Source: an uncultured Actinomycetes bacterium
Lineage (GTDB): Bacteria; Actinomycetota; Actinomycetes; Nanopelagicales; Nanopelagicaceae
Reading direction: 5' to 3'
Assembly (NCBI GenBank): GCA_903863015.1
Contig: CAIPAI010000013.1
Coordinates: 1-64,000, forward strand
DNA: 64,000 bases
Shown: piece after piece, positions 1-64,000 of the stretch
Layout of the letters: each line of letters opens with the position of its first letter
Numbering within the stretch: the stretch's first letter is position 1
Notes under the pieces: model-generated
What the model was told of the DNA's origin: nothing
The model's input: only the letters and a program-made list of their open reading frames with translations
Database searches by the model: none
Position numbers and translations under genes: made by a program

Positions 1-1
1 T

Positions 2-865
2 GGCATTAGACGGCGTGTGTTGGCGCATACCCTCTCGCAAAATGGTGGATATATGAGCCAAGCCTGCTCGGCAGCCGAACTACTCTCCTGCCTTTATGGC
101 GGGATGCTCGATCTCGCACCTCTTTACTCCCCCATCGCGCCACCGTTGTTCTCTGGAGTGCCTCGCGTGGGAAGCGATGATTACCTCACAGGCGCCGAAT
201 TTCACGGCCGTAGAGATCCCAAGCGCGATCGCCTGATTATCAGCCCCGCGCATTACGCACTTGTTGTCTACGCGGCATTAATTGAAACAGGGCGCCTACG
301 CGAAGATGCTCTTGACGATTTCAATAAGGACGGTTCCACTGTCGAGATGATTGGTGCCGAGCACTCTCCTGGTTTTGAAACCACCACCGGCTCACTAGCG
401 CAAGCAATTTCACAGGCAGGCGGAATTGCACTCGCTCGCAAGATTCGCAAAGAGAGTGGAAAAGTGTGGGTCTTCATGAGTGATGGTGAATTCCAAGAGG
501 GGCAGACCTGGGAAGCGCTGCAAGCAGCGAGTTTTCACAAACTCTCCAACCTTCGTATCATCGTTGACGTCAACCGCGCGCAATGTGATGGACCGATGGA
601 TTCCGTGATGACTATTGAGCCACTTGCTCAACGCGTCACCTCCTTTGGCTGGAAGACCACCGTTGTTCAAGGCCACGACACCACTGCGATCTTAGAGGCG
701 GGCAGAAAGAACACCCGCGCACCGCATGCCATCCTCTGCTACACCGATCCCACTCGCGGCCTGCCGATCTTGGCCGACCGCGCACCCGTGCTCCACTACT
801 TGCGTTTCACTAGCGCCGGCGAGAAGGCACGCTACGAGAAGGCTTACCAGGAGATGGTCCGATGA
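2..865 (+). CDS. Transketolase N-terminal subunit, partial at left edge (apulose-4-phosphate transketolase-like)
   Basis: This is the ThDP-pyrophosphate-binding half of a split transketolase. The reading frame is open to the window edge, and the residues before the GTG at 17 (GIRRR) continue the usual IRRRVL start region, so the true start lies upstream. The conserved ThDP/Mg segment reads MSDGEFQEG...VDVN, with Ser replacing the first Gly of the GDG motif. The region ISPAHYALVVYAAL matches the GHxxxxxYA segment of transketolases. The stop overlaps the next gene by an ATGA, so the two halves are probably translated together. With the RuBisCO-like gene that follows, it resembles the AptA subunit of D-apiose pathways; a generic transketolase or another ketose-phosphate transketolase is the alternative. 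Confidence 0.85.
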   Translation, partial: GIRRRVLAHTLSQNGGYMSQACSAAELLSCLYGGMLDLAPLYSPIAPPLFSGVPRVGSDDYLTGAEFHGRRDPKRDRLIISPAHYALVVYAALIETGRLREDALDDFNKDGSTVEMIGAEHSPGFETTTGSLAQAISQAGGIALARKIRKESGKVWVFMSDGEFQEGQTWEALQAASFHKLSNLRIIVDVNRAQCDGPMDSVMTIEPLAQRVTSFGWKTTVVQGHDTTAILEAGRKNTRAPHAILCYTDPTRGLPILADRAPVLHYLRFTSAGEKARYEKAYQEMVR

Positions 866-1875
866 CCTACGAAATTGTGGCCAGACCCCACCAACAGAAC
901 TTCATCAACTGGGCGAAAGATAAACCGAACGTCTTAGTGCTCTCAGCCGATCTCACCAACTCCTGCGAAGTAGGTAAGTGGCGCGACACTTATCCAGATC
1001 GGTTCTTCTCTATGGGCATGGCTGAACAGAACATGCTTGGTTATGCCGCAGGGCTCGCCCGCGAAGGCTTTGAGCCATGGCTGCATACCTTTTCCGTCTT
1101 CCTCTACCGACGCCCACTCGATCAACTACAAATGTCGATTGCTTACCCGGCGCTGAAGGTGCGTCTCGTGGGTTTTCTTCCAGGAATCATGACTCCTGGC
1201 GGCGTTACTCACCAAGCGATCGAAGATATTGCGATCTTGCGCGCGATTCCGAATATGACGATCCTTGAAACGGGTGACGCCACCGAGGTCGAATCCGTGC
1301 TTGATGTCGCACATGCCGTCAATGGCCCGGTTTACATTCGAATGCTCCGCGGCGAAGTCTCACGCATCTTCCCCAAAGGTGAGCCTTTCAAATTCAATAC
1401 GGCTCGCATTCTCTCGAGTGGAGATGACCTCACGCTGATCACCTCTGGAGTGATGACTGAGGAAGCGCTCCGGGCTACCGCTCTGCTCAAAGAGAAGGGA
1501 GTGGGAATCACCCACCTTCACATCTCCACATTGAAGCCATTTACCGATCCAGCAGTCATCAAAGCGCTGAAGAAGGCCAAGCGCGGAGTTATCACGATGG
1601 AGAATCACACTATCGTCGGCGGCCTCGGCAGCGCAGTCGCCGAAGTGATGGCGGAGAACGCCATCGGAGTTCCGCTTCGCCGCATTGGCCTCAAAGATAC
1701 CTACGCTCATGGTGCTTCACAGAAGTACCTCATGTCCGAATACGGTATCGATGCAAAGTCACTCGTCACCACCGTCGAAGAACTTCTAGGTAAGAGTTTT
1801 GAAATCGCCGAAGAGGATTTGCAGGAGCAACGAGCAGTGAGCGTCCACAGCAGCGCAAAGGTTGAAGCTCTGTGA
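862..1875 (+). CDS. Transketolase C-terminal subunit (apulose-4-phosphate transketolase-like)
   Basis: This 337-residue protein is the pyrimidine-binding half of the split transketolase. The segment FFSMGMAEQNMLGYAAGLA holds the Glu that activates the thiamine cofactor in this family, followed by the DXS/pyruvate-dehydrogenase-like PYR fold and a C-terminal transketolase domain (roughly residues 190-310). The ATG sits inside the stop of the N-terminal subunit (ATGA overlap), and the gene in turn overlaps the RuBisCO-like gene. Two-subunit transketolases are used by several sugar-degrading operons; pairing with a RuBisCO-like protein points to apiose or a related branched sugar (AptB-like). 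The substrate is inferred from neighbours only. Confidence 0.85.
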   Translation: MTYEIVARPHQQNFINWAKDKPNVLVLSADLTNSCEVGKWRDTYPDRFFSMGMAEQNMLGYAAGLAREGFEPWLHTFSVFLYRRPLDQLQMSIAYPALKVRLVGFLPGIMTPGGVTHQAIEDIAILRAIPNMTILETGDATEVESVLDVAHAVNGPVYIRMLRGEVSRIFPKGEPFKFNTARILSSGDDLTLITSGVMTEEALRATALLKEKGVGITHLHISTLKPFTDPAVIKALKKAKRGVITMENHTIVGGLGSAVAEVMAENAIGVPLRRIGLKDTYAHGASQKYLMSEYGIDAKSLVTTVEELLGKSFEIAEEDLQEQRAVSVHSSAKVEAL

Positions 1876-2954
1876 TGACAGATCGCATCTGCGTCACCTA
1901 CCGCATCACTGGAAATGAACCGGCAGCGGTCGCTGAAGCCATCCGCGTTGAGCAAACTATCGAATTCCCGAGCGAGCTGGCACCGGAATGGATTCAACGT
2001 GACGTCGTGGGTCGCGTGGAATCAATTTCGGGTGATCAAGTCTGTCTTTCCTATGACCCACGCGTTGCTGGCGGAGAACTCACACAGTTACTCAATGTGC
2101 TCTGGGGAAATGTCTCGCTCTTCCCTGGGGTGCGCATCATCGATCTTGCGCTCCCCGAGAGCATCACGCAACTCTTTCAGGGTCCACGTTTTGGAATCAC
2201 AGGTTTGCGCAAGCATTTTGATGCCCCAACACGACCCCTCATCACCACCGCACTGAAGCCGATGGGCACATCATCTTCTGATTTGGCCGAAACTGCGCGC
2301 ACATTGGCACTCGCCGGCTTCGACATCATCAAAGATGACCACAGCTTGGCGAATCAACCTTGGTCTACCTGGCGTGAACGCGTGGAGTTGGTCTCCAATG
2401 CAGTTGCCGAAGCCAACGCAATAACGGGCGGAAAAAGCGCCTACGCTCCCAGCCTTAACCTGCCAGCCGATCAAGTGCTCAACGCCGCCAAGAGCGCCGC
2501 AGAGCTCGGCGCTGGGGCACTTCTCATCCTCCCTGGAATCACAGGCTTCGACAGCATGCGAGTCATCGCAGCAGAGAGCGAACTTCCGATCATGGCCCAC
2601 CCTTCGATGTTGGGCTCGTACACCATCTCCCCCAACGAAGGCATTGCGCACGGAATTCTCTTCTCTACATTGATGCGCCTCGCTGGTGCCGATATCACCA
2701 TCTTCCCGAACTTCGGCGGCCGCTTCTCCTTCTCGCAAGCTGAGTGCCTGGAAATTCGCGATGCTGCCATCGCACCGCTGGGAGAGATTGCACCGACATG
2801 GATCTCGCCAGGCGGCGGAATGAGTATCGAACGAATCTCGGAGATGATTGATTTCTACGGGAAAGATACTGCTCTACTTATCGGTGGTGCACTACACCGA
2901 GGCTCGCTCCGCGAGAACGCCCAGAGAATGGCAGAAGCTGTGAGTCAGTACTAA
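1875..2954 (+). CDS. RuBisCO-like protein (form IV), probable sugar-acid phosphate decarboxylase or transcarboxylase
   Basis: This 359-residue protein has the RuBisCO large-chain fold: a small N-terminal domain (to about residue 120) and a TIM barrel. The first catalytic Lys is kept in TALKPMG (K128), but the second is Met (M130). The metal and carbamate motif reads IKDDH (K153, D154, D155), with His in place of the RuBisCO Glu. The phosphate-binding SPGGGM and LIGGAL segments are present. It should therefore bind Mg and enolise a substrate but not fix CO2. Known RuBisCO-like proteins next to split transketolases act on 3-oxo-isoapionate-4-phosphate in D-apiose catabolism. Start is ATG at 1875 (TGATG overlap); a GTG at 1872 is the alternative. 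A 2,3-diketo-5-methylthiopentyl-1-phosphate enolase is possible but not supported by context. Confidence 0.85.
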   Translation: MTDRICVTYRITGNEPAAVAEAIRVEQTIEFPSELAPEWIQRDVVGRVESISGDQVCLSYDPRVAGGELTQLLNVLWGNVSLFPGVRIIDLALPESITQLFQGPRFGITGLRKHFDAPTRPLITTALKPMGTSSSDLAETARTLALAGFDIIKDDHSLANQPWSTWRERVELVSNAVAEANAITGGKSAYAPSLNLPADQVLNAAKSAAELGAGALLILPGITGFDSMRVIAAESELPIMAHPSMLGSYTISPNEGIAHGILFSTLMRLAGADITIFPNFGGRFSFSQAECLEIRDAAIAPLGEIAPTWISPGGGMSIERISEMIDFYGKDTALLIGGALHRGSLRENAQRMAEAVSQY

Positions 2955-2963
2955 ACAAGAGTT

Positions 2964-3935
2964 TTAGAGCCAGCCAGATTTCTTAAACTTACGCACCAAG
3001 AAGAGTGTGAAGAGTCCAAGGCCAGACAGCACGGCCGGGTATGAATACGTCCAGCGCAATTCCGGCATGTGATCGAAGTTCATTCCATAGACACCGGCAA
3101 TCATGGTAGGTGCCACTCCCAAAGCCACCCATGCCGTTATCTTGCGCATGTCTTCGTTCTGGCGGACTTGGACTTGTGCAAGATCAGCACTGAGCACGCT
3201 ACTGAGAAGCGCATCGAGCCCAGCGGCCAGATCAGAAGCTCGTGCTAGATGATCACTTGTATCTCTGAAGAACGGGCGAATCTTCTCAGGGATCTGCAGG
3301 GTGAGATCGGATGAGAGGCGATCGAGCGGAATTGCTAGCGGATCTACCGAATGTCGAAACTCGATCACTTCTCGCTTAAGTAAGTAAATCTCTTGCGACC
3401 ATGATTTGCGATTGGTTCCGAAGACTTCACTCTCGAGAATTCCCACGTCTTCAGCTAATTGCATGCCGATTTCTACATATGTATCGATTACTCGGTCAAT
3501 CACCGCATGCAGTACGGCGAAGGGACCTTGTGCGAGATGCGCTGGCCGTTTTTCAAGCTCTTGGCGGACCGTCGCTAGCGGCGCACCCTCACCGTGACGC
3601 ACAATGACAACAAAAGCATCCCCAATGAAACACATCAACTCGCCGGTAGAGATTTGGCTTGTGGATTCTTCATAGAAGACGGTTCTGAGCACAACAAAAG
3701 TGATGGGCCCGTAGTTCTCTATTTTTGGTCGCTGATGCGCATGCACTGCGTCTTCGACAGCAAGGGGATGCAAATCAAATTCCCGGGCTACCTCATCGAA
3801 TTCGATGGACCCGGGCGAAGCAAATCCCGCCCAGACAAATCCACCTTGTGCGCGGGCGAGCGAGACCAAATCAGAGAAATCCGTAGAGCCTTCTTGACGC
3901 TCTCCATCGCGATACCAGGCGCAATTAACTAACAC
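2964..3935 (-). CDS. corA: CorA-family magnesium/cobalt transporter
   Basis: This 323-residue protein has a long soluble N-terminal funnel domain (about 1-260) rich in acidic and helical sequence, then two C-terminal membrane helices. The family signature YGMNFDHMPEL, containing the GMN selectivity motif, lies at the end of the first helix. The Lys-rich tail RKFKKSGWL fits the CorA basic sphincter. Members form pentamers in the membrane and carry Mg2+, Co2+ or Ni2+. It converges tail to tail with the RuBisCO-like gene (9-bp gap) and is not obviously part of an operon. Length is normal for the family. Confidence 0.93.
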   Translation of the reverse strand: MLVNCAWYRDGERQEGSTDFSDLVSLARAQGGFVWAGFASPGSIEFDEVAREFDLHPLAVEDAVHAHQRPKIENYGPITFVVLRTVFYEESTSQISTGELMCFIGDAFVVIVRHGEGAPLATVRQELEKRPAHLAQGPFAVLHAVIDRVIDTYVEIGMQLAEDVGILESEVFGTNRKSWSQEIYLLKREVIEFRHSVDPLAIPLDRLSSDLTLQIPEKIRPFFRDTSDHLARASDLAAGLDALLSSVLSADLAQVQVRQNEDMRKITAWVALGVAPTMIAGVYGMNFDHMPELRWTYSYPAVLSGLGLFTLFLVRKFKKSGWL

Positions 3936-4003
3936 GGGACTCCTGACCGAACTGGGCTTGGAAAAATGGGGCTTGGAAAGACGAAACTAGGAGTAACTTA
4001 CGC

Positions 4004-5632
4004 CTATTTCTTCTTGAAGCCCGCCGGACAGACCGGCTTTGCCGCAGTGACCTTCTTAGTGGTCTTACCCTTCACGCACGTGATGGTGATGGTCTTGGCA
4101 GCGGCCGGCTTAGCTGGAGTAGCCGCGGGTGTCGCCGGCGCGGGGGCAGGAGCAGGCGCGGTGATCGACTCCTTAGCCTTCAACTTGATGGAGAGTTTCG
4201 CTTGGCTAAAAGTGAAACCTTGCGCGGTGAATTTGAAGTACTGATCATCAAGTGACATTTCTGCACTAATGACTTTCTTCTCGCCCGCCTTCTCGATGGT
4301 CACCGTGACAGCATCCTTAGCTGGAATTTCTCCTGCCTTGAGATCCCACACACAGCGCGCATAATCAGTAGCGACCAAGAGGTCATAACGACCCAAAAAT
4401 TCGGTCTTTCCATCTGGCTTGTAATGCGGGCTCGAAATGGAGTAATCAAGAGTGCCCGTGGTCTTGTCGTAATTGGGCAACGCGCTCTTGTAAACCATGG
4501 CATTAGATGAAACGAAACCTTGGAAGTTGCTCGAATCACAACTCACGCCTTCAGCGCGACCCTTTGGCTGCAAATCAACCCGCCACAGTGATTTAAGAGA
4601 ATCGGCGATATCGAAGGTAGGCGTCGTCGATGCGGAGGCATCTTTCTCAGCCGAAACGATGGAATTAAAGATTGAGATGCTCGTCTTATCGGGAGGCAAC
4701 GGATATGTGGCATCCCCCGCCGTGCTCCACGGGGCGCGGGAGTCCCCAAACGCGGTGGCGACGGTATCCCACTTCGCCTTATCGGTTGGCTTGGCTGAGG
4801 AGTACGTGCGGTCAATTGTTTGTACATCCATGGAAGTGCCCTCAAGGGTGACCACTGTGCGCTTCTCGGTATCCGTGGGGGCAGTGAAGGTGATCGATGG
4901 GTCAACAACGCGTCCCGTCATCCAGCCCTGTGGACGAGCTAGCAACTTCAAAGAGAGTTTGAAGCGAGCAGCCTCTGCTAAATCGCCGATTTTGTAGCAG
5001 ACGGAATCCACATCGGCGCCATTGGCAGTAATGCACTCAGCATCATCTGCTGGATCTAATCCAGCAACTTGATAGACCGGAAGAATGACAAGGGAAATAT
5101 CTGGATCAGCAGCTACCCCCGCAGTAATGCGAGTGCTGATGTGAGCAGTAACTGCGAATTCAGTGCCTTTGGAATGTGTGAGACCGGCGAAAGTAAATAC
5201 TTGAGGCAAAGTCGGCTTGTTGACGTGCAAAGCTTCGTTTCGCGCGAACGCGTAATCGGCCCACTCACTTCCGCGAATCTTTGAGTATTTTCCTGTTACG
5301 AGAGTGCCATCTGATTTCTTCCAAGTGACCGCATCGATGCAATCGAGCGTCTTCTCACTCTCGCAGAGCGGTAAGTAGTTGTTAACTAGAAGAGTCGAGC
5401 TTTTTGGATCGCACGCAGGATCGCTAAAACCCATCACGCAGCCAGTGAATTGCTCCGCTGCTCCAACTGTTTTTGCCGAGTACACAACGGTTCCAGGTAG
5501 AGCGTCTTTATCTGCGCGCCAATTGACGCCACGTGTTTGCGTATCGGCCGCTTGAGCGCTGGGCAAGAGAGGAAGGGCGATGGTGGCACCAAGTGCCAGC
5601 GCAATAAAGGTTCGTGCACTCTTACGCAGCAT
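4004..5632 (-). CDS. Secreted protein with Lys-rich C-terminal TCVKGKTTKKVT tail, function unknown
   Basis: This 542-residue protein begins with a clear signal peptide (MLRKSARTFIALALG... ending PSAQA before ADTQ). The mature part has no enzyme motif I recognise; it holds scattered Cys pairs (for example CVMGFSDPAC, CESEKTLDC) and beta-rich sequence. Near the C-terminus is an Ala/Pro linker (about residues 490-510), then TCVKGKTTKKVT and PVCPAGFKKK, a small two-Cys basic tail I associate with secreted proteins of freshwater actinobacteria. It could bind wall or extracellular polymer, but nothing shows that directly. The start overlaps the end of the upstream 973-residue secreted protein by 11 nt, so the two are probably co-transcribed. 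Confidence 0.75.
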   Translation of the reverse strand: MLRKSARTFIALALGATIALPLLPSAQAADTQTRGVNWRADKDALPGTVVYSAKTVGAAEQFTGCVMGFSDPACDPKSSTLLVNNYLPLCESEKTLDCIDAVTWKKSDGTLVTGKYSKIRGSEWADYAFARNEALHVNKPTLPQVFTFAGLTHSKGTEFAVTAHISTRITAGVAADPDISLVILPVYQVAGLDPADDAECITANGADVDSVCYKIGDLAEAARFKLSLKLLARPQGWMTGRVVDPSITFTAPTDTEKRTVVTLEGTSMDVQTIDRTYSSAKPTDKAKWDTVATAFGDSRAPWSTAGDATYPLPPDKTSISIFNSIVSAEKDASASTTPTFDIADSLKSLWRVDLQPKGRAEGVSCDSSNFQGFVSSNAMVYKSALPNYDKTTGTLDYSISSPHYKPDGKTEFLGRYDLLVATDYARCVWDLKAGEIPAKDAVTVTIEKAGEKKVISAEMSLDDQYFKFTAQGFTFSQAKLSIKLKAKESITAPAPAPAPATPAATPAKPAAAKTITITCVKGKTTKKVTAAKPVCPAGFKKK

Positions 5633-8543
5633 CGATGGATCCTGTCTGATATACGAGAGGCGTGCTCTTTGCGGAAATTACACCCGTCTTCGAAACAGCA
5701 ATGGCTTTACCCGCAGCATCCTTGAAGGTCTTCGTTTTTGGATCGATGAAAATAGCCTTGTTACCCGCGGCAAGTACTGGATTTCCAGCCGTATCCACAA
5801 GTTGACCGTTGAGAGCCACAGTGACCGTCTTGCCGTCTGTGCTCTTAATGACTGACTTGCCAGCCTTGAGAACTGTGGCAACTTCGGCGGCACCTAATTT
5901 GATCTGCTTGTTATCTGCACCAAGGATCGGACGACCTGAAGAATCTGTGACGCCTCCATTGGAAGTGACGCGAATCGGCTTGCCGTTCTTATCGAGAAGC
6001 GCCGTACCGTTTGCCGAGATTGGCACGCCGGCTGCGCTGAGAATTACTGGTCGCCCATCAGGACCTAGAACAGCATTTCCACCTTCGTCGGCAAGACTTC
6101 CGCTATTCGCGAAAGTGATCGTTTGGCCGAATGCAGTTTGAATACTCTCGTTCTTCGCAGTCAAAGCTTGTGAGCCAGCGGCCCCCACGTAGATGGGTTG
6201 ACCGTTCTTAAGAATCGCCTTTCCGCCCTCGGCCACCATGGGTTGCACCACGACTGGCTCGCCGTTAGGCCCCATCGCAATGCCACCAGATGCATCCGAA
6301 AGCGGTTGAGCTAGCACCGGAGAACCGTAAGAGTTCAAAATAATGTTGCCTTTGGAATCCAACACCGGCGGCGCGTACACCACCTTGCCGTTAGATGCTG
6401 TCAACGCCTTTCCATTACCGTTCAAAAGTGGAGTTGCAGTCACCGCACGTCCGGACGAATCCGTGACCGCTTCTTGTCCGGCAAATGTCATCAAGCGCGT
6501 ATACAACACCGCGCCGTCTGGGCCAGTTACTGGACGCCCACTCGGATCGAGGGTGGGAGCGGTAATCACAGGACTTCCGCTCTTATCAACGAAAACTGTA
6601 TTTCCTGATTTTACCGCCGGCTTTGTAGTTAATTCTTTGCCATTTGAATCAGTAAGCGCTTTGTTATCGGAACCCAGCACATTGAAGATCAATACTGGTG
6701 CCGCGGCCCTTCCATTCTTGGCTGGAGGTGCGGTGAATTGCGAGGCTACTTTGCCTTCATCGCCACCTTGCGGAGCACCTGGTGCGCCACCTGCCGACGG
6801 GGCAGGAGCGCTCGGCCCATATCGAGCAGTTTGCGCCTGCACAACAGTGCTCGCAGAAACCGTTACCGCTCCACTTGCGATACATGAAGGCGGCACGGGG
6901 GTTACTCGACATGGATCAATTGACGTGGAGATCGGTCCAGTGTTTTTGGTGGTCGGAATATTTGCGCCGCCGTCATACCCCTTGGGCAGACATACGCCGG
7001 TACTGGCTGCCACATACCCATCGAGACAACTACCACCGAGGGAAGCGCCCGCAGCCGTAGCGACAACCGGCGCGATACAAGACCCCGTGGATGACTTCAC
7101 CCAGCCGTTACTACACGCACCTCCGCTTGTTCCTGCAACGGCGGTGGTGTTAGTGGAATTTTTAGCACAGGACGCATTCGTTTGATTTGCACCGCTCGTG
7201 CAATCTACATACCCGGAGGTGTTTGTTGAGTTGCTTAATTGTGTGAGAGGGACGCAAAAACCAGTCGAGTTGGGTGCATAGCCGGCGGTACAGGTGTTCC
7301 CAGTAGCTGCCGCAACCGCAGAACCGACTGCTCCACCCGATGTCGAACACTCAATCGCAGTGACCTTAAGTGAACCGTCTGCACATCGAATGGTTGCGCT
7401 GGTTGCCGTGGTTGTTTTACACCCTTGAATTCCTTGGTCATAGAAGAACCCTGCAGGACACGATGCAACTGCAGTATTAATGGAAGCAACACACTTCGAA
7501 TAATCAGCGCTCGCTTTACACGGATCGACAGAGCCCCCAGTGGTCGAAGACGTTGCGGCGCATCCCTTGGAAACCAAGGTAAACCCGTCGGCACAGAGGG
7601 CAGTTACCGGATTCGTGTAACCGGAAGAACCAGTCGTCCCGCTCCCTCCTGCAACCACCGGCGCAATGCACGAGGTGCCCGTCCAGGTCCATCCGGCCGC
7701 AGCACATTTTGCTTGTTGCTCGGCGGGCGTTCCCACGGCTGTGCCGGTGGGAGTACCGCCAGCGCTACCAGTACAGCCAGTGACGGCCATCGTGATGCCG
7801 TCGTTGCAATAAATAGATGTGCCGGTACTTCCGCCCGACATTCCACTTGAAGTGCCCCCAGTTGAAGTGGTCCCACCAGTAGAAGTAGTGCCACCGGGAC
7901 ATTCAATCGCGGTATTTCTGTAAGAACCATCAGCGCACTTAATGGTGAGAGTGCTGCTACCGCTACCCGTTGTACCGCTACCCGTTGTACCGCTGCCCGT
8001 TGTACCGCTGCCCGTTGATCCGCTACCCGAAGTCGTGGGGCAACCTTGTGAGACCAAAGTTATTTTGTCGGGACAGAGCGCCGTCACTGGATTTGTATAA
8101 GTACCCGAGCCAGTACCGCTTCCCGCTGTGGTGGTGGGACAGACGAAGCCCGATGGATGCGATGTGCCGTCAGGACAGGTAACGCTCGGCGTTGTCGGTG
8201 TGTACGCGGTCGTAGGACAGACGAACCCTGATGGATGCGATGTGCCGTCAGGACAGGTAACGCTCGGCGTTGTCGGTGTGTACGTGGTGGTAGGAGCGAC
8301 GGGACATGCAGAGGTGACCGGAACAGAAGTGCCGTTCCAACACGACATCATCGCCGGGGCAGACGCGCCTGCGCCCGTGCCAGAATTCTGCGCACAAAAT
8401 TGTTGGCCCGTGCCATCGGTCTCAACGTGGTGGCTGGCATCGCAACTAAGAGCTGAGGCCGGCGCGGCGATGATCACGGCAGGCACGGCAATCAGCGTCG
8501 TGAGACCAAAGATAATCGCGGCTAGAGCGGCGATACGGCGCAT
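5622..8543 (-). CDS. Large secreted repeat protein (Cys-rich N-terminal half, Gly/Asp repeat C-terminal half)
   Basis: This 973-residue protein starts with a signal peptide or anchor (MRRIAALAAIIFGLTTLIAV ... ASALSCD). Residues of about 40-550 are low-complexity Thr/Ser/Gly sequence with regularly spaced Cys pairs in short modules such as TCPDGTSHPSGFVCP, which occurs as an exact 26-residue tandem. A TTGSG stretch is encoded by 15-bp repeats. From about residue 610 on, the style changes to roughly 20-residue units of the type DSSGRPVTGPDGAVL that end near the C-terminus and resemble repetitive surface adhesin or stalk proteins. I know no function. It lies between a secreted CAP-domain protein and a secreted basic-tail protein, all on the minus strand, suggesting a cell-surface gene set. 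Confidence 0.8.
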   Translation of the reverse strand: MRRIAALAAIIFGLTTLIAVPAVIIAAPASALSCDASHHVETDGTGQQFCAQNSGTGAGASAPAMMSCWNGTSVPVTSACPVAPTTTYTPTTPSVTCPDGTSHPSGFVCPTTAYTPTTPSVTCPDGTSHPSGFVCPTTTAGSGTGSGTYTNPVTALCPDKITLVSQGCPTTSGSGSTGSGTTGSGTTGSGTTGSGSSTLTIKCADGSYRNTAIECPGGTTSTGGTTSTGGTSSGMSGGSTGTSIYCNDGITMAVTGCTGSAGGTPTGTAVGTPAEQQAKCAAAGWTWTGTSCIAPVVAGGSGTTGSSGYTNPVTALCADGFTLVSKGCAATSSTTGGSVDPCKASADYSKCVASINTAVASCPAGFFYDQGIQGCKTTTATSATIRCADGSLKVTAIECSTSGGAVGSAVAAATGNTCTAGYAPNSTGFCVPLTQLSNSTNTSGYVDCTSGANQTNASCAKNSTNTTAVAGTSGGACSNGWVKSSTGSCIAPVVATAAGASLGGSCLDGYVAASTGVCLPKGYDGGANIPTTKNTGPISTSIDPCRVTPVPPSCIASGAVTVSASTVVQAQTARYGPSAPAPSAGGAPGAPQGGDEGKVASQFTAPPAKNGRAAAPVLIFNVLGSDNKALTDSNGKELTTKPAVKSGNTVFVDKSGSPVITAPTLDPSGRPVTGPDGAVLYTRLMTFAGQEAVTDSSGRAVTATPLLNGNGKALTASNGKVVYAPPVLDSKGNIILNSYGSPVLAQPLSDASGGIAMGPNGEPVVVQPMVAEGGKAILKNGQPIYVGAAGSQALTAKNESIQTAFGQTITFANSGSLADEGGNAVLGPDGRPVILSAAGVPISANGTALLDKNGKPIRVTSNGGVTDSSGRPILGADNKQIKLGAAEVATVLKAGKSVIKSTDGKTVTVALNGQLVDTAGNPVLAAGNKAIFIDPKTKTFKDAAGKAIAVSKTGVISAKSTPLVYQTGSIDAA
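7960..8029. repeat. 15-bp tandem repeat encoding TTGSG
   Basis: About four and a half copies of a 15-bp unit (plus strand CCGCTACCCGTTGTA with A/G variation) encode the Thr-Thr-Gly-Ser-Gly linker of the 973-residue secreted protein. The repeat keeps the frame. Confidence 0.9.
8130..8287. repeat. 78-bp tandem duplication inside secreted protein gene
   Basis: Two near-identical 78-bp units (offset from about 8152 to 8230) encode consecutive copies of a 26-residue Cys-containing module including CPDGTSHPSGFVCP. Only a few base differences separate the copies, so the duplication looks recent. Confidence 0.9.
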
Positions 8544-8691
8544 GGTTCACCTGCCTTAAAGAGTGATTTGTCCCGACTTATTCAAAGCAATATAACCCCG
8601 GTACACAAATTCGTCACTACACGCACCGCCGGAACCGGGTTTCCCCAGGAAATTCCTCACCTTTGAACATATTTATCTGCCTAAAAGCGTC
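8544..8691. other. Intergenic region upstream of the 973-residue secreted protein
   Basis: 148 bases separate the start of the large repeat protein from the stop of the CAP-domain gene, both leftward. I see no RNA gene or convincing hairpin here; it probably holds the promoter for the two downstream secreted-protein genes. Confidence 0.5.
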
Positions 8692-10218
8692 CTAGGAACC
8701 GCTCGTAGGGAGGAATTGAACCGCGCTCCCGGGCAGCGCAAGCCCCAGCACTTTCCCAGTGGCCAGGATGCGCCACCGGAAGGTCTTCTTTCCGGTGGTT
8801 GAAACCTCGTACTTAGCACTGTACGAATAGGGGAACTTCGCGGTGGAGCACTTGCCCTTAACCGCTGGTGAGGATGCCACTTTGACCCAGCTCTTTCCGC
8901 GCAACTCCTCAAGGAGGCCCGTGCTCGCCACTTGCCAACATCTCGACTCTGGCCCACTCCATTTACTTCCCACAAAACATGTTGTTGCATCACATGAATT
9001 CACCACGTGGATAATTTGATACGAACACTTCCCCGGCCCACTTGAATTTATGGGTTCAATGCACGTGAAGTAGAAACCATCTTTAAACTTTGAAACATCT
9101 ATCGTCGTTTGACTGACTGGCAACACCCGATCAAGTATCACCTGATTTGTCGTGCACTTATTTTCAGGGCAACTCCAGATGCGCACTCGCTGCGATGTGA
9201 GTACCGAATCGACAACAGCATTACCAAGCGACCACTTCAGCACACGTCGGACTGGAACTTTCTGACTTGGTATCCCTTGAACCACACCCTCGGTCGGAAC
9301 TGGGACAACAGTAAAACTCCACGCGATGTCAGCAAGCCCACCCTGCTTGATCTTCACTCTGTAGTTTCCACGAAGGAGTGGATCTCGCGGAATAATAATT
9401 ACTAAGTTATCTCCAGAGAATGCCTTGGCTCCGCTGGGACCCATCACCGTGTCAGTCGATTTGAAGGTGTACTGCGTTTGCACACAGAGCTCATCGCCGG
9501 TTAATGCTTTTCCATTCACATCAATTAATTCTGCAGAAACATCTTTGGTGGGGTCTTTCAATAGCGAAGCAAAAATGGGTAGACCGCTGTAATTTCGAAT
9601 ATCTCCGGCGCACCCTTCGCGTGGATCAGGCGACTCACTTTCAAACCTGGAGAGCCGAACCGTGGAACCATCGCCCGGGAAGAGAATATTCTTCGTGCGT
9701 GTGGCGGATGGGCTTAAGCCGGCTATGACATTAAGCCCCCAATAAGTGCGGTCATTTTCCGCGGTGGCCATAGCAAGCGCGCTGCTTTTTAGCGTCTCGC
9801 GCAGGATGCCGACTGCATGGAACGGTGCCGTCATCCAGCCATCGATGGCAGCCGCCTCGTTCGCATCGACGCTTCCTTCGGAAATAATGTTGCTCGCCTT
9901 GCCTGCGGCCTCTCCTTCGGCCGTATAGAACGGACTCGTAGGATTTTCGGTATGCGGGCTTGCGTAAGCTCCTCCACGGAGCACCTTGTCCGTCTTTATT
10001 AAGTAGTTAAGGTGCGTTGCAATCGCCTTGGTCAATGTGTTGTCTGCGGTAACTGCCTTGACGCCAGAAGCGGTGCGATACGCATTCATCGTGTCTAACC
10101 AACTTGCGGTCAAAGGCGGCACTGCCGTCTCCGCACGGGCTGGAATTTGTCCTACGGAGAACGCCAGAATTCCGCAGAGGCCAAGGAACGCCGGCCACCT
10201 GGAAATCCGCATTCCCAT
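8692..10218 (-). CDS. Secreted CAP (SCP/PR1-like) domain protein
   Basis: This 508-residue protein has a signal peptide (MGMRISRWPAFLGLCGILAFSVGQIPARA) followed by a CAP-type domain at about residues 35-180: WLDTMNAYRTASGVKAV, then THLNYLI, SPHTENP and ISEGSVDANEAAAIDGWM, matching the helix/His/Glu pattern of bacterial CAP proteins. After that come an Ig-like region and a C-terminal Cys-containing region (about 370-490) with no family I recognise. Bacterial CAP proteins are mostly secreted with poorly known roles. It is the first of three leftward secreted-protein genes. Confidence 0.78.
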   Translation of the reverse strand: MGMRISRWPAFLGLCGILAFSVGQIPARAETAVPPLTASWLDTMNAYRTASGVKAVTADNTLTKAIATHLNYLIKTDKVLRGGAYASPHTENPTSPFYTAEGEAAGKASNIISEGSVDANEAAAIDGWMTAPFHAVGILRETLKSSALAMATAENDRTYWGLNVIAGLSPSATRTKNILFPGDGSTVRLSRFESESPDPREGCAGDIRNYSGLPIFASLLKDPTKDVSAELIDVNGKALTGDELCVQTQYTFKSTDTVMGPSGAKAFSGDNLVIIIPRDPLLRGNYRVKIKQGGLADIAWSFTVVPVPTEGVVQGIPSQKVPVRRVLKWSLGNAVVDSVLTSQRVRIWSCPENKCTTNQVILDRVLPVSQTTIDVSKFKDGFYFTCIEPINSSGPGKCSYQIIHVVNSCDATTCFVGSKWSGPESRCWQVASTGLLEELRGKSWVKVASSPAVKGKCSTAKFPYSYSAKYEVSTTGKKTFRWRILATGKVLGLALPGSAVQFLPTSGS

Positions 10219-10312
10219 ACCCTAGACCTCACTGCTGAGCTGAGCGCCCGCATCACTAGCGGACTCCTAGACAAATCGAATCTGAGAAGTTAAAGCAATC
10301 TCACCAAGACGC

Positions 10313-11956
10313 CTAAACCAAGCCGCCGATCGACGCCTCCGCCAAGAACTCCCGCTCAACAAGAGCTTCATACTCTGTGATTTCTTGCTCGATCTTGGCA
10401 CTCCCCCAGCCCAGCAACGACGCCATCATCTGCGCCACACCTGGAGCAGCGGATAGGCCGCGATCTCGTACTTCGATTGCAATGCGGGTGCGCCGCATCA
10501 ACACATCGCTGACGTGAAGCGCCTTTTCGTGGGTAACTGCATATCGAATTTCAGCTCGAAGGTAGGGCAGGTTCGGATCGATGCGTTCGAGAAGAGATGC
10601 ATCAATCTTTGCCGATTCAAGCACCTCCTCGAATATCGATCCGTAACGAGAGAGGAGATGCAAAATAACTTCGCGTGGGACGTTATGCGCCGCCGCCAAA
10701 CCTCCCACGTTATTGAGTGATGCCTGATATCCATCCGCCCCAAGCAAGACGATTTCTTCTGTGCACGATTTTGGGACGATCTTCAACAAGTCACTCGCTG
10801 CCGCATCAATAGCATCACGAGCCATGATGCGATAGGTGGTGTATTTCCCGCCAGCCACACTTATTAATCCTTCGAGTGGATGATCCACCACGTGCTCGCG
10901 CGAAATCTTTGTTGTACTACTCGCCTCCATCGGCGCAACCAGTGGGCGAATGCCCGCATAAACGGAAATAACATCCGAGTGCTTGAGCGGATGAAGAAGG
11001 ACTTGATTAGCCTGCTCGATGATGTAATCAATGTCTTCACGGTTCGCAAGGGGTTGTTCCTTGCTTCCAGTCCACTGCGTATCAGTGGTGCCCACAATCC
11101 AAAATTCTTTCCAAGGGATAACAAAGAGCACACTCAACGCGGTCTTCAGTATCACGCCTGTCTTTAATGAGATGGCACTCTTGGGCAGCACAATGTGCAC
11201 GCCTTTACTCATCGCGATGTCGTATCCGTGGTTGATTCCAGCGCCTTCTTGAATTTTGCTATTCCAAATCCCCGCCGCGAGTACTGTCGTTGCACTCTTA
11301 ATGTGAAATTCTTTGCCACTCTCTCGATCACAGACTTTGGCACCGATGACGCGGCCGCCGTCTCGTATGAGCTCCACTGCTTCGACTTGATTGGCGACCG
11401 TGGCGCCAAAACGTTCGGCCGTACGTGCGATAGTCATCGTGTGGCGCGCGTCGTCCACCTGAGCGTCGTAATAGAGGATGCCACCCTTGAGAATGTCGCG
11501 CCTTAAATCAGGCGCAACCTCACGCATCTTTCGGGACGAAATATGTTTGTGCAAGGGAAGGACTCGCTCCTTTCCGCGCAAAGCGTCATAGAGCGCCAAC
11601 CCTGCACCTACATAACCGCGCTCTTTGACACCTTCGTGTAAGGGAAAAAGAAAGGAGACTGGTGAGACAAGATGGGGAGCAGTACGGCTCACCATCAGTT
11701 CACGTTCCTTAAGCGCTTCGCGGACTAATTTAAAGTCATACTGTTCGAGATATCGAAGTCCACCATGAATCAATTTGCTGGAACGGCTAGAAGTCCCACA
11801 GGCAAAATCATTTGCTTCGATCAGGGCAACTTTAAGGCCCCGAGTTGCCGCATCTAGCGCAGCACCCACGCCCGTAACTCCACCGCCAATGACGAGAACA
11901 TCAAATTCGGTAGATGCCAATTTCTCTACGATTGCTTCGCGGGAAGAAATATTCAT
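10313..11956 (-). CDS. glpD: Aerobic glycerol-3-phosphate dehydrogenase
   Basis: This 547-residue flavoprotein oxidises sn-glycerol-3-phosphate to dihydroxyacetone phosphate at the membrane, passing electrons to quinone. The N-terminal FAD-binding motif VIGGGVTGVGAALDAATRG is followed by the GlpD-type CGTSSRSSKLIHGGLRYLEQ segment. A C-terminal helical domain (about 410-530) matches the DAO_C region. Length fits actinobacterial GlpD. No glpK or glpF lies next to it, though an aquaporin gene is present at about 30 kb. It begins just left of the ACT-domain gene, 28 nt away, on the same strand. Confidence 0.95.
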   Translation of the reverse strand: MNISSREAIVEKLASTEFDVLVIGGGVTGVGAALDAATRGLKVALIEANDFACGTSSRSSKLIHGGLRYLEQYDFKLVREALKERELMVSRTAPHLVSPVSFLFPLHEGVKERGYVGAGLALYDALRGKERVLPLHKHISSRKMREVAPDLRRDILKGGILYYDAQVDDARHTMTIARTAERFGATVANQVEAVELIRDGGRVIGAKVCDRESGKEFHIKSATTVLAAGIWNSKIQEGAGINHGYDIAMSKGVHIVLPKSAISLKTGVILKTALSVLFVIPWKEFWIVGTTDTQWTGSKEQPLANREDIDYIIEQANQVLLHPLKHSDVISVYAGIRPLVAPMEASSTTKISREHVVDHPLEGLISVAGGKYTTYRIMARDAIDAAASDLLKIVPKSCTEEIVLLGADGYQASLNNVGGLAAAHNVPREVILHLLSRYGSIFEEVLESAKIDASLLERIDPNLPYLRAEIRYAVTHEKALHVSDVLMRRTRIAIEVRDRGLSAAPGVAQMMASLLGWGSAKIEQEITEYEALVEREFLAEASIGGLV

Positions 11957-11984
11957 TTACCCGACCTGCACGTCACGAACGAAT

Positions 11985-12230
11985 CTACTCGCCTTCAATG
12001 GGGAAGGCGCTGAGGATCTCAACCCCGGAAATATCGCTCAAGACGGTAAGCAAGTCGCCTGGGTCGCTGCCCGGGATATTGACCACGAAATCATCCAGGG
12101 CGCGGCCATCTGAGTTCTCTACCACCGCAAGGCTTCGGATATTGCACCCGGCGAAACCGATCGCGGAAGCGACCATTCCTAGGGAGCCGGGACGGTCGGG
12201 CAGCGCGAGGCGAAGTTGGTAAGTAGCCAT
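11985..12230 (-). CDS. Small stand-alone ACT-domain protein
   Basis: This 81-residue protein is a single ACT domain (LRLALPDRPGSLGMVASAIG, then NIRSLAVVEN). ACT domains bind amino acids or similar ligands and usually regulate enzymes. With no catalytic domain it is likely a small sensor or partner protein. It is divergent from the glutamine-synthetase-like operon to its right, about 100 bp away, so a nitrogen- or amino-acid-linked role is possible but unproven. Confidence 0.8.
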   Translation of the reverse strand: MATYQLRLALPDRPGSLGMVASAIGFAGCNIRSLAVVENSDGRALDDFVVNIPGSDPGDLLTVLSDISGVEILSAFPIEGE

Positions 12231-12266
12231 TCCCCTATCCTTACAGAAGAGGTCGCCTTGTGAGGG

Positions 12267-12295
12267 TTGATAACACCACGTAGGCTAAGAAGATA
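12267..12295 (+). promoter_or_regulatory. Candidate promoter of the glutamine-synthetase-like operon
   Basis: TTGATA (12267-12272), a 17-bp spacer and AAGATA (12290-12295) lie about 40 bp before the start codon. The -10 is a weak match. A GGGGGAG ribosome-binding site follows closely upstream of the ATG at 12334. Confidence 0.3.
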
Positions 12296-12333
12296 CCTAG
12301 ATCCGGACATACCGGACACCTCCTGGGGGAGTC

Positions 12334-13692
12334 ATGAAAGATCCAATCAACACCAAAGACGCGCTCATTAAGGCCGTCGCCGCAGAAGAGATCGATACCG
12401 TCATCCTGGCTATCACCGATATGCAGGGACGGCTCCAAGGAAAATTCATCCACGCCCAATTCTTCGTAGACGAGTGCCTCACTCATGGCGCAGAAGGTTG
12501 CAATTACCTCATGGCGGTGGACGTCGACATGAACACGGTCGATGGCTACGAGATGTCCTCTTGGGAGAGCGGATACGGCGACTTTGCCATGCAACCCGAC
12601 CTCTCCACGATGCGTCGCATGCCATGGCGCGACAAGACTGTCATCGTTCTTGCAGACGTTCTCAAACTTGATCACTCCCCCGTGACCGCTTCTCCACGTC
12701 AAATTCTTCGCAAGCAACTCGAGCGCCTCAAGGCACTTGGCATGCAAGCGCTCGTGGGTACCGAGTTGGAATTTATCGTCTTTGAAGATTCGTTCGAAGA
12801 AGCTTGGAATAAGGGTTACAAAGACTTGGTTCCGGGAAACCAATACAACGTCGATTATTCGATCCTCGGTTCCTCGCGAGTGGAACCACTCGTGCGCGAG
12901 ATCAGAAACGCAATGTTCGAGGCTGGCATGGTGGTGGAGTCGGCAAAGGGCGAGTGCAATCTCGGTCAACATGAAATTGCCTTTAAGTATCGCGATGCTC
13001 TCGGCACCTGCGATAACCACGTCATCTACAAAATGGGCGCGAAAGATATCGCAGCGCAACAAGGCAAGTCGCTCACCTTCATGGCGAAGTTCAACGAACG
13101 CGAAGGCAACTCCTGCCACATCCACCTCTCCTTCCGTGGCCTTGACGATAGTTACGTCATGGCCGGTGACGGCGACGAAGGAATGAGCGAACTCGGTAAA
13201 GCGTTTATTGCCGGCCAGATCGCACACATGAAGGAACTCACCCTTCTTTACGCACCTAATATCAATTCGTACAAACGCTACGTTCCGGGCTCATTTGCCC
13301 CCACTTCAATTCGCTGGGGACGCGATAACCGCACGTGCGCATTCCGCCTCGTTGGTCACGGTCCTTCGCTACGTCTGGAGAACCGGGTTCCTGGCGGCGA
13401 TGTAAATCCCTACCTGGCGGTTGCTGGCATGATCGCCGCGGGTATCGATGGCATCGAAAAGAAACTCGCCCTAGAAACGATCTTCACAGGTAACGCATAT
13501 GAGTCAGATTCACCTCGGGTTCCTTCGAATATGACCGACGCGCTTTCGCTGTGGAGCGAAAGTCAGTGGATCACCGAAACTTTCGGCAAAGATGTACAAG
13601 ATCACTACTCCAATATGGCCCGGATCGAGTTGGCAGCCTTTGGCAAAGCCATCACCGACTGGGAGCGCGTCCGTAACTTCGAAAGGTTCTAA
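12334..13692 (+). CDS. Glutamine-synthetase-family ligase (gamma-glutamyl-amine synthetase type)
   Basis: This 452-residue protein has the GS beta-grasp N-terminal domain (about 15-110) and catalytic domain. Visible motifs include GTELEFIVFED, GECNLGQHEI, NSCHIHLSF and RWGRDNRTCAFRL, the last near the ATP/glutamate site. It lacks the adenylylation-site tail of GlnA. Divergent members of this family (PuuA; GlnA3/GlnA4 of Streptomyces) add glutamate to polyamines or ethanolamine. The next genes are an aldehyde dehydrogenase (TAATG overlap) and an SDR, which fits an amine-degrading pathway via a gamma-glutamyl intermediate, although no PuuD-type hydrolase or amine oxidase is in the operon. Confidence 0.87.
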   Translation: MKDPINTKDALIKAVAAEEIDTVILAITDMQGRLQGKFIHAQFFVDECLTHGAEGCNYLMAVDVDMNTVDGYEMSSWESGYGDFAMQPDLSTMRRMPWRDKTVIVLADVLKLDHSPVTASPRQILRKQLERLKALGMQALVGTELEFIVFEDSFEEAWNKGYKDLVPGNQYNVDYSILGSSRVEPLVREIRNAMFEAGMVVESAKGECNLGQHEIAFKYRDALGTCDNHVIYKMGAKDIAAQQGKSLTFMAKFNEREGNSCHIHLSFRGLDDSYVMAGDGDEGMSELGKAFIAGQIAHMKELTLLYAPNINSYKRYVPGSFAPTSIRWGRDNRTCAFRLVGHGPSLRLENRVPGGDVNPYLAVAGMIAAGIDGIEKKLALETIFTGNAYESDSPRVPSNMTDALSLWSESQWITETFGKDVQDHYSNMARIELAAFGKAITDWERVRNFERF

Positions 13693-15053
13693 TGTCCGCC
13701 ACGTATGACGTCATCAATCCTGCAACTGAAGAACTCCACACCACCATCGGGCAGCTAGATCTCGAGCAAACTGATGCAGCGATCGCCAAGGGCGCCAAAG
13801 CATTCACCACCTGGCGCGAAGTAGCTCCAGGAGACCGGGCGAAGTTGCTCCGCGCATTTGCGGCAATGGTCACTGAACATCGCGAAGAGTTAGCACAGAT
13901 CGAGATTGCGAACTCTGGCCACACTCTGGGCAACGCTCTTTGGGAAGCCGACAACGTTGCCAACGTTTTGAATTACTACTCCGCAGCGCCCGAGCGCCTC
14001 TTCGGTCGACAGATTCCAGTTCCCGGCGGCATCGACTTCACCATTAAAGAACCACTCGGCGTCGTTGGCGTGATTGTTCCTTGGAACTTCCCTATGCCCA
14101 TTGCTGGATGGGGATTTGCACCAGCCCTTGCTGCCGGAAATACCGTGGTTCTCAAACCGGCAGAGCTCACGCCGCTTTCGGCGATCCGTCTAGGAGAACT
14201 GGCACTTGAAGCAGGCATTCCCGAGCACGTCTTCCAAGTACTTCCCGGCCGTGGCTCAGTAGTGGGCAATCGCTTTGTCACCCACCCGTCGGTGCGCAAA
14301 GTGGTTTTCACTGGCTCGACCGAAGTTGGCAAGGGCATCATGCGTGGCTGCGCTGACCAAGTAAAGCGCGTCACTCTTGAACTCGGCGGCAAGAGTGCGA
14401 ACGTTATTTTCGCTGATGCTGACGTAGAGAAAGCCGCCGCATCTGCGCCTGGCGCCGTCTTCGATAATGCTGGACAAGATTGCTGCGCACGTTCGCGCAT
14501 CCTCGTCGAGAAGAGCGTCTTCGATAAGTTCATGACGCACTTCGAAGCAGCCGTAAAAGCTTTCCGCGTGGAGGATCCTCGGTTGTCGACAGCCGACATG
14601 GGACCACTGATCTCGAAGAAGCAATTCGATAGCGTCTCTGAGTACCTCGGCGAAAATGTAGCCTTTACCGGATCAAAGCCAGACGGTAAGGGATATTGGA
14701 TGGCTCCCACCGTCCTCACACCCAAGAACACCAAAGACCGTGCCTGGAATGAAGAGATCTTCGGACCTGTAGTTTCGGTAATGCCATTCGACAACGAAGC
14801 AGATGCCATCGCGAAGGCAAACGACACTGAGTTCGGTCTCTCGGGCTCCATCTGGACTCGCGACACAGGCCGTGCGCTGCGTGTCTCACGTGGAATTGAA
14901 ACCGGAAACCTTTCGGTCAATAGCAACTCATCAGTGCGCTACTGGACTCCATTCGGTGGCTTTAAACAATCAGGTTTGGGTCGCGAATTAGGACCCGATG
15001 CAGTGGACGCCTTCACAGAAGTGAAGAACGTATTTATTTCAAGTGCAGAATAG
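13692..15053 (+). CDS. NAD(P)-dependent aldehyde dehydrogenase
   Basis: This 453-residue ALDH-superfamily enzyme has the cofactor segment PWNFPMPIAGW, the Glu-bearing motif LELGGKSANVIF and the catalytic Cys in NAGQDCCARSRI. It ends with the usual PFGGFKQSGLGRELGPDA segment. It should oxidise an aldehyde to a carboxylate. The start codon overlaps the stop of the glutamine-synthetase-like gene by one base, so the two are translationally linked. By analogy with the Puu route, the aldehyde may be a gamma-glutamylated aminoaldehyde; the actual substrate cannot be read from sequence. Confidence 0.9.
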   Translation: MSATYDVINPATEELHTTIGQLDLEQTDAAIAKGAKAFTTWREVAPGDRAKLLRAFAAMVTEHREELAQIEIANSGHTLGNALWEADNVANVLNYYSAAPERLFGRQIPVPGGIDFTIKEPLGVVGVIVPWNFPMPIAGWGFAPALAAGNTVVLKPAELTPLSAIRLGELALEAGIPEHVFQVLPGRGSVVGNRFVTHPSVRKVVFTGSTEVGKGIMRGCADQVKRVTLELGGKSANVIFADADVEKAAASAPGAVFDNAGQDCCARSRILVEKSVFDKFMTHFEAAVKAFRVEDPRLSTADMGPLISKKQFDSVSEYLGENVAFTGSKPDGKGYWMAPTVLTPKNTKDRAWNEEIFGPVVSVMPFDNEADAIAKANDTEFGLSGSIWTRDTGRALRVSRGIETGNLSVNSNSSVRYWTPFGGFKQSGLGRELGPDAVDAFTEVKNVFISSAE

Positions 15054-15062
15054 CGAGGACGC

Positions 15063-15827
15063 ATGAAGCGGCTAGAAGGACGAGTAGCAGTCATCACCGG
15101 CGCAGGAAGCGGTATCGGATACGCCACCGCCAAGCGCTTTGCTGATGAAGGTGCCAAGGTTGTCGTAGTAGATATGAACCCAGAGACTGGCAATGCAGTT
15201 GCTAAAGAAGTGGGTGGAATCTTCGTTTCAGCCGATGTGACGAATGAAGAGCAAGTGCAAGCGATGTACAAGACGGCATTTGATACTTACGGTCGCATCG
15301 ACATTGCCTTCAACAACGCCGGTATCTCACCTCCAGATGATGATTCCATTCTCACTACGGGCATCGATGCTTGGCGTCGCGTGCAAGAAGTGAACCTCAC
15401 CAGCGTTTACCTCTGCTGCAAGTACGTACTTCCATACATGCAAAAGGGCGGTAAGGGTTCCATTATTAATACAGCTTCATTCGTGGCAACCATGGGTGCT
15501 GCTACGTCACAGATCTCCTACACCGCATCCAAGGGTGGCGTGCTGGCAATGAGCCGTGAACTCGGTGTGCAATTTGCCCGCGAAGGTATCCGCGTGAATG
15601 CACTCTCCCCCGGACCAGTGAACACTCCGCTCCTTCAAGAACTCTTCGCTAAGGATAAAGAGCGTGCTGCCCGTCGTCTCGTGCACATTCCGATGGGTCG
15701 CTTTGCTAATCCAGAAGAAATTGCCGCAGCAGTTGCCTTCTTGGCAAGTGATGACTCATCCTTCATTACGTCATCAAACTTCTTGGTCGATGGCGGAATT
15801 TCGGGAGCCTACGTCACACCTCTATAA
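15063..15827 (+). CDS. Short-chain dehydrogenase/reductase (SDR)
   Basis: This 254-residue classical SDR has the TGAGSGIG cofactor motif near residue 13, NNAG at about 87, the catalytic Ser in NTASF and the SYTASKGG Tyr/Lys pair, and the C-terminal VDGG. A buried Asp at the end of beta-2 (VVVDM) favours NAD over NADP. It follows the aldehyde dehydrogenase by 9 bp, making a three-gene operon. It is of the FabG/3-oxoacyl-ACP-reductase-like type often annotated loosely; the substrate is unknown. Confidence 0.88.
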   Translation: MKRLEGRVAVITGAGSGIGYATAKRFADEGAKVVVVDMNPETGNAVAKEVGGIFVSADVTNEEQVQAMYKTAFDTYGRIDIAFNNAGISPPDDDSILTTGIDAWRRVQEVNLTSVYLCCKYVLPYMQKGGKGSIINTASFVATMGAATSQISYTASKGGVLAMSRELGVQFAREGIRVNALSPGPVNTPLLQELFAKDKERAARRLVHIPMGRFANPEEIAAAVAFLASDDSSFITSSNFLVDGGISGAYVTPL

Positions 15828-15848
15828 GCGATGAGCTGCAGAGAATTG

Positions 15849-16874
15849 CTAATTCGTAGGAGCGGTGGTTGGGGTTGATCCCTGACCACCGTTTCTATTT
15901 CCGCCAGCGCCACCTTGCGGAAGGAGCGCACGGCACTTTTCAAAGGCCGCAGCCATCTTGGGATCGTTCATATCTGGACGCGTACCTGACTCAAGGCTCA
16001 CCCCCGCCTTCGTGAGACAGGCAGTGAACTCGGGACTATTAAATCTCCCGCCACCACCGCCACCACCGGCAGCAAAACCGCCACCGCCACCGCTACCACC
16101 CGCACCGGCACCAGCAGCAGCTCCTGCGCCACCACCCACCACAGGCTTCGCGCTATTTGCACTTCCCGTGCCTCCAGCAGATTTTGCCCCGTTAGGAGTT
16201 GCCCCTCCAGTAGTTCCGCGTGCACGTTGACCAGTGCCGCCTGCACGAGCACCTGCTCCAGCACCTGCTCCAGCACCTGCCCCAAAGCCCGCACTGGCAC
16301 CGGCACTGGCACCGGCGAGAGCGGCCACCGGAAGCGCGCCTTTGCTTACTGTTGTGGGAGTTACTGTTCCGTCGTTTCCAGTACTTCCAAGAACGGTGAC
16401 CGCATCGCCCACTTTAAGCGCCGCAATCTTCTCTGAAGTCGTATTTGTGACTGGAGTTGTCGCACTCGCCTTCACCACAATTGCCTGTCCATCAGCGCCA
16501 CGAAGGTAGATGGTGGTGCCATCAATCTTCGTGATAGTTCCAGCAGTTGCGCCGCCACCAAATCCACCGCCACCAAAGCCGCCAGTTGCACCTGCGCCCC
16601 GAGTGCGTCGACTACCTCCGCCAGCAAACGCTGCTCCAGCACCTGAAGCGGAGGCTCCCGCAAGATTACGAAGCGTGGCGCCGCCGGCAGTCACTGTGGT
16701 GGAACTTGATTGATGTTGTGAGTACCAGACGCCAGTTGCCGCGCCTCCAACGAAGAGCACAAGCGCGCCTAACACCCGGGTGTACTTGTTCACCCAGCGG
16801 TAGTTACCTTTCGCTAATTCTTCACCCAGATTGTCCTGGGCGGGAGTAGCGAAAATATCGAATTCTTCACTCAT
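15849..16874 (-). CDS. Membrane-anchored Gly/Ala-rich protein with DUF5666-like domain
   Basis: This 341-residue protein has a short cytosolic N-terminus, one membrane helix (VLGALVLFVGGAATGVWY, about residues 33-50) and an external part. Residues of about 105-180 (GTITKIDGTTIYLRGADGQ... KVGDAVTVLG) resemble the DUF5666 beta-barrel. A long Gly/Ala-rich stretch follows, then a short Cys-pair region (FTACLTKAGVSLE ... FEKCRALLP). The chosen ATG at 16874 overlaps the permease stop by 8 nt; an in-frame start 54 nt upstream exists but lies inside the permease gene. It is the last gene of the efflux operon and may be an accessory or cargo protein, which is inference. Confidence 0.72.
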   Translation of the reverse strand: MSEEFDIFATPAQDNLGEELAKGNYRWVNKYTRVLGALVLFVGGAATGVWYSQHQSSSTTVTAGGATLRNLAGASASGAGAAFAGGGSRRTRGAGATGGFGGGGFGGGATAGTITKIDGTTIYLRGADGQAIVVKASATTPVTNTTSEKIAALKVGDAVTVLGSTGNDGTVTPTTVSKGALPVAALAGASAGASAGFGAGAGAGAGAGARAGGTGQRARGTTGGATPNGAKSAGGTGSANSAKPVVGGGAGAAAGAGAGGSGGGGGFAAGGGGGGGRFNSPEFTACLTKAGVSLESGTRPDMNDPKMAAAFEKCRALLPQGGAGGNRNGGQGSTPTTAPTN

Positions 16875-18090
16875 GACGAAGTGCCTCGATCGGTCGTAGG
16901 GATGCTGCGCGACTTGCTGGGTAACCACCGAAGAAGAGTCCGATCAGGACACTCACTCCGAAAGCTAGGAAGACTGAAGAGGGCACGATGACAGGCTTCA
17001 CCCCCACGATGGTGAAGTGTGAACCGACAAAGCCGGCAATCACTCCAAGGACACCGCCGAGAAGCGAGAGGATGGTGGCCTCGATCAGGAATTGGCCGAG
17101 AATGGCACTTCGCGGCGCACCAATCGCTTTCCGGATACCAATTTCACGAGTGCGCTCAACCACGGTGACCAGCATGATGTTAGTGATACCGATACCACCG
17201 ACGAGAAGCGAGATGGCGGCGACCGCAGCAAGTAAAACGGTAAAGACCTGATTCGTATCAGTCGTCGTTTGTAAGAGGCTTGCCTGATTGAGCAATCGAT
17301 AATCGCGGGTGGCATCGCTCTTTACCAGGTGCCGAGGATCGAGAATCGCTTGAATTTCATTCTGTGCCAGATCTTGGACAGCTGCAGATTTTGCTTGCAC
17401 AATGATCGACGAGAGTGATTGATATCCGGTCAGCGTGCGCTGTACCGCCGTCACGGGAGCAATCAACAAACTATCGCCATCCTGGAAACCGTTGGAGCCT
17501 TTGGTATCGGCTACCCCCACGACCGTAAATGGAATTCCGCCGCATTGGACGACTTTAGAGATGGGCGAGTCAGTGCCGAAGAGTTCGGTCGCAGTTGTCT
17601 TGCCAATGACGGCAACTCGGCGCCCTTCGGTAACGTCATCATTCGTAAAGTAAGTGCCAATATGCACCGGAGTATTACTCGCTTCGAAGTACGCCGGCCA
17701 TGTTCCGGAGAAGGTAGAAGGTGAGGAGCTCTCTGCACCATTAGTACAGGTGACTCCGCTGGCATTTGCGACCGGAGCGGCTTGCTTGATGTGCGGGGCC
17801 ATCACTGGATCCACGAGCGCAATCGTGTCAGCGACCGTGAGCGGCTTGGTTGCTCCTTGACGATTTCGCGCCGAGGGACCAAACCCGCCACCCCCACGTT
17901 GCACGGTGATGGTGTTTGTTCCCAATTTTTCAATGCTCGAAGAGATTGCCTTACTTGAACCGTTACCAACAGCGGTAAGCACGATCACAGAACCTACCCC
18001 GATAAGAATTCCTAAAGTAGTGAGGGCGGAACGCAACCCATTTGCAATCAGCCCTCTGATCGCAAAACGAATGATCTCAAAAATATTCAT
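16867..18090 (-). CDS. MacB/FtsX-type ABC transporter permease
   Basis: This 407-residue protein has one N-terminal membrane helix (LTTLGILIGVGSVIVLTAV), a MacB-type extracellular periplasmic-core domain (about 50-250) and three C-terminal helices with the FtsX signature LVGGIGITNIMLVTVVERTREIGIRKAIGA. It pairs with the ATPase upstream (ATGA overlap) and with a MacA-like adaptor. Such systems export peptides, lipids, antibiotics or lipoproteins. The unusual extra Cys pair in the extracellular domain (VTCTNGAE, VVQCGG) could form a disulphide. Confidence 0.92.
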   Translation of the reverse strand: MNIFEIIRFAIRGLIANGLRSALTTLGILIGVGSVIVLTAVGNGSSKAISSSIEKLGTNTITVQRGGGGFGPSARNRQGATKPLTVADTIALVDPVMAPHIKQAAPVANASGVTCTNGAESSSPSTFSGTWPAYFEASNTPVHIGTYFTNDDVTEGRRVAVIGKTTATELFGTDSPISKVVQCGGIPFTVVGVADTKGSNGFQDGDSLLIAPVTAVQRTLTGYQSLSSIIVQAKSAAVQDLAQNEIQAILDPRHLVKSDATRDYRLLNQASLLQTTTDTNQVFTVLLAAVAAISLLVGGIGITNIMLVTVVERTREIGIRKAIGAPRSAILGQFLIEATILSLLGGVLGVIAGFVGSHFTIVGVKPVIVPSSVFLAFGVSVLIGLFFGGYPASRAASLRPIEALRHE

Positions 18091-18785
18091 GCGATCTTCT
18101 TCGCGTTGAGAACATCTTCAATAATTTTTCCATCTCGCATACGAATAATACGTTTCGCTCGAGCAGCCACATCATTCTCGTGGGTAATAACTACGACCGT
18201 ACGTCCGGCCTCGTTGATCTGATCAAAGAGATCGAGTAGATCTTCTGTCGACTTTGAATCCAGCGCGCCGGTGGGTTCGTCGGCCAGCAGGAGTGCAGGC
18301 CGGGTTACCAATGCGCGCGCCACCGCCGCGCGTTGCTGCTGCCCGCCAGAGAGTTCAGTGGGCTCATGATTCACGCGGTCAGAGAGCCCGACCAGATCAA
18401 GCGCTTTAAGTGCTCGCATGCGACGCTCTTTCAATTTGATTCCCTGATAGGCAAGCGGCAATTCCACATTAGCGAGCGCAGACGTGCGCGGTACCAAGTT
18501 AAATGATTGAAAGATAAACCCGATCTTTCTTCCGCGCACGATTGAAAGTTCATTCTCACCCAAGGATGAAACATCGATCCCATCTAGAAAGTACTCACCC
18601 GCAGTCACATTATCGAGCGCACCCATAATGTTCATTAACGTAGATTTTCCGGAACCAGAGGGCCCCATGATCGCCACATACTCCCCTTGCTCGATGCTCA
18701 AAGAAACATCGTTGAGGGCAAAGATGGCCGCATCCCCCACGCCGTAGCGCTTGATGACATTGCGGACATCAATCACCGCTGTCAT
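18087..18785 (-). CDS. MacB/LolD-type ABC transporter ATP-binding protein
   Basis: This 232-residue ATPase has Walker A GPSGSGKST at about 41, the signature LSGGQQQRAAVARAL, Walker B ALLLADEPTGALD and the switch His in VVITHEND. It belongs to the LolD/MacB/FtsE subfamily of stand-alone ATPases. It overlaps both neighbours by ATGA, so adaptor, ATPase and permease are produced together as one efflux complex. Confidence 0.94.
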   Translation of the reverse strand: MTAVIDVRNVIKRYGVGDAAIFALNDVSLSIEQGEYVAIMGPSGSGKSTLMNIMGALDNVTAGEYFLDGIDVSSLGENELSIVRGRKIGFIFQSFNLVPRTSALANVELPLAYQGIKLKERRMRALKALDLVGLSDRVNHEPTELSGGQQQRAAVARALVTRPALLLADEPTGALDSKSTEDLLDLFDQINEAGRTVVVITHENDVAARAKRIIRMRDGKIIEDVLNAKKIA

Positions 18786-20575
18786 CCGTTGCGACCTCCG
18801 CCGCCGCCGCCACCACCAGCGCCGCCCCCGCCGACACCGACAGAGACACCGCCAACCCCAATGCCCGCAGGAACGCCGCCGCGAGCGAAGCCATTACTTG
18901 AGATCGTCGATTGTGCTGCCGCGTTAAGGGCAACAACATCTCCCTCTTTCACACCAGATTGAATTTCGACAAAAGAATCGCCCTTGAGACCAACGACCAC
19001 TGGTGTGGCAGTGAAGGTTTGCTTTCCATTGACGGTTTTAGCAATTCGCACAGTTGATGAGGTGCCACGAGTGGTTACCGCTTGCGCCGTGACGCGAAGA
19101 GCATTGGGAACATTTCCAGTAGTGATGGTTGCCGTTGTAGTCATGCCAGGCTTAAGCCCAGGCACTCCGCCCGTGATATCCATGTCGACCGTGTAGGTCA
19201 CTACGTTATTGGTAGTAGTGGGCAGGATATCGACTCGAGCCACCAAGCCCGACGCCGTAACGGTTGGCATCGCCTCGAAGGAGTAACTCGTGCTTTGGCC
19301 GGCCACGATCTTCGAAGCGTCGGCCTCAGAGAAACTTGCCTGCACACGGAGGGCGCTGACATTCGTCAACACGATAAAGCCCGAAACAACTCCACCGGTT
19401 TTATTCGTTGCGGTCGGAGCGTTCTGCCCCACGGTCGCAGATATAGATGCGACATCTCCCTCTACAGGCGCCTTCACGGTAGTACCTGCAAGGTTACGAG
19501 CTGCCGTGTCATACGATGCTTGAGCTGATTTGATACCAGCGGCCGCCGCATCGATCGCTCGCTGAGCAGCATCCAAATCTGCCTGCGTAGCAGGTGCGTT
19601 GGCAATCGCTTGAGTCGTGACATAGAGATCGAATGCTGCCTTTGCCGTGACCACAGCCTTCTTATAATTTGCGAGTGAAATTGCGTCTTTCTTCAAGTTC
19701 GTTGTTTGACTTGTCTGCGCATTTTGGTAGGCAACTTGCAAGCCCGCCAGTGTTTGCGCATCTTTCTTCAAACTTGTCTTCTGACTCAAGAGCGCATTGT
19801 TATACGAGTTCTTCGCGCTCTGTAGCGAGTTGTAATTACTCAAATATGTTGAGCAATTACTAGACGTAACGGAGAGCGAGTTACAAAACTCCAAAGTGAG
19901 TCCGGAAAAGATTCGAGAGTAGTTATCGAATGTGGTCTGCGAAGCATCAAGGCTCGTCTTCGAAGCATCGACTGAATTCTGATATCCCACGGCCGCATCT
20001 GCTTGATTGGCGGTGGTGTCGTCAAGTGACTTCTTCGCCGCATCAACGCTCGCTTGGTATGTAGCGACGTTGGCGGCCAAGAGCACCGTTTGGTCATCAA
20101 GAGTTTGTTGCGCAGTATCAACGCTTGCCTTCTGCGAAGCTAGTTGAAGTTCGGCCTGCTTGATTTCATCGGCCGTCTTTACTTTCTTCAATTTATCAAG
20201 TGCAGTCTGGGCATTGAAGAGCGCATTCTTTGCACTCGTCTGACCGTTGATCGCTTGTTCCAGGGCTTGCTTCTGACTTGCTGGATCCACTTGGGCTAAG
20301 ACCTGTCCCTGGGTGACGTGTTGGCCGACCGCCACATTGACCGCGATCAAGGTCCCACTCACCGTAGGGGCCACCGCAATATCTCCGGGGCTCACCACTT
20401 TTCCGCTCGCCGATACCGAGGCCGTGATCGCTCCCGTGCTCACCGTGGTGGTCTGCGGGGCGCTCTCCACTACTGCCGAGGGGTGAAGGCTCTTCCACCC
20501 CCAGGTGCCGGCCGCTGCGACGATTGCAATGAGGAGAAGGTTGACGAGGAGTACGCGAATTTTGCCTTGAGTCAT
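18782..20575 (-). CDS. MacA/HlyD-family membrane-fusion (adaptor) protein
   Basis: This 597-residue protein has an N-terminal membrane helix (VLLVNLLLIAIVAAAGTWGW), a biotinyl-lipoyl-like hairpin (about 45-90), an unusually long helical coiled-coil region (about 100-360, Gln/Ala/Asp/Ser-rich), then beta-barrel and membrane-proximal domains. The C-terminus is a poly-Gly tail. It is the first gene of the four-gene efflux operon. In a Gram-positive cell with one membrane it would sit outside the membrane and contact the MacB-type extracellular domain. The cargo is unknown. Confidence 0.88.
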   Translation of the reverse strand: MTQGKIRVLLVNLLLIAIVAAAGTWGWKSLHPSAVVESAPQTTTVSTGAITASVSASGKVVSPGDIAVAPTVSGTLIAVNVAVGQHVTQGQVLAQVDPASQKQALEQAINGQTSAKNALFNAQTALDKLKKVKTADEIKQAELQLASQKASVDTAQQTLDDQTVLLAANVATYQASVDAAKKSLDDTTANQADAAVGYQNSVDASKTSLDASQTTFDNYSRIFSGLTLEFCNSLSVTSSNCSTYLSNYNSLQSAKNSYNNALLSQKTSLKKDAQTLAGLQVAYQNAQTSQTTNLKKDAISLANYKKAVVTAKAAFDLYVTTQAIANAPATQADLDAAQRAIDAAAAGIKSAQASYDTAARNLAGTTVKAPVEGDVASISATVGQNAPTATNKTGGVVSGFIVLTNVSALRVQASFSEADASKIVAGQSTSYSFEAMPTVTASGLVARVDILPTTTNNVVTYTVDMDITGGVPGLKPGMTTTATITTGNVPNALRVTAQAVTTRGTSSTVRIAKTVNGKQTFTATPVVVGLKGDSFVEIQSGVKEGDVVALNAAAQSTISSNGFARGGVPAGIGVGGVSVGVGGGGAGGGGGGGGRNG

Positions 20576-20674
20576 ACGGACGAGAATTCAGCGAATTTCT
20601 GTGAAATCCCTGTGATGGCTCTGCCAATCCCCGTGGGGTTCGCAGGGTTTTCGCAGAAATTGCCCGAAAAATCT

Positions 20675-21046
20675 CTACTCCGCTTGATGCACCTTGGCGT
20701 GGACCGCTGCGGTGATTGCTTTAAGCTCTCGAAGTTCCTCGGCCGCAAAAGCGCGCGCCTCCTTGGCCAACTCGAACTCAGCCAAGGACGCCGTATGCGT
20801 CTCCGTGATCTTCTGCGCGACCGCCTCTGACGAGACTGACTGGCCCACCATGATGATGGAGAGCAAGACCAGCTGGAGGAAGGTCTGCGCTACCCACGCC
20901 ACGATGATGATCAAGCTATGTGAAGAGATTGCGGCGGGCAGCGAGATGAGTGCGATTGCCGCGAAGAGGTAGGCGCACCACATCGTGCCCACGAGATCGG
21001 TGATCTTCGCTCCGAGCCATCGATTGAATCTATTCATAGCGCTCAC
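20675..21046 (-). CDS. Small two-helix membrane protein (DUF1003-like)
   Basis: This 123-residue protein has two membrane helices (about 20-38 and 45-68), the second with the pattern TFLQLVLLSIIMVGQ that recalls DUF1003 or low-affinity iron-permease-like small proteins. The C-terminal third is a charged amphipathic helix (about 80-123). I cannot assign a function. It follows the quinone oxidoreductase by 20 bp on the same strand and precedes the efflux operon. Confidence 0.65.
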   Translation of the reverse strand: MSAMNRFNRWLGAKITDLVGTMWCAYLFAAIALISLPAAISSHSLIIIVAWVAQTFLQLVLLSIIMVGQSVSSEAVAQKITETHTASLAEFELAKEARAFAAEELRELKAITAAVHAKVHQAE

Positions 21047-21066
21047 TTTCTTAACTCGCTACTGGT

Positions 21067-22020
21067 CTAGAGCTTTGGATCTAAGAAAACTTTCCCAGTG
21101 GTCTTGCGCCCACGGAGGTCTTCGTGCGCCCGCCTTGCTTCCGAAAGCGGATAACTTCCACCGACAACCGCCTTGATCTTTCCGGACTCCATCAATTCGA
21201 AGAGCTCAGCAAGTTGCGGAGCAATCATGCGATCGGGGCGAGACATGCAATGCACTAACCAAAACCCAATCACTGCGCGCGAAGTTCCCATAAGCGCGCC
21301 AGGATTTATGGGTTCGGGCATAGTGCGCGAAGCCATTCCGAAAGTAACCAAACGTCCAAATGGCGCAAGCGCCTGCAAACTTTGATCGAAAACTTTTCCG
21401 CCTGCCATTTCGAGAACGATATTTACTTTCTTTCCACCGTTCGCGGCCACGATGGCAGCGGTGAGATCCTCAACTTCAGGATCAACCACAGCGTCTGCGC
21501 CGAGTGAAGTCACCAGCGCTCGCTTGTCAGCAGACGATGCACTGCCAATTACTTTTGCTCCCCAGAGTTTGGCAAGTTGCACAGCAATAGTCCCCACTCC
21601 ACCTGCGGCGGCGTGCACCACAACGCTCTCACCGCTTTGCATATGAGAGCTAGTGCGAAGTAAGTGATATGCAGTTGTTCCTTGCAAAATAGCGGCAAGC
21701 GCAGCACCGTCGCTCACACCATCAGGAATGGGAAAAGTGAGGGCCTTGGGTGCGGCTACTACTTCGGCATATCCACCACCAGGCACTAGCGCCACTACAC
21801 GCTGGCCAGTTGAGTCACGTCCCACCACTTCGGCGCCAGGAATCAACGGAAGGGTTTGCGGTGAGAGATAGGAATTCTCTGCCTGGTGAGAATCTGCGTA
21901 GTTAATTCCGCACGCACTCACTTCGATGAGAACTTCACCCTCACCAGTAGTCGGAGTCGGCAGATCAACCAAGGTGAGCACTTCGGGCCCACCGAACTCG
22001 GTGATTTGAATCGCTCTCAT
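21067..22020 (-). CDS. NADPH:quinone oxidoreductase-type medium-chain dehydrogenase
   Basis: This 317-residue MDR-superfamily protein has the QOR signature ACGINYADSHQ, the nucleotide-binding VVHAAAGGVGTIAVQLAKLWGA motif and no structural zinc Cys cluster, so it is a zinc-independent quinone oxidoreductase-type enzyme. It should use NADPH to reduce quinones or enones. The start overlaps the stop of the membrane protein upstream by ATGA. The physiological substrate is not evident. Confidence 0.9.
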   Translation of the reverse strand: MRAIQITEFGGPEVLTLVDLPTPTTGEGEVLIEVSACGINYADSHQAENSYLSPQTLPLIPGAEVVGRDSTGQRVVALVPGGGYAEVVAAPKALTFPIPDGVSDGAALAAILQGTTAYHLLRTSSHMQSGESVVVHAAAGGVGTIAVQLAKLWGAKVIGSASSADKRALVTSLGADAVVDPEVEDLTAAIVAANGGKKVNIVLEMAGGKVFDQSLQALAPFGRLVTFGMASRTMPEPINPGALMGTSRAVIGFWLVHCMSRPDRMIAPQLAELFELMESGKIKAVVGGSYPLSEARRAHEDLRGRKTTGKVFLDPKL

Positions 22021-22847
22021 GCCGACACTTTACGGCTTTTTATAATGTGAAGTGTCATCAACGCAGCTCCCGCAACGAGCGAAAGGATTGAAAGAGTAAG
22101 CGGACCGGAGAAGATCTTAGAGACCACTACTCCAGCGATAGAGTTCGCGAGCCCTTCACCGACCTGAGAATTCGCAACACTCGGAACGAGAAGAGAGATG
22201 AGCAAGAAAATAGCCCCCTCTGCGAGCGCGAAGATCGCGAAGCTCAAACTCCGGCGTCTAGTGAATACGAAGTAGAGGAATCCGAAGCCAATCGCGAGGA
22301 GCACACTCACCGCCGCAAGCGTTGTCGCCAAAGTCTTGGTGGCACTCAAATTGGGAAGTGGTGAATCCTCTCCGAGCACGATTGGCTTCATATCGGCAAG
22401 ATCGGAATCCGACACCTTCGCATTGCCTAACTCTGTATTGAGCGCATTAAGCGCGTCGGTCAGGATCGGTCGCACATCGACGCTGACGGTTCCTCGATCG
22501 GAGGCAAGCGCGTCCGCTACCGAGTTTGCAATATCTGAAATCTGCTTTGAAGTTGCTGGATCGGCGAGAACTTTGTCGAGTGCGAGCTCTAAATCTGCTC
22601 GTTTCTCGGAAATCACCGCAGCAGTTTCAGGATCCGCCCCTTCGGCAAACTTATTGAGTAACTCCACCGCAAGTCCGCGTTGCACCTCTGGGTCGGCTAC
22701 CGCCGAACGGGAAATATCTCCGGCCGCTCCCCCACGCAGGAGAGTCCACCAAAGACCCACCGAAAGTATCGAGAGCGAGAAGGTGATGGCGAGCAAGATG
22801 GCAGAGATGATCTGCAGGGCAGGGTTCTTCTTCGAGGCTAACGACAT
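22017..22847 (-). CDS. Membrane protein with four predicted helices, function unknown
   Basis: This 276-residue protein has an N-terminal membrane helix (about 12-36), an external helical domain of about 125 residues rich in Asp, Ala and Glu, and three further helices near the C-terminus (about 170-190, 200-220 and 240-265). The external domain has no motif I know. It sits 3 bp after the GroES-like gene and overlaps the quinone oxidoreductase gene, so all three form an operon. Confidence 0.7.
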   Translation of the reverse strand: MSLASKKNPALQIISAILLAITFSLSILSVGLWWTLLRGGAAGDISRSAVADPEVQRGLAVELLNKFAEGADPETAAVISEKRADLELALDKVLADPATSKQISDIANSVADALASDRGTVSVDVRPILTDALNALNTELGNAKVSDSDLADMKPIVLGEDSPLPNLSATKTLATTLAAVSVLLAIGFGFLYFVFTRRRSLSFAIFALAEGAIFLLISLLVPSVANSQVGEGLANSIAGVVVSKIFSGPLTLSILSLVAGAALMTLHIIKSRKVSA

Positions 22848-22850
22848 GGG

Positions 22851-23213
22851 TTAAAGGTAGAGGCCCGTCCCGGCACTGTCACTTAACCGCGGGGAGGCCA
22901 TGGCATGAATATCGCGCTCCCGGAGCAAGAAGTAGCTCTGACCGCGCACCTCAACCTCACCCTGGCCATTGGGGTCTTCTGGGTCATAGAGCACACGATC
23001 GCCCACCTCGAGGGAGCGCACGTTGGGGCCGGTGGCCACTACTACCGCCCAAGCGAGCCGCTTTCCCACTGAGGCCGTGGCTGGAATGACGATGCCACTT
23101 AAGGATCTCCGCTCGCCTTGCGCGCCATCGGTGGAGACCATCACTCGGTCGTGGAGCATTTTGATAGGCAGCGGGCTCTCTGGAGTAACTGGTTTTTCCG
23201 GCGAATCGCTCAT
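22851..23213 (-). CDS. GroES-family (Cpn10) co-chaperonin-like protein
   Basis: This 120-residue protein has the Cpn10 beta-barrel: KMLHDRVMVSTDG, then SGIVIPA (the GroES I/V-x-I/L-P mobile-loop neighbourhood), GPNVRSLEVGDRVLYDPED and a C-terminal YFLLRERDIHA. It carries an extra acidic N-terminal stretch and a C-terminal extension, and there is no groL nearby, so it is a divergent paralogue rather than the groESL operon copy. Whether it serves GroEL is uncertain. Confidence 0.82.
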   Translation of the reverse strand: MSDSPEKPVTPESPLPIKMLHDRVMVSTDGAQGERRSLSGIVIPATASVGKRLAWAVVVATGPNVRSLEVGDRVLYDPEDPNGQGEVEVRGQSYFLLRERDIHAMASPRLSDSAGTGLYL

Positions 23214-23286
23214 GTGATCAGAGGCTACCCCACGCGCTAGAGTGTGCAGGTTCTTGCGCTCCTTCGGGAGATTTTTAAGAACTCTT

Positions 23287-23370
23287 GCGGGAGTGGTGAA
23301 ATGGCAGACACGCAGGTCTTAGGAACCTGTGTCTTCGGACGTGCGGGTTCAAGTCCCGCCTCCCGCACCA
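23287..23370 (+). tRNA. tRNA-Leu(TAG)
   Basis: A full cloverleaf can be folded: acceptor GCGGGAG/CTCCCGC, anticodon stem CAGGT/ACCTG with loop CTTAGGA and anticodon TAG (23320-23322), a class II variable arm, T-arm GCGGG-TTCAAGT-CCCGC, and encoded CCA at the end. Confidence 0.97.
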
Positions 23371-23390
23371 ACAATATTTATGAATTCTTC

Positions 23391-24008
23391 CTACGCGTTT
23401 AACATTTCCAAAAGTTTCGGAGCCAGAGCGCGAAAAGCTTTTCCTCGATGACTAATCGCATCCTTTTCGCTAGGCGATAATTCCGCTGTCGTCAGTTCGT
23501 AGCCTTCGGCAACAAAGATGGGGTCGTAGCCGAATCCACCACTTCCACGGGGCTGATCAATGATGTATCCGGGCATCACGCCCTCTTCGACTAACTCGCG
23601 CCCATCTGGAAATACCAGCGCGACGGCGCAACGAAAGGAGCCAGTGCGACGTTCCACTGGAATGTGATCGAGCTGAGCGAGAAGTAATTCGAGATTTGCC
23701 TTGTCATTTCCATGAGTACCGGCCCAGCGCGCCGAGTAAATTCCGGGCATTCCGTTGAGTGCATCAACGCAGATGCCGCTGTCATCAGCGATCGCAGCCA
23801 CACCAGTGATGCGACAACTCTCACGTGCTTTGAGAAGTGCATTTTCGATAAAGGTTGCACCGGTCTCTTCAATATCACCAAGATCTGGGAAATCATCTGC
23901 CGAGAGCAACTCCAAAGAGTTCTCGCCGTGAAGCTCCGTGATGATGCGCAGAAACTCCTTGAGCTTTCCTTGATTCTTAGTAGCCAGCAATACTCGACGA
24001 TCCGTCAT
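23391..24008 (-). CDS. rdgB: XTP/dITP pyrophosphatase (RdgB/HAM1)
   Basis: This 205-residue enzyme hydrolyses non-canonical purine nucleoside triphosphates such as dITP and XTP to monophosphates, keeping them out of DNA. The Lys-binding motif LLATKNQGKLKEF lies at the N-terminus, DDSGICVDALNG holds the catalytic acidic residues and GSGGFGYDPIF is the base-recognition loop. I chose the ATG at 24008 because family members start with this motif; an in-frame start 54 nt upstream would overlap rph. It follows rph closely, as in most actinobacteria. Confidence 0.95.
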   Translation of the reverse strand: MTDRRVLLATKNQGKLKEFLRIITELHGENSLELLSADDFPDLGDIEETGATFIENALLKARESCRITGVAAIADDSGICVDALNGMPGIYSARWAGTHGNDKANLELLLAQLDHIPVERRTGSFRCAVALVFPDGRELVEEGVMPGYIIDQPRGSGGFGYDPIFVAEGYELTTAELSPSEKDAISHRGKAFRALAPKLLEMLNA

Positions 24009-24012
24009 CGGA

Positions 24013-24732
24013 TTAAGCGAGCGCAGCAGCTTGAAGACGAGTGAGGTCTGCACATCCAGCAACTGCTAGATCGAGCAAACCATTGAGCAGGTCGCGATTA
24101 AATGGTGCGCCTTCGGCCGTTCCTTGTACCTCGACAAAGGTGCCATCGCCAGTGCAGACCACGTTCATATCAGTTTCAGCGCGGACATCTTCTTCGTAGC
24201 AGAGATCCAAACGAGGAACACCATCAATGATGCCCACGCTAATAGCCGCAACACTGGAATGCAGTGGTGACTTCTTGATGTGACCTTCCTTGATGGCCCA
24301 TTCGATGGCATCTGCAAGCGCCACATATGCGCCCGTGATGGCGGCCGTACGCGTTCCACCGTCTGCCTGCAAGACATCGCAATCAAGCACGATCGTGTTT
24401 TCGCCGAGCACACTCATATCGATGATGGAGCGAAGTGAACGACCAATGAGGCGTGAAATTTCTTGGGTGCGGCCCCCCAGTTTGCCTTTCACACTTTCGC
24501 GGTCCGAACGCGTATGTGTGGCACGTGGCAACATGGAGTACTCGGAAGTAACCCACCCTTGACCCGTACCTTTGAGCCAACGAGGAACACCTGCGGTAAA
24601 CGAGGCAGTGCAGAGCACTCGGGTTTCACCGAATTCCACCAGGACGCTGCCTTCGGGATGGTTTGACCAATTACGGGTGAACTTCACTTCGCGGAGTTGA
24701 TTATTTGCGCGTCCATCGAGTCTCGTTGTCAT
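24013..24732 (-). CDS. rph: Ribonuclease PH
   Basis: This 239-residue phosphorolytic 3'-5' exoribonuclease trims tRNA 3' ends. It starts with the family sequence [20 protein letters not shown] and contains [26 protein letters not shown] and the phosphate-site region [18 protein letters not shown]. It sits between murI and rdgB in the standard actinobacterial order. Confidence 0.97.
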
Positions 24733-24777
24733 GTGGCAACCCTATCTAGAGGTAGTGGGAAGAGAGAATTCAGGCGG

Positions 24778-25572
24778 CTAGCCGAGATTGAGGTGTGTCA
24801 CGCTGCCCACTTCGGGGCCAAGAAACCTCCGCGCGAGGTGTGCAAAGGGTGCAGGTTCGCCCGTAGCTCTAAATTGATGAGTGGGCTCGCCCGTCTCGTT
24901 GAGCATGTCGTGATCGAGCAAGGTGCGATAAACATCTTTGGCAGTCTCTTCCGCGCTCGATACGAGTGTCACTCCGTTGCCCGCAACGTAAGAGAGCACG
25001 CCCGTGAGCAAGGGATAGTGCGTGCATCCCAGTACCAACGTATCTATCTCTTCAGCGATCAATGGCGCGAGATATTCACGGGCGATTTTGAGAATTTCGG
25101 CGCCTGACGTTTCGCCGCGTTCTACGTATTCCACGAAAAGCGGGCATGAGGTGGAGATGATCTCTAACTGTGGCGCGGCAGCGAATGCATCGTTATACGC
25201 ACGAGAATCAATCGTGGCTCGGGTGCCAATAACTCCGATACGACCATTGCGCGTTGCAGATACTGCGCGACGAACAGCGGGCTGAATTACTTCGATCACT
25301 GGAACGTCGTACCGTTCGCGCGCATCCCGTAGAACTGCAGCGCTTGCACTGTTACACGCAATCACCAGAGCTTTCACACCTTCAGCGACCAAACGATCCA
25401 TGATCTCTAACGAAAATTCGCGTACCTCAGCAAGCGGACGCGGGCCATACGGGCCGCGAGCGGTATCCCCCACGTAGATGATCGATTCATGGGGCAATTG
25501 ATCGAGGATTGCCCGGGCTACGGTGAGCCCACCTACGCCAGAGTCGAAGATGCCGATCGGCGCGGATTTCAT
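24778..25572 (-). CDS. murI: Glutamate racemase
   Basis: This 264-residue cofactor-independent racemase makes D-glutamate for peptidoglycan. The N-terminal [15 protein letters not shown], the first catalytic Cys in VIACNSASA and the second in LGCTHYPLL are all present, with GDTARGPYG between. It lies 9 bp downstream of the cysteine synthase on the same strand, in the conserved clpS-to-rdgB block. Confidence 0.97.
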
Positions 25573-25581
25573 ATGCCTAGC

Positions 25582-26827
<1,246 letters not shown>

Positions 26828-26848
26828 AGCCTAAAGGGTGCGCCCGAA

Positions 26849-27259
26849 TTAGCGAATTTGAACGGGCTCCTCGGTCACGATGCCATCGACAATGCGAAAA
26901 GATCGAAACTCGTTCGCTCCTGCAAGTTCTTCGCGGGTAGAGACCAGCACGTAATGAGCACCAGGTTCTGATGCATAAGCGATGTCTGTGCGCGAAGGGT
27001 GCGCCTCGGTTGATGTATGCGAGTGATAGATGACGACCGGCTCTTCGTCTCGATCATCCAGATCGCGATAGAGCTTAAGCAATTCAAGGGAATCGAATTC
27101 ATAAAAAGTAGGAGACATCGCCGCATTTCTCATGGGGATGTATCTCGTAGGCGTATCGCTATCTACCGGACCGGCGATTACTCCACACGCTTCGTCAGGG
27201 TGATCAGCACGAGCATGCGCCCAAATAGCGTCGACTAATTCTTGCGAAATCGAAAGCAC
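26849..27259 (-). CDS. mec: Mec+-type JAMM metalloprotease
   Basis: This 136-residue protein has the JAB1/MPN+ zinc motif YHSHTSTEAHPSRTD (HxH-x7-SxxD) and an upstream Glu. In Mycobacterium, Mec+ releases cysteine from the CysO-cysteine adduct. Here it might also trim the extra Ser from CysO. The gene sits directly before cysO and 1 bp after the DUF2017 gene. Confidence 0.93.
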   Translation of the reverse strand: MLSISQELVDAIWAHARADHPDEACGVIAGPVDSDTPTRYIPMRNAAMSPTFYEFDSLELLKLYRDLDDRDEEPVVIYHSHTSTEAHPSRTDIAYASEPGAHYVLVSTREELAGANEFRSFRIVDGIVTEEPVQIR

Positions 27260-27260
27260 G

Positions 27261-27722
27261 TTAGAACTCTACCTCGAGAAGAGAACCTTGTAGCCACCCT
27301 AACCAGCCGTAAAGCGAGTAGAGAAAGGAGCGCGGATCATCATCCGGGATCTCCCCGCCATATTCATCTCCGGTGACTTCAAGGCGCGTACCTAATGTGA
27401 GTCGAAGATCGTTTAAGCCGCGCAACCAGGAATCGATTTCACTGTCAGAAATTTGAATGGCGTTGCCTCTTTCCAGGGCAGCGCGGATCAATGCACTATC
27501 GCGCTCTTTGGTTTCGCGAAGCGCCGGTTCGGAATACTTGCGAAATTCCGCGCTCTCTTCGCTCTCCTTATATGCAGATGGAAAGAGTCGGGCTACTGCT
27601 GGATCCGTATTGTCTTCACTCATTACAAACTCGCGAAAATCATCAATCAACTGCGTAAGAATGTCGCGTTCGCCTTCTAGCAACTCCAGTTTGATACCAG
27701 CCGAATCTTTCTTAATTTTCAT
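27261..27722 (-). CDS. DUF2017-family protein
   Basis: This 153-residue acidic, helical protein belongs to the actinobacterial DUF2017 family, almost always found next to ClpS. The start at 27722 overlaps the clpS stop by an ATGA; the longer frame to 27746 is inside clpS. The role is unknown; constant linkage to ClpS suggests a part in N-end-rule proteolysis or its control, which is inference. Confidence 0.85.
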   Translation of the reverse strand: MKIKKDSAGIKLELLEGERDILTQLIDDFREFVMSEDNTDPAVARLFPSAYKESEESAEFRKYSEPALRETKERDSALIRAALERGNAIQISDSEIDSWLRGLNDLRLTLGTRLEVTGDEYGGEIPDDDPRSFLYSLYGWLGWLQGSLLEVEF

Positions 27723-28009
27723 GATGATTGCTCCAACGTAGCCCACAATCCGAACTCGTGAAGGCGAGTGACGGAGTGCTCCATCGCTTCTCGCGCGCCG
27801 GTGGCTACCAGCGATTTTCCATCATTGTGAACTTCCATCATTAACCGCTCGGATTTCTCTTTCGAATATCCAAAGACCGTCATAAACACTCGTGTTACAT
27901 ACGTCATGAGGTTAATGGGGTCATTCCACACGATGATGTTCCACGGTTTAGCAAGTCCGACCTGAAGATCAAGCTCTGGTTCGGCAACAATGGTGGATAG
28001 GTTGCTCAT
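27719..28009 (-). CDS. clpS: ATP-dependent Clp protease adaptor ClpS
   Basis: This 96-residue adaptor delivers N-degron substrates to ClpC/ClpA. Conserved features include WNDPINLMTYVTRVFMTVFGY, the Met- and His-containing MEVHNDGKSLVATG and the C-terminal LHEFGLWATLE. It starts the conserved leftward block clpS-DUF2017-mec-cysO-cysM-murI-rph-rdgB. Confidence 0.96.
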   Translation of the reverse strand: MSNLSTIVAEPELDLQVGLAKPWNIIVWNDPINLMTYVTRVFMTVFGYSKEKSERLMMEVHNDGKSLVATGAREAMEHSVTRLHEFGLWATLEQSS

Positions 28010-28011
28010 GA

Positions 28012-29775
28012 CTATCTGACAATCGAAGTAATTGATTGGCTGATAACTGTTTCGAAATGGCTATCTGATCGCGCGCTTATTCGGTAGGTATGGAATCCGG
28101 CCTGGCGGACCGATGCAGAGAGTGTGACGACGCCGTCATAACCGCTCGCTCCCGAAGCGACTTCAACCCACGCGCCGTCGACACACTCTTCTAAGGAAAC
28201 ATCAACAGCCTCGGCCGGCAGGATCCGGCCTTTGACTACGACTTTTGCGCCCACCCGCGGCGAATTCACAGAGAGCGAGCCCACCAGTCGTTGTACGGCA
28301 ATATTCTTCGCCGCCGACGTGCCAGCAAGTCGTTCCCACGTACCTGGCGCTACAGCGCGCACTTGAACGTATTGCGAAGCTACTAATTTAATTTGTGCTA
28401 TTCCGGTGACCGAAGTGGTAGCAGTAGCAATCTCTCGCCAATCAGTATCGCTATTGCGCATCATTTGAAATGAGATGGGCGCGCCTACTACCGGCCGCGA
28501 GTCAGAAACTTTAAATGTGGCTGTCAGCGTAACCGGCGTTGCAAAATCGACTGGAGTCGTGGGCGCATCAATACTGCCTAACACCACATCTGGAGCAATC
28601 GTCTTCGCATAGAGGCGTACCGATGGCCAGGTGAGCGGATCCTCAATACCTAGGCTCCACAGCGCCACTCCCCCGATCCGATACTTTGCTACGAGTGCAG
28701 CGCGCGCAGCTACTGAGCGCGCGTCTTGGTACCAGACCGTTCGGGTAACGACACATGTTTTATCTGAGGCACCATCGGCTGGGGCATACACCTTTGTGTA
28801 ATTAAACGAATATTCGCCGTAGGACTCAGTCCACACGGGTGTTGCTTGATAGCTGGCCGCGAGTGCTGCCGCATCTTTGGAATTAACTACGGCTTTTGTT
28901 CCCGCAGTAGCACCTTGTGGGGCAATCAGATCGACGCCATCAGGACAAGTTCCTTCTACTGCAGTGACCCAATCCCGCCCATATGTAGGTACCCCAACCC
29001 AAATCTTGGAAGGTGCCATGAGGGTGGATGCGTATTTAGTGATTTGATCCACCCACGAGAGCGGCCCGATCGGCCCCGGGTTTGCTACCGAGTAGTCATA
29101 AGTCATGATGCGCAAGCGATCGATGACTGGACCGATCTCTGGCCAGTTGTAAACCCAATATCCCTTCTTGCCAGAGGCCGGGTCACGCACCTCCGGAGTT
29201 GTCACAGAAAGAATGTCTCCCTGCGCGTGCAATTTGGTCGCAAGTTCTTTGACGAAGGTGGTCCAGAGTGGTGAAGTAACGCTCCATGATGCGGTGCCAT
29301 CGGTGAAAGCAAAACCTTCCCAATCCAAATCAAGTCCGTCGAAATTATTCTTAGTAGCAAGATCAGCAAGTGTCTTTACGAGTTGAGCACGTTTGGTGGC
29401 ATCGGCGAGTAACTTTTGCATCGCTAATTTGCCCGTGCCATCGGTGAGAGTCGGCACAACTTTGACGCCCGCAGCTTGCAAAGTCTCCACCTGATCCGAC
29501 ATGGGCGCAGCATTGGCAGGATCGTATTGATCCAACACATTCGTTTGACTCTTGACTGAGTACCAGAAGGGCATCACTTCGGGGAAGAGATCGGGATTTG
29601 CCATGATGGTGGCCATACCGCCCTTGGTATTCCAATACGGCATCCACCCAGTGACGATTTTGCGAGGTGGGTTGTCATTAGCCGCCTGCGCAGCGGGCGA
29701 GAGCAACGGCAGGAGGGCGACTGCGACCAGCATCGATACAGCAGCGCTCACCGCTAGCCACGCTCGTCTCCCCAT
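28012..29775 (-). CDS. Secreted GH18-type glycosidase with C-terminal Ig-like domains
   Basis: This 587-residue protein has a signal peptide (MGRRAWLAVSAAVSMLVAVALLPLLSPAAQA) and a GH18 TIM barrel (about 38-370). The catalytic motif is FDGLDLDWEGF (DxxDxDxE), followed by MTYDYS and WVGVPTYGRDW, a pattern close to the YaaH/SpoIVF-type peptidoglycan or chitin-related enzymes. After about 390 come two Ig-like or PKD-like beta domains. It is exported and probably acts on wall glycan or environmental chitin-like polymers. It is divergent from the aquaporin gene. Confidence 0.88.
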   Translation of the reverse strand: MGRRAWLAVSAAVSMLVAVALLPLLSPAAQAANDNPPRKIVTGWMPYWNTKGGMATIMANPDLFPEVMPFWYSVKSQTNVLDQYDPANAAPMSDQVETLQAAGVKVVPTLTDGTGKLAMQKLLADATKRAQLVKTLADLATKNNFDGLDLDWEGFAFTDGTASWSVTSPLWTTFVKELATKLHAQGDILSVTTPEVRDPASGKKGYWVYNWPEIGPVIDRLRIMTYDYSVANPGPIGPLSWVDQITKYASTLMAPSKIWVGVPTYGRDWVTAVEGTCPDGVDLIAPQGATAGTKAVVNSKDAAALAASYQATPVWTESYGEYSFNYTKVYAPADGASDKTCVVTRTVWYQDARSVAARAALVAKYRIGGVALWSLGIEDPLTWPSVRLYAKTIAPDVVLGSIDAPTTPVDFATPVTLTATFKVSDSRPVVGAPISFQMMRNSDTDWREIATATTSVTGIAQIKLVASQYVQVRAVAPGTWERLAGTSAAKNIAVQRLVGSLSVNSPRVGAKVVVKGRILPAEAVDVSLEECVDGAWVEVASGASGYDGVVTLSASVRQAGFHTYRISARSDSHFETVISQSITSIVR

Positions 29776-29926
29776 ATCAAGCGAGGGTACTGGGTGAAGT
29801 TTCGCATTCTCTGCGTTTCATAGCCGGAGAGAGTGGGAGTTTCCTGCCATCCTGATCCATGGTTCTGTAACGGGCCCATCCAGAAAGCCCATCATGGGTT
29901 GCAGCCGGATTTCTTAGGGAGAGCAC
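29776..29926. promoter_or_regulatory. Divergent promoter region of GH18 and aquaporin genes
   Basis: 151 bases between two divergent starts. A GGGAGAG ribosome-binding site lies just before the aquaporin ATG at 29927. I cannot name a firm -35/-10 pair. Confidence 0.4.
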
Positions 29927-30583
29927 ATGAGCAAGAAGATTTATGCGGAGTTCTTAGGAACCTTCACTTTGGTCCTTATCGGTGTGGGCTCGATCATGAC
30001 CGGAAAGGCCGACCTGCTCGGTGTCGCACTGGCGCACGGCCTTGCAATTGCCGTGATGATTGGCGCGTTCGCCGCTAGCTCCGGAGCACACTTCAACCCC
30101 GCTGTTTCATTTGCCATGCTCATCACTCGTCGCATGAACATCTCAGACTTTGCTGCTTACGTTCTTGCTCAACTCGCAGGCGCTACTGTCGCGGCGCTCA
30201 TATTAAAGGCCGTCTACCCAGCAGCCGTAAACGCAGCAACGGGAATTGGGACACCAGCACTGGGTGCTGGCGTGAGCACCGGAAATGGCTTGATCGTGGA
30301 GATCATCACGACTTTCCTTCTCGTCACTATCATTTTTGGCTTGGCAGTCGATAAGCGCACGCCATTCGCTGGCATCGCAAGCATTTCGATCGGCGCCACC
30401 ATCGTGCTCGACATTCTCTGGGCTGGGCCACTCACCGGCGCAGCGATGAACCCGGCACGTTGGTTTGGTCCTGCAATTGCCTCGGGCAACTGGGGTAACG
30501 GCTGGATTTGGATTGCTGGCCCACTTGTAGGTGCCGCGATCGCCGCCCTCGCCTACGAAACGTTGATCAAACCAGAGAAGTAA
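29927..30583 (+). CDS. Aquaporin (MIP family)
   Basis: This 218-residue channel has six helices and both NPA boxes: HFNPAVSFAML and AMNPARWFGPA. The second-half residues around AMNPARWFGPAIA look more AqpZ-like (water) than GlpF-like, but selectivity is not certain; glycerol uptake would suit the GlpD at 10 kb. The start follows a GGGAGAG ribosome-binding site. Confidence 0.93.
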   Translation: MSKKIYAEFLGTFTLVLIGVGSIMTGKADLLGVALAHGLAIAVMIGAFAASSGAHFNPAVSFAMLITRRMNISDFAAYVLAQLAGATVAALILKAVYPAAVNAATGIGTPALGAGVSTGNGLIVEIITTFLLVTIIFGLAVDKRTPFAGIASISIGATIVLDILWAGPLTGAAMNPARWFGPAIASGNWGNGWIWIAGPLVGAAIAALAYETLIKPEK

Positions 30584-30835
30584 TTACTCGTCTTTCCCCG
30601 GTTTCATATTGGCGTGAATCTCTTTGCAGGTAGGGCAGACCGGAAACTTCTCCGGATCTCGGGTCGGGACCCAGACCTTGCCGCAGAGAGCTTTCACTGG
30701 ATCGCCACTGAGAGCCGACTCCAGGATCTTCTCCTTGCGCACGTAATGAGAGAAACGCTCGTGATCTCCATCGCCGTGTGAGAGGAGCGGAGCCTGCTCC
30801 AGGAGGGTGCCTTCATCACGCTTAAACCAAGCCAT
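30584..30835 (-). CDS. DUF3039-family zinc-ribbon-like protein
   Basis: This 83-residue protein has the actinobacterial DUF3039 pattern ALCGKVWVPTRDPEKFPVCPTCKEI, with three Cys that could bind zinc. The start MAWFKRDEG at 30835 suits the family; the longer frame begins in non-conserved sequence. No function is established. It ends against the aquaporin stop and is divergent from argF. Confidence 0.82.
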   Translation of the reverse strand: MAWFKRDEGTLLEQAPLLSHGDGDHERFSHYVRKEKILESALSGDPVKALCGKVWVPTRDPEKFPVCPTCKEIHANMKPGKDE

Positions 30836-30936
30836 GGATAAAGAGTATCCAGGCCGAGCGCATTTATGCGATTTACGTATACCCAAGGCCGAGCCTTACC
30901 CTTGACCCTTACAGATATGTGCTGGCCGAGTGCACG

Positions 30937-30945
30937 AAGGAGGGG
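30937..30945 (+). promoter_or_regulatory. Ribosome-binding site fixing the argF start
   Basis: AAGGAGGGG lies two bases before the ATG at 30948 and inside the longer frame that would begin at GTG 30930. A consensus site here favours the ATG. Confidence 0.7.
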
Positions 30946-30947
30946 CG

Positions 30948-31892
30948 ATGAAGGACTTACTCCGTACCGATCACCTCACCCGTGAGGATGTCGAGTTATT
31001 GCTCGATACTGCCGCGCGCTTCGCCGACGCTCCGCTCGCTGAACGTTCATTTCTAGCGAACGACACCGTCGTCATTCACATGACCAAGCCATCGACTCGC
31101 ACCCGCCTAGCTTCCGAAACCGCAGTGGCGCATCTAGGTGGCACCCCAATCTTTGTCCGCGCAGACGAATTACAACTTGGTCGCGGCGAAACAATCGCAG
31201 ATACAGCGCGCATCATCAGCGGATACGCCAAAGCACTCATTATTCGCACCTTTGCACAAAGCGACGTTGAGGACTTGGCAGCCAACGCCACAATTCCAGT
31301 CATCAATGCACTCACCGATGATGAACATCCCACGCAGGCGCTCGCGGATTGGTTAACGATCAGAGAAAACTTCGGAAACGATTTCAGCAATCGTAAGTTC
31401 ACTTACGTGGGCGATGGAAACAACATGGCACAGACTTGGTTAGAAATGGGCGCAGTACTTGGCGCGCACGTGGTCGTTGCTACTCCTGCTGGCAAATGGG
31501 CACCAGACACAGCAGTTGTCGCACGCACCGAAGAGTTGGCGCGAACCACAGGTGGCACTATCGAAGTAACACACGATGTAAAGAGCGCTTGTCGTGATGC
31601 CAGCGTGATCTACACCGACGTCTGGATGTCCATGGGTGATTCAGAAGCCGATCGCGCCGAAAAAATTGCCGCCCTGGGAGAATTCTCTGTAACTGATGCG
31701 CTCATGAATCTTGCGGCTTCCGATGGAATTTTTATGCACTGCCTGCCAGCCCATCGAGGCGAAGAAGTAAGCGCAGATGTCATCGACGGCCCCCGCTCGG
31801 TCGTATGGCGCGAGGCCTACCATCGCCGCACCACCATTCAGGCAGCGCTCTTCCACTTAATTCGCGGAGACATCAAGGGGCGACTAGCGTAA
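30948..31892 (+). CDS. argF: Ornithine carbamoyltransferase
   Basis: This 314-residue enzyme makes citrulline from ornithine and carbamoyl phosphate in arginine synthesis (or runs the reverse in the deiminase pathway). The carbamoyl-phosphate motif PSTRTRLASE, HPTQALADW, the ornithine-site DVWMSMGD and the FMHCLPAHRGEEV loop are all present. The start at 30948 follows a strong ribosome-binding site. No other arg genes flank it. Confidence 0.95.
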   Translation: MKDLLRTDHLTREDVELLLDTAARFADAPLAERSFLANDTVVIHMTKPSTRTRLASETAVAHLGGTPIFVRADELQLGRGETIADTARIISGYAKALIIRTFAQSDVEDLAANATIPVINALTDDEHPTQALADWLTIRENFGNDFSNRKFTYVGDGNNMAQTWLEMGAVLGAHVVVATPAGKWAPDTAVVARTEELARTTGGTIEVTHDVKSACRDASVIYTDVWMSMGDSEADRAEKIAALGEFSVTDALMNLAASDGIFMHCLPAHRGEEVSADVIDGPRSVVWREAYHRRTTIQAALFHLIRGDIKGRLA

Positions 31893-31897
31893 TCACT

Positions 31898-34438
31898 ATG
31901 CGCGCACGAGTGATTCTGCTTTCTGCGATCGTCATTGCCCTTTCACCCCTGGGCGCTCTCACCGCACCCGCCGCACACGCCGTCAACACGCCTACCATGA
32001 TCGCCGGTGGCCCGGCCTCGTCGAGCGATGCTATGCCGGTCCAGCTTGATACCGAGTTCTATCTGCCTACAACTACTCCAGCGCCGGCAATTCTCTTGGC
32101 GCACGGTTTCGGTGGAAGTAAAGATTCGGTAATCGAAGAAGCGAAGGCATTACAAGCGCGCGGGTATGTAGTGCTTGCTTGGAGCGCGCGCGGGTTTGGA
32201 TATTCCACTGGATCCATTTCAATGAATTCTCCCGATCGTGAAGTGGTTGATGTGCGCAAGCTCGTCGACTACTTGAGTACTCGAAAAGAAGTTGTTCAAG
32301 ATAAAAAGGGTGATCCCCGCGTAGGCATCACTGGAGGGTCGTACGGCGGTGCCATCTCTTTGCTTGCTGGCGCACAGGATCATCGCATCGATGCCATCGC
32401 GGCAGATATCACTTGGAATAACTTAGAAGGTGCGCTCTTCCCGCAAAGCGCTCTCGGTGTCAGTAATCCCGGCCCGTTCAAACGCGTCTGGACGGGAACG
32501 TTCTTCTCTATTGGATCGCTCGGAGTGAGCGGGAAGCCCACGAGCGGAACTTTCTCCCCCACATCACTACTTTGCGGACGTTTCGCGCCGGAGTGGTGCA
32601 CGGCCTACCAAGCCAGCGTTGCGCAGAGTGCTCCGAGTGCGCAGATAAGTGCTCTGATGAAAGCGGTCTCCCCCGCAACGTATGCGTCAGAGATTCTTGC
32701 CCCCACTCTTCTGATGCAAGGCGAGGCCGACTCGCTCTTTCCATTGAGCGAGAGCACGCGCACCGCAGCGGCCATTCGTAAATCACATCCGGCAACGCCT
32801 CTTGCCATGATTTGGCACGGCGGTGGTCACGATGGCGGGCAAGATGAAAGCACACGCCTTCGTACTCAAGTTGCGAACTGGTTTGATATCTACCTCGAAA
32901 GGCGCGTTGCGACTTTCCCAACTTTTCAATTGACGCAAAGTGCGGCTGCTATTTCATCGCAAGATTCGGCGCCAGAAGCGCGCGTGCAATTAGGTGAGCT
33001 CCTTCCCATAGATATGGATTTTCACACGCTCAACATCTCAACTAAGACCCAGGTGGTGCTGGCTCCTGCCGGCGCTTCCCCTTCGGCCATCTCGGCGCTT
33101 CCTGGATTTGGAAGTGCACTAAGTCTGGCCGGCGGGTTGGGTGCCTTCCTGCCCGGACAGAGCGCGCTCTTTCTCTCTGCCCCGCTCACCGCACAACTTC
33201 CACTTATCGGTTCATCACACGTCAAGGTGCGCATTGCGAGCACTACGGGAGATGCCACTCTCTTCTTCTCTCTTGTGATCAAGAGTGAGAGTGGGCGAGT
33301 AACGCAACCGAATGGCCTCGTATCTCCAGTTCGACTCACTGGCATTCCAGCTACTGGTGTTGAGGTGGAGATTTCTCTTCCGGCGATCGTGGCCAATGCA
33401 ACACCGGGAGATCGTCTTGCATTGGCGGTCTCTACAACTGATCTCGGATACACCATGCCGCAAGATGGTCGGGTCTATTCCATTACGCCGACGTCGCCAC
33501 TTGCTATCGCTACGTTCACGTTGAAGAACGCACCCAGCTCGACACCACTCTATATTTGGCCGCTCATTGCACTCGGTGCGTTTGCGCTTTCGCTCCTCTG
33601 GGTATTCATGCGGCGCCCGCGCCATCCGGCCGTAAAAGATGCCCTAAAAGATGCAGCGAATGATGTAGTGAATGATGCAGTGAATGATGCAGAGCCAAGC
33701 GCGCCATTGGTCTCTGTAAGGAATCTTAATAAGGAGTACAGCGACGGCTATAAGGCTGTCACCGATCTCTCGTTTACTGTCGAGCGCGGACAAGTAGTAG
33801 GACTCCTGGGGCCCAACGGCGCAGGCAAAACCACCACACTTCGCATGCTGATGGGGTTGATCTTCCCGACGTCGGGCGAAATAGAAATCTCTGGCGTTCC
33901 GGTCTTCCCTGGTTCCCGCGCGCTCGCCGGGCTAGGCAGCTTTGTAGAAGGACCAGGATTTCTTCCGCATCTCACGGGAAGCGAAAACCTCGATCTCTAC
34001 TGGCGATCAACTGGCAGAAGTGAAGATCCAGAAATTGCTGACGCTCTTGAAATTTCCGGATTAGGCACCGCGGTGAATAAGAAGGTGCGTACCTATAGTC
34101 AAGGAATGCGTCAAAGGTTGGCGATTGCACAAGCCATGCTCGGAAAGCCTGAGTTACTCGTACTGGATGAACCGACAAACGGACTAGATCCCACACAGAT
34201 CAAGGCGATGCGTTCGATTCTGAAGAATTACGCAGATAGCGGCCGTACAGTCATCGTTTCATCTCACTTGCTATCCGAAGTAGAACAAACCTGTTCTCAT
34301 GTAGTCGTTATGCACCGCGGATTACTCATCGCCTCCGGCACTATCGATGAAATTCTCAACCGAAACGGAAAGCGCGCGCAACATCTCGAAGAAATATTCA
34401 TGGACCTCGTCGGCACCGACACAGAGATTGGAATCTGA
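31898..34438 (+). CDS. Fusion of secreted S15-type alpha/beta-hydrolase, membrane helix and ABC ATPase
   Basis: This 846-residue protein starts with a signal or anchor helix (MRARVILLSAIVIALSPLGA). An X-Pro-dipeptidyl-peptidase/CocE-like hydrolase follows: nucleophile in GGSYGG (about S148), acid in GEADSLFP (about D278), His in GGGHDGG (about H311). A beta-jelly-roll-like region runs to about 540. A membrane helix (PLYIWPLIALGAFALSLLWVF, about 549-570) leads into a charged linker repeating DA/ND-A-x units and a full ABC ATPase: Walker A GPNGAGKTT (about 637), YSQGMRQRLAIAQA, Walker B LLVLDEPTNGLD. The topology puts hydrolase outside and ATPase inside. The permease follows with a TGATG overlap. 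Similar hydrolase–ATPase fusions occur in actinobacteria, but I know of no studied member. Confidence 0.88.
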   Translation: MRARVILLSAIVIALSPLGALTAPAAHAVNTPTMIAGGPASSSDAMPVQLDTEFYLPTTTPAPAILLAHGFGGSKDSVIEEAKALQARGYVVLAWSARGFGYSTGSISMNSPDREVVDVRKLVDYLSTRKEVVQDKKGDPRVGITGGSYGGAISLLAGAQDHRIDAIAADITWNNLEGALFPQSALGVSNPGPFKRVWTGTFFSIGSLGVSGKPTSGTFSPTSLLCGRFAPEWCTAYQASVAQSAPSAQISALMKAVSPATYASEILAPTLLMQGEADSLFPLSESTRTAAAIRKSHPATPLAMIWHGGGHDGGQDESTRLRTQVANWFDIYLERRVATFPTFQLTQSAAAISSQDSAPEARVQLGELLPIDMDFHTLNISTKTQVVLAPAGASPSAISALPGFGSALSLAGGLGAFLPGQSALFLSAPLTAQLPLIGSSHVKVRIASTTGDATLFFSLVIKSESGRVTQPNGLVSPVRLTGIPATGVEVEISLPAIVANATPGDRLALAVSTTDLGYTMPQDGRVYSITPTSPLAIATFTLKNAPSSTPLYIWPLIALGAFALSLLWVFMRRPRHPAVKDALKDAANDVVNDAVNDAEPSAPLVSVRNLNKEYSDGYKAVTDLSFTVERGQVVGLLGPNGAGKTTTLRMLMGLIFPTSGEIEISGVPVFPGSRALAGLGSFVEGPGFLPHLTGSENLDLYWRSTGRSEDPEIADALEISGLGTAVNKKVRTYSQGMRQRLAIAQAMLGKPELLVLDEPTNGLDPTQIKAMRSILKNYADSGRTVIVSSHLLSEVEQTCSHVVVMHRGLLIASGTIDEILNRNGKRAQHLEEIFMDLVGTDTEIGI

Positions 34439-35283
34439 TGAGTTACCGAGCAACTCACACACTTCCCTTCCGCGTTGAACTTGTGAGGCAGATTCGCCGC
34501 AAGCGCACGCTGGTTGCTTATCTTTTTATTGTCGCGCTCCCTCTGATCGTGGCGGGCGCAGTCAAGTTTGGTCCCTCAGGTGACGGTGGTGGGGATCGCT
34601 TCGGTGGAGGCGGGCTAGATCTCATCGGACTTGCTACACATAGCGCTGCAAACTTCACTGCAACGATGTTCTACTTTGCTACCGGATTTGTTTTGATCAC
34701 TGTTGTCGCAATTTTCTGCGGCGATACCGTAGCAAGCGAAGCTTCCTGGTCAACCCTTCGATACCTACTCGCCGCGCCAGTTCCGCGAGCGCGACTGCTT
34801 CGCCAGAAGCTCCTTGTGGGGCTCACTCTTTCTGGTGGCGCAATTCTCCTACTCCCCATCGCCTCTTACATTATTGGCGGAATTACTTTTGGTTTCGGTG
34901 GACTACAAACTCCTCTTGGCGCAACATTTTCTCAAGTGGTGGGTATTCAACGAATTGCAATCATGACTGCATTTCTTGCACTTTCACTTCTCTTCTGTGC
35001 CGGCCTTGCATTCCTGATGAGTGTCACCACCGATGCACCACTCGGTGCCGTGGGCGCTGCCGTCGGCATCGTCATCATCAGCAATATTCTCAATGCAATC
35101 AGTGCTCTCGGCTCGCTTCGTAACTGGCTCCCCACGCATTACGCGTATGCCTGGCTCGATGCGCTGGCTACCGAGATCGATTGGAGCTCCATGATCCGCG
35201 GGGCGTCCTACTCCCTCATCGCCTTCGTCCTCTGCATAGGGGCCGCCACCGCCAAGTTCGCCCGGAAAGACATCACCTCATAA
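34438..35283 (+). CDS. ABC-2-type transporter permease partner of the hydrolase–ATPase fusion
   Basis: This 281-residue protein has six predicted membrane helices, the first near residues 25-43, and a Gly/Asp-rich outside loop after it (GPSGDGGGDRFGGGG). It fits the ABC-2/NatB or CcmB-like family. The start overlaps the stop of the hydrolase–ATPase fusion by one base, so the fusion ATPase almost certainly drives this permease. Substrate and direction are unknown; DRA-type exporters look like this. Confidence 0.85.
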   Translation: MSYRATHTLPFRVELVRQIRRKRTLVAYLFIVALPLIVAGAVKFGPSGDGGGDRFGGGGLDLIGLATHSAANFTATMFYFATGFVLITVVAIFCGDTVASEASWSTLRYLLAAPVPRARLLRQKLLVGLTLSGGAILLLPIASYIIGGITFGFGGLQTPLGATFSQVVGIQRIAIMTAFLALSLLFCAGLAFLMSVTTDAPLGAVGAAVGIVIISNILNAISALGSLRNWLPTHYAYAWLDALATEIDWSSMIRGASYSLIAFVLCIGAATAKFARKDITS

Positions 35284-35287
35284 ATCC

Positions 35288-35301
35288 TTTATGCGCATAA
35301 A
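35288..35301. promoter_or_regulatory. Perfect 14-bp palindrome in the pnt leader
   Basis: TTTATGCGCATAAA is its own reverse complement and lies 5 bases after the ABC permease stop and about 85 bases before pntAA. It may be an operator or the stem of a weak terminator. A second small hairpin, AGGTG/CACCT (35306-35321), follows at once. Confidence 0.45.
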
Positions 35302-35384
35302 TGGCAGGTGAACATCCACCTAACGGGACGCAAATCACCCCTGCGCTCATCCCAAAAATACCTTTTTAGAAGTAGCGTCTGAGC

Positions 35385-36512
35385 ATGAGAGTTTTCGTAC
35401 CCAAAGAGTCCCGTACAGGCGAGCGCCGCGTCGCCATCACACCAGATGTCATTGGTCGTCTTAAGCAAAACGGATTAGACGTCACTATCGAAAGCGGCGC
35501 AGGTACCTCTGCCGGTTTCGGTGATGAGCTCTACCGCAATGCCGGGGCCACCATCTCCCCTACTGCGGTATTCGCCGAGGGCGATGTCGTGGCAAGCGTC
35601 GTGCCGTTGACCAACGAACAGTTCGGTCAACTCCGACCAGGTGCCATCACTATCTCCTTCTTGCCGATCCACTCGGCGACCGAGAGCATTGCGGCATCGG
35701 TTGCCGCTAAAGCAACTTCGTTCTCGCTAGAAGCGATTCCCCGCATCTCGCGCGCGCAGTCAATGGACGCACTCACATCACAGGCACTCTGCGCTGGATA
35801 CCGATGCGCACTGGTCGGCGCTGAACTTTCACCTCGCTTCTTCCCACTGCTCATGACCGCAGCAGGCACCGTCACCCCGGCACAAGTATTAGTACTCGGT
35901 GCCGGTGTTGCTGGATTGCAGGCCATTGCAACTGCGCGCCGTCTCGGTGGCGTGGTTTCGGCTTACGACGTGCGCTCCTCTTCTGCCGATGAAGTTCGCT
36001 CCATGGGCGCCACCTTCATTGAATTGGAGTTGGAAGCGCTCGAAGGTGCCGGTGGTTACGCACGCGAGATGGACGAGTCGCGCGCGCAACGTCAACGCGA
36101 TCTCCTCGCACCACATATTGCTGCGGCAGATGTGGTGATCACTACTGCGGCTGTTCCCGGTCGCGCTGCTCCACGTCTCATCACGAAGGAGATGATGGTC
36201 GGCATGAAGGAAGGTTCGGTCATCGTCGACCTTGCCTCTGAAAGCGGCGGCAACGTCGAAGGTTCAGTGGCGGGGGAAACCATTAAGACGGCGGCGGGCG
36301 TCACAATCTGGGGCGGCAAAGACGTTCCCAGCCAACTCCCCTATCACGCGAGCCAACTCTTCTCCCGCAACGTCGTCAACCTGCTCCTCCTCATGACGAA
36401 GGAAGGCGTCGTAACGCCCGACTTCGAAGATGAGATTGTTGATTCGTCAGCCGTGACACATAACGGAACTCAACGATTACCTAAGCCAGCGGCTGCAGGA
36501 GGCCAAGCATGA
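35385..36512 (+). CDS. pntAA: NAD(P) transhydrogenase alpha subunit 1 (NAD-binding)
   Basis: This 375-residue soluble subunit binds NAD(H) in the proton-driven NADH/NADP+ transhydrogenase. The N-terminal KESRTGERRVAITPDVIGRL and the VLVLGAGVAGLQAIATARRLG Rossmann motif are typical. It lacks the membrane part, which is encoded separately, as in the three-subunit enzyme of Rhodospirillum rubrum. ATGA overlap with pntAB. Confidence 0.95.
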   Translation: MRVFVPKESRTGERRVAITPDVIGRLKQNGLDVTIESGAGTSAGFGDELYRNAGATISPTAVFAEGDVVASVVPLTNEQFGQLRPGAITISFLPIHSATESIAASVAAKATSFSLEAIPRISRAQSMDALTSQALCAGYRCALVGAELSPRFFPLLMTAAGTVTPAQVLVLGAGVAGLQAIATARRLGGVVSAYDVRSSSADEVRSMGATFIELELEALEGAGGYAREMDESRAQRQRDLLAPHIAAADVVITTAAVPGRAAPRLITKEMMVGMKEGSVIVDLASESGGNVEGSVAGETIKTAAGVTIWGGKDVPSQLPYHASQLFSRNVVNLLLLMTKEGVVTPDFEDEIVDSSAVTHNGTQRLPKPAAAGGQA

Positions 36513-36811
36513 GCGTCATCGCACTCCTCTCGATCTTCGTATTAGCAGTATTCGTTGGATTCGAAGTGGTTTCTAAAGTTTCCACCACACTGCACACACC
36601 ACTCATGAGTGGTGCCAACGCCATTCACGGCGTCATCCTCGTCGGCGCCATCATCGTCGCCGGACATAGCGACTCTGCACTTCCACTCACGCTTTCGATC
36701 ATCGCTGTCGTACTTGCCACCATCAACATGGTGGGCGGCTTCGTAGTAACCGATCGCATGTTGGAAATGTTTAAAGGTAAAAAGAAGCCAGCAACGAAAG
36801 AGGCAAAGTAA
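36509..36811 (+). CDS. pntAB: NAD(P) transhydrogenase alpha subunit 2 (membrane)
   Basis: This 100-residue protein has three membrane helices and the family motif HTPLMSGANAIHGVILVGA. It forms, with PntB, the proton channel of the transhydrogenase. It overlaps both pntAA (ATGA) and pntB (TAATG). A Lys-rich C-terminus faces the cytosol. Confidence 0.95.
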   Translation: MSVIALLSIFVLAVFVGFEVVSKVSTTLHTPLMSGANAIHGVILVGAIIVAGHSDSALPLTLSIIAVVLATINMVGGFVVTDRMLEMFKGKKKPATKEAK

Positions 36812-38199
36812 TGAATAACAACCTCTATTCGCTAATCGGCCTCGTTGCCGCGGTCTGTTTCATTCTCGCCCTCAAGGGTCTTTCCTCACCCAAAGGTGCC
36901 CGTCGCGGAAATATCATCGGCGCCATTGGTGCCACCATCGCAACGGTCGTGGTCTTCTTCTACAACGATCCTGCCGAGGGTGGATTAAAGAATCTTCCAC
37001 TTATTTTGGGCGCGATTCTTTTCGGTGTAATCATCGGTGTTCCTGCTGCACGTAAAGTGCAAATGACCGCAATGCCACAACTAGTAGCACTCTTTAACGG
37101 TGTCGGTGGTGGCGCAGCTGCCTTGGTAGCCATCGTCGAATACCTGCACCTTGGAGACAAAGCATCTGGTGGCGCAGTCGGCGCAACGGTATTCACCGTG
37201 CTTGTCGGTTGTATCTCCTTCACCGGTTCGGTACTCACCTTCCTCAAGTTGCAAGAGTTGATGACTACTCGACCAGTGGTATTCCCCGGCGGTCGCGCAG
37301 TAATCGCACTTGTCTTGCTGGCTGTCCTTGGTGCTGCCGGTTGGGTCGCCATCGACAAGGGCTCCAACTCGCTGCTTGTACTTACCGTGCTCTCCCTCGC
37401 CTTCGGCATTCTCTTCGTGCTTCCAGTTGGTGGCGCGGATGTGCCGATCGTTATCTCGCTCCTCAATGCCTTCACCGGTCTTACGGTGGCGGCCACGGGT
37501 TACGTACTGGATTCCACCCTTCTCTTGGTGGCTGGAACCCTGGTCGGCGCGAGTGGAACTATCCTCACTCGCCTCATGGCATCAGCTATGGGCCGTCCCA
37601 TCCTTGGCATCCTCTTCGGAGCCTTCACTGCGACGCCTCAAGCGGCCCTCAGCGCTGCCGATGCTCGCCCGGTGAAGTCAGGCTCCCCCGACGATGTCGC
37701 CATCCTCCTGGCCTACGCTCGCCGCGTGGTGATCGTGCCCGGTTTCGGACTCGCGGTCGCCCAGGCCCAGCACACCGTGCGGGAACTGGCAGACTTGCTC
37801 ACGGCAAAGGGCGTTGAAGTTGCCTACGGAATTCACCCGGTTGCGGGAAGAATGCCAGGGCATATGAACGTTCTCCTTGCTGAGGCCAACGTGCCTTACG
37901 AGCAACTCAAGGAGATGGAAGAAGTGAACCCGACCTTCTCGCAGACCGACGTCGCCCTCGTGGTTGGCGCCAACGATGTGGTGAACCCGGCAGCAAAGAC
38001 CACGCCTGGTTGCCCTATCTACGGCATGCCCATCCTCGACGTTGATCAAGCGACGAACGTCATCTTCCTCAAGCGTTCGATGCGTCCAGGTTTTGCTGGA
38101 ATCGAGAACGAACTTCTCTACGACCCTCGTACGACTCTCCTCTTTGGTGATGCGAAAGATTCACTCACCAAAGTAGTGAGCGCACTGAAGGCGTTTTAA
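36811..38199 (+). CDS. pntB: NAD(P) transhydrogenase beta subunit
   Basis: This 462-residue protein carries a multi-helix membrane domain (about 1-260) and a C-terminal NADP(H)-binding domain with VVIVPGFGLAVAQAQHTVREL, YGIHPVAGRMPGHMNVLLAEA and VGANDVVNPAA. Together with PntAA and PntAB it couples the proton gradient to NADPH formation. It ends directly at the pirin gene. Confidence 0.96.
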   Translation: MNNNLYSLIGLVAAVCFILALKGLSSPKGARRGNIIGAIGATIATVVVFFYNDPAEGGLKNLPLILGAILFGVIIGVPAARKVQMTAMPQLVALFNGVGGGAAALVAIVEYLHLGDKASGGAVGATVFTVLVGCISFTGSVLTFLKLQELMTTRPVVFPGGRAVIALVLLAVLGAAGWVAIDKGSNSLLVLTVLSLAFGILFVLPVGGADVPIVISLLNAFTGLTVAATGYVLDSTLLLVAGTLVGASGTILTRLMASAMGRPILGILFGAFTATPQAALSAADARPVKSGSPDDVAILLAYARRVVIVPGFGLAVAQAQHTVRELADLLTAKGVEVAYGIHPVAGRMPGHMNVLLAEANVPYEQLKEMEEVNPTFSQTDVALVVGANDVVNPAAKTTPGCPIYGMPILDVDQATNVIFLKRSMRPGFAGIENELLYDPRTTLLFGDAKDSLTKVVSALKAF

Positions 38200-39210
38200 T
38201 TGCCGGCGATAACTGTTGCGGACTTCACCGTGCTCCCTCGTGTGGGCACGGTGAATCCGTTTAACTCCGTTTCGCGTCCGCTTCGTAGCATCACTACTGC
38301 GCCGCAAGGTTTTGAAGGCGAAGGTTTCCCAGTACGGCGCGCGTTTGCTGGTATCGCACTTGAAGATGCCGATCCCTTCATCATGATGGATCAAATGGGC
38401 GAAGTGGAGTACGCGCCAGGTGAGCCAAAGGGCACGCCGTGGCATCCACATCGAGGTTTTGAAACCGTTACCTACATCATCGACGGCGCATTTGATCATC
38501 GCGATTCACATGGCGGTGGCGGCACGATCACCAACGGCGATACACAGTGGATGACAGCTGGCGGCGGGATCTTGCATATCGAAACTCCCCCAGAGGCGCT
38601 CGTCGTTTCTGGCGGTCTCTTTCACGGATTCCAGCTTTGGGTAAATTTGCCACGCGAGCAGAAGTGGGCAGCGCCGCGCTACCAAGATCTGCGCGCTACC
38701 GATGTGGGCCTACTAACTTCAAGTGATGGTGGCGCTCTTATTCGCGTCATTGCTGGTTCGCTCGAGAGTGAACACGGAGCGATTCATGGGCCGGGTAGCA
38801 CCTACACTCCCATCACCATCTTGCACGTGACGTTGAGCGCCGGCGCAGAAGTAACATTGCCATGGCGTCCAGATTTTAATGCGCTCGCTTACACTATGAA
38901 TGGTCGCGGAGTTGTTGGTCGCGAAAAGCGCCCTATTCAGATGGGTCAGTTAGCGCTCTTTGGTGCCGGGGATTCGATTACGTTGGGCGCACAATCACTT
39001 CAGGAGTCGCGCGCTAAAGAAGTGGACTTTGTGATTCTTGGTGGTGCACCCATTCAAGAGAGCATCGCCTGGATGGGTCCTTTTGTAATGAACACTAAGG
39101 CCGAAGTGCTGCAGGCGTTTGAGGATTATCAAAAGGGTCGCCTGGGAGTGAAACCTGCCGAACATGCCACCGCGCATACTGGTGCACCGACGACTGTTCG
39201 CGAAAGTTAA
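38200..39210 (+). CDS. Pirin-family cupin protein
   Basis: This 336-residue bicupin has the pirin signature: RRAFAGIALEDADPFIMMDQMGEVEY, PHRGFETVTYIIDGAFDHRDS and QWMTAGGGILHIETPPE, with the metal His and Glu ligands. Pirins bind iron and some act as quercetinases, but most have no known role. The TTG at 38200 follows the pntB stop directly, with an AAGG 8 bases upstream; in-frame GTG codons at 38230, 38242 and 38251 are other possible starts. It is probably co-transcribed with pnt. Confidence 0.85.
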   Translation: MPAITVADFTVLPRVGTVNPFNSVSRPLRSITTAPQGFEGEGFPVRRAFAGIALEDADPFIMMDQMGEVEYAPGEPKGTPWHPHRGFETVTYIIDGAFDHRDSHGGGGTITNGDTQWMTAGGGILHIETPPEALVVSGGLFHGFQLWVNLPREQKWAAPRYQDLRATDVGLLTSSDGGALIRVIAGSLESEHGAIHGPGSTYTPITILHVTLSAGAEVTLPWRPDFNALAYTMNGRGVVGREKRPIQMGQLALFGAGDSITLGAQSLQESRAKEVDFVILGGAPIQESIAWMGPFVMNTKAEVLQAFEDYQKGRLGVKPAEHATAHTGAPTTVRES

Positions 39211-39396
39211 GCGCGCCTTTAACTGATTCATCATTCCGACCGTATTCATCGGCGGTAACTTTCATACTGCTTGAAATGCGACGTATTTCAGGGATTTTTT
39301 ATGGTTGCATGACTCTCCGTAATCAAGCTGGAGAAGTAACTCACACTACGTTCCACTTTCCCGGTAAATGTCAGTGGCACTCTGAAGAATTGCGCC

Positions 39397-40905
39397 ATGA
39401 ACAGATTGAGCGAACTCCTCACTGCCGAACCAGGTGCCGAGTTGATCGCCGCGTTGGCGCAGATTGATCCGCTAGAAATATCACGCGCCGAGCGCATCGA
39501 TTATTTGGCCTTGCTTCGCAGATGTAGCAATTGGCTTGAGAGCCTCCTCTCACGTGCGATCCTCTCCATCGCCGGCCCGGAACCGCATCGGGCAGATGAT
39601 GAGTTACCGCGCGAGATTCAAGGAGTAGACGAGGCTCCCCGCGAGGAGATCTCGACCGCACTGCGCCTCAGCAGCGGCAGCGCACAACGAGAGATCGATA
39701 TCGCTCGCGCACTACACGTTGATATGCCGGCACTTCATCGCGCGCTCGAATCTGGCGATCTTTCGCGCACGCATGCTCGGATCATCATCGACGAAAGCCA
39801 TGAGTTACGGCGTCTGGGTATCGATCGCGCACGTGTTGCTGCATTAACAGAGAGCGCCATCTCCTATTCGGAGTTACATACCCCCGCGCAACTTGCACGA
39901 CATATGCGTAGCGAGATCACCAAATTGGCGCCCATGGAAGCCGAGATCGTGCACGCTGCTGCCCGAGGTACGCGCCGAATCATTTGCTATCCCGAACCCG
40001 ACGGCATGGCCACCATCCTTGCGCTACTGCCAGCCGAGGCGGCGCAACGAGTCATGAATGCCATCAATCGCATTGTGCGGGCGCAAGATTTAGCCGCTAG
40101 TGGCCTCACTCGAGATGGTGGTCGAGGCGCTGGGCGAGATGGTGGTCGAGATGCTGGGCGGCCTGCACCCGATGCCCCACCAGATATTCAACGCTTCATG
40201 CGGAGGCGAGATCTCTTGGAAACCAGACGCGCGGACGCCTTCGTATTGCTCGTCGAGGAGTCGACCCAAGCATTGATGCCTGAAACGGGTGCGGGTGCGG
40301 GTGCGGGTGCGGGTGCGGGTGCGGGTGCGGGTGCGGGTGCGGGTGCGGGTGCGGGTGCGGGTGCGGGTGCGGGTAACCTTGCGCCACGACTGCACCGTGA
40401 TGGAGCGCTCATCAACGTCACTATCGATCTCCCCTCCTTACTCGGGTTGGCAGATACGCCGGGTGAATTACGCGGATACGGCGCCATCCCCGCTTCAGTT
40501 GCCCGCGAGTTAGCCATGAGCGGCAAGTGGCGTCGATTTATCACCGATCCCACGAACGGACGCCTCATCGATATCGGACGGAGTAGTTATACGCCGAGTG
40601 CAGCTCTGCGGGAGTTAATCATCGCGCGTGATGGAAGTTGTCGTTTCCCAGGTTGCGCACAGCCCCCGAGTCGAAGCGACCTCGATCACGCGGTGGCGTG
40701 GAGCGATGGAGGTGAAACTGATCGATCCAATCTTGGGTTACTTTGCCGAAGGCACCATCGACTCAAGACTCACGATGGGTGGTCTTTGCTGAGCAACGAA
40801 GATGGATCATGCACATGGACCGCGCCGAGTGGCCATCGCTATCACGTGCCCGCGCGCACCTTCACTGGATCAAGTGGAGCACCACCCGATGATCTTGCTG
40901 CCTAA
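39397..40905 (+). CDS. DUF222/HNH endonuclease (13E12-type repeat family) with an Ala-Gly tract
   Basis: This 502-residue protein has a DUF222 domain (about 20-260; SSGSAQREIDIARAL ... GDLSRTHARIII) and a C-terminal HNH nuclease domain: CRFPGCAQPPSRSDLDHAVA, DGGETDRSNLGLLCRRHHRLK. Such genes are abundant in actinobacteria and behave like selfish or inteinless homing-type elements, but their role is not settled. A hexanucleotide repeat inserts about 15 Ala-Gly pairs between the domains (about residues 298-327). It stands alone, tail to tail with the MFS gene. Confidence 0.9.
   Translation: MNRLSELLTAEPGAELIAALAQIDPLEISRAERIDYLALLRRCSNWLESLLSRAILSIAGPEPHRADDELPREIQGVDEAPREEISTALRLSSGSAQREIDIARALHVDMPALHRALESGDLSRTHARIIIDESHELRRLGIDRARVAALTESAISYSELHTPAQLARHMRSEITKLAPMEAEIVHAAARGTRRIICYPEPDGMATILALLPAEAAQRVMNAINRIVRAQDLAASGLTRDGGRGAGRDGGRDAGRPAPDAPPDIQRFMRRRDLLETRRADAFVLLVEESTQALMPETGAGAGAGAGAGAGAGAGAGAGAGAGAGAGNLAPRLHRDGALINVTIDLPSLLGLADTPGELRGYGAIPASVARELAMSGKWRRFITDPTNGRLIDIGRSSYTPSAALRELIIARDGSCRFPGCAQPPSRSDLDHAVAWSDGGETDRSNLGLLCRRHHRLKTHDGWSLLSNEDGSCTWTAPSGHRYHVPARTFTGSSGAPPDDLAA
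40287..40374. repeat. (GGGTGC)n hexanucleotide microsatellite inside the DUF222/HNH gene
   Basis: 88 bases made of nearly 15 perfect GGGTGC units, translated as alternating Gly and Ala. Unit gain or loss keeps the frame. Just upstream (40110-40160) is a shorter imperfect repeat encoding GGRGAGRDGGRDAGRP. Confidence 0.98.
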
Positions 40906-40909
40906 TTTC

Positions 40910-42133
40910 TTACTTCGCACGCCTTACTGTGGCTACCCCAAGCAACAGAATCGGTATCGCCGCTACGGCACAGAGCACGCCATAACTTGCCACCGCAATG
41001 ATGATGCCCGCCACCACACCACCGAGGGCACCTGCGCCATTCATCATCAAATCTGATGCGCCTTGTGCCGCCGGACGGTCACCCGGCGCTAGTGATTCAG
41101 CTAGCAGCGTCGATCCTGCAACGATCGTCGCCGACCAACCCAAACCAAGAAGAAAAAGTCCGATGCCGAGTGAAATAGCGTCGTCGGCTGCGGCAGTGCC
41201 AGCCACCAATGCGGAGAGTAAGAGGAGCACCACTCCGAGGCGAATGACCGCATAGCGCCCATAACGATCAGAGAGCCAACCCATCACCGGTGAAAGCGCA
41301 TACATCCCCAAAATATGGACGCTAATCACTAAACCAATCACCTTAAGAGAGACATCAACATGGCGCATGTGAACTGGTGTCATCACCATGATGCTCACCA
41401 TCGCAATATGCCCCACCACAATTGCGCTCAATGCGATGGTGGCAGGACGGGAAGCACGGATAGTTGCAAACGCTCGCTTCGTTGTTCCACGTTCACGTTT
41501 TACTGGATCATTCGCCTCGCGTCGCGAGTAGAGGTAGGGGTCTGGACGGAGGCGACTCCAAATGATTACCGCTCCGACGAGCAGCATGGCGCCGGCGAAG
41601 AGATAAGGACCCACCAATTCGCGCATGCCGAGCGAAGTGGCGATCGAGCCCGAGAAATCGAGCAGGTTGGGGCCAGCTACTGCCCCGACCGTTCCCGCCC
41701 AGACCACCATCGAAAGATCTCGAGCGCGATGCTCATCGCTGGAAAGATCAACGGCCGCAAATCGTGTTTGATATCCAGCCGCGGAGGCAGCCCCCACCAT
41801 CATTGTTCCGAGTAGGAGGAGCGGGAGGATTCGAAAACTTCCACCGACGACCGCGCTTGCCGCCCCCATCGCGCCCACGACATAACCGGTGGAGAGCGCT
41901 AATCGTCGTCCTCCACGCGCGGTGAGCGAGGCGAGCGGAATCGCCATCAAGGCGGCACCGAGCACGCTAAAGGTTTGCGCTAACCCCGAAAGGGATTCAC
42001 TGCCAGAGACTTCAAGGACGAGGAGCGCACCCGCCGGAACCGCCCCAGCTACGCCAATTCCAGAGAAAACTTGTGCAGTCGAGAGAGTTTGAATTGTGCG
42101 TCGCCGGACAATGGCTACCGAAGAATCACTCAT
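40910..42133 (-). CDS. MFS transporter
   Basis: This 407-residue protein has about 12 membrane helices and the MFS loop motifs, for example GWLSDRYGRYAVIRLG between helices 8 and 9 and SLTARGGRRLALSTG after helix 2. It resembles drug/metabolite exporters. The substrate is unknown. It lies downstream of the FAD monooxygenase pair on the same strand, separated by the 39-bp repeats, and may export or import a related aromatic compound; that link is a guess. Confidence 0.9.
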   Translation of the reverse strand: MSDSSVAIVRRRTIQTLSTAQVFSGIGVAGAVPAGALLVLEVSGSESLSGLAQTFSVLGAALMAIPLASLTARGGRRLALSTGYVVGAMGAASAVVGGSFRILPLLLLGTMMVGAASAAGYQTRFAAVDLSSDEHRARDLSMVVWAGTVGAVAGPNLLDFSGSIATSLGMRELVGPYLFAGAMLLVGAVIIWSRLRPDPYLYSRREANDPVKRERGTTKRAFATIRASRPATIALSAIVVGHIAMVSIMVMTPVHMRHVDVSLKVIGLVISVHILGMYALSPVMGWLSDRYGRYAVIRLGVVLLLLSALVAGTAAADDAISLGIGLFLLGLGWSATIVAGSTLLAESLAPGDRPAAQGASDLMMNGAGALGGVVAGIIIAVASYGVLCAVAAIPILLLGVATVRRAK

Positions 42134-42261
42134 CCGATGAGCCTAACGAGAAATAGAGACGGATACGCGTAAATGGCGCACCCATCTCTATTTCAAATCG
42201 AGACGGACCACCTCTGGCCCACCTCAACCACCCTGCCCCTGTTTTAACTCTCGAGATCGCA

Positions 42262-42378
42262 ACTCTGTGAACCAGTCAATTCTGCCTTCGTCAGAATTCG
42301 ACTCTGTGAACCAGTCAATTCTGCCTTCGTCAGAATTCGACTCTGTGAACCAGTCAATTCTGCCTTCGTCAGAATTCG
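42262..42378. repeat. 39-bp tandem repeat, three exact copies
   Basis: Three copies with 39-bp period start at 42262, 42301 and 42340. The last contains the stop codon of the FAD monooxygenase gene. Each unit holds the inverted repeat AATTCTG-7 nt-CAGAATT, so each RNA copy could form the same hairpin; there is no U-run. Confidence 0.97.
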
Positions 42379-43610
42379 ACTTCGTCAACTCCTGGCACTC
42401 CGAAGTGATAACCAGTCCCTTCTAACAAATGGAGCCTGCGCGCCTCTGGGATCAATGCCATCTTGCGGATCGCATCATCCTGACGTTTGAGGAAGAACTC
42501 ATGATTATCATCGGCGGAAAGTTCCATATCCATGGCGGCCGCATGGTTACGCGCCATCACGCGCTCATACTTCGGTTTCTGCACCTGCTCATACGCGAGT
42601 AAACCGGCTGCAACCTTTGCGGGGTTAGAAATTTCTGAAGGTGAAGGAATGTGCTTCAACAACTCAGGAAGCGCGCCGATTCCCATATTGAGTCCCTGAC
42701 CACGTGCGGGGTGAATGGCATGCGCGGCATCTCCCACCAAGACGGTATTCCCAGAAACGTATTGCAGAGCATGAATCATCCGCACGGGATAGAAACCGCC
42801 CATCTCGGTTTCAAGACCCCGCAGAATGTGTGCGCGCTCCCCCAACACTTCGGCACGTTGTTCCTGTGAAGAAACTTTCCACCACGGCACTCCTTCATCG
42901 CCAATTGGCATGGTGATTTTGACTTGCCCATCGTTGCGTTGTTGGATCACCAGCACGCCTGAGGGATCGGAGTAGCGGAAGAAGTAATCTTCTGGAGAAA
43001 GATCTGCCGGACGCGTCGCAAAGAATGCCACCATCGTGCGTCGATAAGGATGCTCGAAAGTGGGAAAACGTAAGGCCGCACGAATCGGCGAAGCGGCACC
43101 ATCAGAAGCGATGACGAGGTGTGCTCGCACCGTAATGCTCTTACCCTCAGGGCTGACGGCAGTCACACTCTTAATGCTTCCGTCTTCGATATCAAAACTC
43201 TTCGCCGCATACGGCTGAAAGAGCTGATAATTCTTACTTTCAGCAGCAAACTCCTGGAAAGTTTCTGCCATCAAGTCATGGTGATAGACCAAGAAGTACG
43301 GGTATTTAATTCCGAGTTCGGTGTACTCCGCAGAAACCAAAACTTCGCCGCTAGAGGTGCGAAATTCGTGACCTATGCGCTTCGTGGCACCTTTGGCAAA
43401 GAATCCATCAAGAATCCCCCAATCAGCGAAGGCTTCTACGTTGACGGGTGAAAAATGATCGCCGCGTGAGGTATCGATAGGTCCGGTGCGCTGGTCAATC
43501 ACCACAAGGCGATGGCCGGAATTTCGCAGCGCAGCAGCAAGAGCCGATCCGGCCACTCCACCACCCACGATGACGATATCTGTATCGATAGTTTCGCTTA
43601 CTTCACTCAT
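42369..43610 (-). CDS. FAD-dependent monooxygenase (PHBH/UbiH family), copy 1
   Basis: This 413-residue protein has the N-terminal FAD motif DIVIVGGGVAGSALAAALRNSG, the middle DG motif (IASDGAASPIRAALRFP) and the C-terminal LVGDAAHAIHPARGQGLNMG. Family members hydroxylate aromatic or polyketide rings using NAD(P)H and O2. It is a clear paralogue of the next gene. The last codon lies in the 39-bp repeat. No ring-cleavage enzymes are adjacent, so the substrate is unknown. Confidence 0.9.
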   Translation of the reverse strand: MSEVSETIDTDIVIVGGGVAGSALAAALRNSGHRLVVIDQRTGPIDTSRGDHFSPVNVEAFADWGILDGFFAKGATKRIGHEFRTSSGEVLVSAEYTELGIKYPYFLVYHHDLMAETFQEFAAESKNYQLFQPYAAKSFDIEDGSIKSVTAVSPEGKSITVRAHLVIASDGAASPIRAALRFPTFEHPYRRTMVAFFATRPADLSPEDYFFRYSDPSGVLVIQQRNDGQVKITMPIGDEGVPWWKVSSQEQRAEVLGERAHILRGLETEMGGFYPVRMIHALQYVSGNTVLVGDAAHAIHPARGQGLNMGIGALPELLKHIPSPSEISNPAKVAAGLLAYEQVQKPKYERVMARNHAAAMDMELSADDNHEFFLKRQDDAIRKMALIPEARRLHLLEGTGYHFGVPGVDEVEF

Positions 43611-43838
43611 CTATTCCTCACTCACCAAGACGGACCCTAAGGGATGCGTGTACAAGATAGTTTGCTCCCGAACTATCTAGAAGTAGGCAAGCAAGAAGAT
43701 AATTTTCTTTTTCAAAGTTCCACTGGGCGCAACAATCATCAATGAAAACGCGCATAAAGCCGATCGCATTCGATACCTGACAGATGGGTTGAATCTGATC
43801 CCTCACCGGTCGGTGAGACCAGATACCTGAGAGCCCGC
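43611..43838. other. Spacer between the two FAD monooxygenase genes
   Basis: 228 bases with no convincing gene. It should carry the promoter for copy 1 and the terminator of copy 2, but I see no strong hairpin. Confidence 0.4.
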
Positions 43839-45098
43839 TTAGACCAGGTACTGAGCGTTTGTGACCGGTGAGCTAGGCAGCGGGTACCCCGTGCTCTCAT
43901 GCAGGTACCGACGCCTGATAGCTGGAGTCGCCGCAACTTTTCGAAGCGCCTCATCCTGTCGCTTGATAACGAACTCATGATTCTCACCAGCGGCGGCTTC
44001 CATATCCATGGCTGCCACGTGGTTACGAGCAATCGAACGCTCATACAAGGGTTTTTGAATCGCTTCAAATGCAAGGAGGGCTTCTCGCACTTTATTGGGA
44101 TCTTTCAACTCAGCCACAGTAGGCAATTTCGCCAACAAATTAGGAAGCGCCGAAATGCCCATGTTGAGACCCTGGCCGCGCGCTGGATGGATCGTATGCG
44201 CAGCATCTCCAATGAGAACCGTGTTGCCCGAGACGTATTGGAGTGCATGAATCATCCGCGCTGGATAAAAACCAGCCATCTCAGTTTCGATACCTTCAAG
44301 GATAGGAGCGCGCCGGGCCAAGAATTCAGCACGTTGCTCTGGAGTTGCGCTCTTCCACCAAGGCATCCCCTCTTCGCCTACAGCCAGAATAACTTTAGCT
44401 GTCCCATTATTTCGATGTTGAATGATGACGTGTCCCGAAGGATCCGAGTATCTATAGAAATAATTCTGTGGCGTGAGCTCTTTCGGATAAGGCGCAAAAA
44501 TTGAAACCAAATTATGTTGATAGGGATGTTCGAATGTCGGAAACCCTAATGCGGCGCGGATATTTGAAGTTGATCCATCAGACGCAATGACGAGCGGTGC
44601 GCGTACCTTGATATTCTTACCATCATTCGATGTTGCCGTAATGCTCTTAATACTTCCCGCTTCAATTTCAAATCCCTTTACCGAGTAGGGCTGAAGAAGC
44701 TGGTAGTTGGGATTAACAGAAGCAATCTCTTGAAAAGTCTCGGCCATCAAATCGTGGTGATAGACCAAGAAGTAAGGTTCCGGAATATCTATTTCACTAT
44801 ACGAAGAGGTAAGCAAAACTTCGCCCGCGGAGGTGCGAAACTCAGCGCCCACGCGTTTGGTGGCCCCACGCTTGATGAACTCATCTAAAATTCCCCATTG
44901 TGAAAAAATCTCGGCGTTGGCGGGCGTGAAGTTATCGCCACGAGCAGAGTCGAGTGGCGCAGTGCGCTTATCAATCACCACAATTTTGTAGTCGGAGTTT
45001 CGCAATGCCGCTGCCATAGCCGAACCCGCTACGCCGCCGCCGACAATGACGATATCTGCATCAATAGTTTCAGTGGCGCTCTCGATTTCTGCAGACAT
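43839..45098 (-). CDS. FAD-dependent monooxygenase (PHBH/UbiH family), copy 2
   Basis: This 419-residue paralogue of the neighbouring gene keeps the same landmarks: DIVIVGGGVAGSAMAAALRNS, IASDGSTSNIRAALGFP and LIGDAAHTIHPARGQGLNMG. The two align over their whole lengths, so they come from tandem duplication followed by divergence, strongest at the C-termini and in the middle beta domain that contacts substrate. They may differ in substrate. Confidence 0.9.
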   Translation of the reverse strand: MSAEIESATETIDADIVIVGGGVAGSAMAAALRNSDYKIVVIDKRTAPLDSARGDNFTPANAEIFSQWGILDEFIKRGATKRVGAEFRTSAGEVLLTSSYSEIDIPEPYFLVYHHDLMAETFQEIASVNPNYQLLQPYSVKGFEIEAGSIKSITATSNDGKNIKVRAPLVIASDGSTSNIRAALGFPTFEHPYQHNLVSIFAPYPKELTPQNYFYRYSDPSGHVIIQHRNNGTAKVILAVGEEGMPWWKSATPEQRAEFLARRAPILEGIETEMAGFYPARMIHALQYVSGNTVLIGDAAHTIHPARGQGLNMGISALPNLLAKLPTVAELKDPNKVREALLAFEAIQKPLYERSIARNHVAAMDMEAAAGENHEFVIKRQDEALRKVAATPAIRRRYLHESTGYPLPSSPVTNAQYLV

Positions 45099-45280
45099 TT
45101 CTTCTCCGATCAGTGAATGCCACCAAAGTCATTGCACGTCTAGAATTGAATCACAGCGCTCCAGGTATTTGCTAGCGCGTGATGAGAATAGAAAGAAAAT
45201 AAATAATAAATCGCAAATTTGATCGCACTTTCCACTAGTTGGAACGCTAAGTTCCGCGCAGTGAAAAGTTGAACCATTCC
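45099..45280. other. AT-rich spacer between tmRNA and FAD monooxygenase copy 2
   Basis: 182 bases, visibly more AT-rich than neighbours, downstream of the tmRNA gene and upstream of the monooxygenase. It probably contains the monooxygenase promoter. No gene is seen. Confidence 0.45.
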
Positions 45281-45654
45281 GGTGGAGGTGGCGGGAATCG
45301 AACCCGCGTCCTTCGGCATTAAACCAGGGCTTCTACGGGCGTATTACGCTAAGTGGTTTCTCAGTCCCGATCCACACGCGTACAAGTGATCGCCGGACTC
45401 ATCATCGAAAAGATTTCCCCAACAGAGTTCGATGCACCCCTGGCAGGTAGAGCTCTCTAGCGACGCTAGATTCCAGGTCGAGAGCGACCCTGGGCTAACG
45501 GATTTCGAAGGCTCGCTTATGCAGCGAGGGCGAAATCAGTGGCCGTTTTATTGGCACTTATTTTTTTGCACGGGTTATTGGTTTACGAGATCATCCCGGC
45601 TTCCTCGGCCCGCTTCCCCTGCCTCAACATCCGTAGTCGAGACCGTTCACCCCC
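45281..45654 (-). ncRNA. ssrA: tmRNA (ssrA)
   Basis: Read on the minus strand, the 5' end begins GGGGGTGAACGGTCTCGACT and the 3' end carries a tRNA-like T-arm (GCGGGTTCGATTCCCGC). Acceptor arms GGGGGTG and CACCTCC pair with one G-U. Only ACC, not CCA, is encoded after the stem, so the CCA must be completed by enzyme. The tag frame (45517-45555) reads ANKTATDFALAA then TAA. It rescues stalled ribosomes. Confidence 0.96.
45517..45555 (-). other. tmRNA tag-peptide reading frame
   Basis: Resume codon GCC follows TAAGT, matching the usual resume-codon context. The peptide is ANKTATDFALAA and stops at TAA. The ALAA end is the degradation signal seen by ClpXP. Confidence 0.85.
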
Positions 45655-45748
45655 AGTACAAGCGACCCGTTGCCTACTCCACAGTGGAAGGAGGAAACGC
45701 GAGCCATGGGGACGGAAAGCTAAATTCCGTCACTATGTAGTTTCTCTC

Positions 45749-45777
45749 ATTCTACCGCCTGGTCAGGAGAGCCAATC
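45749..45777 (-). promoter_or_regulatory. Possible ssrA promoter
   Basis: On the minus strand TTGGCT and TAGAAT are separated by 15 bp, with TAGAAT about 95 bases before the mature tmRNA 5' end. The spacer is short, so this is tentative. Confidence 0.25.
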
Positions 45778-45824
45778 GCCGCCTTAATCCTGCCTGAAGT
45801 ACCCAGATGAGGTACTTTTGCCAC

Positions 45825-46394
45825 ATGAATTCGAACCCTTCCAAGAACCGTTTCTCACCCATGGAGAATCTCCTCGAGCGCGTGCTCTTCGGAGGGCGGT
45901 GGCTGATGGCACCCATGTACCTGGGTCTGCTTCTCAGCCTCGCGGTCTTACTCGTGCGCTTCATCCACGACTTCATCGACCTCGCAAGCGTCATTTGGAG
46001 CGAATCGTCACAGAACATCGCACTTGGAGTCTTGGGGCTCCTCGACACCACACTGCTCGGAAACCTCATCGTGCTGATGATCTTTGCCGGATACGAGAAT
46101 TTCGTATCGAAGATCAACGTAGCGAAGCACTCCGAAGACCGACCTGCCTGGATGGGTAAAGTCGACTACTCAGGTTTGAAGATGAAGTTGATCGGCTCGC
46201 TCGTAGCAATTTCGGTCATTGAACTCCTCAAGGACTTCGTAGAGGCATCGCATGATCTCAATCCTCAAGTCATCAAATACCGGATTGCGATTCACCTTAC
46301 ATTCGTCGTCTCCGGGCTCATTTTTGCCATCATGGATTACGTGGCCGACAAGCGACTAGTCATGGATAAAGCAGCCCATATACCTGAGCACTAA
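45825..46394 (+). CDS. UPF0114 (YqhA-family) membrane protein
   Basis: This 189-residue protein matches YqhA: LLERVLFGGRWLMAPMYLGL, LLDTTLLGNLIVLMIFAGYENFVSK and HLTFVVSGLIFAIMDY, with four membrane helices. The function of the family is unknown. I place the start at the ATG at 45825; the conserved part begins at the Met at 45861, which is the alternative. It is divergent from the tmRNA gene. Confidence 0.85.
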   Translation: MNSNPSKNRFSPMENLLERVLFGGRWLMAPMYLGLLLSLAVLLVRFIHDFIDLASVIWSESSQNIALGVLGLLDTTLLGNLIVLMIFAGYENFVSKINVAKHSEDRPAWMGKVDYSGLKMKLIGSLVAISVIELLKDFVEASHDLNPQVIKYRIAIHLTFVVSGLIFAIMDYVADKRLVMDKAAHIPEH

Positions 46395-46399
46395 AAATG

Positions 46400-46519
46400 C
46401 AGATTCGCGCCCGTTTACTCCCTCCTAAAAAGAAGGTGGCAGATTCGCGCCCGTTTACTCCATCCTAAAAAGAAGGTGGCAGATTCGCGCCCGTTGGCTC
46501 TCTAGTAAAGAGAAGACGA
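46400..46519. repeat. 40-bp tandem repeat, three copies
   Basis: Units begin at 46400, 46440 and 46480. The first two differ by one base; the third keeps the first 16 bases and then drifts. They fill the gap between the convergent UPF0114 and TetR genes, ending next to the TetR stop. Confidence 0.95.
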
Positions 46520-46524
46520 AGGCG

Positions 46525-47157
46525 TTACTTCTTGGTTTCGAAGGTGCTCCACATCTCTTGCCAACTGGCAACGATGCGTTCGGCTGCGGCTTCATCAATA
46601 TCACGTGTGTGCGTAATAACAGCCATGCCGTAGTAGAAAGCAAGCGCAATCTCTTTCATGGCAAAGACATCGGAATCACTGCGGAGTTTTCCAGAAGATT
46701 TGGCACTTTCTAACATTTTGCCAATCTCTTCAGCGCGATCACTCCAAATGCCGCTCATGAGGTGCGCCAGCGTCTCGTCATACTCTGCAGCTACTGCGTT
46801 CTTCACCCAATTCCAGGCCGGGGCTTTATCTTCGCCAACGATGGTGCGCATCAAGAACTCGTGATAATTCTTTGAGGTTGAGAGCGGCTCAGCTGAGCCG
46901 AGGACTTCGCCCATACGTTGAAGGCGATCGTTTGAGTGGTCTTGCATTTCAACATGGCTCGCGCGCACTTGCGCCGCGCGCACTGCCGATATCAAATCTT
47001 GTCGATCGACGAAGTGCGCATAGATGGCACCGGTGGTCATCCCCGCCGCGCGGGCGACTTCGGCCACGCGCAAGCCGCCAGGGCCGACCTCGTTCATCAT
47101 GTGGGTAGCCGCTACGAGAATGGCCTCTCGAGTGGCTGCAGGTGTTTCGTAATTCAT
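46525..47157 (-). CDS. TetR/AcrR-family transcriptional regulator
   Basis: This 210-residue protein has the N-terminal TetR helix-turn-helix (REAILVAATHMMNEVG ... VAEVARAAGMTTGAIYAHFVDRQDL, about 8-55) and a helical ligand domain. The ligand and targets are unknown. It lies between two repeat arrays with no obviously linked gene, though the FAD monooxygenases are about 2 kb away. Confidence 0.9.
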   Translation of the reverse strand: MNYETPAATREAILVAATHMMNEVGPGGLRVAEVARAAGMTTGAIYAHFVDRQDLISAVRAAQVRASHVEMQDHSNDRLQRMGEVLGSAEPLSTSKNYHEFLMRTIVGEDKAPAWNWVKNAVAAEYDETLAHLMSGIWSDRAEEIGKMLESAKSSGKLRSDSDVFAMKEIALAFYYGMAVITHTRDIDEAAAERIVASWQEMWSTFETKK

Positions 47158-47291
47158 GGTTTCACGCTCCTGACCTGGACAATACTCTTACTACGGTCCG
47201 AGAGCGCCTTCCCTCTCAAGAAATTTATGTGATGTGGGTGACCAGATAAATTATTTATCACTAGCGCAGATATGGCGTACCAGCGCAGACA

Positions 47292-47371
47292 ACTAGCAGT
47301 ACTCGGTTCGCGCTTTCGCTACTCAGTTCGCACTAGCAGTACTCAGTTCGCACTAGCAGTACTCAGTTCCC
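47292..47371. repeat. 20-bp tandem repeat, four copies, running into the fdhD 3' end
   Basis: Units start at 47292, 47312, 47332 and 47352 (ACTAGCAGTACTCAGTTCGC type). The last one supplies the stop codon and the last codons (EYC) of the fdhD frame. Confidence 0.95.
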
Positions 47372-48171
47372 CGACCCTCGCGGGCGAAGCCCACGATGCG
47401 CAACCCAAATTCCTGAGCCAGCTCAAGGGCTAAGGACGTGGGTGCCGAAACGGCGACGATGGACGACAAGCCGGCCACTACCGCTTTTTGCACGATCTCG
47501 AAACCGACTCTCCCCGAGAGCAGGAGCGTCCAGCCGGCTAGATCTGCGCCTTCGAGCATGCCAGCACCGATCGCCTTATCCACCGCGTTATGGCGTCCCA
47601 CGTCTTCTCTCACAAATCGCAACACACCGTGCTCATCTACAAGCGCCACCCCGTGGAGAGCACCGGTCTTGGCAAAGAGGCGCTGCTGCGGTTTCAACGC
47701 ATCGATAAGTGCCACTTCTTCTTCAAACGTGCGTCTTGCCGTTGGCACGCGCGAGATACCGCGTTCGTGCAGATCGCTCAGCGAGGTGCTTCCACAGACT
47801 CCGCAAGCAGATGAAATCGTAAACCGTCGATCGAGTACACGCGCCGGTTGAAGTACGGAGTCCGCCAGCTCAACGATGACCACATTTGCACGTTGCCGTG
47901 GGGTGAGCGATCTATCTGCGCAGACACGCGCCTGCAACACGTCACCTCTGGCAGAGATCAAGCCTTCGCTCAGAAGGAACCCAACGGCCAGTTCTAAATC
48001 ATTTCCTGGAGTGCGCATAGTGATAGCCACTCGCGTTTCAACCTCGCGCTGCGCTATACGGATTTCAAGCGGCTCCTCCACAATGACGCTCTCAAGCGTC
48101 TTGCCACGGTCGCTTCTCATTGCAGATACGCGCGCAATAGCGCTCGGCGCGACGGAACTCTCGTCAGCCAC
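47353..48171 (-). CDS. fdhD: Formate dehydrogenase accessory sulphurtransferase FdhD
   Basis: This 272-residue protein (GTG start at 48171, just past the betA stop; an ATG at 48120 is the alternative, and the longer frame to 48258 lies inside betA) has EEPLEIRI, MRTPGNDLELAVGFLLSEG, the CxxC motif in SSACGVCGS and REDVGRHNAVDK. FdhD passes sulphur to the molybdenum or tungsten cofactor of formate dehydrogenase. No fdh structural gene is in the window, but the one-carbon genes around fit formate as a product. The C-terminal residues come from a tandem repeat. Confidence 0.92.
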   Translation of the reverse strand: MADESSVAPSAIARVSAMRSDRGKTLESVIVEEPLEIRIAQREVETRVAITMRTPGNDLELAVGFLLSEGLISARGDVLQARVCADRSLTPRQRANVVIVELADSVLQPARVLDRRFTISSACGVCGSTSLSDLHERGISRVPTARRTFEEEVALIDALKPQQRLFAKTGALHGVALVDEHGVLRFVREDVGRHNAVDKAIGAGMLEGADLAGWTLLLSGRVGFEIVQKAVVAGLSSIVAVSAPTSLALELAQEFGLRIVGFAREGRGTEYC

Positions 48172-48172
48172 G

Positions 48173-49816
48173 CTACGCCTTGGTGTGTCGATAGAAAGGG
48201 ATCGATTCCGGGGCGAGCGGAGTGTTTCCAAGAATAAGATCTGCAGCCTTCTCCGCAACCATCATCACAGGTGCGTAGATATTTCCATTCGTTACATATG
48301 GAAAGACCGAAGCATCCACCGCGCGTAAACCCTCGACTCCATGAATGCGCAGGGTTTTTGGGTCCGTTACTGCCATTGCATCAGTTCCCATTCGAGCAGT
48401 ACAAGAAGGATGAAGGGCAGTCTCGCCATCTTTACGCACCCAATCGAGAATTTCTTCATCAGTGGCCACAGATGGGCCAGGAGATGACTCACCACCGTTG
48501 TAATCATCCATCGCATGTTGACTCAAAATCTTGCGAGCCACGCGAATTGCTTCAACCCATTCGCGACGATCTTGATCCGTCGAAAGATAGTTAAATTGAA
48601 GTGCTGGCTTCTCTAATGGGTCAGCACTCTTGATCCGCACACTCCCCCGAGCATCCGAATACATAGGCCCGATGTGTACTTGATATCCGTGCCCACCGGC
48701 TGGCGCAGTACCGTCGTAACGGATGGCCAAAGGCAGAAAATGAAACATGAGGTTGGGGTAAGCAACATCTTCGTTGCTGCGCGCAAAGCCGCCGCCCTCA
48801 AAATGATTAGTAGCGCCAGGGCCCTTACGGAAGAAGAGCCAATTAGCTCCGATAAAGGGACGCTTCCACATCATTAAGTTTGGTTGCATAGAAACTGGCT
48901 TGTTGCATTTGTACTGCACGTAAACCTCGAGATGATCTTGGAGATTTGCGCCGACACCTGGGAGATGGTGGACCGGTTCAATTCCCACACCGTTGAGATA
49001 TTCAGCATCTCCAACACCTGAGAGTTGCAGGATCTGTGGAGTATTAATAGCTCCTCCGCAGAGAATGATCTCTTTCCCTGCGATGATTTCGCGCTTCTTC
49101 CCGCGAATTACTTCAACGGCTATCGCACGCTTACCTTCAAAGAGCACTTTGGCGACTTGAGAACGCGTCTTCACAGTGAGGTTCTTGCGATGCATCACTG
49201 GATGCAAGTAGGCACGAGCAGCGCTGAGCCGGCGTCCACGGTAAACATTGCGATCGAAAGGACCAAAACCTTCTTGGCGAAATGAGTTAACGTCGGGCGT
49301 GCGCGCATAGCCGGCCTCTTCGGCAGCTGTAAAGAATGCTTCAAAGAGTGGACTCTTCATGGGGCCGCGCTCTAACTTCAAAGGTCCGGAATCTCCATGG
49401 AACGGATTCGTAGGATCAGCGAGACAATTCTCTAGTTTTTTGAAATACGGCAAGCAGTGCGCGTAATCCCAATTTTCCATTCCGGGATCTGCTGCCCAAC
49501 GCTCATAGTCGAGAGGATTTCCACGCTGCCAAATCATGCCGTTGATACTGCTTGATCCGCCCAAGACTTTCCCGCGTGCATGATAAATCTTTCGGTTGTT
49601 CATGAAGGGCTCTGGCTCGGACTCATATTTCCAGTCGTAGAACTTACTACCGATGGGGAATGCGAGCGCTGCCGGCATATGGATGAATACATCCCACCAA
49701 TAATCTGGGCGGCCAGCTTCAAGAACTAGAACTTCATTCTTAGGATCAGCACTGAGACGATTTGCTAACGCAGATCCCGCAGAACCACCACCGACGATAA
49801 TGAAGTCGTAACTCAT
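48173..49816 (-). CDS. betA: GMC-family oxidoreductase, probable choline dehydrogenase
   Basis: This 547-residue flavoenzyme has the FAD motif [18 protein letters not shown], the GMC signatures [17 protein letters not shown] and [16 protein letters not shown], and the C-terminal catalytic His/Asn region (HPSCTARMG ... [16 protein letters not shown]). It fits BetA-type enzymes that oxidise choline to betaine aldehyde and partly on to betaine. Other GMC enzymes oxidise alcohols such as polyethylene glycol, so the call leans on the betaine transporter and aldehyde dehydrogenase nearby. It is downstream of folD by 7 bp. Confidence 0.85.
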
Positions 49817-49823
49817 CCGAGCC

Positions 49824-50741
49824 TCAAGCGCCCTGGTCGCTTTGTTGGTCGCTTAAACGGGCATGTCGGTGAGCACGTTCAAGACTCTCCACCACATTGG
49901 TAATGAGCATGGCGCGCGTCATCGGACCCACGCCTCCAGGCATCGGCGCCATAAATCCTGCAACATTCATCACGTCAGGATGTATATCTCCGACCAAGCC
50001 AGCTTCCGTGCGCGTGATGCCCACGTCAAGAACAGCAGCGCCCGGCTTCACCAGATCTGCAGTGATCATGTGCGGAACTCCAGCAGCCGCCACGATGATG
50101 TCGGCCTCACGGAGGTATTGCGCAGGATTCTTCGTTCCCGTATGCACCAAAGTTACGGTGGCATTCTCACTCTTGCGTGTCAACAACAGGCCCAGCGGCC
50201 GACCAACAGTTACACCGCGACCAACAACAACCACATGCGCGCCGTTAATGGGAACTTCGTAGGCACGAAGCAACTCGACAATTCCACGCGGAGTGCATGG
50301 GAGTGGGGCTTCTTGACCCAACACCAAACGCCCCAGATTCATCGGGTGTAAACCATCAGCATCTTTTTCGGGATCCATGGCTTCTAGAGCAGCGATGGAA
50401 TCTAAACCTTTGGGCAACGGAAGCTGAATGATGTAACCGGTGCAGAGAGGGTCTGCGTTAAGTCGCGCTACCTCGCGCATGACATCAGCTTGAGAGGCGT
50501 TCGCTGGAAGATCAGCGCGCACTGAGGCAATGCCCACTTCGGCGCAATCGCGATGCTTGCCGGCTACGTACGCGTGTGAACCTGGATCATCGCCAATCAA
50601 CATGGTTCCAAGGCCTGGAGTAAACCCAGCGGCGCGTAATACCTCTACCCGCTTGGCCAAATCTGCTTTCACCTTCGCAGCGAGCGCCTTGCCGTCAAGT
50701 AGAACTGCCCTACCTGAGCCAGTACTAGAGCCAGTAGTCAT
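49824..50741 (-). CDS. folD: Methylene-THF dehydrogenase / methenyl-THF cyclohydrolase
   Basis: This 305-residue bifunctional enzyme converts methylene-THF to formyl-THF with NADP. The Rossmann motif [17 protein letters not shown], the cyclohydrolase YVAGKHRDC (with the Lys) and the C-terminal [14 protein letters not shown] are present. The ATG at 50741 overlaps the cysteine synthase end by 17 nt. Here it may take the methyl-derived C1 unit from the corrinoid pathway one step further towards formate. Confidence 0.94.
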
Positions 50742-51609
50742 TGATGTACTTCTCACCTTCATCGCAGAAAAATGTTACGACGTTCTCAACGCCGTGCTTC
50801 TCTTTCAACATCTTAGCCGCCAATAGGTGCGCACCCGATGAAGGTCCAACGAAGATTCCATGCTCCCGGCCTAAACGTCGCATCTCCTCGATCGAGACAT
50901 CCGATTCGATGTGGCAGACGTCATCAAGGATGTCGCGATGGCGAGCGATAATTCCGGGGATAAAGCCATCAGCGATGCCCTCAATGAGGTGCTTACCAAT
51001 TTCTCCGCAGAGGATCGTGCATGACTCACTCGGCTCCATCGCTACCACGATGCACTGAGGATTGACCGCCTTGAAGGCTTGACCCACACCGACGATGGTG
51101 CCACCCGTACCCACGCCACCAATCACCAAGTCGGGAATAACACCCGAAGGCAATTGGCGGAGGATCTCTTGGCCAAGCCACTCACGGTTCTCATCAACAT
51201 TCCATTCATTATCAAATTGTTGTGGCGCAAAATAGCCTGGCTGTTCACCGATTCGACGAACTTCAGCGAGCGCATCGTTCACATGAAAATCGCCCATGGT
51301 GTGCACTTCGGCGCCGAATGCTCGTGAGATGGCCGTCCGCTCGGGGCTCATACCGTTGGGCATCACCACCAGCATCTTGTAGCCCTTGACGGCGGCGACC
51401 ATGCTCATGGCATTGCCGGTGTTACCACTACTCGCTTCCACAATCGTGTCGCCCTTTTTGAGCAATCCTTCGCGCTCTGCACGTTCGATCATGAACTTGG
51501 CGATGCGGGCTTTGATAGAGCCGGACGGATTGAGGTACTCCATCTTGACCCAGATACCTTCAATGTTGATGAGTGGGGTATTGCCAATCGCATCAAGAAT
51601 GGTCTCCAT
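50725..51609 (-). CDS. Cysteine synthase-family PLP enzyme (CysK-like)
   Basis: This 294-residue fold-type II enzyme has the PLP Lys in [17 protein letters not shown] and [13 protein letters not shown]. It is a second cysteine synthase, distinct from the CysM at 26 kb. An AGGAGCG site 6 bases upstream supports the ATG at 51609. It starts the operon with folD, betA and fdhD. O-acetylserine sulphhydrylase or a related beta-replacement is likely; why it sits with choline and C1 genes is not clear. Confidence 0.88.
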
Positions 51610-51696
51610 CGAACGCTCCTTACTCTTTGTACTTCTCAATTATTCAGCCTTGAAAGTTTCCCATGAATTGCTCGCAAACGCCCTTTCAAGGAAGCA

Positions 51697-51721
51697 GCCC
51701 CGCCAGCAATGCTGACAGGGC
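51697..51721 (-). terminator. Strong hairpin terminator after proX
   Basis: On the minus strand an 11-bp stem with ATT loop can form (arms GCCCTGTCAGC and GCTGGCGGGGC, two G-U pairs), followed by the T-rich TGCTTCCTT. It lies 21 bases past the proX stop and before cysK, separating the transporter operon from the folD operon. Confidence 0.8.
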
Positions 51722-51742
51722 CGCCTCTTCGAATAATGGGTA

Positions 51743-52708
51743 CTAGTTACCCAGCCAGGCCTTAACTTTGTCAGGGTTGGCAGCGATCCACTTATTTGCT
51801 GCCTCTGCTGGTTTCATGCCGCCTTCGATATCTGCTGATACCGAATTCTGATCCGCATTTGTCCAGTTAAAGTTCTTAACGATGGTTGCAAAGACTGAAT
51901 TAGAATCCATCAGTTTCTTCGATGCGAGCTTCTTGAGTGCCGTCTCTGGGTAATCAGTCAGTCCGCTTGCCTTAGCAGCATCTGACCAATCATTGGCCGG
52001 GAACTTCACGCGAGATTGCTCGAGACCAGGAATCTTAATGAAGAGAGTTCCTGGAGTGTAGAAATATGCAAGCGCTGGAGTCTTATTAGCTTCAGCCTTG
52101 GTGAGCACGTCTACGAGTGCAGCTTCTGAACCAGTTGAAATAGCTTTGTAATTCAACTTGTTAGCAGAAATCATCTTTTCGCCGATCGTGGTGTAACCAG
52201 GAGGGCCTTCATACCAAGCGCCCTTGCCGCCGGAGTCAGAAGTCTTGAACATATCCGCATACTTATTCAAGTTAGCTGAGTCCAAGATGTCTGGATACTT
52301 AGCAGCCATCCATGGTGGTACATACATACCGATAAGACCGATATTGCCGTTGTCGCCTACTTCAACAACAGATCCACGATCTACCCATTCTTTCCAACGC
52401 CCGCCGCCCCAATCTTCGATGATCAAATCGATGGTGCCAGCTTCCATAGCGTCATAGGTGACGCCTGCTTCTTCCAGGGTTGTTTGTGTGATGGTGCATC
52501 CATTTGCCTTGGCTACTTCAGCAACAACTTGTGCCGATGCTGTATAGCCATTCCATGCATGCATTGCTACTGCCCAAGTTCCGCACTCGCTAGCTGCACT
52601 TGCGCCTTCTGCGCTGTCGTTAACACTTGAGCTACATCCGGCAAGTACAAGTGCACCTGCAGCGATAATCGAAGCCGTCGCAATGCGACGTCTCTGGCTA
52701 AATATCAT
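51743..52708 (-). CDS. proX: Glycine betaine/choline ABC transporter substrate-binding lipoprotein
   Basis: This 321-residue lipoprotein has the lipobox LVLAGC (Cys25) and an OpuAC-type fold with Trp-rich segments (AVAMHAWNGYT, EDWGGGRWKEW, GMYVPPWMA), suited to caging a quaternary ammonium group by aromatic residues. An AGGAGAG site just upstream sets the ATG at 52708. It is the last gene of the leftward operon; ATPase and permease precede it. Confidence 0.9.
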   Translation of the reverse strand: MIFSQRRRIATASIIAAGALVLAGCSSSVNDSAEGASAASECGTWAVAMHAWNGYTASAQVVAEVAKANGCTITQTTLEEAGVTYDAMEAGTIDLIIEDWGGGRWKEWVDRGSVVEVGDNGNIGLIGMYVPPWMAAKYPDILDSANLNKYADMFKTSDSGGKGAWYEGPPGYTTIGEKMISANKLNYKAISTGSEAALVDVLTKAEANKTPALAYFYTPGTLFIKIPGLEQSRVKFPANDWSDAAKASGLTDYPETALKKLASKKLMDSNSVFATIVKNFNWTNADQNSVSADIEGGMKPAEAANKWIAANPDKVKAWLGN

Positions 52709-52799
52709 GTCTCTCCTCTTGTAAGGTTTTAGCAACCACTGCGAGCGTAATATAGGCAGTCACCGCAGGTAAGGGGTTCAGCGGGTGTTTTCCGATTTT

Positions 52800-54728
52800 T
52801 TAAGTTCGCCGAGCACTGGCTTGGGCAATTCGGTCAATAGTCACGCCTAGAAGCAAGATTGCGAATCCGGCTACAAGTCCCTTCCCTTGCAAGTCGGGCT
52901 TCGAGCCGCCCAAGATTACTAAGTAACCGAGGCCGCCTGAGCCAACAAACCCACCAATAACAACTACCGCCAAGACAAAGATCATCCCCTGATTAGTTGC
53001 CAGGAGTATTGCTTTTTTCGCGGCCGGCAATTGCACTTTGGTAATTATCTGACGGACCGTTGAACCTGCGACAGTGGCGGCTTCGATCATCGCTACTGGC
53101 ACAGCACGAATCCCTTCACTGACAATCTTCACAACCACTGGAATCGAGTACACGATGCCGGTCGCGATCGCTGTAAATCTCGTAGGGCCGAAGAGTCCAA
53201 GCATGGGAATCAAATAGACAAAGGCAGGAAGGGTCTGTCCGGCATCCAAGAAGGGTCTCAAGATTCTTTCTGCACGTACGCTTCGACCCACCCAGATCCC
53301 AAGTGCGATACCGATAGACATCGTCAGCAAAGTTGCCACGATCGTTTGAGTTAACGTAATCATCGCCTCATGCCATAGGCCAGAAAGAACAATCAATGCA
53401 AGCAACCCCGTAGCCAACATTGCCACTCGGATTCCTCCAATGACAGCGGCAATGAGAACGATGGCAGACAAGGTGACGAACCAAGGTGAAAATGCCAGAA
53501 GGGTTTCAATAGGATTGAGTACCCAGTTAGAAATGAAATCCTTGAAGCCGACTGTAAATATATAAAGGTTTGTGGTCACCCATTTGGTGACGTGATTAGT
53601 GACATCTTCTACTTGTTGCGCAATATTGATTGACCCTGGCCACACAGCAAGCGAAAGCACGGAGCGCGAGGCAAAGATGGCCGCAATGGCCGCTAACCCA
53701 GCGAGGCCTCGCTTAATGCGTCCTCTTTGAATCTGTTGCGAAGTCATCGGGATGAAACCTTCTTGCGCCTTCGCCGCGGCACTCGTGCTCCGGTCAAGCA
53801 AAATTGCCACAAAGACCACTGCAAATCCAGCCACAAATCCCTGTCCGACGTTCCTGATGATGAGCGCATCGACCACAGGTTTACCGAGACCTGGCGCACC
53901 GATCAATGCTGCGATAACTACGAACGAAAGTGCAGCCATCACTGTTTGATTGACACCCAGGATAATCATTTGCTTCGCCATCGGAAGTTGCACTTTGGTC
54001 AAAGTCTGCTTCGGGGTAGACCCCATCGAGAGCGCGGCCTCGATCGGTGACTGATTTAAGTTTCTGATCGCATGAGCAGTGATGCGGATTGCAATGGGGA
54101 TGCTGTACACCATCGTTGCAATCGTGGCGGAGGCAGTACCAATCAGAAAGAAGAGAGCGAGCGGGGCCAAATAAACCAGCGTCGGCAAAATCTGAGCCAG
54201 GTCTAGAAATGGCGTCAATATCTTTAATACGCGATCAGAAAGACCCGCCCATATGCCCAATGGAATGCCGAAGAGCAGAGAGAGTAGGACCGAGGCAAGG
54301 GTCATAGCGAGAGTGTCCATAGTGAATTGCCACATTCCCAACGCGCCACAAGCTAACAGGAGCGAGACGGCAAGTAAGGCGGTGCGGAGCTTACTCGTGG
54401 CGTAAACGGCAAAGGCGACAATGGCCACCACGCCAAACCAGCCGATGACCGGAATAATGGAGTTACCGCTTGGCACCGAAATAATCGAACGAATGATTTC
54501 CACAAACCCATTTATCGCTGCACGAATGGGATTAAAGAAATAGATGAACGCGGCACTCTTCGTGCGATTGCCGCGAATAGAGGCGGCCACATCACCCACC
54601 GAAGTTGTGAAAGCCGTGTTATCAGACGTTGCCAATTCAAGAGTTTGATCACCTTGGAATATTCGGGAGAAGGCTATCCAGACCAATCCCACTCCGATTA
54701 AGAGATGTGACTTCTTGAAATGGCGCAT
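52800..54728 (-). CDS. proW: Double-length glycine betaine ABC transporter permease (two fused ProW domains)
   Basis: This 642-residue protein contains two complete ProW-type permease domains in one chain (about 65-310 and 410-635). Each has its own EAA loop: IEAALSMGSTPKQTLTKVQLP and IEAATVAGSTVRQIITKVQLP. Normal ProW is a single copy that dimerises, so this fusion is a covalent heterodimer. Its ATG directly follows the proV stop TAA with no spacer. It should form the membrane channel for betaine or choline uptake. Confidence 0.92.
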   Translation of the reverse strand: MRHFKKSHLLIGVGLVWIAFSRIFQGDQTLELATSDNTAFTTSVGDVAASIRGNRTKSAAFIYFFNPIRAAINGFVEIIRSIISVPSGNSIIPVIGWFGVVAIVAFAVYATSKLRTALLAVSLLLACGALGMWQFTMDTLAMTLASVLLSLLFGIPLGIWAGLSDRVLKILTPFLDLAQILPTLVYLAPLALFFLIGTASATIATMVYSIPIAIRITAHAIRNLNQSPIEAALSMGSTPKQTLTKVQLPMAKQMIILGVNQTVMAALSFVVIAALIGAPGLGKPVVDALIIRNVGQGFVAGFAVVFVAILLDRSTSAAAKAQEGFIPMTSQQIQRGRIKRGLAGLAAIAAIFASRSVLSLAVWPGSINIAQQVEDVTNHVTKWVTTNLYIFTVGFKDFISNWVLNPIETLLAFSPWFVTLSAIVLIAAVIGGIRVAMLATGLLALIVLSGLWHEAMITLTQTIVATLLTMSIGIALGIWVGRSVRAERILRPFLDAGQTLPAFVYLIPMLGLFGPTRFTAIATGIVYSIPVVVKIVSEGIRAVPVAMIEAATVAGSTVRQIITKVQLPAAKKAILLATNQGMIFVLAVVVIGGFVGSGGLGYLVILGGSKPDLQGKGLVAGFAILLLGVTIDRIAQASARRT

Positions 54729-55796
54729 TTAAGCGACACCAGAAATTAACCGCAAGACATCCTCGCTTGAGACGATACCCAGAACCTTCCCATTTTCAAT
54801 CACGCGCACTGGCTTGTGAGTTTGCAGGATAATTTCAGCCGCGTCTCGAATAATGATATTCGCAGCGAGTTCTGGACCATCGATATCGTCTCCCGGTTGA
54901 GCAGGGCGGGCCAAGTATCGCAAAGTCAACACATGGGACTTTGCGATATCCCGTACGAAATTCGCAACATAGTCATCGATGGGGTTAGCAACTAGTTCCT
55001 CGGGCGTTCCAATTTGAACAACTGCCCCATCTCGCATAATCGCAATACGATCCCCGACTTTTACTGCTTCAGATAAATCGTGAGTAATGAAGACCATTGT
55101 TTTACCTAATTCACGATGCAGTCGGATGATCTCTTGCTGCATGTCACGCCGAATAAGTGGATCTAGAGCACTGAAGGGTTCATCTAGAAATAGCACCTGT
55201 GGGTCTACGGCCAGTGCGCGCGCTAAGCCAACTCGTTGCTGCATTCCACCGGAGAGCTGTTCTGGAAACGCATGCGCATATCCATGCAAACCAACAAGTT
55301 CAATTACTTCATTTGCGCGGGCATGGCGCTCGGTCTTTTTCATCCCATTGATCTCAAGCGGATAGGCGATATTGTCGATCACCTTGCGATGTGGCAACAA
55401 ACCGAAGTGCTGGAAAACCATAGAAAAGTGTTGCCGACGAAGTTCACGTAGCCGTTGGGGTGTCGCTTTCGAAATATCCTCGCCGTCTAGAAAAATTTCG
55501 CCGGCGGTAGGTTCAACCAACCGAGTGAGGCAACGAATCAAAGTCGATTTACCAGAACCGGATAAACCCATCACCACAAAGACTTCGCCCGGGGCTACGT
55601 CAAAAGAAACATCGCTGACAGCGGCCGTGCAACCAGTCTTGGCGCGCAACTCACTCCGCGAGAGCTTCGCATCGGGCGAGCCCACGATCGAAAGTGGGTT
55701 TGGCCCGTAGACCTTCCATAAGCCGCGCACCGAGACGGCGGGAGGATTGCTAGCCAATGAGCCACCAGCGCCTGCACTGCTCTTGCCGTCGACCAT
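54729..55796 (-). CDS. proV: Glycine betaine ABC transporter ATP-binding protein with CBS domains
   Basis: This 355-residue ATPase has Walker [25 protein letters not shown], Walker [13 protein letters not shown] and the switch His in [10 protein letters not shown]. The C-terminal part (about 250-355) is a CBS-like region ([38 protein letters not shown]), which in ProV/OpuA senses ionic strength or nucleotides. An N-terminal helix precedes the core, as in OpuAA. It starts downstream of the 15-bp repeats. Confidence 0.94.
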
Positions 55797-55819
55797 GCTC
55801 TCCCCTACAGCTCGTCTGT

Positions 55820-55939
55820 TACATCGCCAGCAGTTACATCGCCCGCGATTAGACCGCCAGCGATTACATCGCCAGCGATTAGACCGCCAGCGATTACATC
55901 GCCAGCGATTACATCGCCCGCGATTAGATCGCCAGCGAT
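55820..55939. repeat. 15-bp tandem repeat, eight copies, between the aldehyde dehydrogenase and proV genes
   Basis: Eight units of the type TACATCGCCAGCGAT, alternating TACAT with TAGAC/TAGAT, start every 15 bases from 55820. They fill most of the 178-bp gap inside the leftward operon. On the minus strand one open frame through them reads repeating [10 protein letters not shown], but this frame starts inside the dehydrogenase gene and looks non-coding. Confidence 0.95.
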
Positions 55940-55974
55940 CTCAAGCGCCCTCCCGGTCAATACTGTCTCCAGTA

Positions 55975-57462
55975 CTACTCGGACGAATGGCCGCCATCGC
56001 GAAACCATCCAGAACGCCCTGGGGAAGTATTGCGCCAGAGGTGCTTGGCTTCAAGGTACTCGTGTAGTCCGCTTCCGCCGAGTTCCCGCCCCACGCCCGA
56101 TGCTTTAAATCCGCCCCACTCAGCCTCGGGGCGGTAGGGGCCGTAATCATTAATCCAGATGGTGCCATGGCGCAGAGCCGCCGCTACGCGATCGCACTTG
56201 GCTGCATCGCTGCTCCATACGGCGCCGGAGAGGCCATAGATCGTGTCGTTTCCGAGGCGAATTGCTTCAGATTCGGAAGTGAAACTCTCCACCGTGATGA
56301 TTGGCCCAAAGGATTCATCTTGCACGCAACTCATCGTGGTCGTGCAACGATCGAGCACGGTCGGTTCGAAGTACCACCCTTGCTCAAGTCCAATACCTGA
56401 GGCGCGCTTTCCCCCGATCAACACTTGGGCACCTTCGCTGATCGCTCGAGACATATATCCAAGTACTTTGTTGAGATGACCTTCACTAATAAGTGGTCCG
56501 GTCTCGGCAGTTGCATCATCAGGACCGCCCAACGTGATGAGCCCAGCTCGACGTGTTAATTCGCTTACTACCTGATCGTGAATGGATGCTTCTACTAAGA
56601 GGCGCGTGCCGGCCGAACATACTTGCCCCGAGTGTAGAAAGCCGGCAGTGACTGCGTTATCGATCGCCGCATCAAGATCGGCATCAGCAAAGATTATGTT
56701 GGGATTCTTGCCACCCAACTCCAGTGCAACTTTCTTCACCGTGGCGGCGGCGCTTGCCATGATGTGCTTTCCCGTCTGCAATCCACCAGTGAAGGAAACC
56801 AGATCAATGCGCGGATCAGTTGTGAGTGGTGCACCTACTTCGCTGCCAGCGCCAAGAATTAAATTCGCCACTCCTGCAGGTACGCCAGCCTCGACAAGCG
56901 TGTGCATAAGCAAGACTGCGGTTGACGGAGATAACTCACTCGGCTTGACGATGAAGGAGCAACCCGCCAAGAGCGCGGGCGCTACTTTCCACGAGATTTG
57001 TAGCAAAGGATAATTCCACGGACCGATAAGTGCGCACACTCCAACTGGTTCATAAGCGATGCGGCTAGAAATTTCACTTCGGCCGACATCTACCGAATGA
57101 CCCGGTTCTGAAATGGTGGCATTGAAACGAAAGACGGAAATGACATCAGCGATGTCGTATTCGGCCTCAATTAATCTCTTAGCGGTATCTCCGCTTTCGG
57201 CCGCCGCGTAAATATTGAGGTCTCGCTCGATTAAATCTGCCACGCGACGCAAGAGCGCTTGCCGATCTTGCCAACTCCATGAACGAAAGGCTCCGCCATC
57301 GAATGATGCGCGTGCGGCGACAATCGCCTGCAGAGCATCTGCCGCATCACCTTCAGTGGCAGTAGTCACCACATGCTGATCGTGCGGACTACGGATTTCC
57401 CGTACACGACCAGTGGCGCTCTCTTGCCACGTACCGTTGATGAAATGGCGCAAGAGAGTCAT
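55975..57462 (-). CDS. betB: Aldehyde dehydrogenase, probable betaine aldehyde dehydrogenase
   Basis: This 495-residue ALDH has PWNYPLLQISWKVAPALLAG, the Glu motif LELGGKNPNIIFADAD and the catalytic Cys in HSGQVCSAGTRLLVEA. The segment GTIWINDYGPYRPEAEWGGFKASGVGRE fits BetB-like enzymes. It starts 4 bp after the methyltransferase gene and would oxidise betaine aldehyde to glycine betaine, complementing BetA at 48 kb. The betaine assignment rests on context. Confidence 0.88.
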   Translation of the reverse strand: MTLLRHFINGTWQESATGRVREIRSPHDQHVVTTATEGDAADALQAIVAARASFDGGAFRSWSWQDRQALLRRVADLIERDLNIYAAAESGDTAKRLIEAEYDIADVISVFRFNATISEPGHSVDVGRSEISSRIAYEPVGVCALIGPWNYPLLQISWKVAPALLAGCSFIVKPSELSPSTAVLLMHTLVEAGVPAGVANLILGAGSEVGAPLTTDPRIDLVSFTGGLQTGKHIMASAAATVKKVALELGGKNPNIIFADADLDAAIDNAVTAGFLHSGQVCSAGTRLLVEASIHDQVVSELTRRAGLITLGGPDDATAETGPLISEGHLNKVLGYMSRAISEGAQVLIGGKRASGIGLEQGWYFEPTVLDRCTTTMSCVQDESFGPIITVESFTSESEAIRLGNDTIYGLSGAVWSSDAAKCDRVAAALRHGTIWINDYGPYRPEAEWGGFKASGVGRELGGSGLHEYLEAKHLWRNTSPGRSGWFRDGGHSSE

Positions 57463-57466
57463 GAGA

Positions 57467-58906
57467 TTAGAAGGCTAGTTCACTCTTGCGACGAGCCATG
57501 AAATCATCGAGCTCTGCGAGCACCTGTGCGTCCATCTCCGGAAGCACATACTCTTCGAGCTTCTTCTTCCAGATATCTGCTGCCCGATCCTTCGTATCTT
57601 TTGCTCCAAGGCGATTCCAACGTTCGAAGTTATCGCTATTGGTGAGGAATGGGCGATAGAAGCAATCACGGAAGCGCTCCATGGTGTGGGCGGCACCAAG
57701 GAAGTGACCACCGGCACCTACTTCTTGGTGCGCATCAAAGGCCAGGCTGCCCTCATCGAAAACAAGTGGCGTGAATTGCACGATGAGGTTCTCCAAAATT
57801 TCCATATCGAGGATGAACTTTTCGTAGCAGGAGACCAATCCACCTTCGAGCCAGCCAGCAGTGTGCATCACCCAGTTAGTTCCCGAAAGGAAGGTCGGCA
57901 TCATCGTCATCATTGTTTGATAGGCCGATTGTGCGTCAACTGTTTGTGCGGAGTTCAATCCCCCACCACCACGAAATGGCAAGTGATACTTGCGGGCGAT
58001 CTGACCAGTACAGAGCAATCCCACGCCAGATTCCGGAGTTCCAAATTGTGGAGAACCCGATTGCATATCGATGTTCGAGAGGAACGAACCAAAGACCACT
58101 GGTGCACCTGGACGAATCAATTGCACGAGCGCAATTCCCGTGAAAGCTTCTGCCATTTGTTGAGCCAATGTGGAAGGAATGGTAACCGGACTCATCGCGC
58201 CCATCAGCAAGAATGGAGTGACGACCACAGGTTGGGCGGCAAGGGCATACTCGCGAAGCGAATCAAGCATGCGGTCATCCCAGCGCAACGGAGAATTGCA
58301 GTTGATCAGCGAAATGAGTGCGGGCATCTCTTCGATCGCTGCGCGTCCACCATGCAAAATTTCGGCAACTCGAATGCAATCTTGCGCATTCTCGGCGCGC
58401 ACCACATTGCCCATGAAGAACTTGTCCGTCAACGTCGCCGCTGCATAAGCCATATCAAGGTGACGAGTATCTAAATCAAGGTCGTTAGGCTCACACACCA
58501 CGCCACCGACGCTGTCTAGCGAACCAAAGACTTGCGAAAGTTTGGCAAAGTTCTGGAAGTCATTGAATGTGGCGTCTCGCCTCACGTCACCTTCGCGCAC
58601 AAAGGGTGGTCCATACACGGCGCCGAAAACCATGGCGTCTCCGCCAATGCGCACATTGTTCTTCGGGTTACGAGCGCGCAAACCAAACTCACTAGGAGCT
58701 TTCGCTAATTGTGCGAGCACCCAGTCCGGATCAAACTTCACGTTATCCCCGGAAACGTCTTGTCCCGCCTCGCGGAATAGATCGAGAGCCCATGGGCTCA
58801 TGAATTCGATACCAATCTCCGAAACAATTCTGCGCCAACCGGCATCCAACGTCGCCATCGACTCTTCGCTGAGAATGTCGTAGCGGGGCATCTTATTTTC
58901 GAACAT
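57467..58906 (-). CDS. Non-pyrrolysine MttB-family corrinoid methyltransferase, probable glycine betaine methyltransferase (MtgB-like)
   Basis: This 479-residue protein belongs to the trimethylamine methyltransferase superfamily (COG5598). It is full-length with no in-frame UAG, so it lacks the pyrrolysine of true MttB. Characterised non-Pyl members demethylate glycine betaine (MtgB of Desulfitobacterium), proline betaine, carnitine and related amines. Family segments include FKFD-like NVKFDPDWVLAQL, GGDAMVFGAVYGPPFV, FGSFLSNIDMQSGSPQFG and EVGAGGHFLGAAHT. A GGAGG site overlaps the ATG-ATG start; the second ATG gives better spacing. The betaine transporter in the same operon favours glycine betaine. 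Confidence 0.9.
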   Translation of the reverse strand: MFENKMPRYDILSEESMATLDAGWRRIVSEIGIEFMSPWALDLFREAGQDVSGDNVKFDPDWVLAQLAKAPSEFGLRARNPKNNVRIGGDAMVFGAVYGPPFVREGDVRRDATFNDFQNFAKLSQVFGSLDSVGGVVCEPNDLDLDTRHLDMAYAAATLTDKFFMGNVVRAENAQDCIRVAEILHGGRAAIEEMPALISLINCNSPLRWDDRMLDSLREYALAAQPVVVTPFLLMGAMSPVTIPSTLAQQMAEAFTGIALVQLIRPGAPVVFGSFLSNIDMQSGSPQFGTPESGVGLLCTGQIARKYHLPFRGGGGLNSAQTVDAQSAYQTMMTMMPTFLSGTNWVMHTAGWLEGGLVSCYEKFILDMEILENLIVQFTPLVFDEGSLAFDAHQEVGAGGHFLGAAHTMERFRDCFYRPFLTNSDNFERWNRLGAKDTKDRAADIWKKKLEEYVLPEMDAQVLAELDDFMARRKSELAF

Positions 58907-58916
58907 CATTCCTCCA

Positions 58917-58944
58917 TTGACCGGTGGCTGGCTGCGACTATACG
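58917..58944 (+). promoter_or_regulatory. Candidate promoter for the IclR–corrinoid operon
   Basis: TTGACC (58917-58922), a 16-bp spacer and TATACG (58939-58944) on the plus strand. The IclR-type palindrome begins 9 bases downstream, where a bound repressor would block transcription. Confidence 0.45.
58937..58942 (-). promoter_or_regulatory. Candidate -10 element for the methyltransferase operon
   Basis: On the minus strand TATAGT lies about 30 bases before the methyltransferase start and overlaps the -10 of the opposing promoter. No clear -35 is visible; the IclR palindrome occupies that place. Confidence 0.4.
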
Positions 58945-58953
58945 CTAGAGTCG

Positions 58954-58980
58954 TGGAACATTGGTTCCATATGGTGGAAC
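58954..58980. promoter_or_regulatory. IclR-type operator with three half-sites
   Basis: A perfect 16-bp palindrome TGGAACATTGGTTCCA (58954-58969) is followed by a third GGAAC half-site (58976-58980). IclR-family boxes commonly have the form TGGAA-N-TTCCA. It lies between divergent operons, one starting with an IclR gene. Confidence 0.65.
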
Positions 58981-59040
58981 TTCCCGCCCGGGAGGAATCC
59001 ACCTCCACGATCCAGCTGATGTGACGCACGGGGAGGTTCG

Positions 59041-59847
59041 ATGGCCAGCTCAGGTGCAAAGCCTGCTGCCTCTTTAGCGGCCGCACCGAGCGCCACTTCG
59101 CCCACCGGAGCGCAATCAATCGATCGCGCCGGAGCACTCTTAGTCTCGATTCTTGATAGCGGCACCGCAAGTGGCCGTCCGCCTCATGTCGCCACGCTCG
59201 CACGAACCCACGATCTTCCCAAGAGCACTACCTCACGTCTGCTTTCGGCTCTAGAACGTCAAGGCTTAATTCAACGCGACCGGGATGGCGCCTTCCACCC
59301 TGGCCCTGTCATCACGCGTTATGCACGCAGCGGCCAAGGTGAGTCCGCTCTTGCCACCGAATTACATCCCATCTTGGCGCGCCTGGCCCAAGAGAGTGGC
59401 GAAACCGTAAATCTCGCAGTTGCTGGCGCGCAATTCGTGGACTTAATTGATCAAGTCGACGGAAGATACTTGCTGGGTGCCCGGAATTGGATTGGCACGC
59501 CAGTGCCCTACCACGCCTCTGCCCTGGGAAAAATCTTCATGGCCTATGGAGTGACCGAGATTCCGTCGGGGCGCTTAGAGAAGCGCACTCCATTCACGTT
59601 AACGTCGCAAGAGAGTTTGCGCGCTGAGCTCGCCAAAGTACGAGCAGAGGGATTTGCAACAATCGTCGACGAATTAGAAGAAGGGCTCACCGCCATTGCG
59701 CTTCCAGTCTTCGATAGCGCACAGCGAGTAGTAGCAGCTATCTCCATCTCGGGGCCCTCTTCACGATTAAGTAGCAACACCATTAACGAAATTGTTCAAA
59801 AAATGATCAAAGCAATCGGACTACCAGGAAAGGCAGGCGCAGCATGA
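59041..59847 (+). CDS. IclR-family transcriptional regulator
   Basis: This 268-residue protein has a winged helix at about 30-90 (VATLARTHDLPKSTTSRLLSALERQGLIQRD) and an IclR effector domain (about 110-265; YHASALGKIFMAYG, EEGLTAIALPVFDS). The N-terminus is Ala/Ser-rich and longer than usual. It heads the corrinoid operon (ATGA overlap with the next gene) and probably binds the palindrome upstream of itself, answering to betaine or a breakdown product. Confidence 0.92.
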   Translation: MASSGAKPAASLAAAPSATSPTGAQSIDRAGALLVSILDSGTASGRPPHVATLARTHDLPKSTTSRLLSALERQGLIQRDRDGAFHPGPVITRYARSGQGESALATELHPILARLAQESGETVNLAVAGAQFVDLIDQVDGRYLLGARNWIGTPVPYHASALGKIFMAYGVTEIPSGRLEKRTPFTLTSQESLRAELAKVRAEGFATIVDELEEGLTAIALPVFDSAQRVVAAISISGPSSRLSSNTINEIVQKMIKAIGLPGKAGAA

Positions 59848-60509
59848 GCGCAGAAGAAATTATCAAGGGGCTCTATGACGAAACGCTCGTCGGAAATGCA
59901 CCTGCCGTTCTTGAACTCACGAAGCGAGGCCTGAGCGAAGGCATGGGTCCCGACACTATTCTCTTCGAGGCACTCATCCCAGCCCTTGAAGAAGTGGGCG
60001 CGCGATTTGAACGCGGGGACTTCTTCGTTCCTGAAATGTTGATTGCCGGCAAAGCAATGTCAGGCGCACTCGATGTTCTCCGCCCCCTCCTTGCTGAGAC
60101 GGGTGCTGAAACAATCGGCACCTTTGTCATGGGAACGGTCAAGGGCGATGTTCATGACATTGGCAAGAATCTCGTCAACATCATGCTCGAAGGCGCCGGT
60201 TTTGAAGTCATTGACCTTGGCGTACAGACCTCACCAGAGAAGTTCATCGCAGCGGTCGAAGAACATAAGCCCGATATCGTGGGCATGTCGGCATTTCTTA
60301 CAACCACAATGCCAATGTTCAAAGTCAACATGCATGAACTCACCAAAGCCGGATTACGCGACAAAGTAATCGTGATGGTCGGTGGCGCACCTGTCACTCA
60401 GGAATATGCAGACGCCGTTGGCGCAGATGGATATGCCGCCGATGCTTCAACCGCAGTTCGCAAAGCCAAGGAGTTAATTGCCCTGAAGCGGGCTGCTCAA
60501 AATGCCTAA
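59844..60509 (+). CDS. Corrinoid (methylamine methyltransferase-type) protein
   Basis: This 221-residue protein carries the methyl group on cobalt. A helical cap domain (about 1-88) is followed by a B12-binding Rossmann fold with GDVHDIGKNL (D102, H104, G107), where His104 should be the lower axial ligand, then GMSAFLTTTMPMFK and VGGAPVT. It matches the MtgC/MttC family. It accepts the methyl group from the MttB-family protein and passes it to THF via the methyltransferase three genes on. Confidence 0.95.
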   Translation: MSAEEIIKGLYDETLVGNAPAVLELTKRGLSEGMGPDTILFEALIPALEEVGARFERGDFFVPEMLIAGKAMSGALDVLRPLLAETGAETIGTFVMGTVKGDVHDIGKNLVNIMLEGAGFEVIDLGVQTSPEKFIAAVEEHKPDIVGMSAFLTTTMPMFKVNMHELTKAGLRDKVIVMVGGAPVTQEYADAVGADGYAADASTAVRKAKELIALKRAAQNA

Positions 60510-60897
60510 GTTGCTCCCGATCATTGAGTTTCTTGAGCATGGAATCAAGAAACCAATTTGGGATTGCCAGATGTGCGGTCAATGCGTGCTTCACTCAACT
60601 GGCATGACATGTCCAATGACATGTCCTAAAACGTTACGCAATGGTCCGTGTGGTGGCGTGAGAGAGAATGGTCATTGTGAAGTGAAACCAGAAATGCGAT
60701 GCGTCTGGGTGAAGGCATATGACCGTAAAGAGTCGCTCCCACTTCCACAATCGTGGCGCAATCATTACAACGATCTTCGCCCACCGGTTAATAACCAGTT
60801 AAAGGGCACCTCTTCTTGGATAAATTTGATCACGAAGCGTGATCAAGCCACCCCCGCGGGATGGAACGTCGAAAGCGCCGCGCAGGAAAGTCTGTGA
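60502..60897 (+). CDS. MetV-like zinc/Cys-rich methylene-THF reductase partner
   Basis: This 131-residue protein matches the stand-alone MTHFR C-terminal family (MetV in acetogens). Eight Cys (C22, C25, C28, C37, C41, C50, C59 and C67) lie in CQMCGQC, TCPMTCP and NGPCGG segments, likely binding zinc or an Fe-S cluster. Partner proteins of this kind act with MetF. It overlaps the corrinoid gene by 8 nt and is itself overlapped by metF. Confidence 0.87.
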   Translation: MPKLLPIIEFLEHGIKKPIWDCQMCGQCVLHSTGMTCPMTCPKTLRNGPCGGVRENGHCEVKPEMRCVWVKAYDRKESLPLPQSWRNHYNDLRPPVNNQLKGTSSWINLITKRDQATPAGWNVESAAQESL

Positions 60898-61823
60898 GCC
60901 AAAGAGTGAATAACTTCCCTTCGCGACTGGCCGAACGTTTCTCAACAAGCGAACGAGTTTTTACCGTCGAGTTCCCCGCCATCGATGGAGGAAATCTCTC
61001 TGCCGTGAAGAGTCGGGTAGATCATCTACTCCCCTGGTTCGATGCTGCCAACGCTACTGACAGTCCCGCAGCACATGCGCACGCCTCCAATGTGGCCATT
61101 GCAATTGCGCTACAACAATGCGGACTCGAACCGATTCTCCAAGTCGTCTGTCGCGACAAAAATCGCATCGCAATTCAGTCAGACATTATGGGCGCCGCAC
61201 TTCACGGCGTACGCAATATTGAATTACTCACGGGAGACGATGTCACCGCTGGAGATGAACCAGAAGCCAGGCGCGTCTTCGATATCGATAGTGCGCAAGC
61301 GATCAAGATCGCCGCGACCCTGAGGGAAGGCAGATACCTCTCAGGTCGGAAGTTCCCGGATGCTCCTGACCTCTTCATCGGCGCGGTGGAGAACGCAGCA
61401 GCTCCGCCGCTCGAATATCGAGCCGAAAGAGTTTCCAAGAAAGTCAGCGCAGGAGCTAGCTTCTTCCAATTGCAGATCTGTTTTCATGGCGATCGATTAG
61501 AGAAATTCGTGAGTGCCGTGAATGCCACCCATCCCAGCCTGCCCCTGCTCCCGACGATCGTGCTCGTGAAGGGCGCAAAAGCGCTTAAATTCATGAATGG
61601 GAACGTGGCCGGGATCGATATTCCAGCCGAAATCATCGCCCAAGTGGAGCAGGCCAGCGACCCTAAAGAGGCTGCCTACCAACTCGCCCGTGCCCAAGCA
61701 GAGCATGCCCTCTCCCTTCCAGGCGTGCGAGGCATCCATTTCACTGACTTTTGCCATGACGATTCACTTGTACGCTTAATGCGAGATCTTGGCGTCACTC
61801 CCCGCTCCATAGGAAAGAGCTAG
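60894..61823 (+). CDS. metF: MetF-like methylene-THF reductase
   Basis: This 309-residue protein is a divergent MTHFR-type TIM barrel: VFTVEFPAIDGGN at the start (the E-F-P pattern), IEALTGDD-like NIELLTGDDVTAGDEP and the ASFFQLQICF flavin/THF region. The GTG at 60894 overlaps the metV stop (GTGA) behind an AGGAAAG site. In this operon the enzyme would run oxidatively, turning methyl-THF into methylene-THF. Confidence 0.83.
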   Translation: MSQRVNNFPSRLAERFSTSERVFTVEFPAIDGGNLSAVKSRVDHLLPWFDAANATDSPAAHAHASNVAIAIALQQCGLEPILQVVCRDKNRIAIQSDIMGAALHGVRNIELLTGDDVTAGDEPEARRVFDIDSAQAIKIAATLREGRYLSGRKFPDAPDLFIGAVENAAAPPLEYRAERVSKKVSAGASFFQLQICFHGDRLEKFVSAVNATHPSLPLLPTIVLVKGAKALKFMNGNVAGIDIPAEIIAQVEQASDPKEAAYQLARAQAEHALSLPGVRGIHFTDFCHDDSLVRLMRDLGVTPRSIGKS

Positions 61824-61878
61824 ATCTCGAATGGAAAGACGAATAAAGAGATAGAGCTCAACTAGCGAAGGAAGATTG

Positions 61879-62742
61879 ATGCATACCGTTCTTTCATCTC
61901 CAGGTAAGACCGTCACCATGGGTCACGACCAACCGTTTGTGATCATTGGTGAGCGCATCAACCCCACTGGGCGAAAAATCTTCCAAGAAAAGTTGCGAGC
62001 AGGAGATCTCTCCACCATCAATATCGACGTAGAGGCACAAGTCGCTGGCGGCGCTGATGTGCTCGATGTGAATATGGGAGTGCCTCTTACCGACGAGCCC
62101 GCGCTTTTGGCATCGGCAATCAAACTCGTGCAATCAATCACCGACTTGCCTATTTGTATTGACTCTTCAGTCCACGAAGCACTGGAAGCAGGCTTAGCCG
62201 TCTACCAAGGCAAAGCGCTCGTCAACAGCGTCACCGGCGAAGACGATCGGATGGAGATCATTCTCCCGTTAGTTAAGAAATATGGCGCTGCCATCATTGC
62301 GCTACCCAATGATGAGACCGGCATACCTGCGACAGCTAAAGAACGTCTCGATATCACTGAAAAAATCGTGCGAGCTATCGAATCGTACAAAATTCCATTG
62401 GAAGATCTCGTCATCGATCCCCTCGCTATGACAGTGGGAGCAGATCCAGAAGCAGTGAAGATCACTCTTGAAGCGATCCACCTCATCAAAGAGAAGTTCG
62501 GTCTCAATATGACGCTTGGCGCTTCTAACGTCTCTTTTGGTCTGCCAAGCCGCCACGCATTAAACGCCGCCTTCCTACCCATTGCCATGTCGCACGGACT
62601 CACCAGCGCTGTCATGGACGCCCGCACTCCAGAAATCGTCAATTCTGTCCGCGCAGCAGATCTCTTGCTAGGGACCGACGCGTGGGGTGGAAATTGGATT
62701 GGCCGTTTCCGCGCACAACAAGCTGCCAACCCAAGCGCCTAA
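61879..62742 (+). CDS. Methyl-THF:corrinoid methyltransferase (MtgA/MeTr-like)
   Basis: This 287-residue pterin-binding TIM barrel has GERINPTGRKIFQ, DVNMGVPLTDE, CIDSSVHEALEAGL, DPLAMTVGADPEA and GASNVSFGLPSRH, all typical of AcsE/MtgA-type enzymes. It moves a methyl group between the corrinoid protein and THF. An AAGGAAG site lies 8 bases before the ATG at 61879; a TTG just before it is less likely as start. It follows metF by 55 bp. Confidence 0.93.
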   Translation: MHTVLSSPGKTVTMGHDQPFVIIGERINPTGRKIFQEKLRAGDLSTINIDVEAQVAGGADVLDVNMGVPLTDEPALLASAIKLVQSITDLPICIDSSVHEALEAGLAVYQGKALVNSVTGEDDRMEIILPLVKKYGAAIIALPNDETGIPATAKERLDITEKIVRAIESYKIPLEDLVIDPLAMTVGADPEAVKITLEAIHLIKEKFGLNMTLGASNVSFGLPSRHALNAAFLPIAMSHGLTSAVMDARTPEIVNSVRAADLLLGTDAWGGNWIGRFRAQQAANPSA

Positions 62743-62765
62743 CTTGATCGCATCGAGAGGTACGC

Positions 62766-64000
62766 ATGAGTAACGACGGAAGGATCAAACTTACCTTCGT
62801 CGAATTAGGGAAGGCTGATACTTCTCCACGCCAAGTTTCGGTGCCAAGTGGAGTCTCACTCTTTGAGGCAGCATCATGGAATGGAATTGCTATTGATTCC
62901 ACCTGTGGCGGCCATGGAACCTGTAAGAAGTGCAAGGTGAAAATTGAGAACCCTGCCATTCCGACCAGCTTAGATAGTCGAGCCTTTAACGCTGAAGAAT
63001 TGCGCGAAGGGTGGCGCCTCGCCTGCGTCCAAAAGGCAGTGGTCGATACTTCAGTCGATGTGCCACCACTCACGACTCGGCCAAAAGCTGCCACTGTCGG
63101 AGTTGGACGACAAGTAATTCTCCGTCCGGCAGTGCAAAAACGCTATATAGAGCTCATCGAACCTACGCTTCACGATCAACGCACCGATATAGAACGCGTC
63201 CGCGACGCGATTTCAGATATTGAACCCCGCGCAGGTCTCGAAGTCCTTCGATTACTTCCAACGATGCTGCGAAAATCTAACTTCAAGGTAACGGCCGTCC
63301 TCATCGATGACGAAATCATTGATATTGAACCAGGCGATACCACCGCCACTCGTTACGCAATTGCTTATGACTTAGGAACGACCACCGTCGTAGCCACACT
63401 GTTAGATCTCTCTACCGGAACTCCAGTGGCAGTTGCTTCCATGCTCAACAAACAACAGCCTTTTGGTGCAGACGTCATTAGCCGAATCAGCGCCACCATG
63501 ATGGACCCAGCGGCCCTGGGCCGCCTCCGAGTGCTCGCGCAAGAAACCCTGGCTGAACTCACCCGCGAAGTCTGCGAAAGCATCGACCCACTTCAGGTGT
63601 ACGAAGTCGCCCTTGCCGGAAATGCCACGATGACGCAATTGCTACTTGGTATCGACCCTGAACCACTCGGCGTCGCGCCCTTCATCATGGTGAGTGCCAT
63701 CTTCCCCGATGTCGCCGCCAGCGAGCTGGGAATCGATATTCATCCACGCGCAAAGGCTTTCCTCATGCCGTCGCTCGGAGCATACGTGGGCGGTGACATT
63801 ATCTCTGGAGCACTCGCTTCCGGAATGGATCGAGACAAACGCCTCCGCCTCTTCATCGACGTGGGAACTAATTGCGAAATCATTCTTGGCGATGGTGAGA
63901 AGATTTTGGCGACCGCAGCACCCGCGGGCCCCGCATTCGAAGCAGCTTCAATTAAATGCGGAGTGCGAGCCGCCCCAGGTGCGATCGAAACCGTCAAGAT
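62766..64000 (+). CDS. RACo-type corrinoid-activation protein, partial at right edge
   Basis: The frame opens at the ATG at 62766 and is still open at the window end (411 codons seen). The N-terminus is a plant-type 2Fe-2S domain with Cys at about 47, 53, 56 and 87 (STCGGHGTCKKC ... RLACVQ). A linker leads into the ASKHA-like DUF4445 region: YDLGTTTVVATLLDL, GADVISRIS, LAGNATMTQLLLG, GAYVGGDIISGALAS and DVGTNCEIILG. RACo proteins reactivate oxidised Co(II) corrinoid to Co(I) with ATP. It is 23 bp after the methyltransferase, completing the demethylation set. Confidence 0.92.
   Translation, partial: MSNDGRIKLTFVELGKADTSPRQVSVPSGVSLFEAASWNGIAIDSTCGGHGTCKKCKVKIENPAIPTSLDSRAFNAEELREGWRLACVQKAVVDTSVDVPPLTTRPKAATVGVGRQVILRPAVQKRYIELIEPTLHDQRTDIERVRDAISDIEPRAGLEVLRLLPTMLRKSNFKVTAVLIDDEIIDIEPGDTTATRYAIAYDLGTTTVVATLLDLSTGTPVAVASMLNKQQPFGADVISRISATMMDPAALGRLRVLAQETLAELTREVCESIDPLQVYEVALAGNATMTQLLLGIDPEPLGVAPFIMVSAIFPDVAASELGIDIHPRAKAFLMPSLGAYVGGDIISGALASGMDRDKRLRLFIDVGTNCEIILGDGEKILATAAPAGPAFEAASIKCGVRAAPGAIETVK

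Follow-up and report, generated by a model that had tools for sequence, protein, structure and literature searches.

I found that the end of a 64,000-nucleotide stretch of DNA (the window), from a Nanopelagicaceae (freshwater acI) MAG that is 99.5% complete, carries a divergent gene island which is probably a catabolic unit for choline and glycine betaine. Its corrinoid core would be shared: MtgA and MtgC, together with an MtgE encoded on another contig, would act as a split methionine synthase in place of MetH. With a little less confidence, I consider it probable that the betaine-demethylation corrinoid core has replaced MetH in roughly one in four of the species sampled from the abundant freshwater acI (26/112). 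The making of methionine, the breakdown of osmolytes, and the uptake of B12 would then form one system. To my knowledge, no earlier case of such a replacement is known in Actinomycetota. The alternation of MetH and MtgC within Nanopelagicaceae seems to be the new part, since aerobic corrinoid-dependent demethylation of betaine is itself already known.

As listed in Table 1, the plus-strand operon opens with an IclR regulator gene, followed by MtgC, MetV, MetF, MtgA, RACo, and DUF1638. The PF12225 protein is called MetV here, presumably the partner of MetF. The minus-strand operon begins with a non-Pyl MttB gene and extends past it through a betaine-aldehyde-dehydrogenase (BADH)-like ALDH, an ABC transporter for choline/betaine uptake, a PLP enzyme, FolD, the choline dehydrogenase BetA, and FdhD, down to position 47353. 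The reading frame of MttB opens at a GTG at 59203, while the homologous protein begins at the ATG at 58909. A preliminary description of this DNA had claimed a complete set of non-Pyl MttB, MtgC, MtgA, RACo, and MetF/MetV in two divergent operons. All five were found in their places by profile matches and the DVHDIG motif, with the MttB side on the minus strand and the IclR-MtgC side on the plus strand. That description covered neither the IclR regulator nor the choline-oxidation genes that make up the other half of the island, and it did not connect the set to methionine synthesis.

Table 1. Features of the island, in window positions unless the contig is named.
Feature	Position	Strand	Evidence
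FdhD, formate dehydrogenase accessory protein	47353..48258	-	TIGR00129 155 bits (above cut-off 140.9)
BetA choline dehydrogenase	48173..49816	-	TIGR01810 845.8 bits (above equivalog cut-off 732.1)
FolD (methylene-THF dehydrogenase/cyclohydrolase)	49824..50762	-	NF010789 462 bits (above cut-off 401)
PLP enzyme, cysteine-synthase-like	50725..51639	-	PALP 231.3 bits; TIGR01136 270.1 bits (below cut-off 344)
OpuAC-type substrate-binding protein	51743..52735	-	OpuAC 109.6 bits; best solved relative 4xz6, 81 bits
Fused ABC permease, two BPD_transp_1 stretches	52800..54728	-	best NCBIfam choline permease TIGR03416 341.5 bits (just below cut-off 363)
Betaine/proline/choline ABC transporter ATPase	54729..55796	-	TIGR01186 359.1 bits (above cut-off 326.6)
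Betaine-aldehyde-dehydrogenase-like ALDH	55975..57462	-	Aldedh 505.6 bits; best NCBIfam TIGR01804 BADH 525.9 bits (below cut-off 668.6)
MttB-superfamily non-Pyl methyltransferase (MtgB-like), predicted glycine betaine:corrinoid methyltransferase	57467..58909	-	PF06253 (Pfam MTTB) 612.6 bits
IclR-type operator candidate TGGAAC-N4-GTTCCA, between both operons	58954..58969	.	palindrome match
IclR-family regulator	59041..59847	+	IclR_C 126.6 bits; HTH_IclR 33.3 bits
MtgC-like corrinoid protein	59844..60509	+	B12-binding 107 bits; cap domain 58 bits
MetV (MetF partner)	60502..60897	+	PF12225 91.5 bits
MetF-type methylenetetrahydrofolate reductase	60861..61823	+	PF02219 93.8 bits
MtgA/MtgD methyltetrahydrofolate:corrinoid methyltransferase	61876..62742	+	Pterin_bind 99.9 bits; NF005719 313.8 bits (above cut-off 259)
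RACo-type corrinoid activator	62766..64000 (gene cut by window end; end on contig 64592)	+	RACo_middle, RACo_linker, RACo_C_ter, Fer2
DUF1638 gene, 3′ of RACo, outside the window	contig 64596-65300		DUF1638 72.8 bits

Is this arrangement common among relatives? The order of the island recurs in four genera. In the loci of close named relatives (L045-L099), the ALDH, ATPase, permease, substrate-binding protein, and BetA genes are all present wherever 9 kb or more of sequence lies downstream of MttB (30 loci), and so are IclR, MtgC, MetV, MetF, MtgA, RACo, and DUF1638 wherever 7.5 kb or more lies upstream (32 loci). Thus, the gene arrangement is not due to chance. MttB is divergent to IclR-MtgC in 34/34 family genomes having MtgC. 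Outside the close relatives (L100-L124), 14 loci have 9 kb or more of downstream sequence; ALDH and the transporter were found in 8 of these and BetA in 5. MetV/MetF were found in 7 of the 12 with enough sequence upstream. The solute-binding protein is weakly conserved (about 41-78% across genera), and it scores only 43.3 bits against the choline-binding protein model, whose cut-off is 379.

Between the two operons lies the palindrome TGGAAC-N4-GTTCCA, the single match in the window, with no mismatches (0.13 matches would be expected at one mismatch or fewer). It is present in 53/53 usable loci of the close relatives, in 7/23 of the more distant set, and in 31/32 MtgC regions, and it was found at none of 30 MtgE loci, 30 MetH loci, and 17 genome-start stretches. 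The palindrome is listed as a candidate operator to which the IclR protein may bind and through which it may regulate the island.

The MttB protein was compared with solved structures and with its homologs. The nearest structures are 4yyc (423 bits), 2qne (408 bits), and 9yce (405 bits); 4yyc is the Sinorhizobium meliloti MttB, identical in 474/474 letters to the S. meliloti locus (L236) of this study. A Pyl-type MttB was ruled out by a Leu at the Pyl column and by a TIGR02369 score of 249.6 bits against a cut-off of 525. The Pyl-dependent MttB of Methanosarcina belongs to the same superfamily, although the Pyl MttB structure 7xcl matches the window protein with only 122 bits and 26% identity. 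In a tree built without MtpB, MtcB, and MtyB, the window protein lies in an actinobacterial clade of its own (support 100/100). The S. meliloti type and the characterised Desulfitobacterium hafniense MtgB both fall outside this clade, and none of the characterised proteins of other function in the tree groups with the window protein. Since MttB is in its own clade, the substrate assignment rests on gene context, from which glycine betaine is the most likely substrate. The earlier suggestion of a quaternary amine agrees with the BetA match above the equivalog cut-off and with the BADH-like ALDH and choline/betaine-type ABC transporter in the same operon.

MtgC has the corrinoid motif DVHDIG at residue 102, and the DxHxxG pattern is kept in 32/32 family MtgC regions and in 69/70 named loci with a match; MtgC and its counterpart in S. 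meliloti share 47% identity, and none of the named MtgC models in NCBIfam scored over its cut-off. RACo has three RACo domains plus Fer2, with an Fe-S motif C-x5-C-x2-C. Among solved structures it comes closest to 3zyy (299 bits), which binds an iron-sulfur cluster and which I take to be RACo itself. As for B12, an AdoCbl riboswitch (RF01482, 52.6 bits against a gathering score of 50) is followed directly by SCO2321/2322-like, CbiQ, CbiO-type, and S-component-like genes, which make up an ECF-type transporter; this provides the B12 source for which the preliminary description had asked. Its picture of an apparently aerobic actinobacterium agrees with the two COX1 genes (respiratory oxidase) of the genome. 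The GlpD-type protein (10313-11956) and the two FAD_binding_3 proteins (42369-43610 and 43839-45098) that it had mentioned are also present in the window. The genome also encodes a DMGDH-type protein with DAO, FAO_M, and GCV_T domains.

These genes suggest the following pathway. The ABC transporter would import choline or betaine, and BetA and BADH would convert choline to glycine betaine. MttB may demethylate glycine betaine once, to dimethylglycine, and load the methyl group onto the Co(I) of MtgC. The dimethylglycine is probably oxidised by the DMGDH-like flavoprotein encoded elsewhere in the genome. MtgA would pass the methyl group from MtgC to THF, MetF/MetV and FolD would oxidise it towards formyl-THF and then formate, and formate would be handled by a formate dehydrogenase, itself served by FdhD. 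RACo, perhaps with DUF1638, would re-reduce Co(II), and thus an oxygen-sensitive Co(I) cycle would be workable in a respiring cell. The ECF transporter would import cobalamin. Finally, MtgA, MtgC, and the MetH-like homocysteine methyltransferase MtgE on the other contig probably form the split methionine synthase that replaces MetH.

Two other readings concern the pathway itself. The substrate might be another methylated amine (choline itself, proline betaine, carnitine, or a methylated amino acid), the choline oxidation genes being mere neighbours. MttB relatives acting on other quaternary amines exist (accessible part of PMC12478193), and the separate clade and the sparse BetA genes of the more distant loci would fit such a substrate. 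I regard this as unlikely, because BetA, the BADH-like ALDH, and the transporter genes accompany MttB in every close locus long enough to show them, and a glycine betaine methyltransferase (2qne/9yce) is among the closest solved structures. It is far less probable still that the corrinoid set works in the opposite direction or is used in anaerobic micro-niches, with acetogen-like methyl donation instead of aerobic catabolism. In favour of this, MtgA and RACo both have corrinoid/iron-sulfur pathway proteins, presumably those of acetogens, as their best solved relatives. Against it stand the two COX1 genes with the GlpD-type oxidoreductase, and the Nocardioides and Planobispora isolates, which are aerobes and carry MttB, MtgC, MtgA, RACo, and DUF1638. 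In addition, the aerobe Ruegeria runs the same pathway (PMC12478193, same part).

Does the core also make methionine? MetH was not found in this 99.5% complete genome by searches with PF02310 and PF02607; PF02310 matches only MtgC and a 139-aa frame, and PF02607 only MtgC. A PF01717 search for MetE found none. The genome has two PF02574 proteins, an MtgE-like one on contig C28 and a second on contig C61. The MtgE-like protein is 43% identical to an S. meliloti protein annotated bmt and scores higher against MetH N-domains (165 bits) than against BHMT (65 bits). The homocysteine-, folate-, and B12-binding parts are thus on separate proteins in one genome, namely the MtgE-like protein and the MtgA and MtgC of the island. 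Among 112 Nanopelagicaceae genomes, 74 have MetH without MtgC, 26 have MtgC without MetH, 8 have both, and 4 have neither, while MetE is present in only 3. MtgE is found in 32 of the 34 genomes with MtgC, the other two having MtgC alone. Of the 78 genomes that lack MtgC, 76 lack MtgE as well and two have it. The Fisher value for the MetH/MtgC distribution, 1.7e-14 with kinship not removed, overstates independence, because a single change accounts for the pattern in g16, the only genus tested (a small core-gene tree with 9 ingroup genomes). The co-occurrence of MtgC and MtgE, the replacement of MetH, and the near absence of MetE together suggest that MtgA and MtgC probably have a second role in a split methionine synthase, which would extend to Actinomycetota what is known from roseobacters.

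It is also conceivable, if rather unlikely, that the island only catabolises choline and glycine betaine, that MtgC-only genomes obtain methionine by uptake or through the second PF02574 protein, and that the loss of MetH is coincidental streamlining. The acI genomes are streamlined and without assimilatory sulfate reduction (accessible part of PMC5301498), the C61 protein could form methionine from another donor, and one change is enough for the g16 pattern. Moreover, the palindrome occurs at the MtgC operon and yet at no MtgE locus, and a housekeeping role in methionine synthesis fits poorly with a repressible operon. However, a separately encoded MtgE tracks MtgC closely in both presence and absence, and only four genomes are without both MetH and MtgC, in one of which (G001) the contig breaks off within the adjacent IclR gene. 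In Phaeobacter, fitness data identify the same trio as a methionine synthase (accessible part of PMC5764234). The dual role therefore remains the preferred reading.

How does this island compare with known systems? The preliminary description had taken such sets to belong to anaerobes, a premise outdated by the 2025 report of aerobic corrinoid-dependent glycine betaine demethylation in Ruegeria pomeroyi, with mtgC and mtgD mutants and MtgB seen by proteomics. According to the accessible part of that report (PMC12478193), the MtgBCDE system of the aerobic Pseudomonadota R. pomeroyi and S. meliloti likewise has MttB, MtgC, MtgA/D, a RamA-like activator, DUF1638, and MetF feeding methyl-THF oxidation; MtgC and MtgD are common to demethylation and methionine synthesis; MetH is often absent where MtgBCD is present (108/156 genomes); and 5% of marine mtgC reads were assigned to Actinomycetota. 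Paracoccus aminovorans has a similar divergent order (MttB / MtgC-DUF1638-MetV-MetF-MtgA-activator), and S. meliloti has MttB / corrinoid protein, DUF1638, MetV, MetF, and MtgA with other genes interspersed. In contrast to Ruegeria and S. meliloti, the present host is an actinomycetotal one, with its MttB in a separate, well-supported clade and the MtgC divergence given above. An IclR regulator with a conserved palindrome is present, DUF1638 is at the far end, MtgE is on another contig, and choline dehydrogenase, BADH-like ALDH, the transporter, and here FolD lie within the same island.

The split methionine synthase of the alphaproteobacterium Phaeobacter inhibens also has PF02574, PF00809, and PF02607+PF02310 on separate proteins, and a RamA-like protein and DUF1638 are implicated there in B12 reactivation (PMC5764234, same part); that synthase is known by fitness data, whereas the present one is suggested by the phylogenetic profile only. 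The D. hafniense MtgBCA similarly combines a non-Pyl MttB-family betaine methyltransferase, a corrinoid protein, and a methyl-THF methyltransferase (PMC12478193, same part), although D. hafniense is an anaerobe whose MttB is in a different clade. The structures 2qne/9yce are 42% identical to the window MttB. They are presumably the glycine betaine methyltransferase of D. hafniense, and I know of no link of its MtgBCA to methionine synthesis. Among four acI strains, formate dehydrogenase and molybdenum-cofactor synthesis were reported in acI-A7 IMCC19121 only, as was, reading Table 2 with the same signs, a glycine betaine/proline transporter; the accessible part of that paper (PMC5301498) has no mention of corrinoid demethylation or a split methionine synthase in this strain.

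If the proposal is true, acI bacteria would link the demand for B12 in fresh water to one-carbon oxidation and to the turnover of methylated osmolytes, a coupling already proposed for roseobacters in the sea. A concrete requirement for B12, and possibly betaine, is suggested, which could help cultivation. The alternation of MetH and MtgC in one family, even in one genus, is a natural experiment on giving up a dedicated methionine synthase, and since one family holds both states, the switch from MetH to MtgC is testable.

As the profile searches confirmed, all five components named in the preliminary description (MttB, corrinoid protein, MtgA, RACo and MetF/MetV) are present on contig C13 (76,719 bases, the first 64,000 of which are the window; assembly 1.94 Mb in 65 contigs, 99.5% complete). 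The island is larger than first described. BetA (846 bits against 732), FolD, the ProV-type ATPase, FdhD and MtgA passed the curated NCBIfam cut-offs. The ALDH, permease, SBP, MtgC, MetF and RACo passed none, and thus their names were taken from Pfam domains, best hits and context. A later start of IclR is not put forward: the tblastn matches of IclR omit the N-terminus, but they do so even for the window's own gene, because of the low-complexity filter.

Features of the island and its surroundings, with loci L002 (own-genome stretch with DUF1638), L132 (DMGDH-like locus) and L169 (MtgE locus, contig C28) in their own coordinates
Feature	Sequence	Positions	Strand	Remarks
Choline/betaine operon	window	58909 down to 47353	-	MttB, BADH-like ALDH, betaine/choline ABC ATPase, fused permease, OpuAC SBP, PLP enzyme, FolD, BetA, FdhD
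Corrinoid operon	window		+	IclR, MtgC, MetV, MetF, MtgA, RACo, then DUF1638 past the window end
PLP enzyme gene	window	50725-51639	-	cysteine-synthase-like; part of this operon throughout the window's genus and also in genome G016
tmRNA gene	window	45281-45654		tag ANKTATDFALAA
Perfect 6-base repeat	window	40286-40374		CGGGTG x 14.8 within a DUF222/HNH gene
Short tandem repeat	window	55819-55939		
Short tandem repeat	L002	2599-2703		
Short tandem repeat	L002	4702-4765		
DUF1638 gene	L002	2704-3300		opens with a SARVEG repeat
Allantoinase, allantoicase and weakly malyl-CoA-lyase-like genes	L132	553-4207		adjoin the DMGDH-like gene
PF13769 'Virulence_fact' gene	L169	1205-1501		directly 5' of MtgE

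The three short tandem repeats have units of 15-18 bases in 4-8 copies with 85-100% matches, and they are intergenic or lie at gene starts.

Among the solved structures, MttB matched 4yyc best (423 bits), which equals the S. meliloti MttB sequence in 474/474 letters, followed by the glycine betaine methyltransferases 2qne (408 bits) and 9yce (405 bits). The Pyl MttB scored 122 bits. A Pyl-dependent MttB was rejected, as a Leu residue occupies the Pyl column and the Pyl-type model scored below its cut-off. In a tree of 47 of 115 aligned sequences, thinned by hand and with two short ones (L043 and L044) dropped, MttB belongs to a separate clade of actinobacterial sequences (27 rows, support 100/100) that is not next to any characterised enzyme in the tree; long branches among the outer sequences drew a program warning. 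Since the clade is its own, the substrate was read from the gene context. BetA, BADH and the choline/betaine-type uptake genes argue for glycine betaine produced from choline. The methyl group would then be carried to formyl-THF via MtgA, MetF/MetV and FolD, and FdhD hints at formate oxidation. The genome was also checked for a dimethylglycine/sarcosine dehydrogenase, and a DMGDH-like protein of the DAO+FAO_M+GCV_T type, which I take to be the architecture of these dehydrogenases, was found on contig C41. Its gene adjoins allantoin genes, which suggests purine breakdown in the same bacterium.

The bacterium had been described as apparently aerobic, and two COX1 genes found in the genome support respiration. 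A probable source of B12 was also found. The RF00174 riboswitch model stayed below its gathering score (30.2 against 31.5), while the AdoCbl riboswitch model RF01482 passed (52.6 against 50) at a site directly upstream of genes for SCO2321/SCO2322-like proteins, CbiQ, a double ABC ATPase and an S-component-like protein, the last below its Pfam cut-off. Because this riboswitch passes and directly precedes ECF-type transporter genes, B12 is probably imported. In the passages of Kang et al. (PMC5301498) on this subject, each of four acI strains was found to lack a pathway for cobalamin but to carry an ECF module that goes with cobalamin/AdoCbl riboswitches.

Is the island common in the family and in the phylum? 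MttB was found in 7 of 60 relatives (own genome included), with 95-100% identity in 4/4 genomes of the genus and 78-80% in three further genera within the family. Across the phylum, a sample of 396 genomes gave 65 with a match, the own genome among them; among the matches listed, nearly all show 22-47% identity, the exception being genome G264 at 53-67%. A scan of named relatives, of which the best 80 of 151 were kept, gave a closer group of loci (L045-L099) at 78-96% and a more distant group (L100-L124) at 67-73% that takes in the isolates Nostocoides jenkinsii, Planobispora siamensis, Planobispora takensis and Nocardioides jiangsuensis. The same island order is seen in six relatives from four genera, to the extent that their contigs reach. 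In the closer group, ALDH, ATPase, permease, SBP and BetA occur in all 30 loci that extend 9 kb or more downstream of MttB (FdhD in 25, the PLP enzyme in 3 and FolD in 2), and IclR, MtgC, MetV, MetF, MtgA, RACo and DUF1638 in all 32 loci that extend 7.5 kb or more upstream. The context is looser in the distant group: ALDH plus transporter 8/14, BetA 5/14, MetV/MetF 7/12 and DUF1638 9/12. Chance or an assembly artefact was rejected as an explanation, since the island recurs in many separate MAGs and isolates.

A palindrome, TGGAAC-N4-GTTCCA, lies between the two operons. It is the single match in the window, with 0 mismatches, where 0.13 matches are expected at up to one mismatch. With 4 of the 80 loci not usable, the palindrome was found in 53/53 loci of the closer group and 7/23 of the distant group. 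Of 32 MtgC regions, 31 contain it, while all 30 MtgE loci, 30 MetH loci and 17 genome-start stretches lack it. Because the IclR gene adjoins it, I infer that this candidate operator is most likely bound by IclR. A promoter and terminator scan around the intergenic region remained at chance level.

How does this genome make methionine? It has just two PF02310 proteins: MtgC, and one in a 139-aa frame that resembles a mutase small subunit when inspected by eye. MetE was not found in a profile search of the genome. Of its two PF02574 proteins, the one on contig C28 (MtgE) scores up to 165 bits against MetH N-domains and 65 against BHMT. It shares 43% identity with the bmt-annotated protein of S. 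meliloti, which is taken to be the protein equated with MtgE in the relevant part of Mausz et al. (PMC12478193). I surveyed 112 genomes of the family that are at least 90% complete. MetH, defined as a PF02607 match in a frame of at least 600 aa, was found in 82; stand-alone MtgC, defined as PF02607 above 50 bits with a frame length of 225-279 aa, in 34; and MtgE, by homology, in 34. Weaker PF02607 rows in longer frames were left out as other B12 proteins, and G525 (46 bits, 306 aa) and G532 (42 bits, 298 aa), both with MetH and without MtgE, were counted as non-MtgC. MetH alone occurs in 73 genomes, MtgC plus MtgE without MetH in 25, and all three in 7. MetH with MtgC, MetH with MtgE, MtgC alone and MtgE alone occur in one genome each, and 3 have none. 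The sole MtgE-only genome is G001, whose contig stops within IclR. In genus g16, 24 genomes have MetH and 21 have MtgC, with none having both or neither. MetE was found in 3/112 genomes, with a full-length frame in one. The MetH loci used to look for MtgE in the chromosomal position of MetH span about 3.2 kb, mostly within MetH itself. Three single-contig genomes (G484, G487 and G521) have MtgC without MetH; among G485, G486, G487 and G011, only G487 has MtgC plus MtgE without MetH.

Such a distribution would be expected from the split methionine synthase described in Phaeobacter (PMC5764234) and from the Ruegeria MtgBCDE system (PMC12478193), as far as the sections bearing on them go. A switch tree was built from four neighbouring core proteins of nine g16 genomes and three outgroups; 17 genome-start stretches, with DnaA, DnaN and RecF named by eye, were fetched and 12 were usable, L244-L247 and L254 being dropped because they lacked some of the genes. 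One change accounts for the MetH/MtgC split in this tree, where support for grouping the two MtgC genomes is just 64/65. Since MtgC genomes without MetH occur in genera g1, g7 and g16, more than one change is possible across the family, whose surveyed genomes are related by descent.

Does MtgC then serve methionine synthesis only? This was rejected as the whole story, since MttB adjoins IclR-MtgC in all 34 MtgC genomes of the survey; the junction is missing only from an additional fragment of G509. If MtgC serves both pathways, a regulator-controlled mtgC operon is in real tension with a housekeeping methionine duty. Basal expression could resolve this, as could IclR acting as an activator.

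Two small proteins accompany the system. The DUF1638 protein has invariant Cys11, His39, Asp69-Cys70, Cys93 and Asp118, a possible metal or cluster site. Its AlphaFold model is a confident alpha/beta fold (pLDDT 92). Foldseek gave no match to it at E <= 0.001. The VIA-align matches, to regulators and two-lobed binding proteins, were no better than middling (top Z 8.9), and no PDB sequence came below E 0.8 in a profile search. A small frame similar to the PF13769 gene adjoins MtgE in the five loci examined, and the MttB locus of S. meliloti also has a relative. For this protein, a part in the methyltransferase system seems likelier than virulence.

The island gene order resembles the Paracoccus and Sinorhizobium loci. 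Aerobic corrinoid-dependent betaine demethylation has already been published for Pseudomonadota, and Actinomycetota account for 5% of marine mtgC reads, according to the sections of PMC12478193 on these points. In the text of PMC5574706 on acI betaine, where a mechanism via corrinoid is absent, betaine was predicted to be a nutrient for acI-B, and a transporter for it was predicted in both acI-A and acI-B. In the relevant part of PMC5301498, acI-A7 (1.506 Mb) is the only one of four complete acI genomes with formate dehydrogenase and molybdenum-cofactor synthesis, and in its Table 2, with the signs taken as in the text, the only one with a glycine betaine/proline transporter. A description of such a system in acI was not found among the papers listed in searches of the open-licence PMC literature. 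As far as these searches go, three things are new: that acI actinobacteria have a complete system, that a single IclR-type palindrome belongs to it, and that MetH and MtgC alternate.
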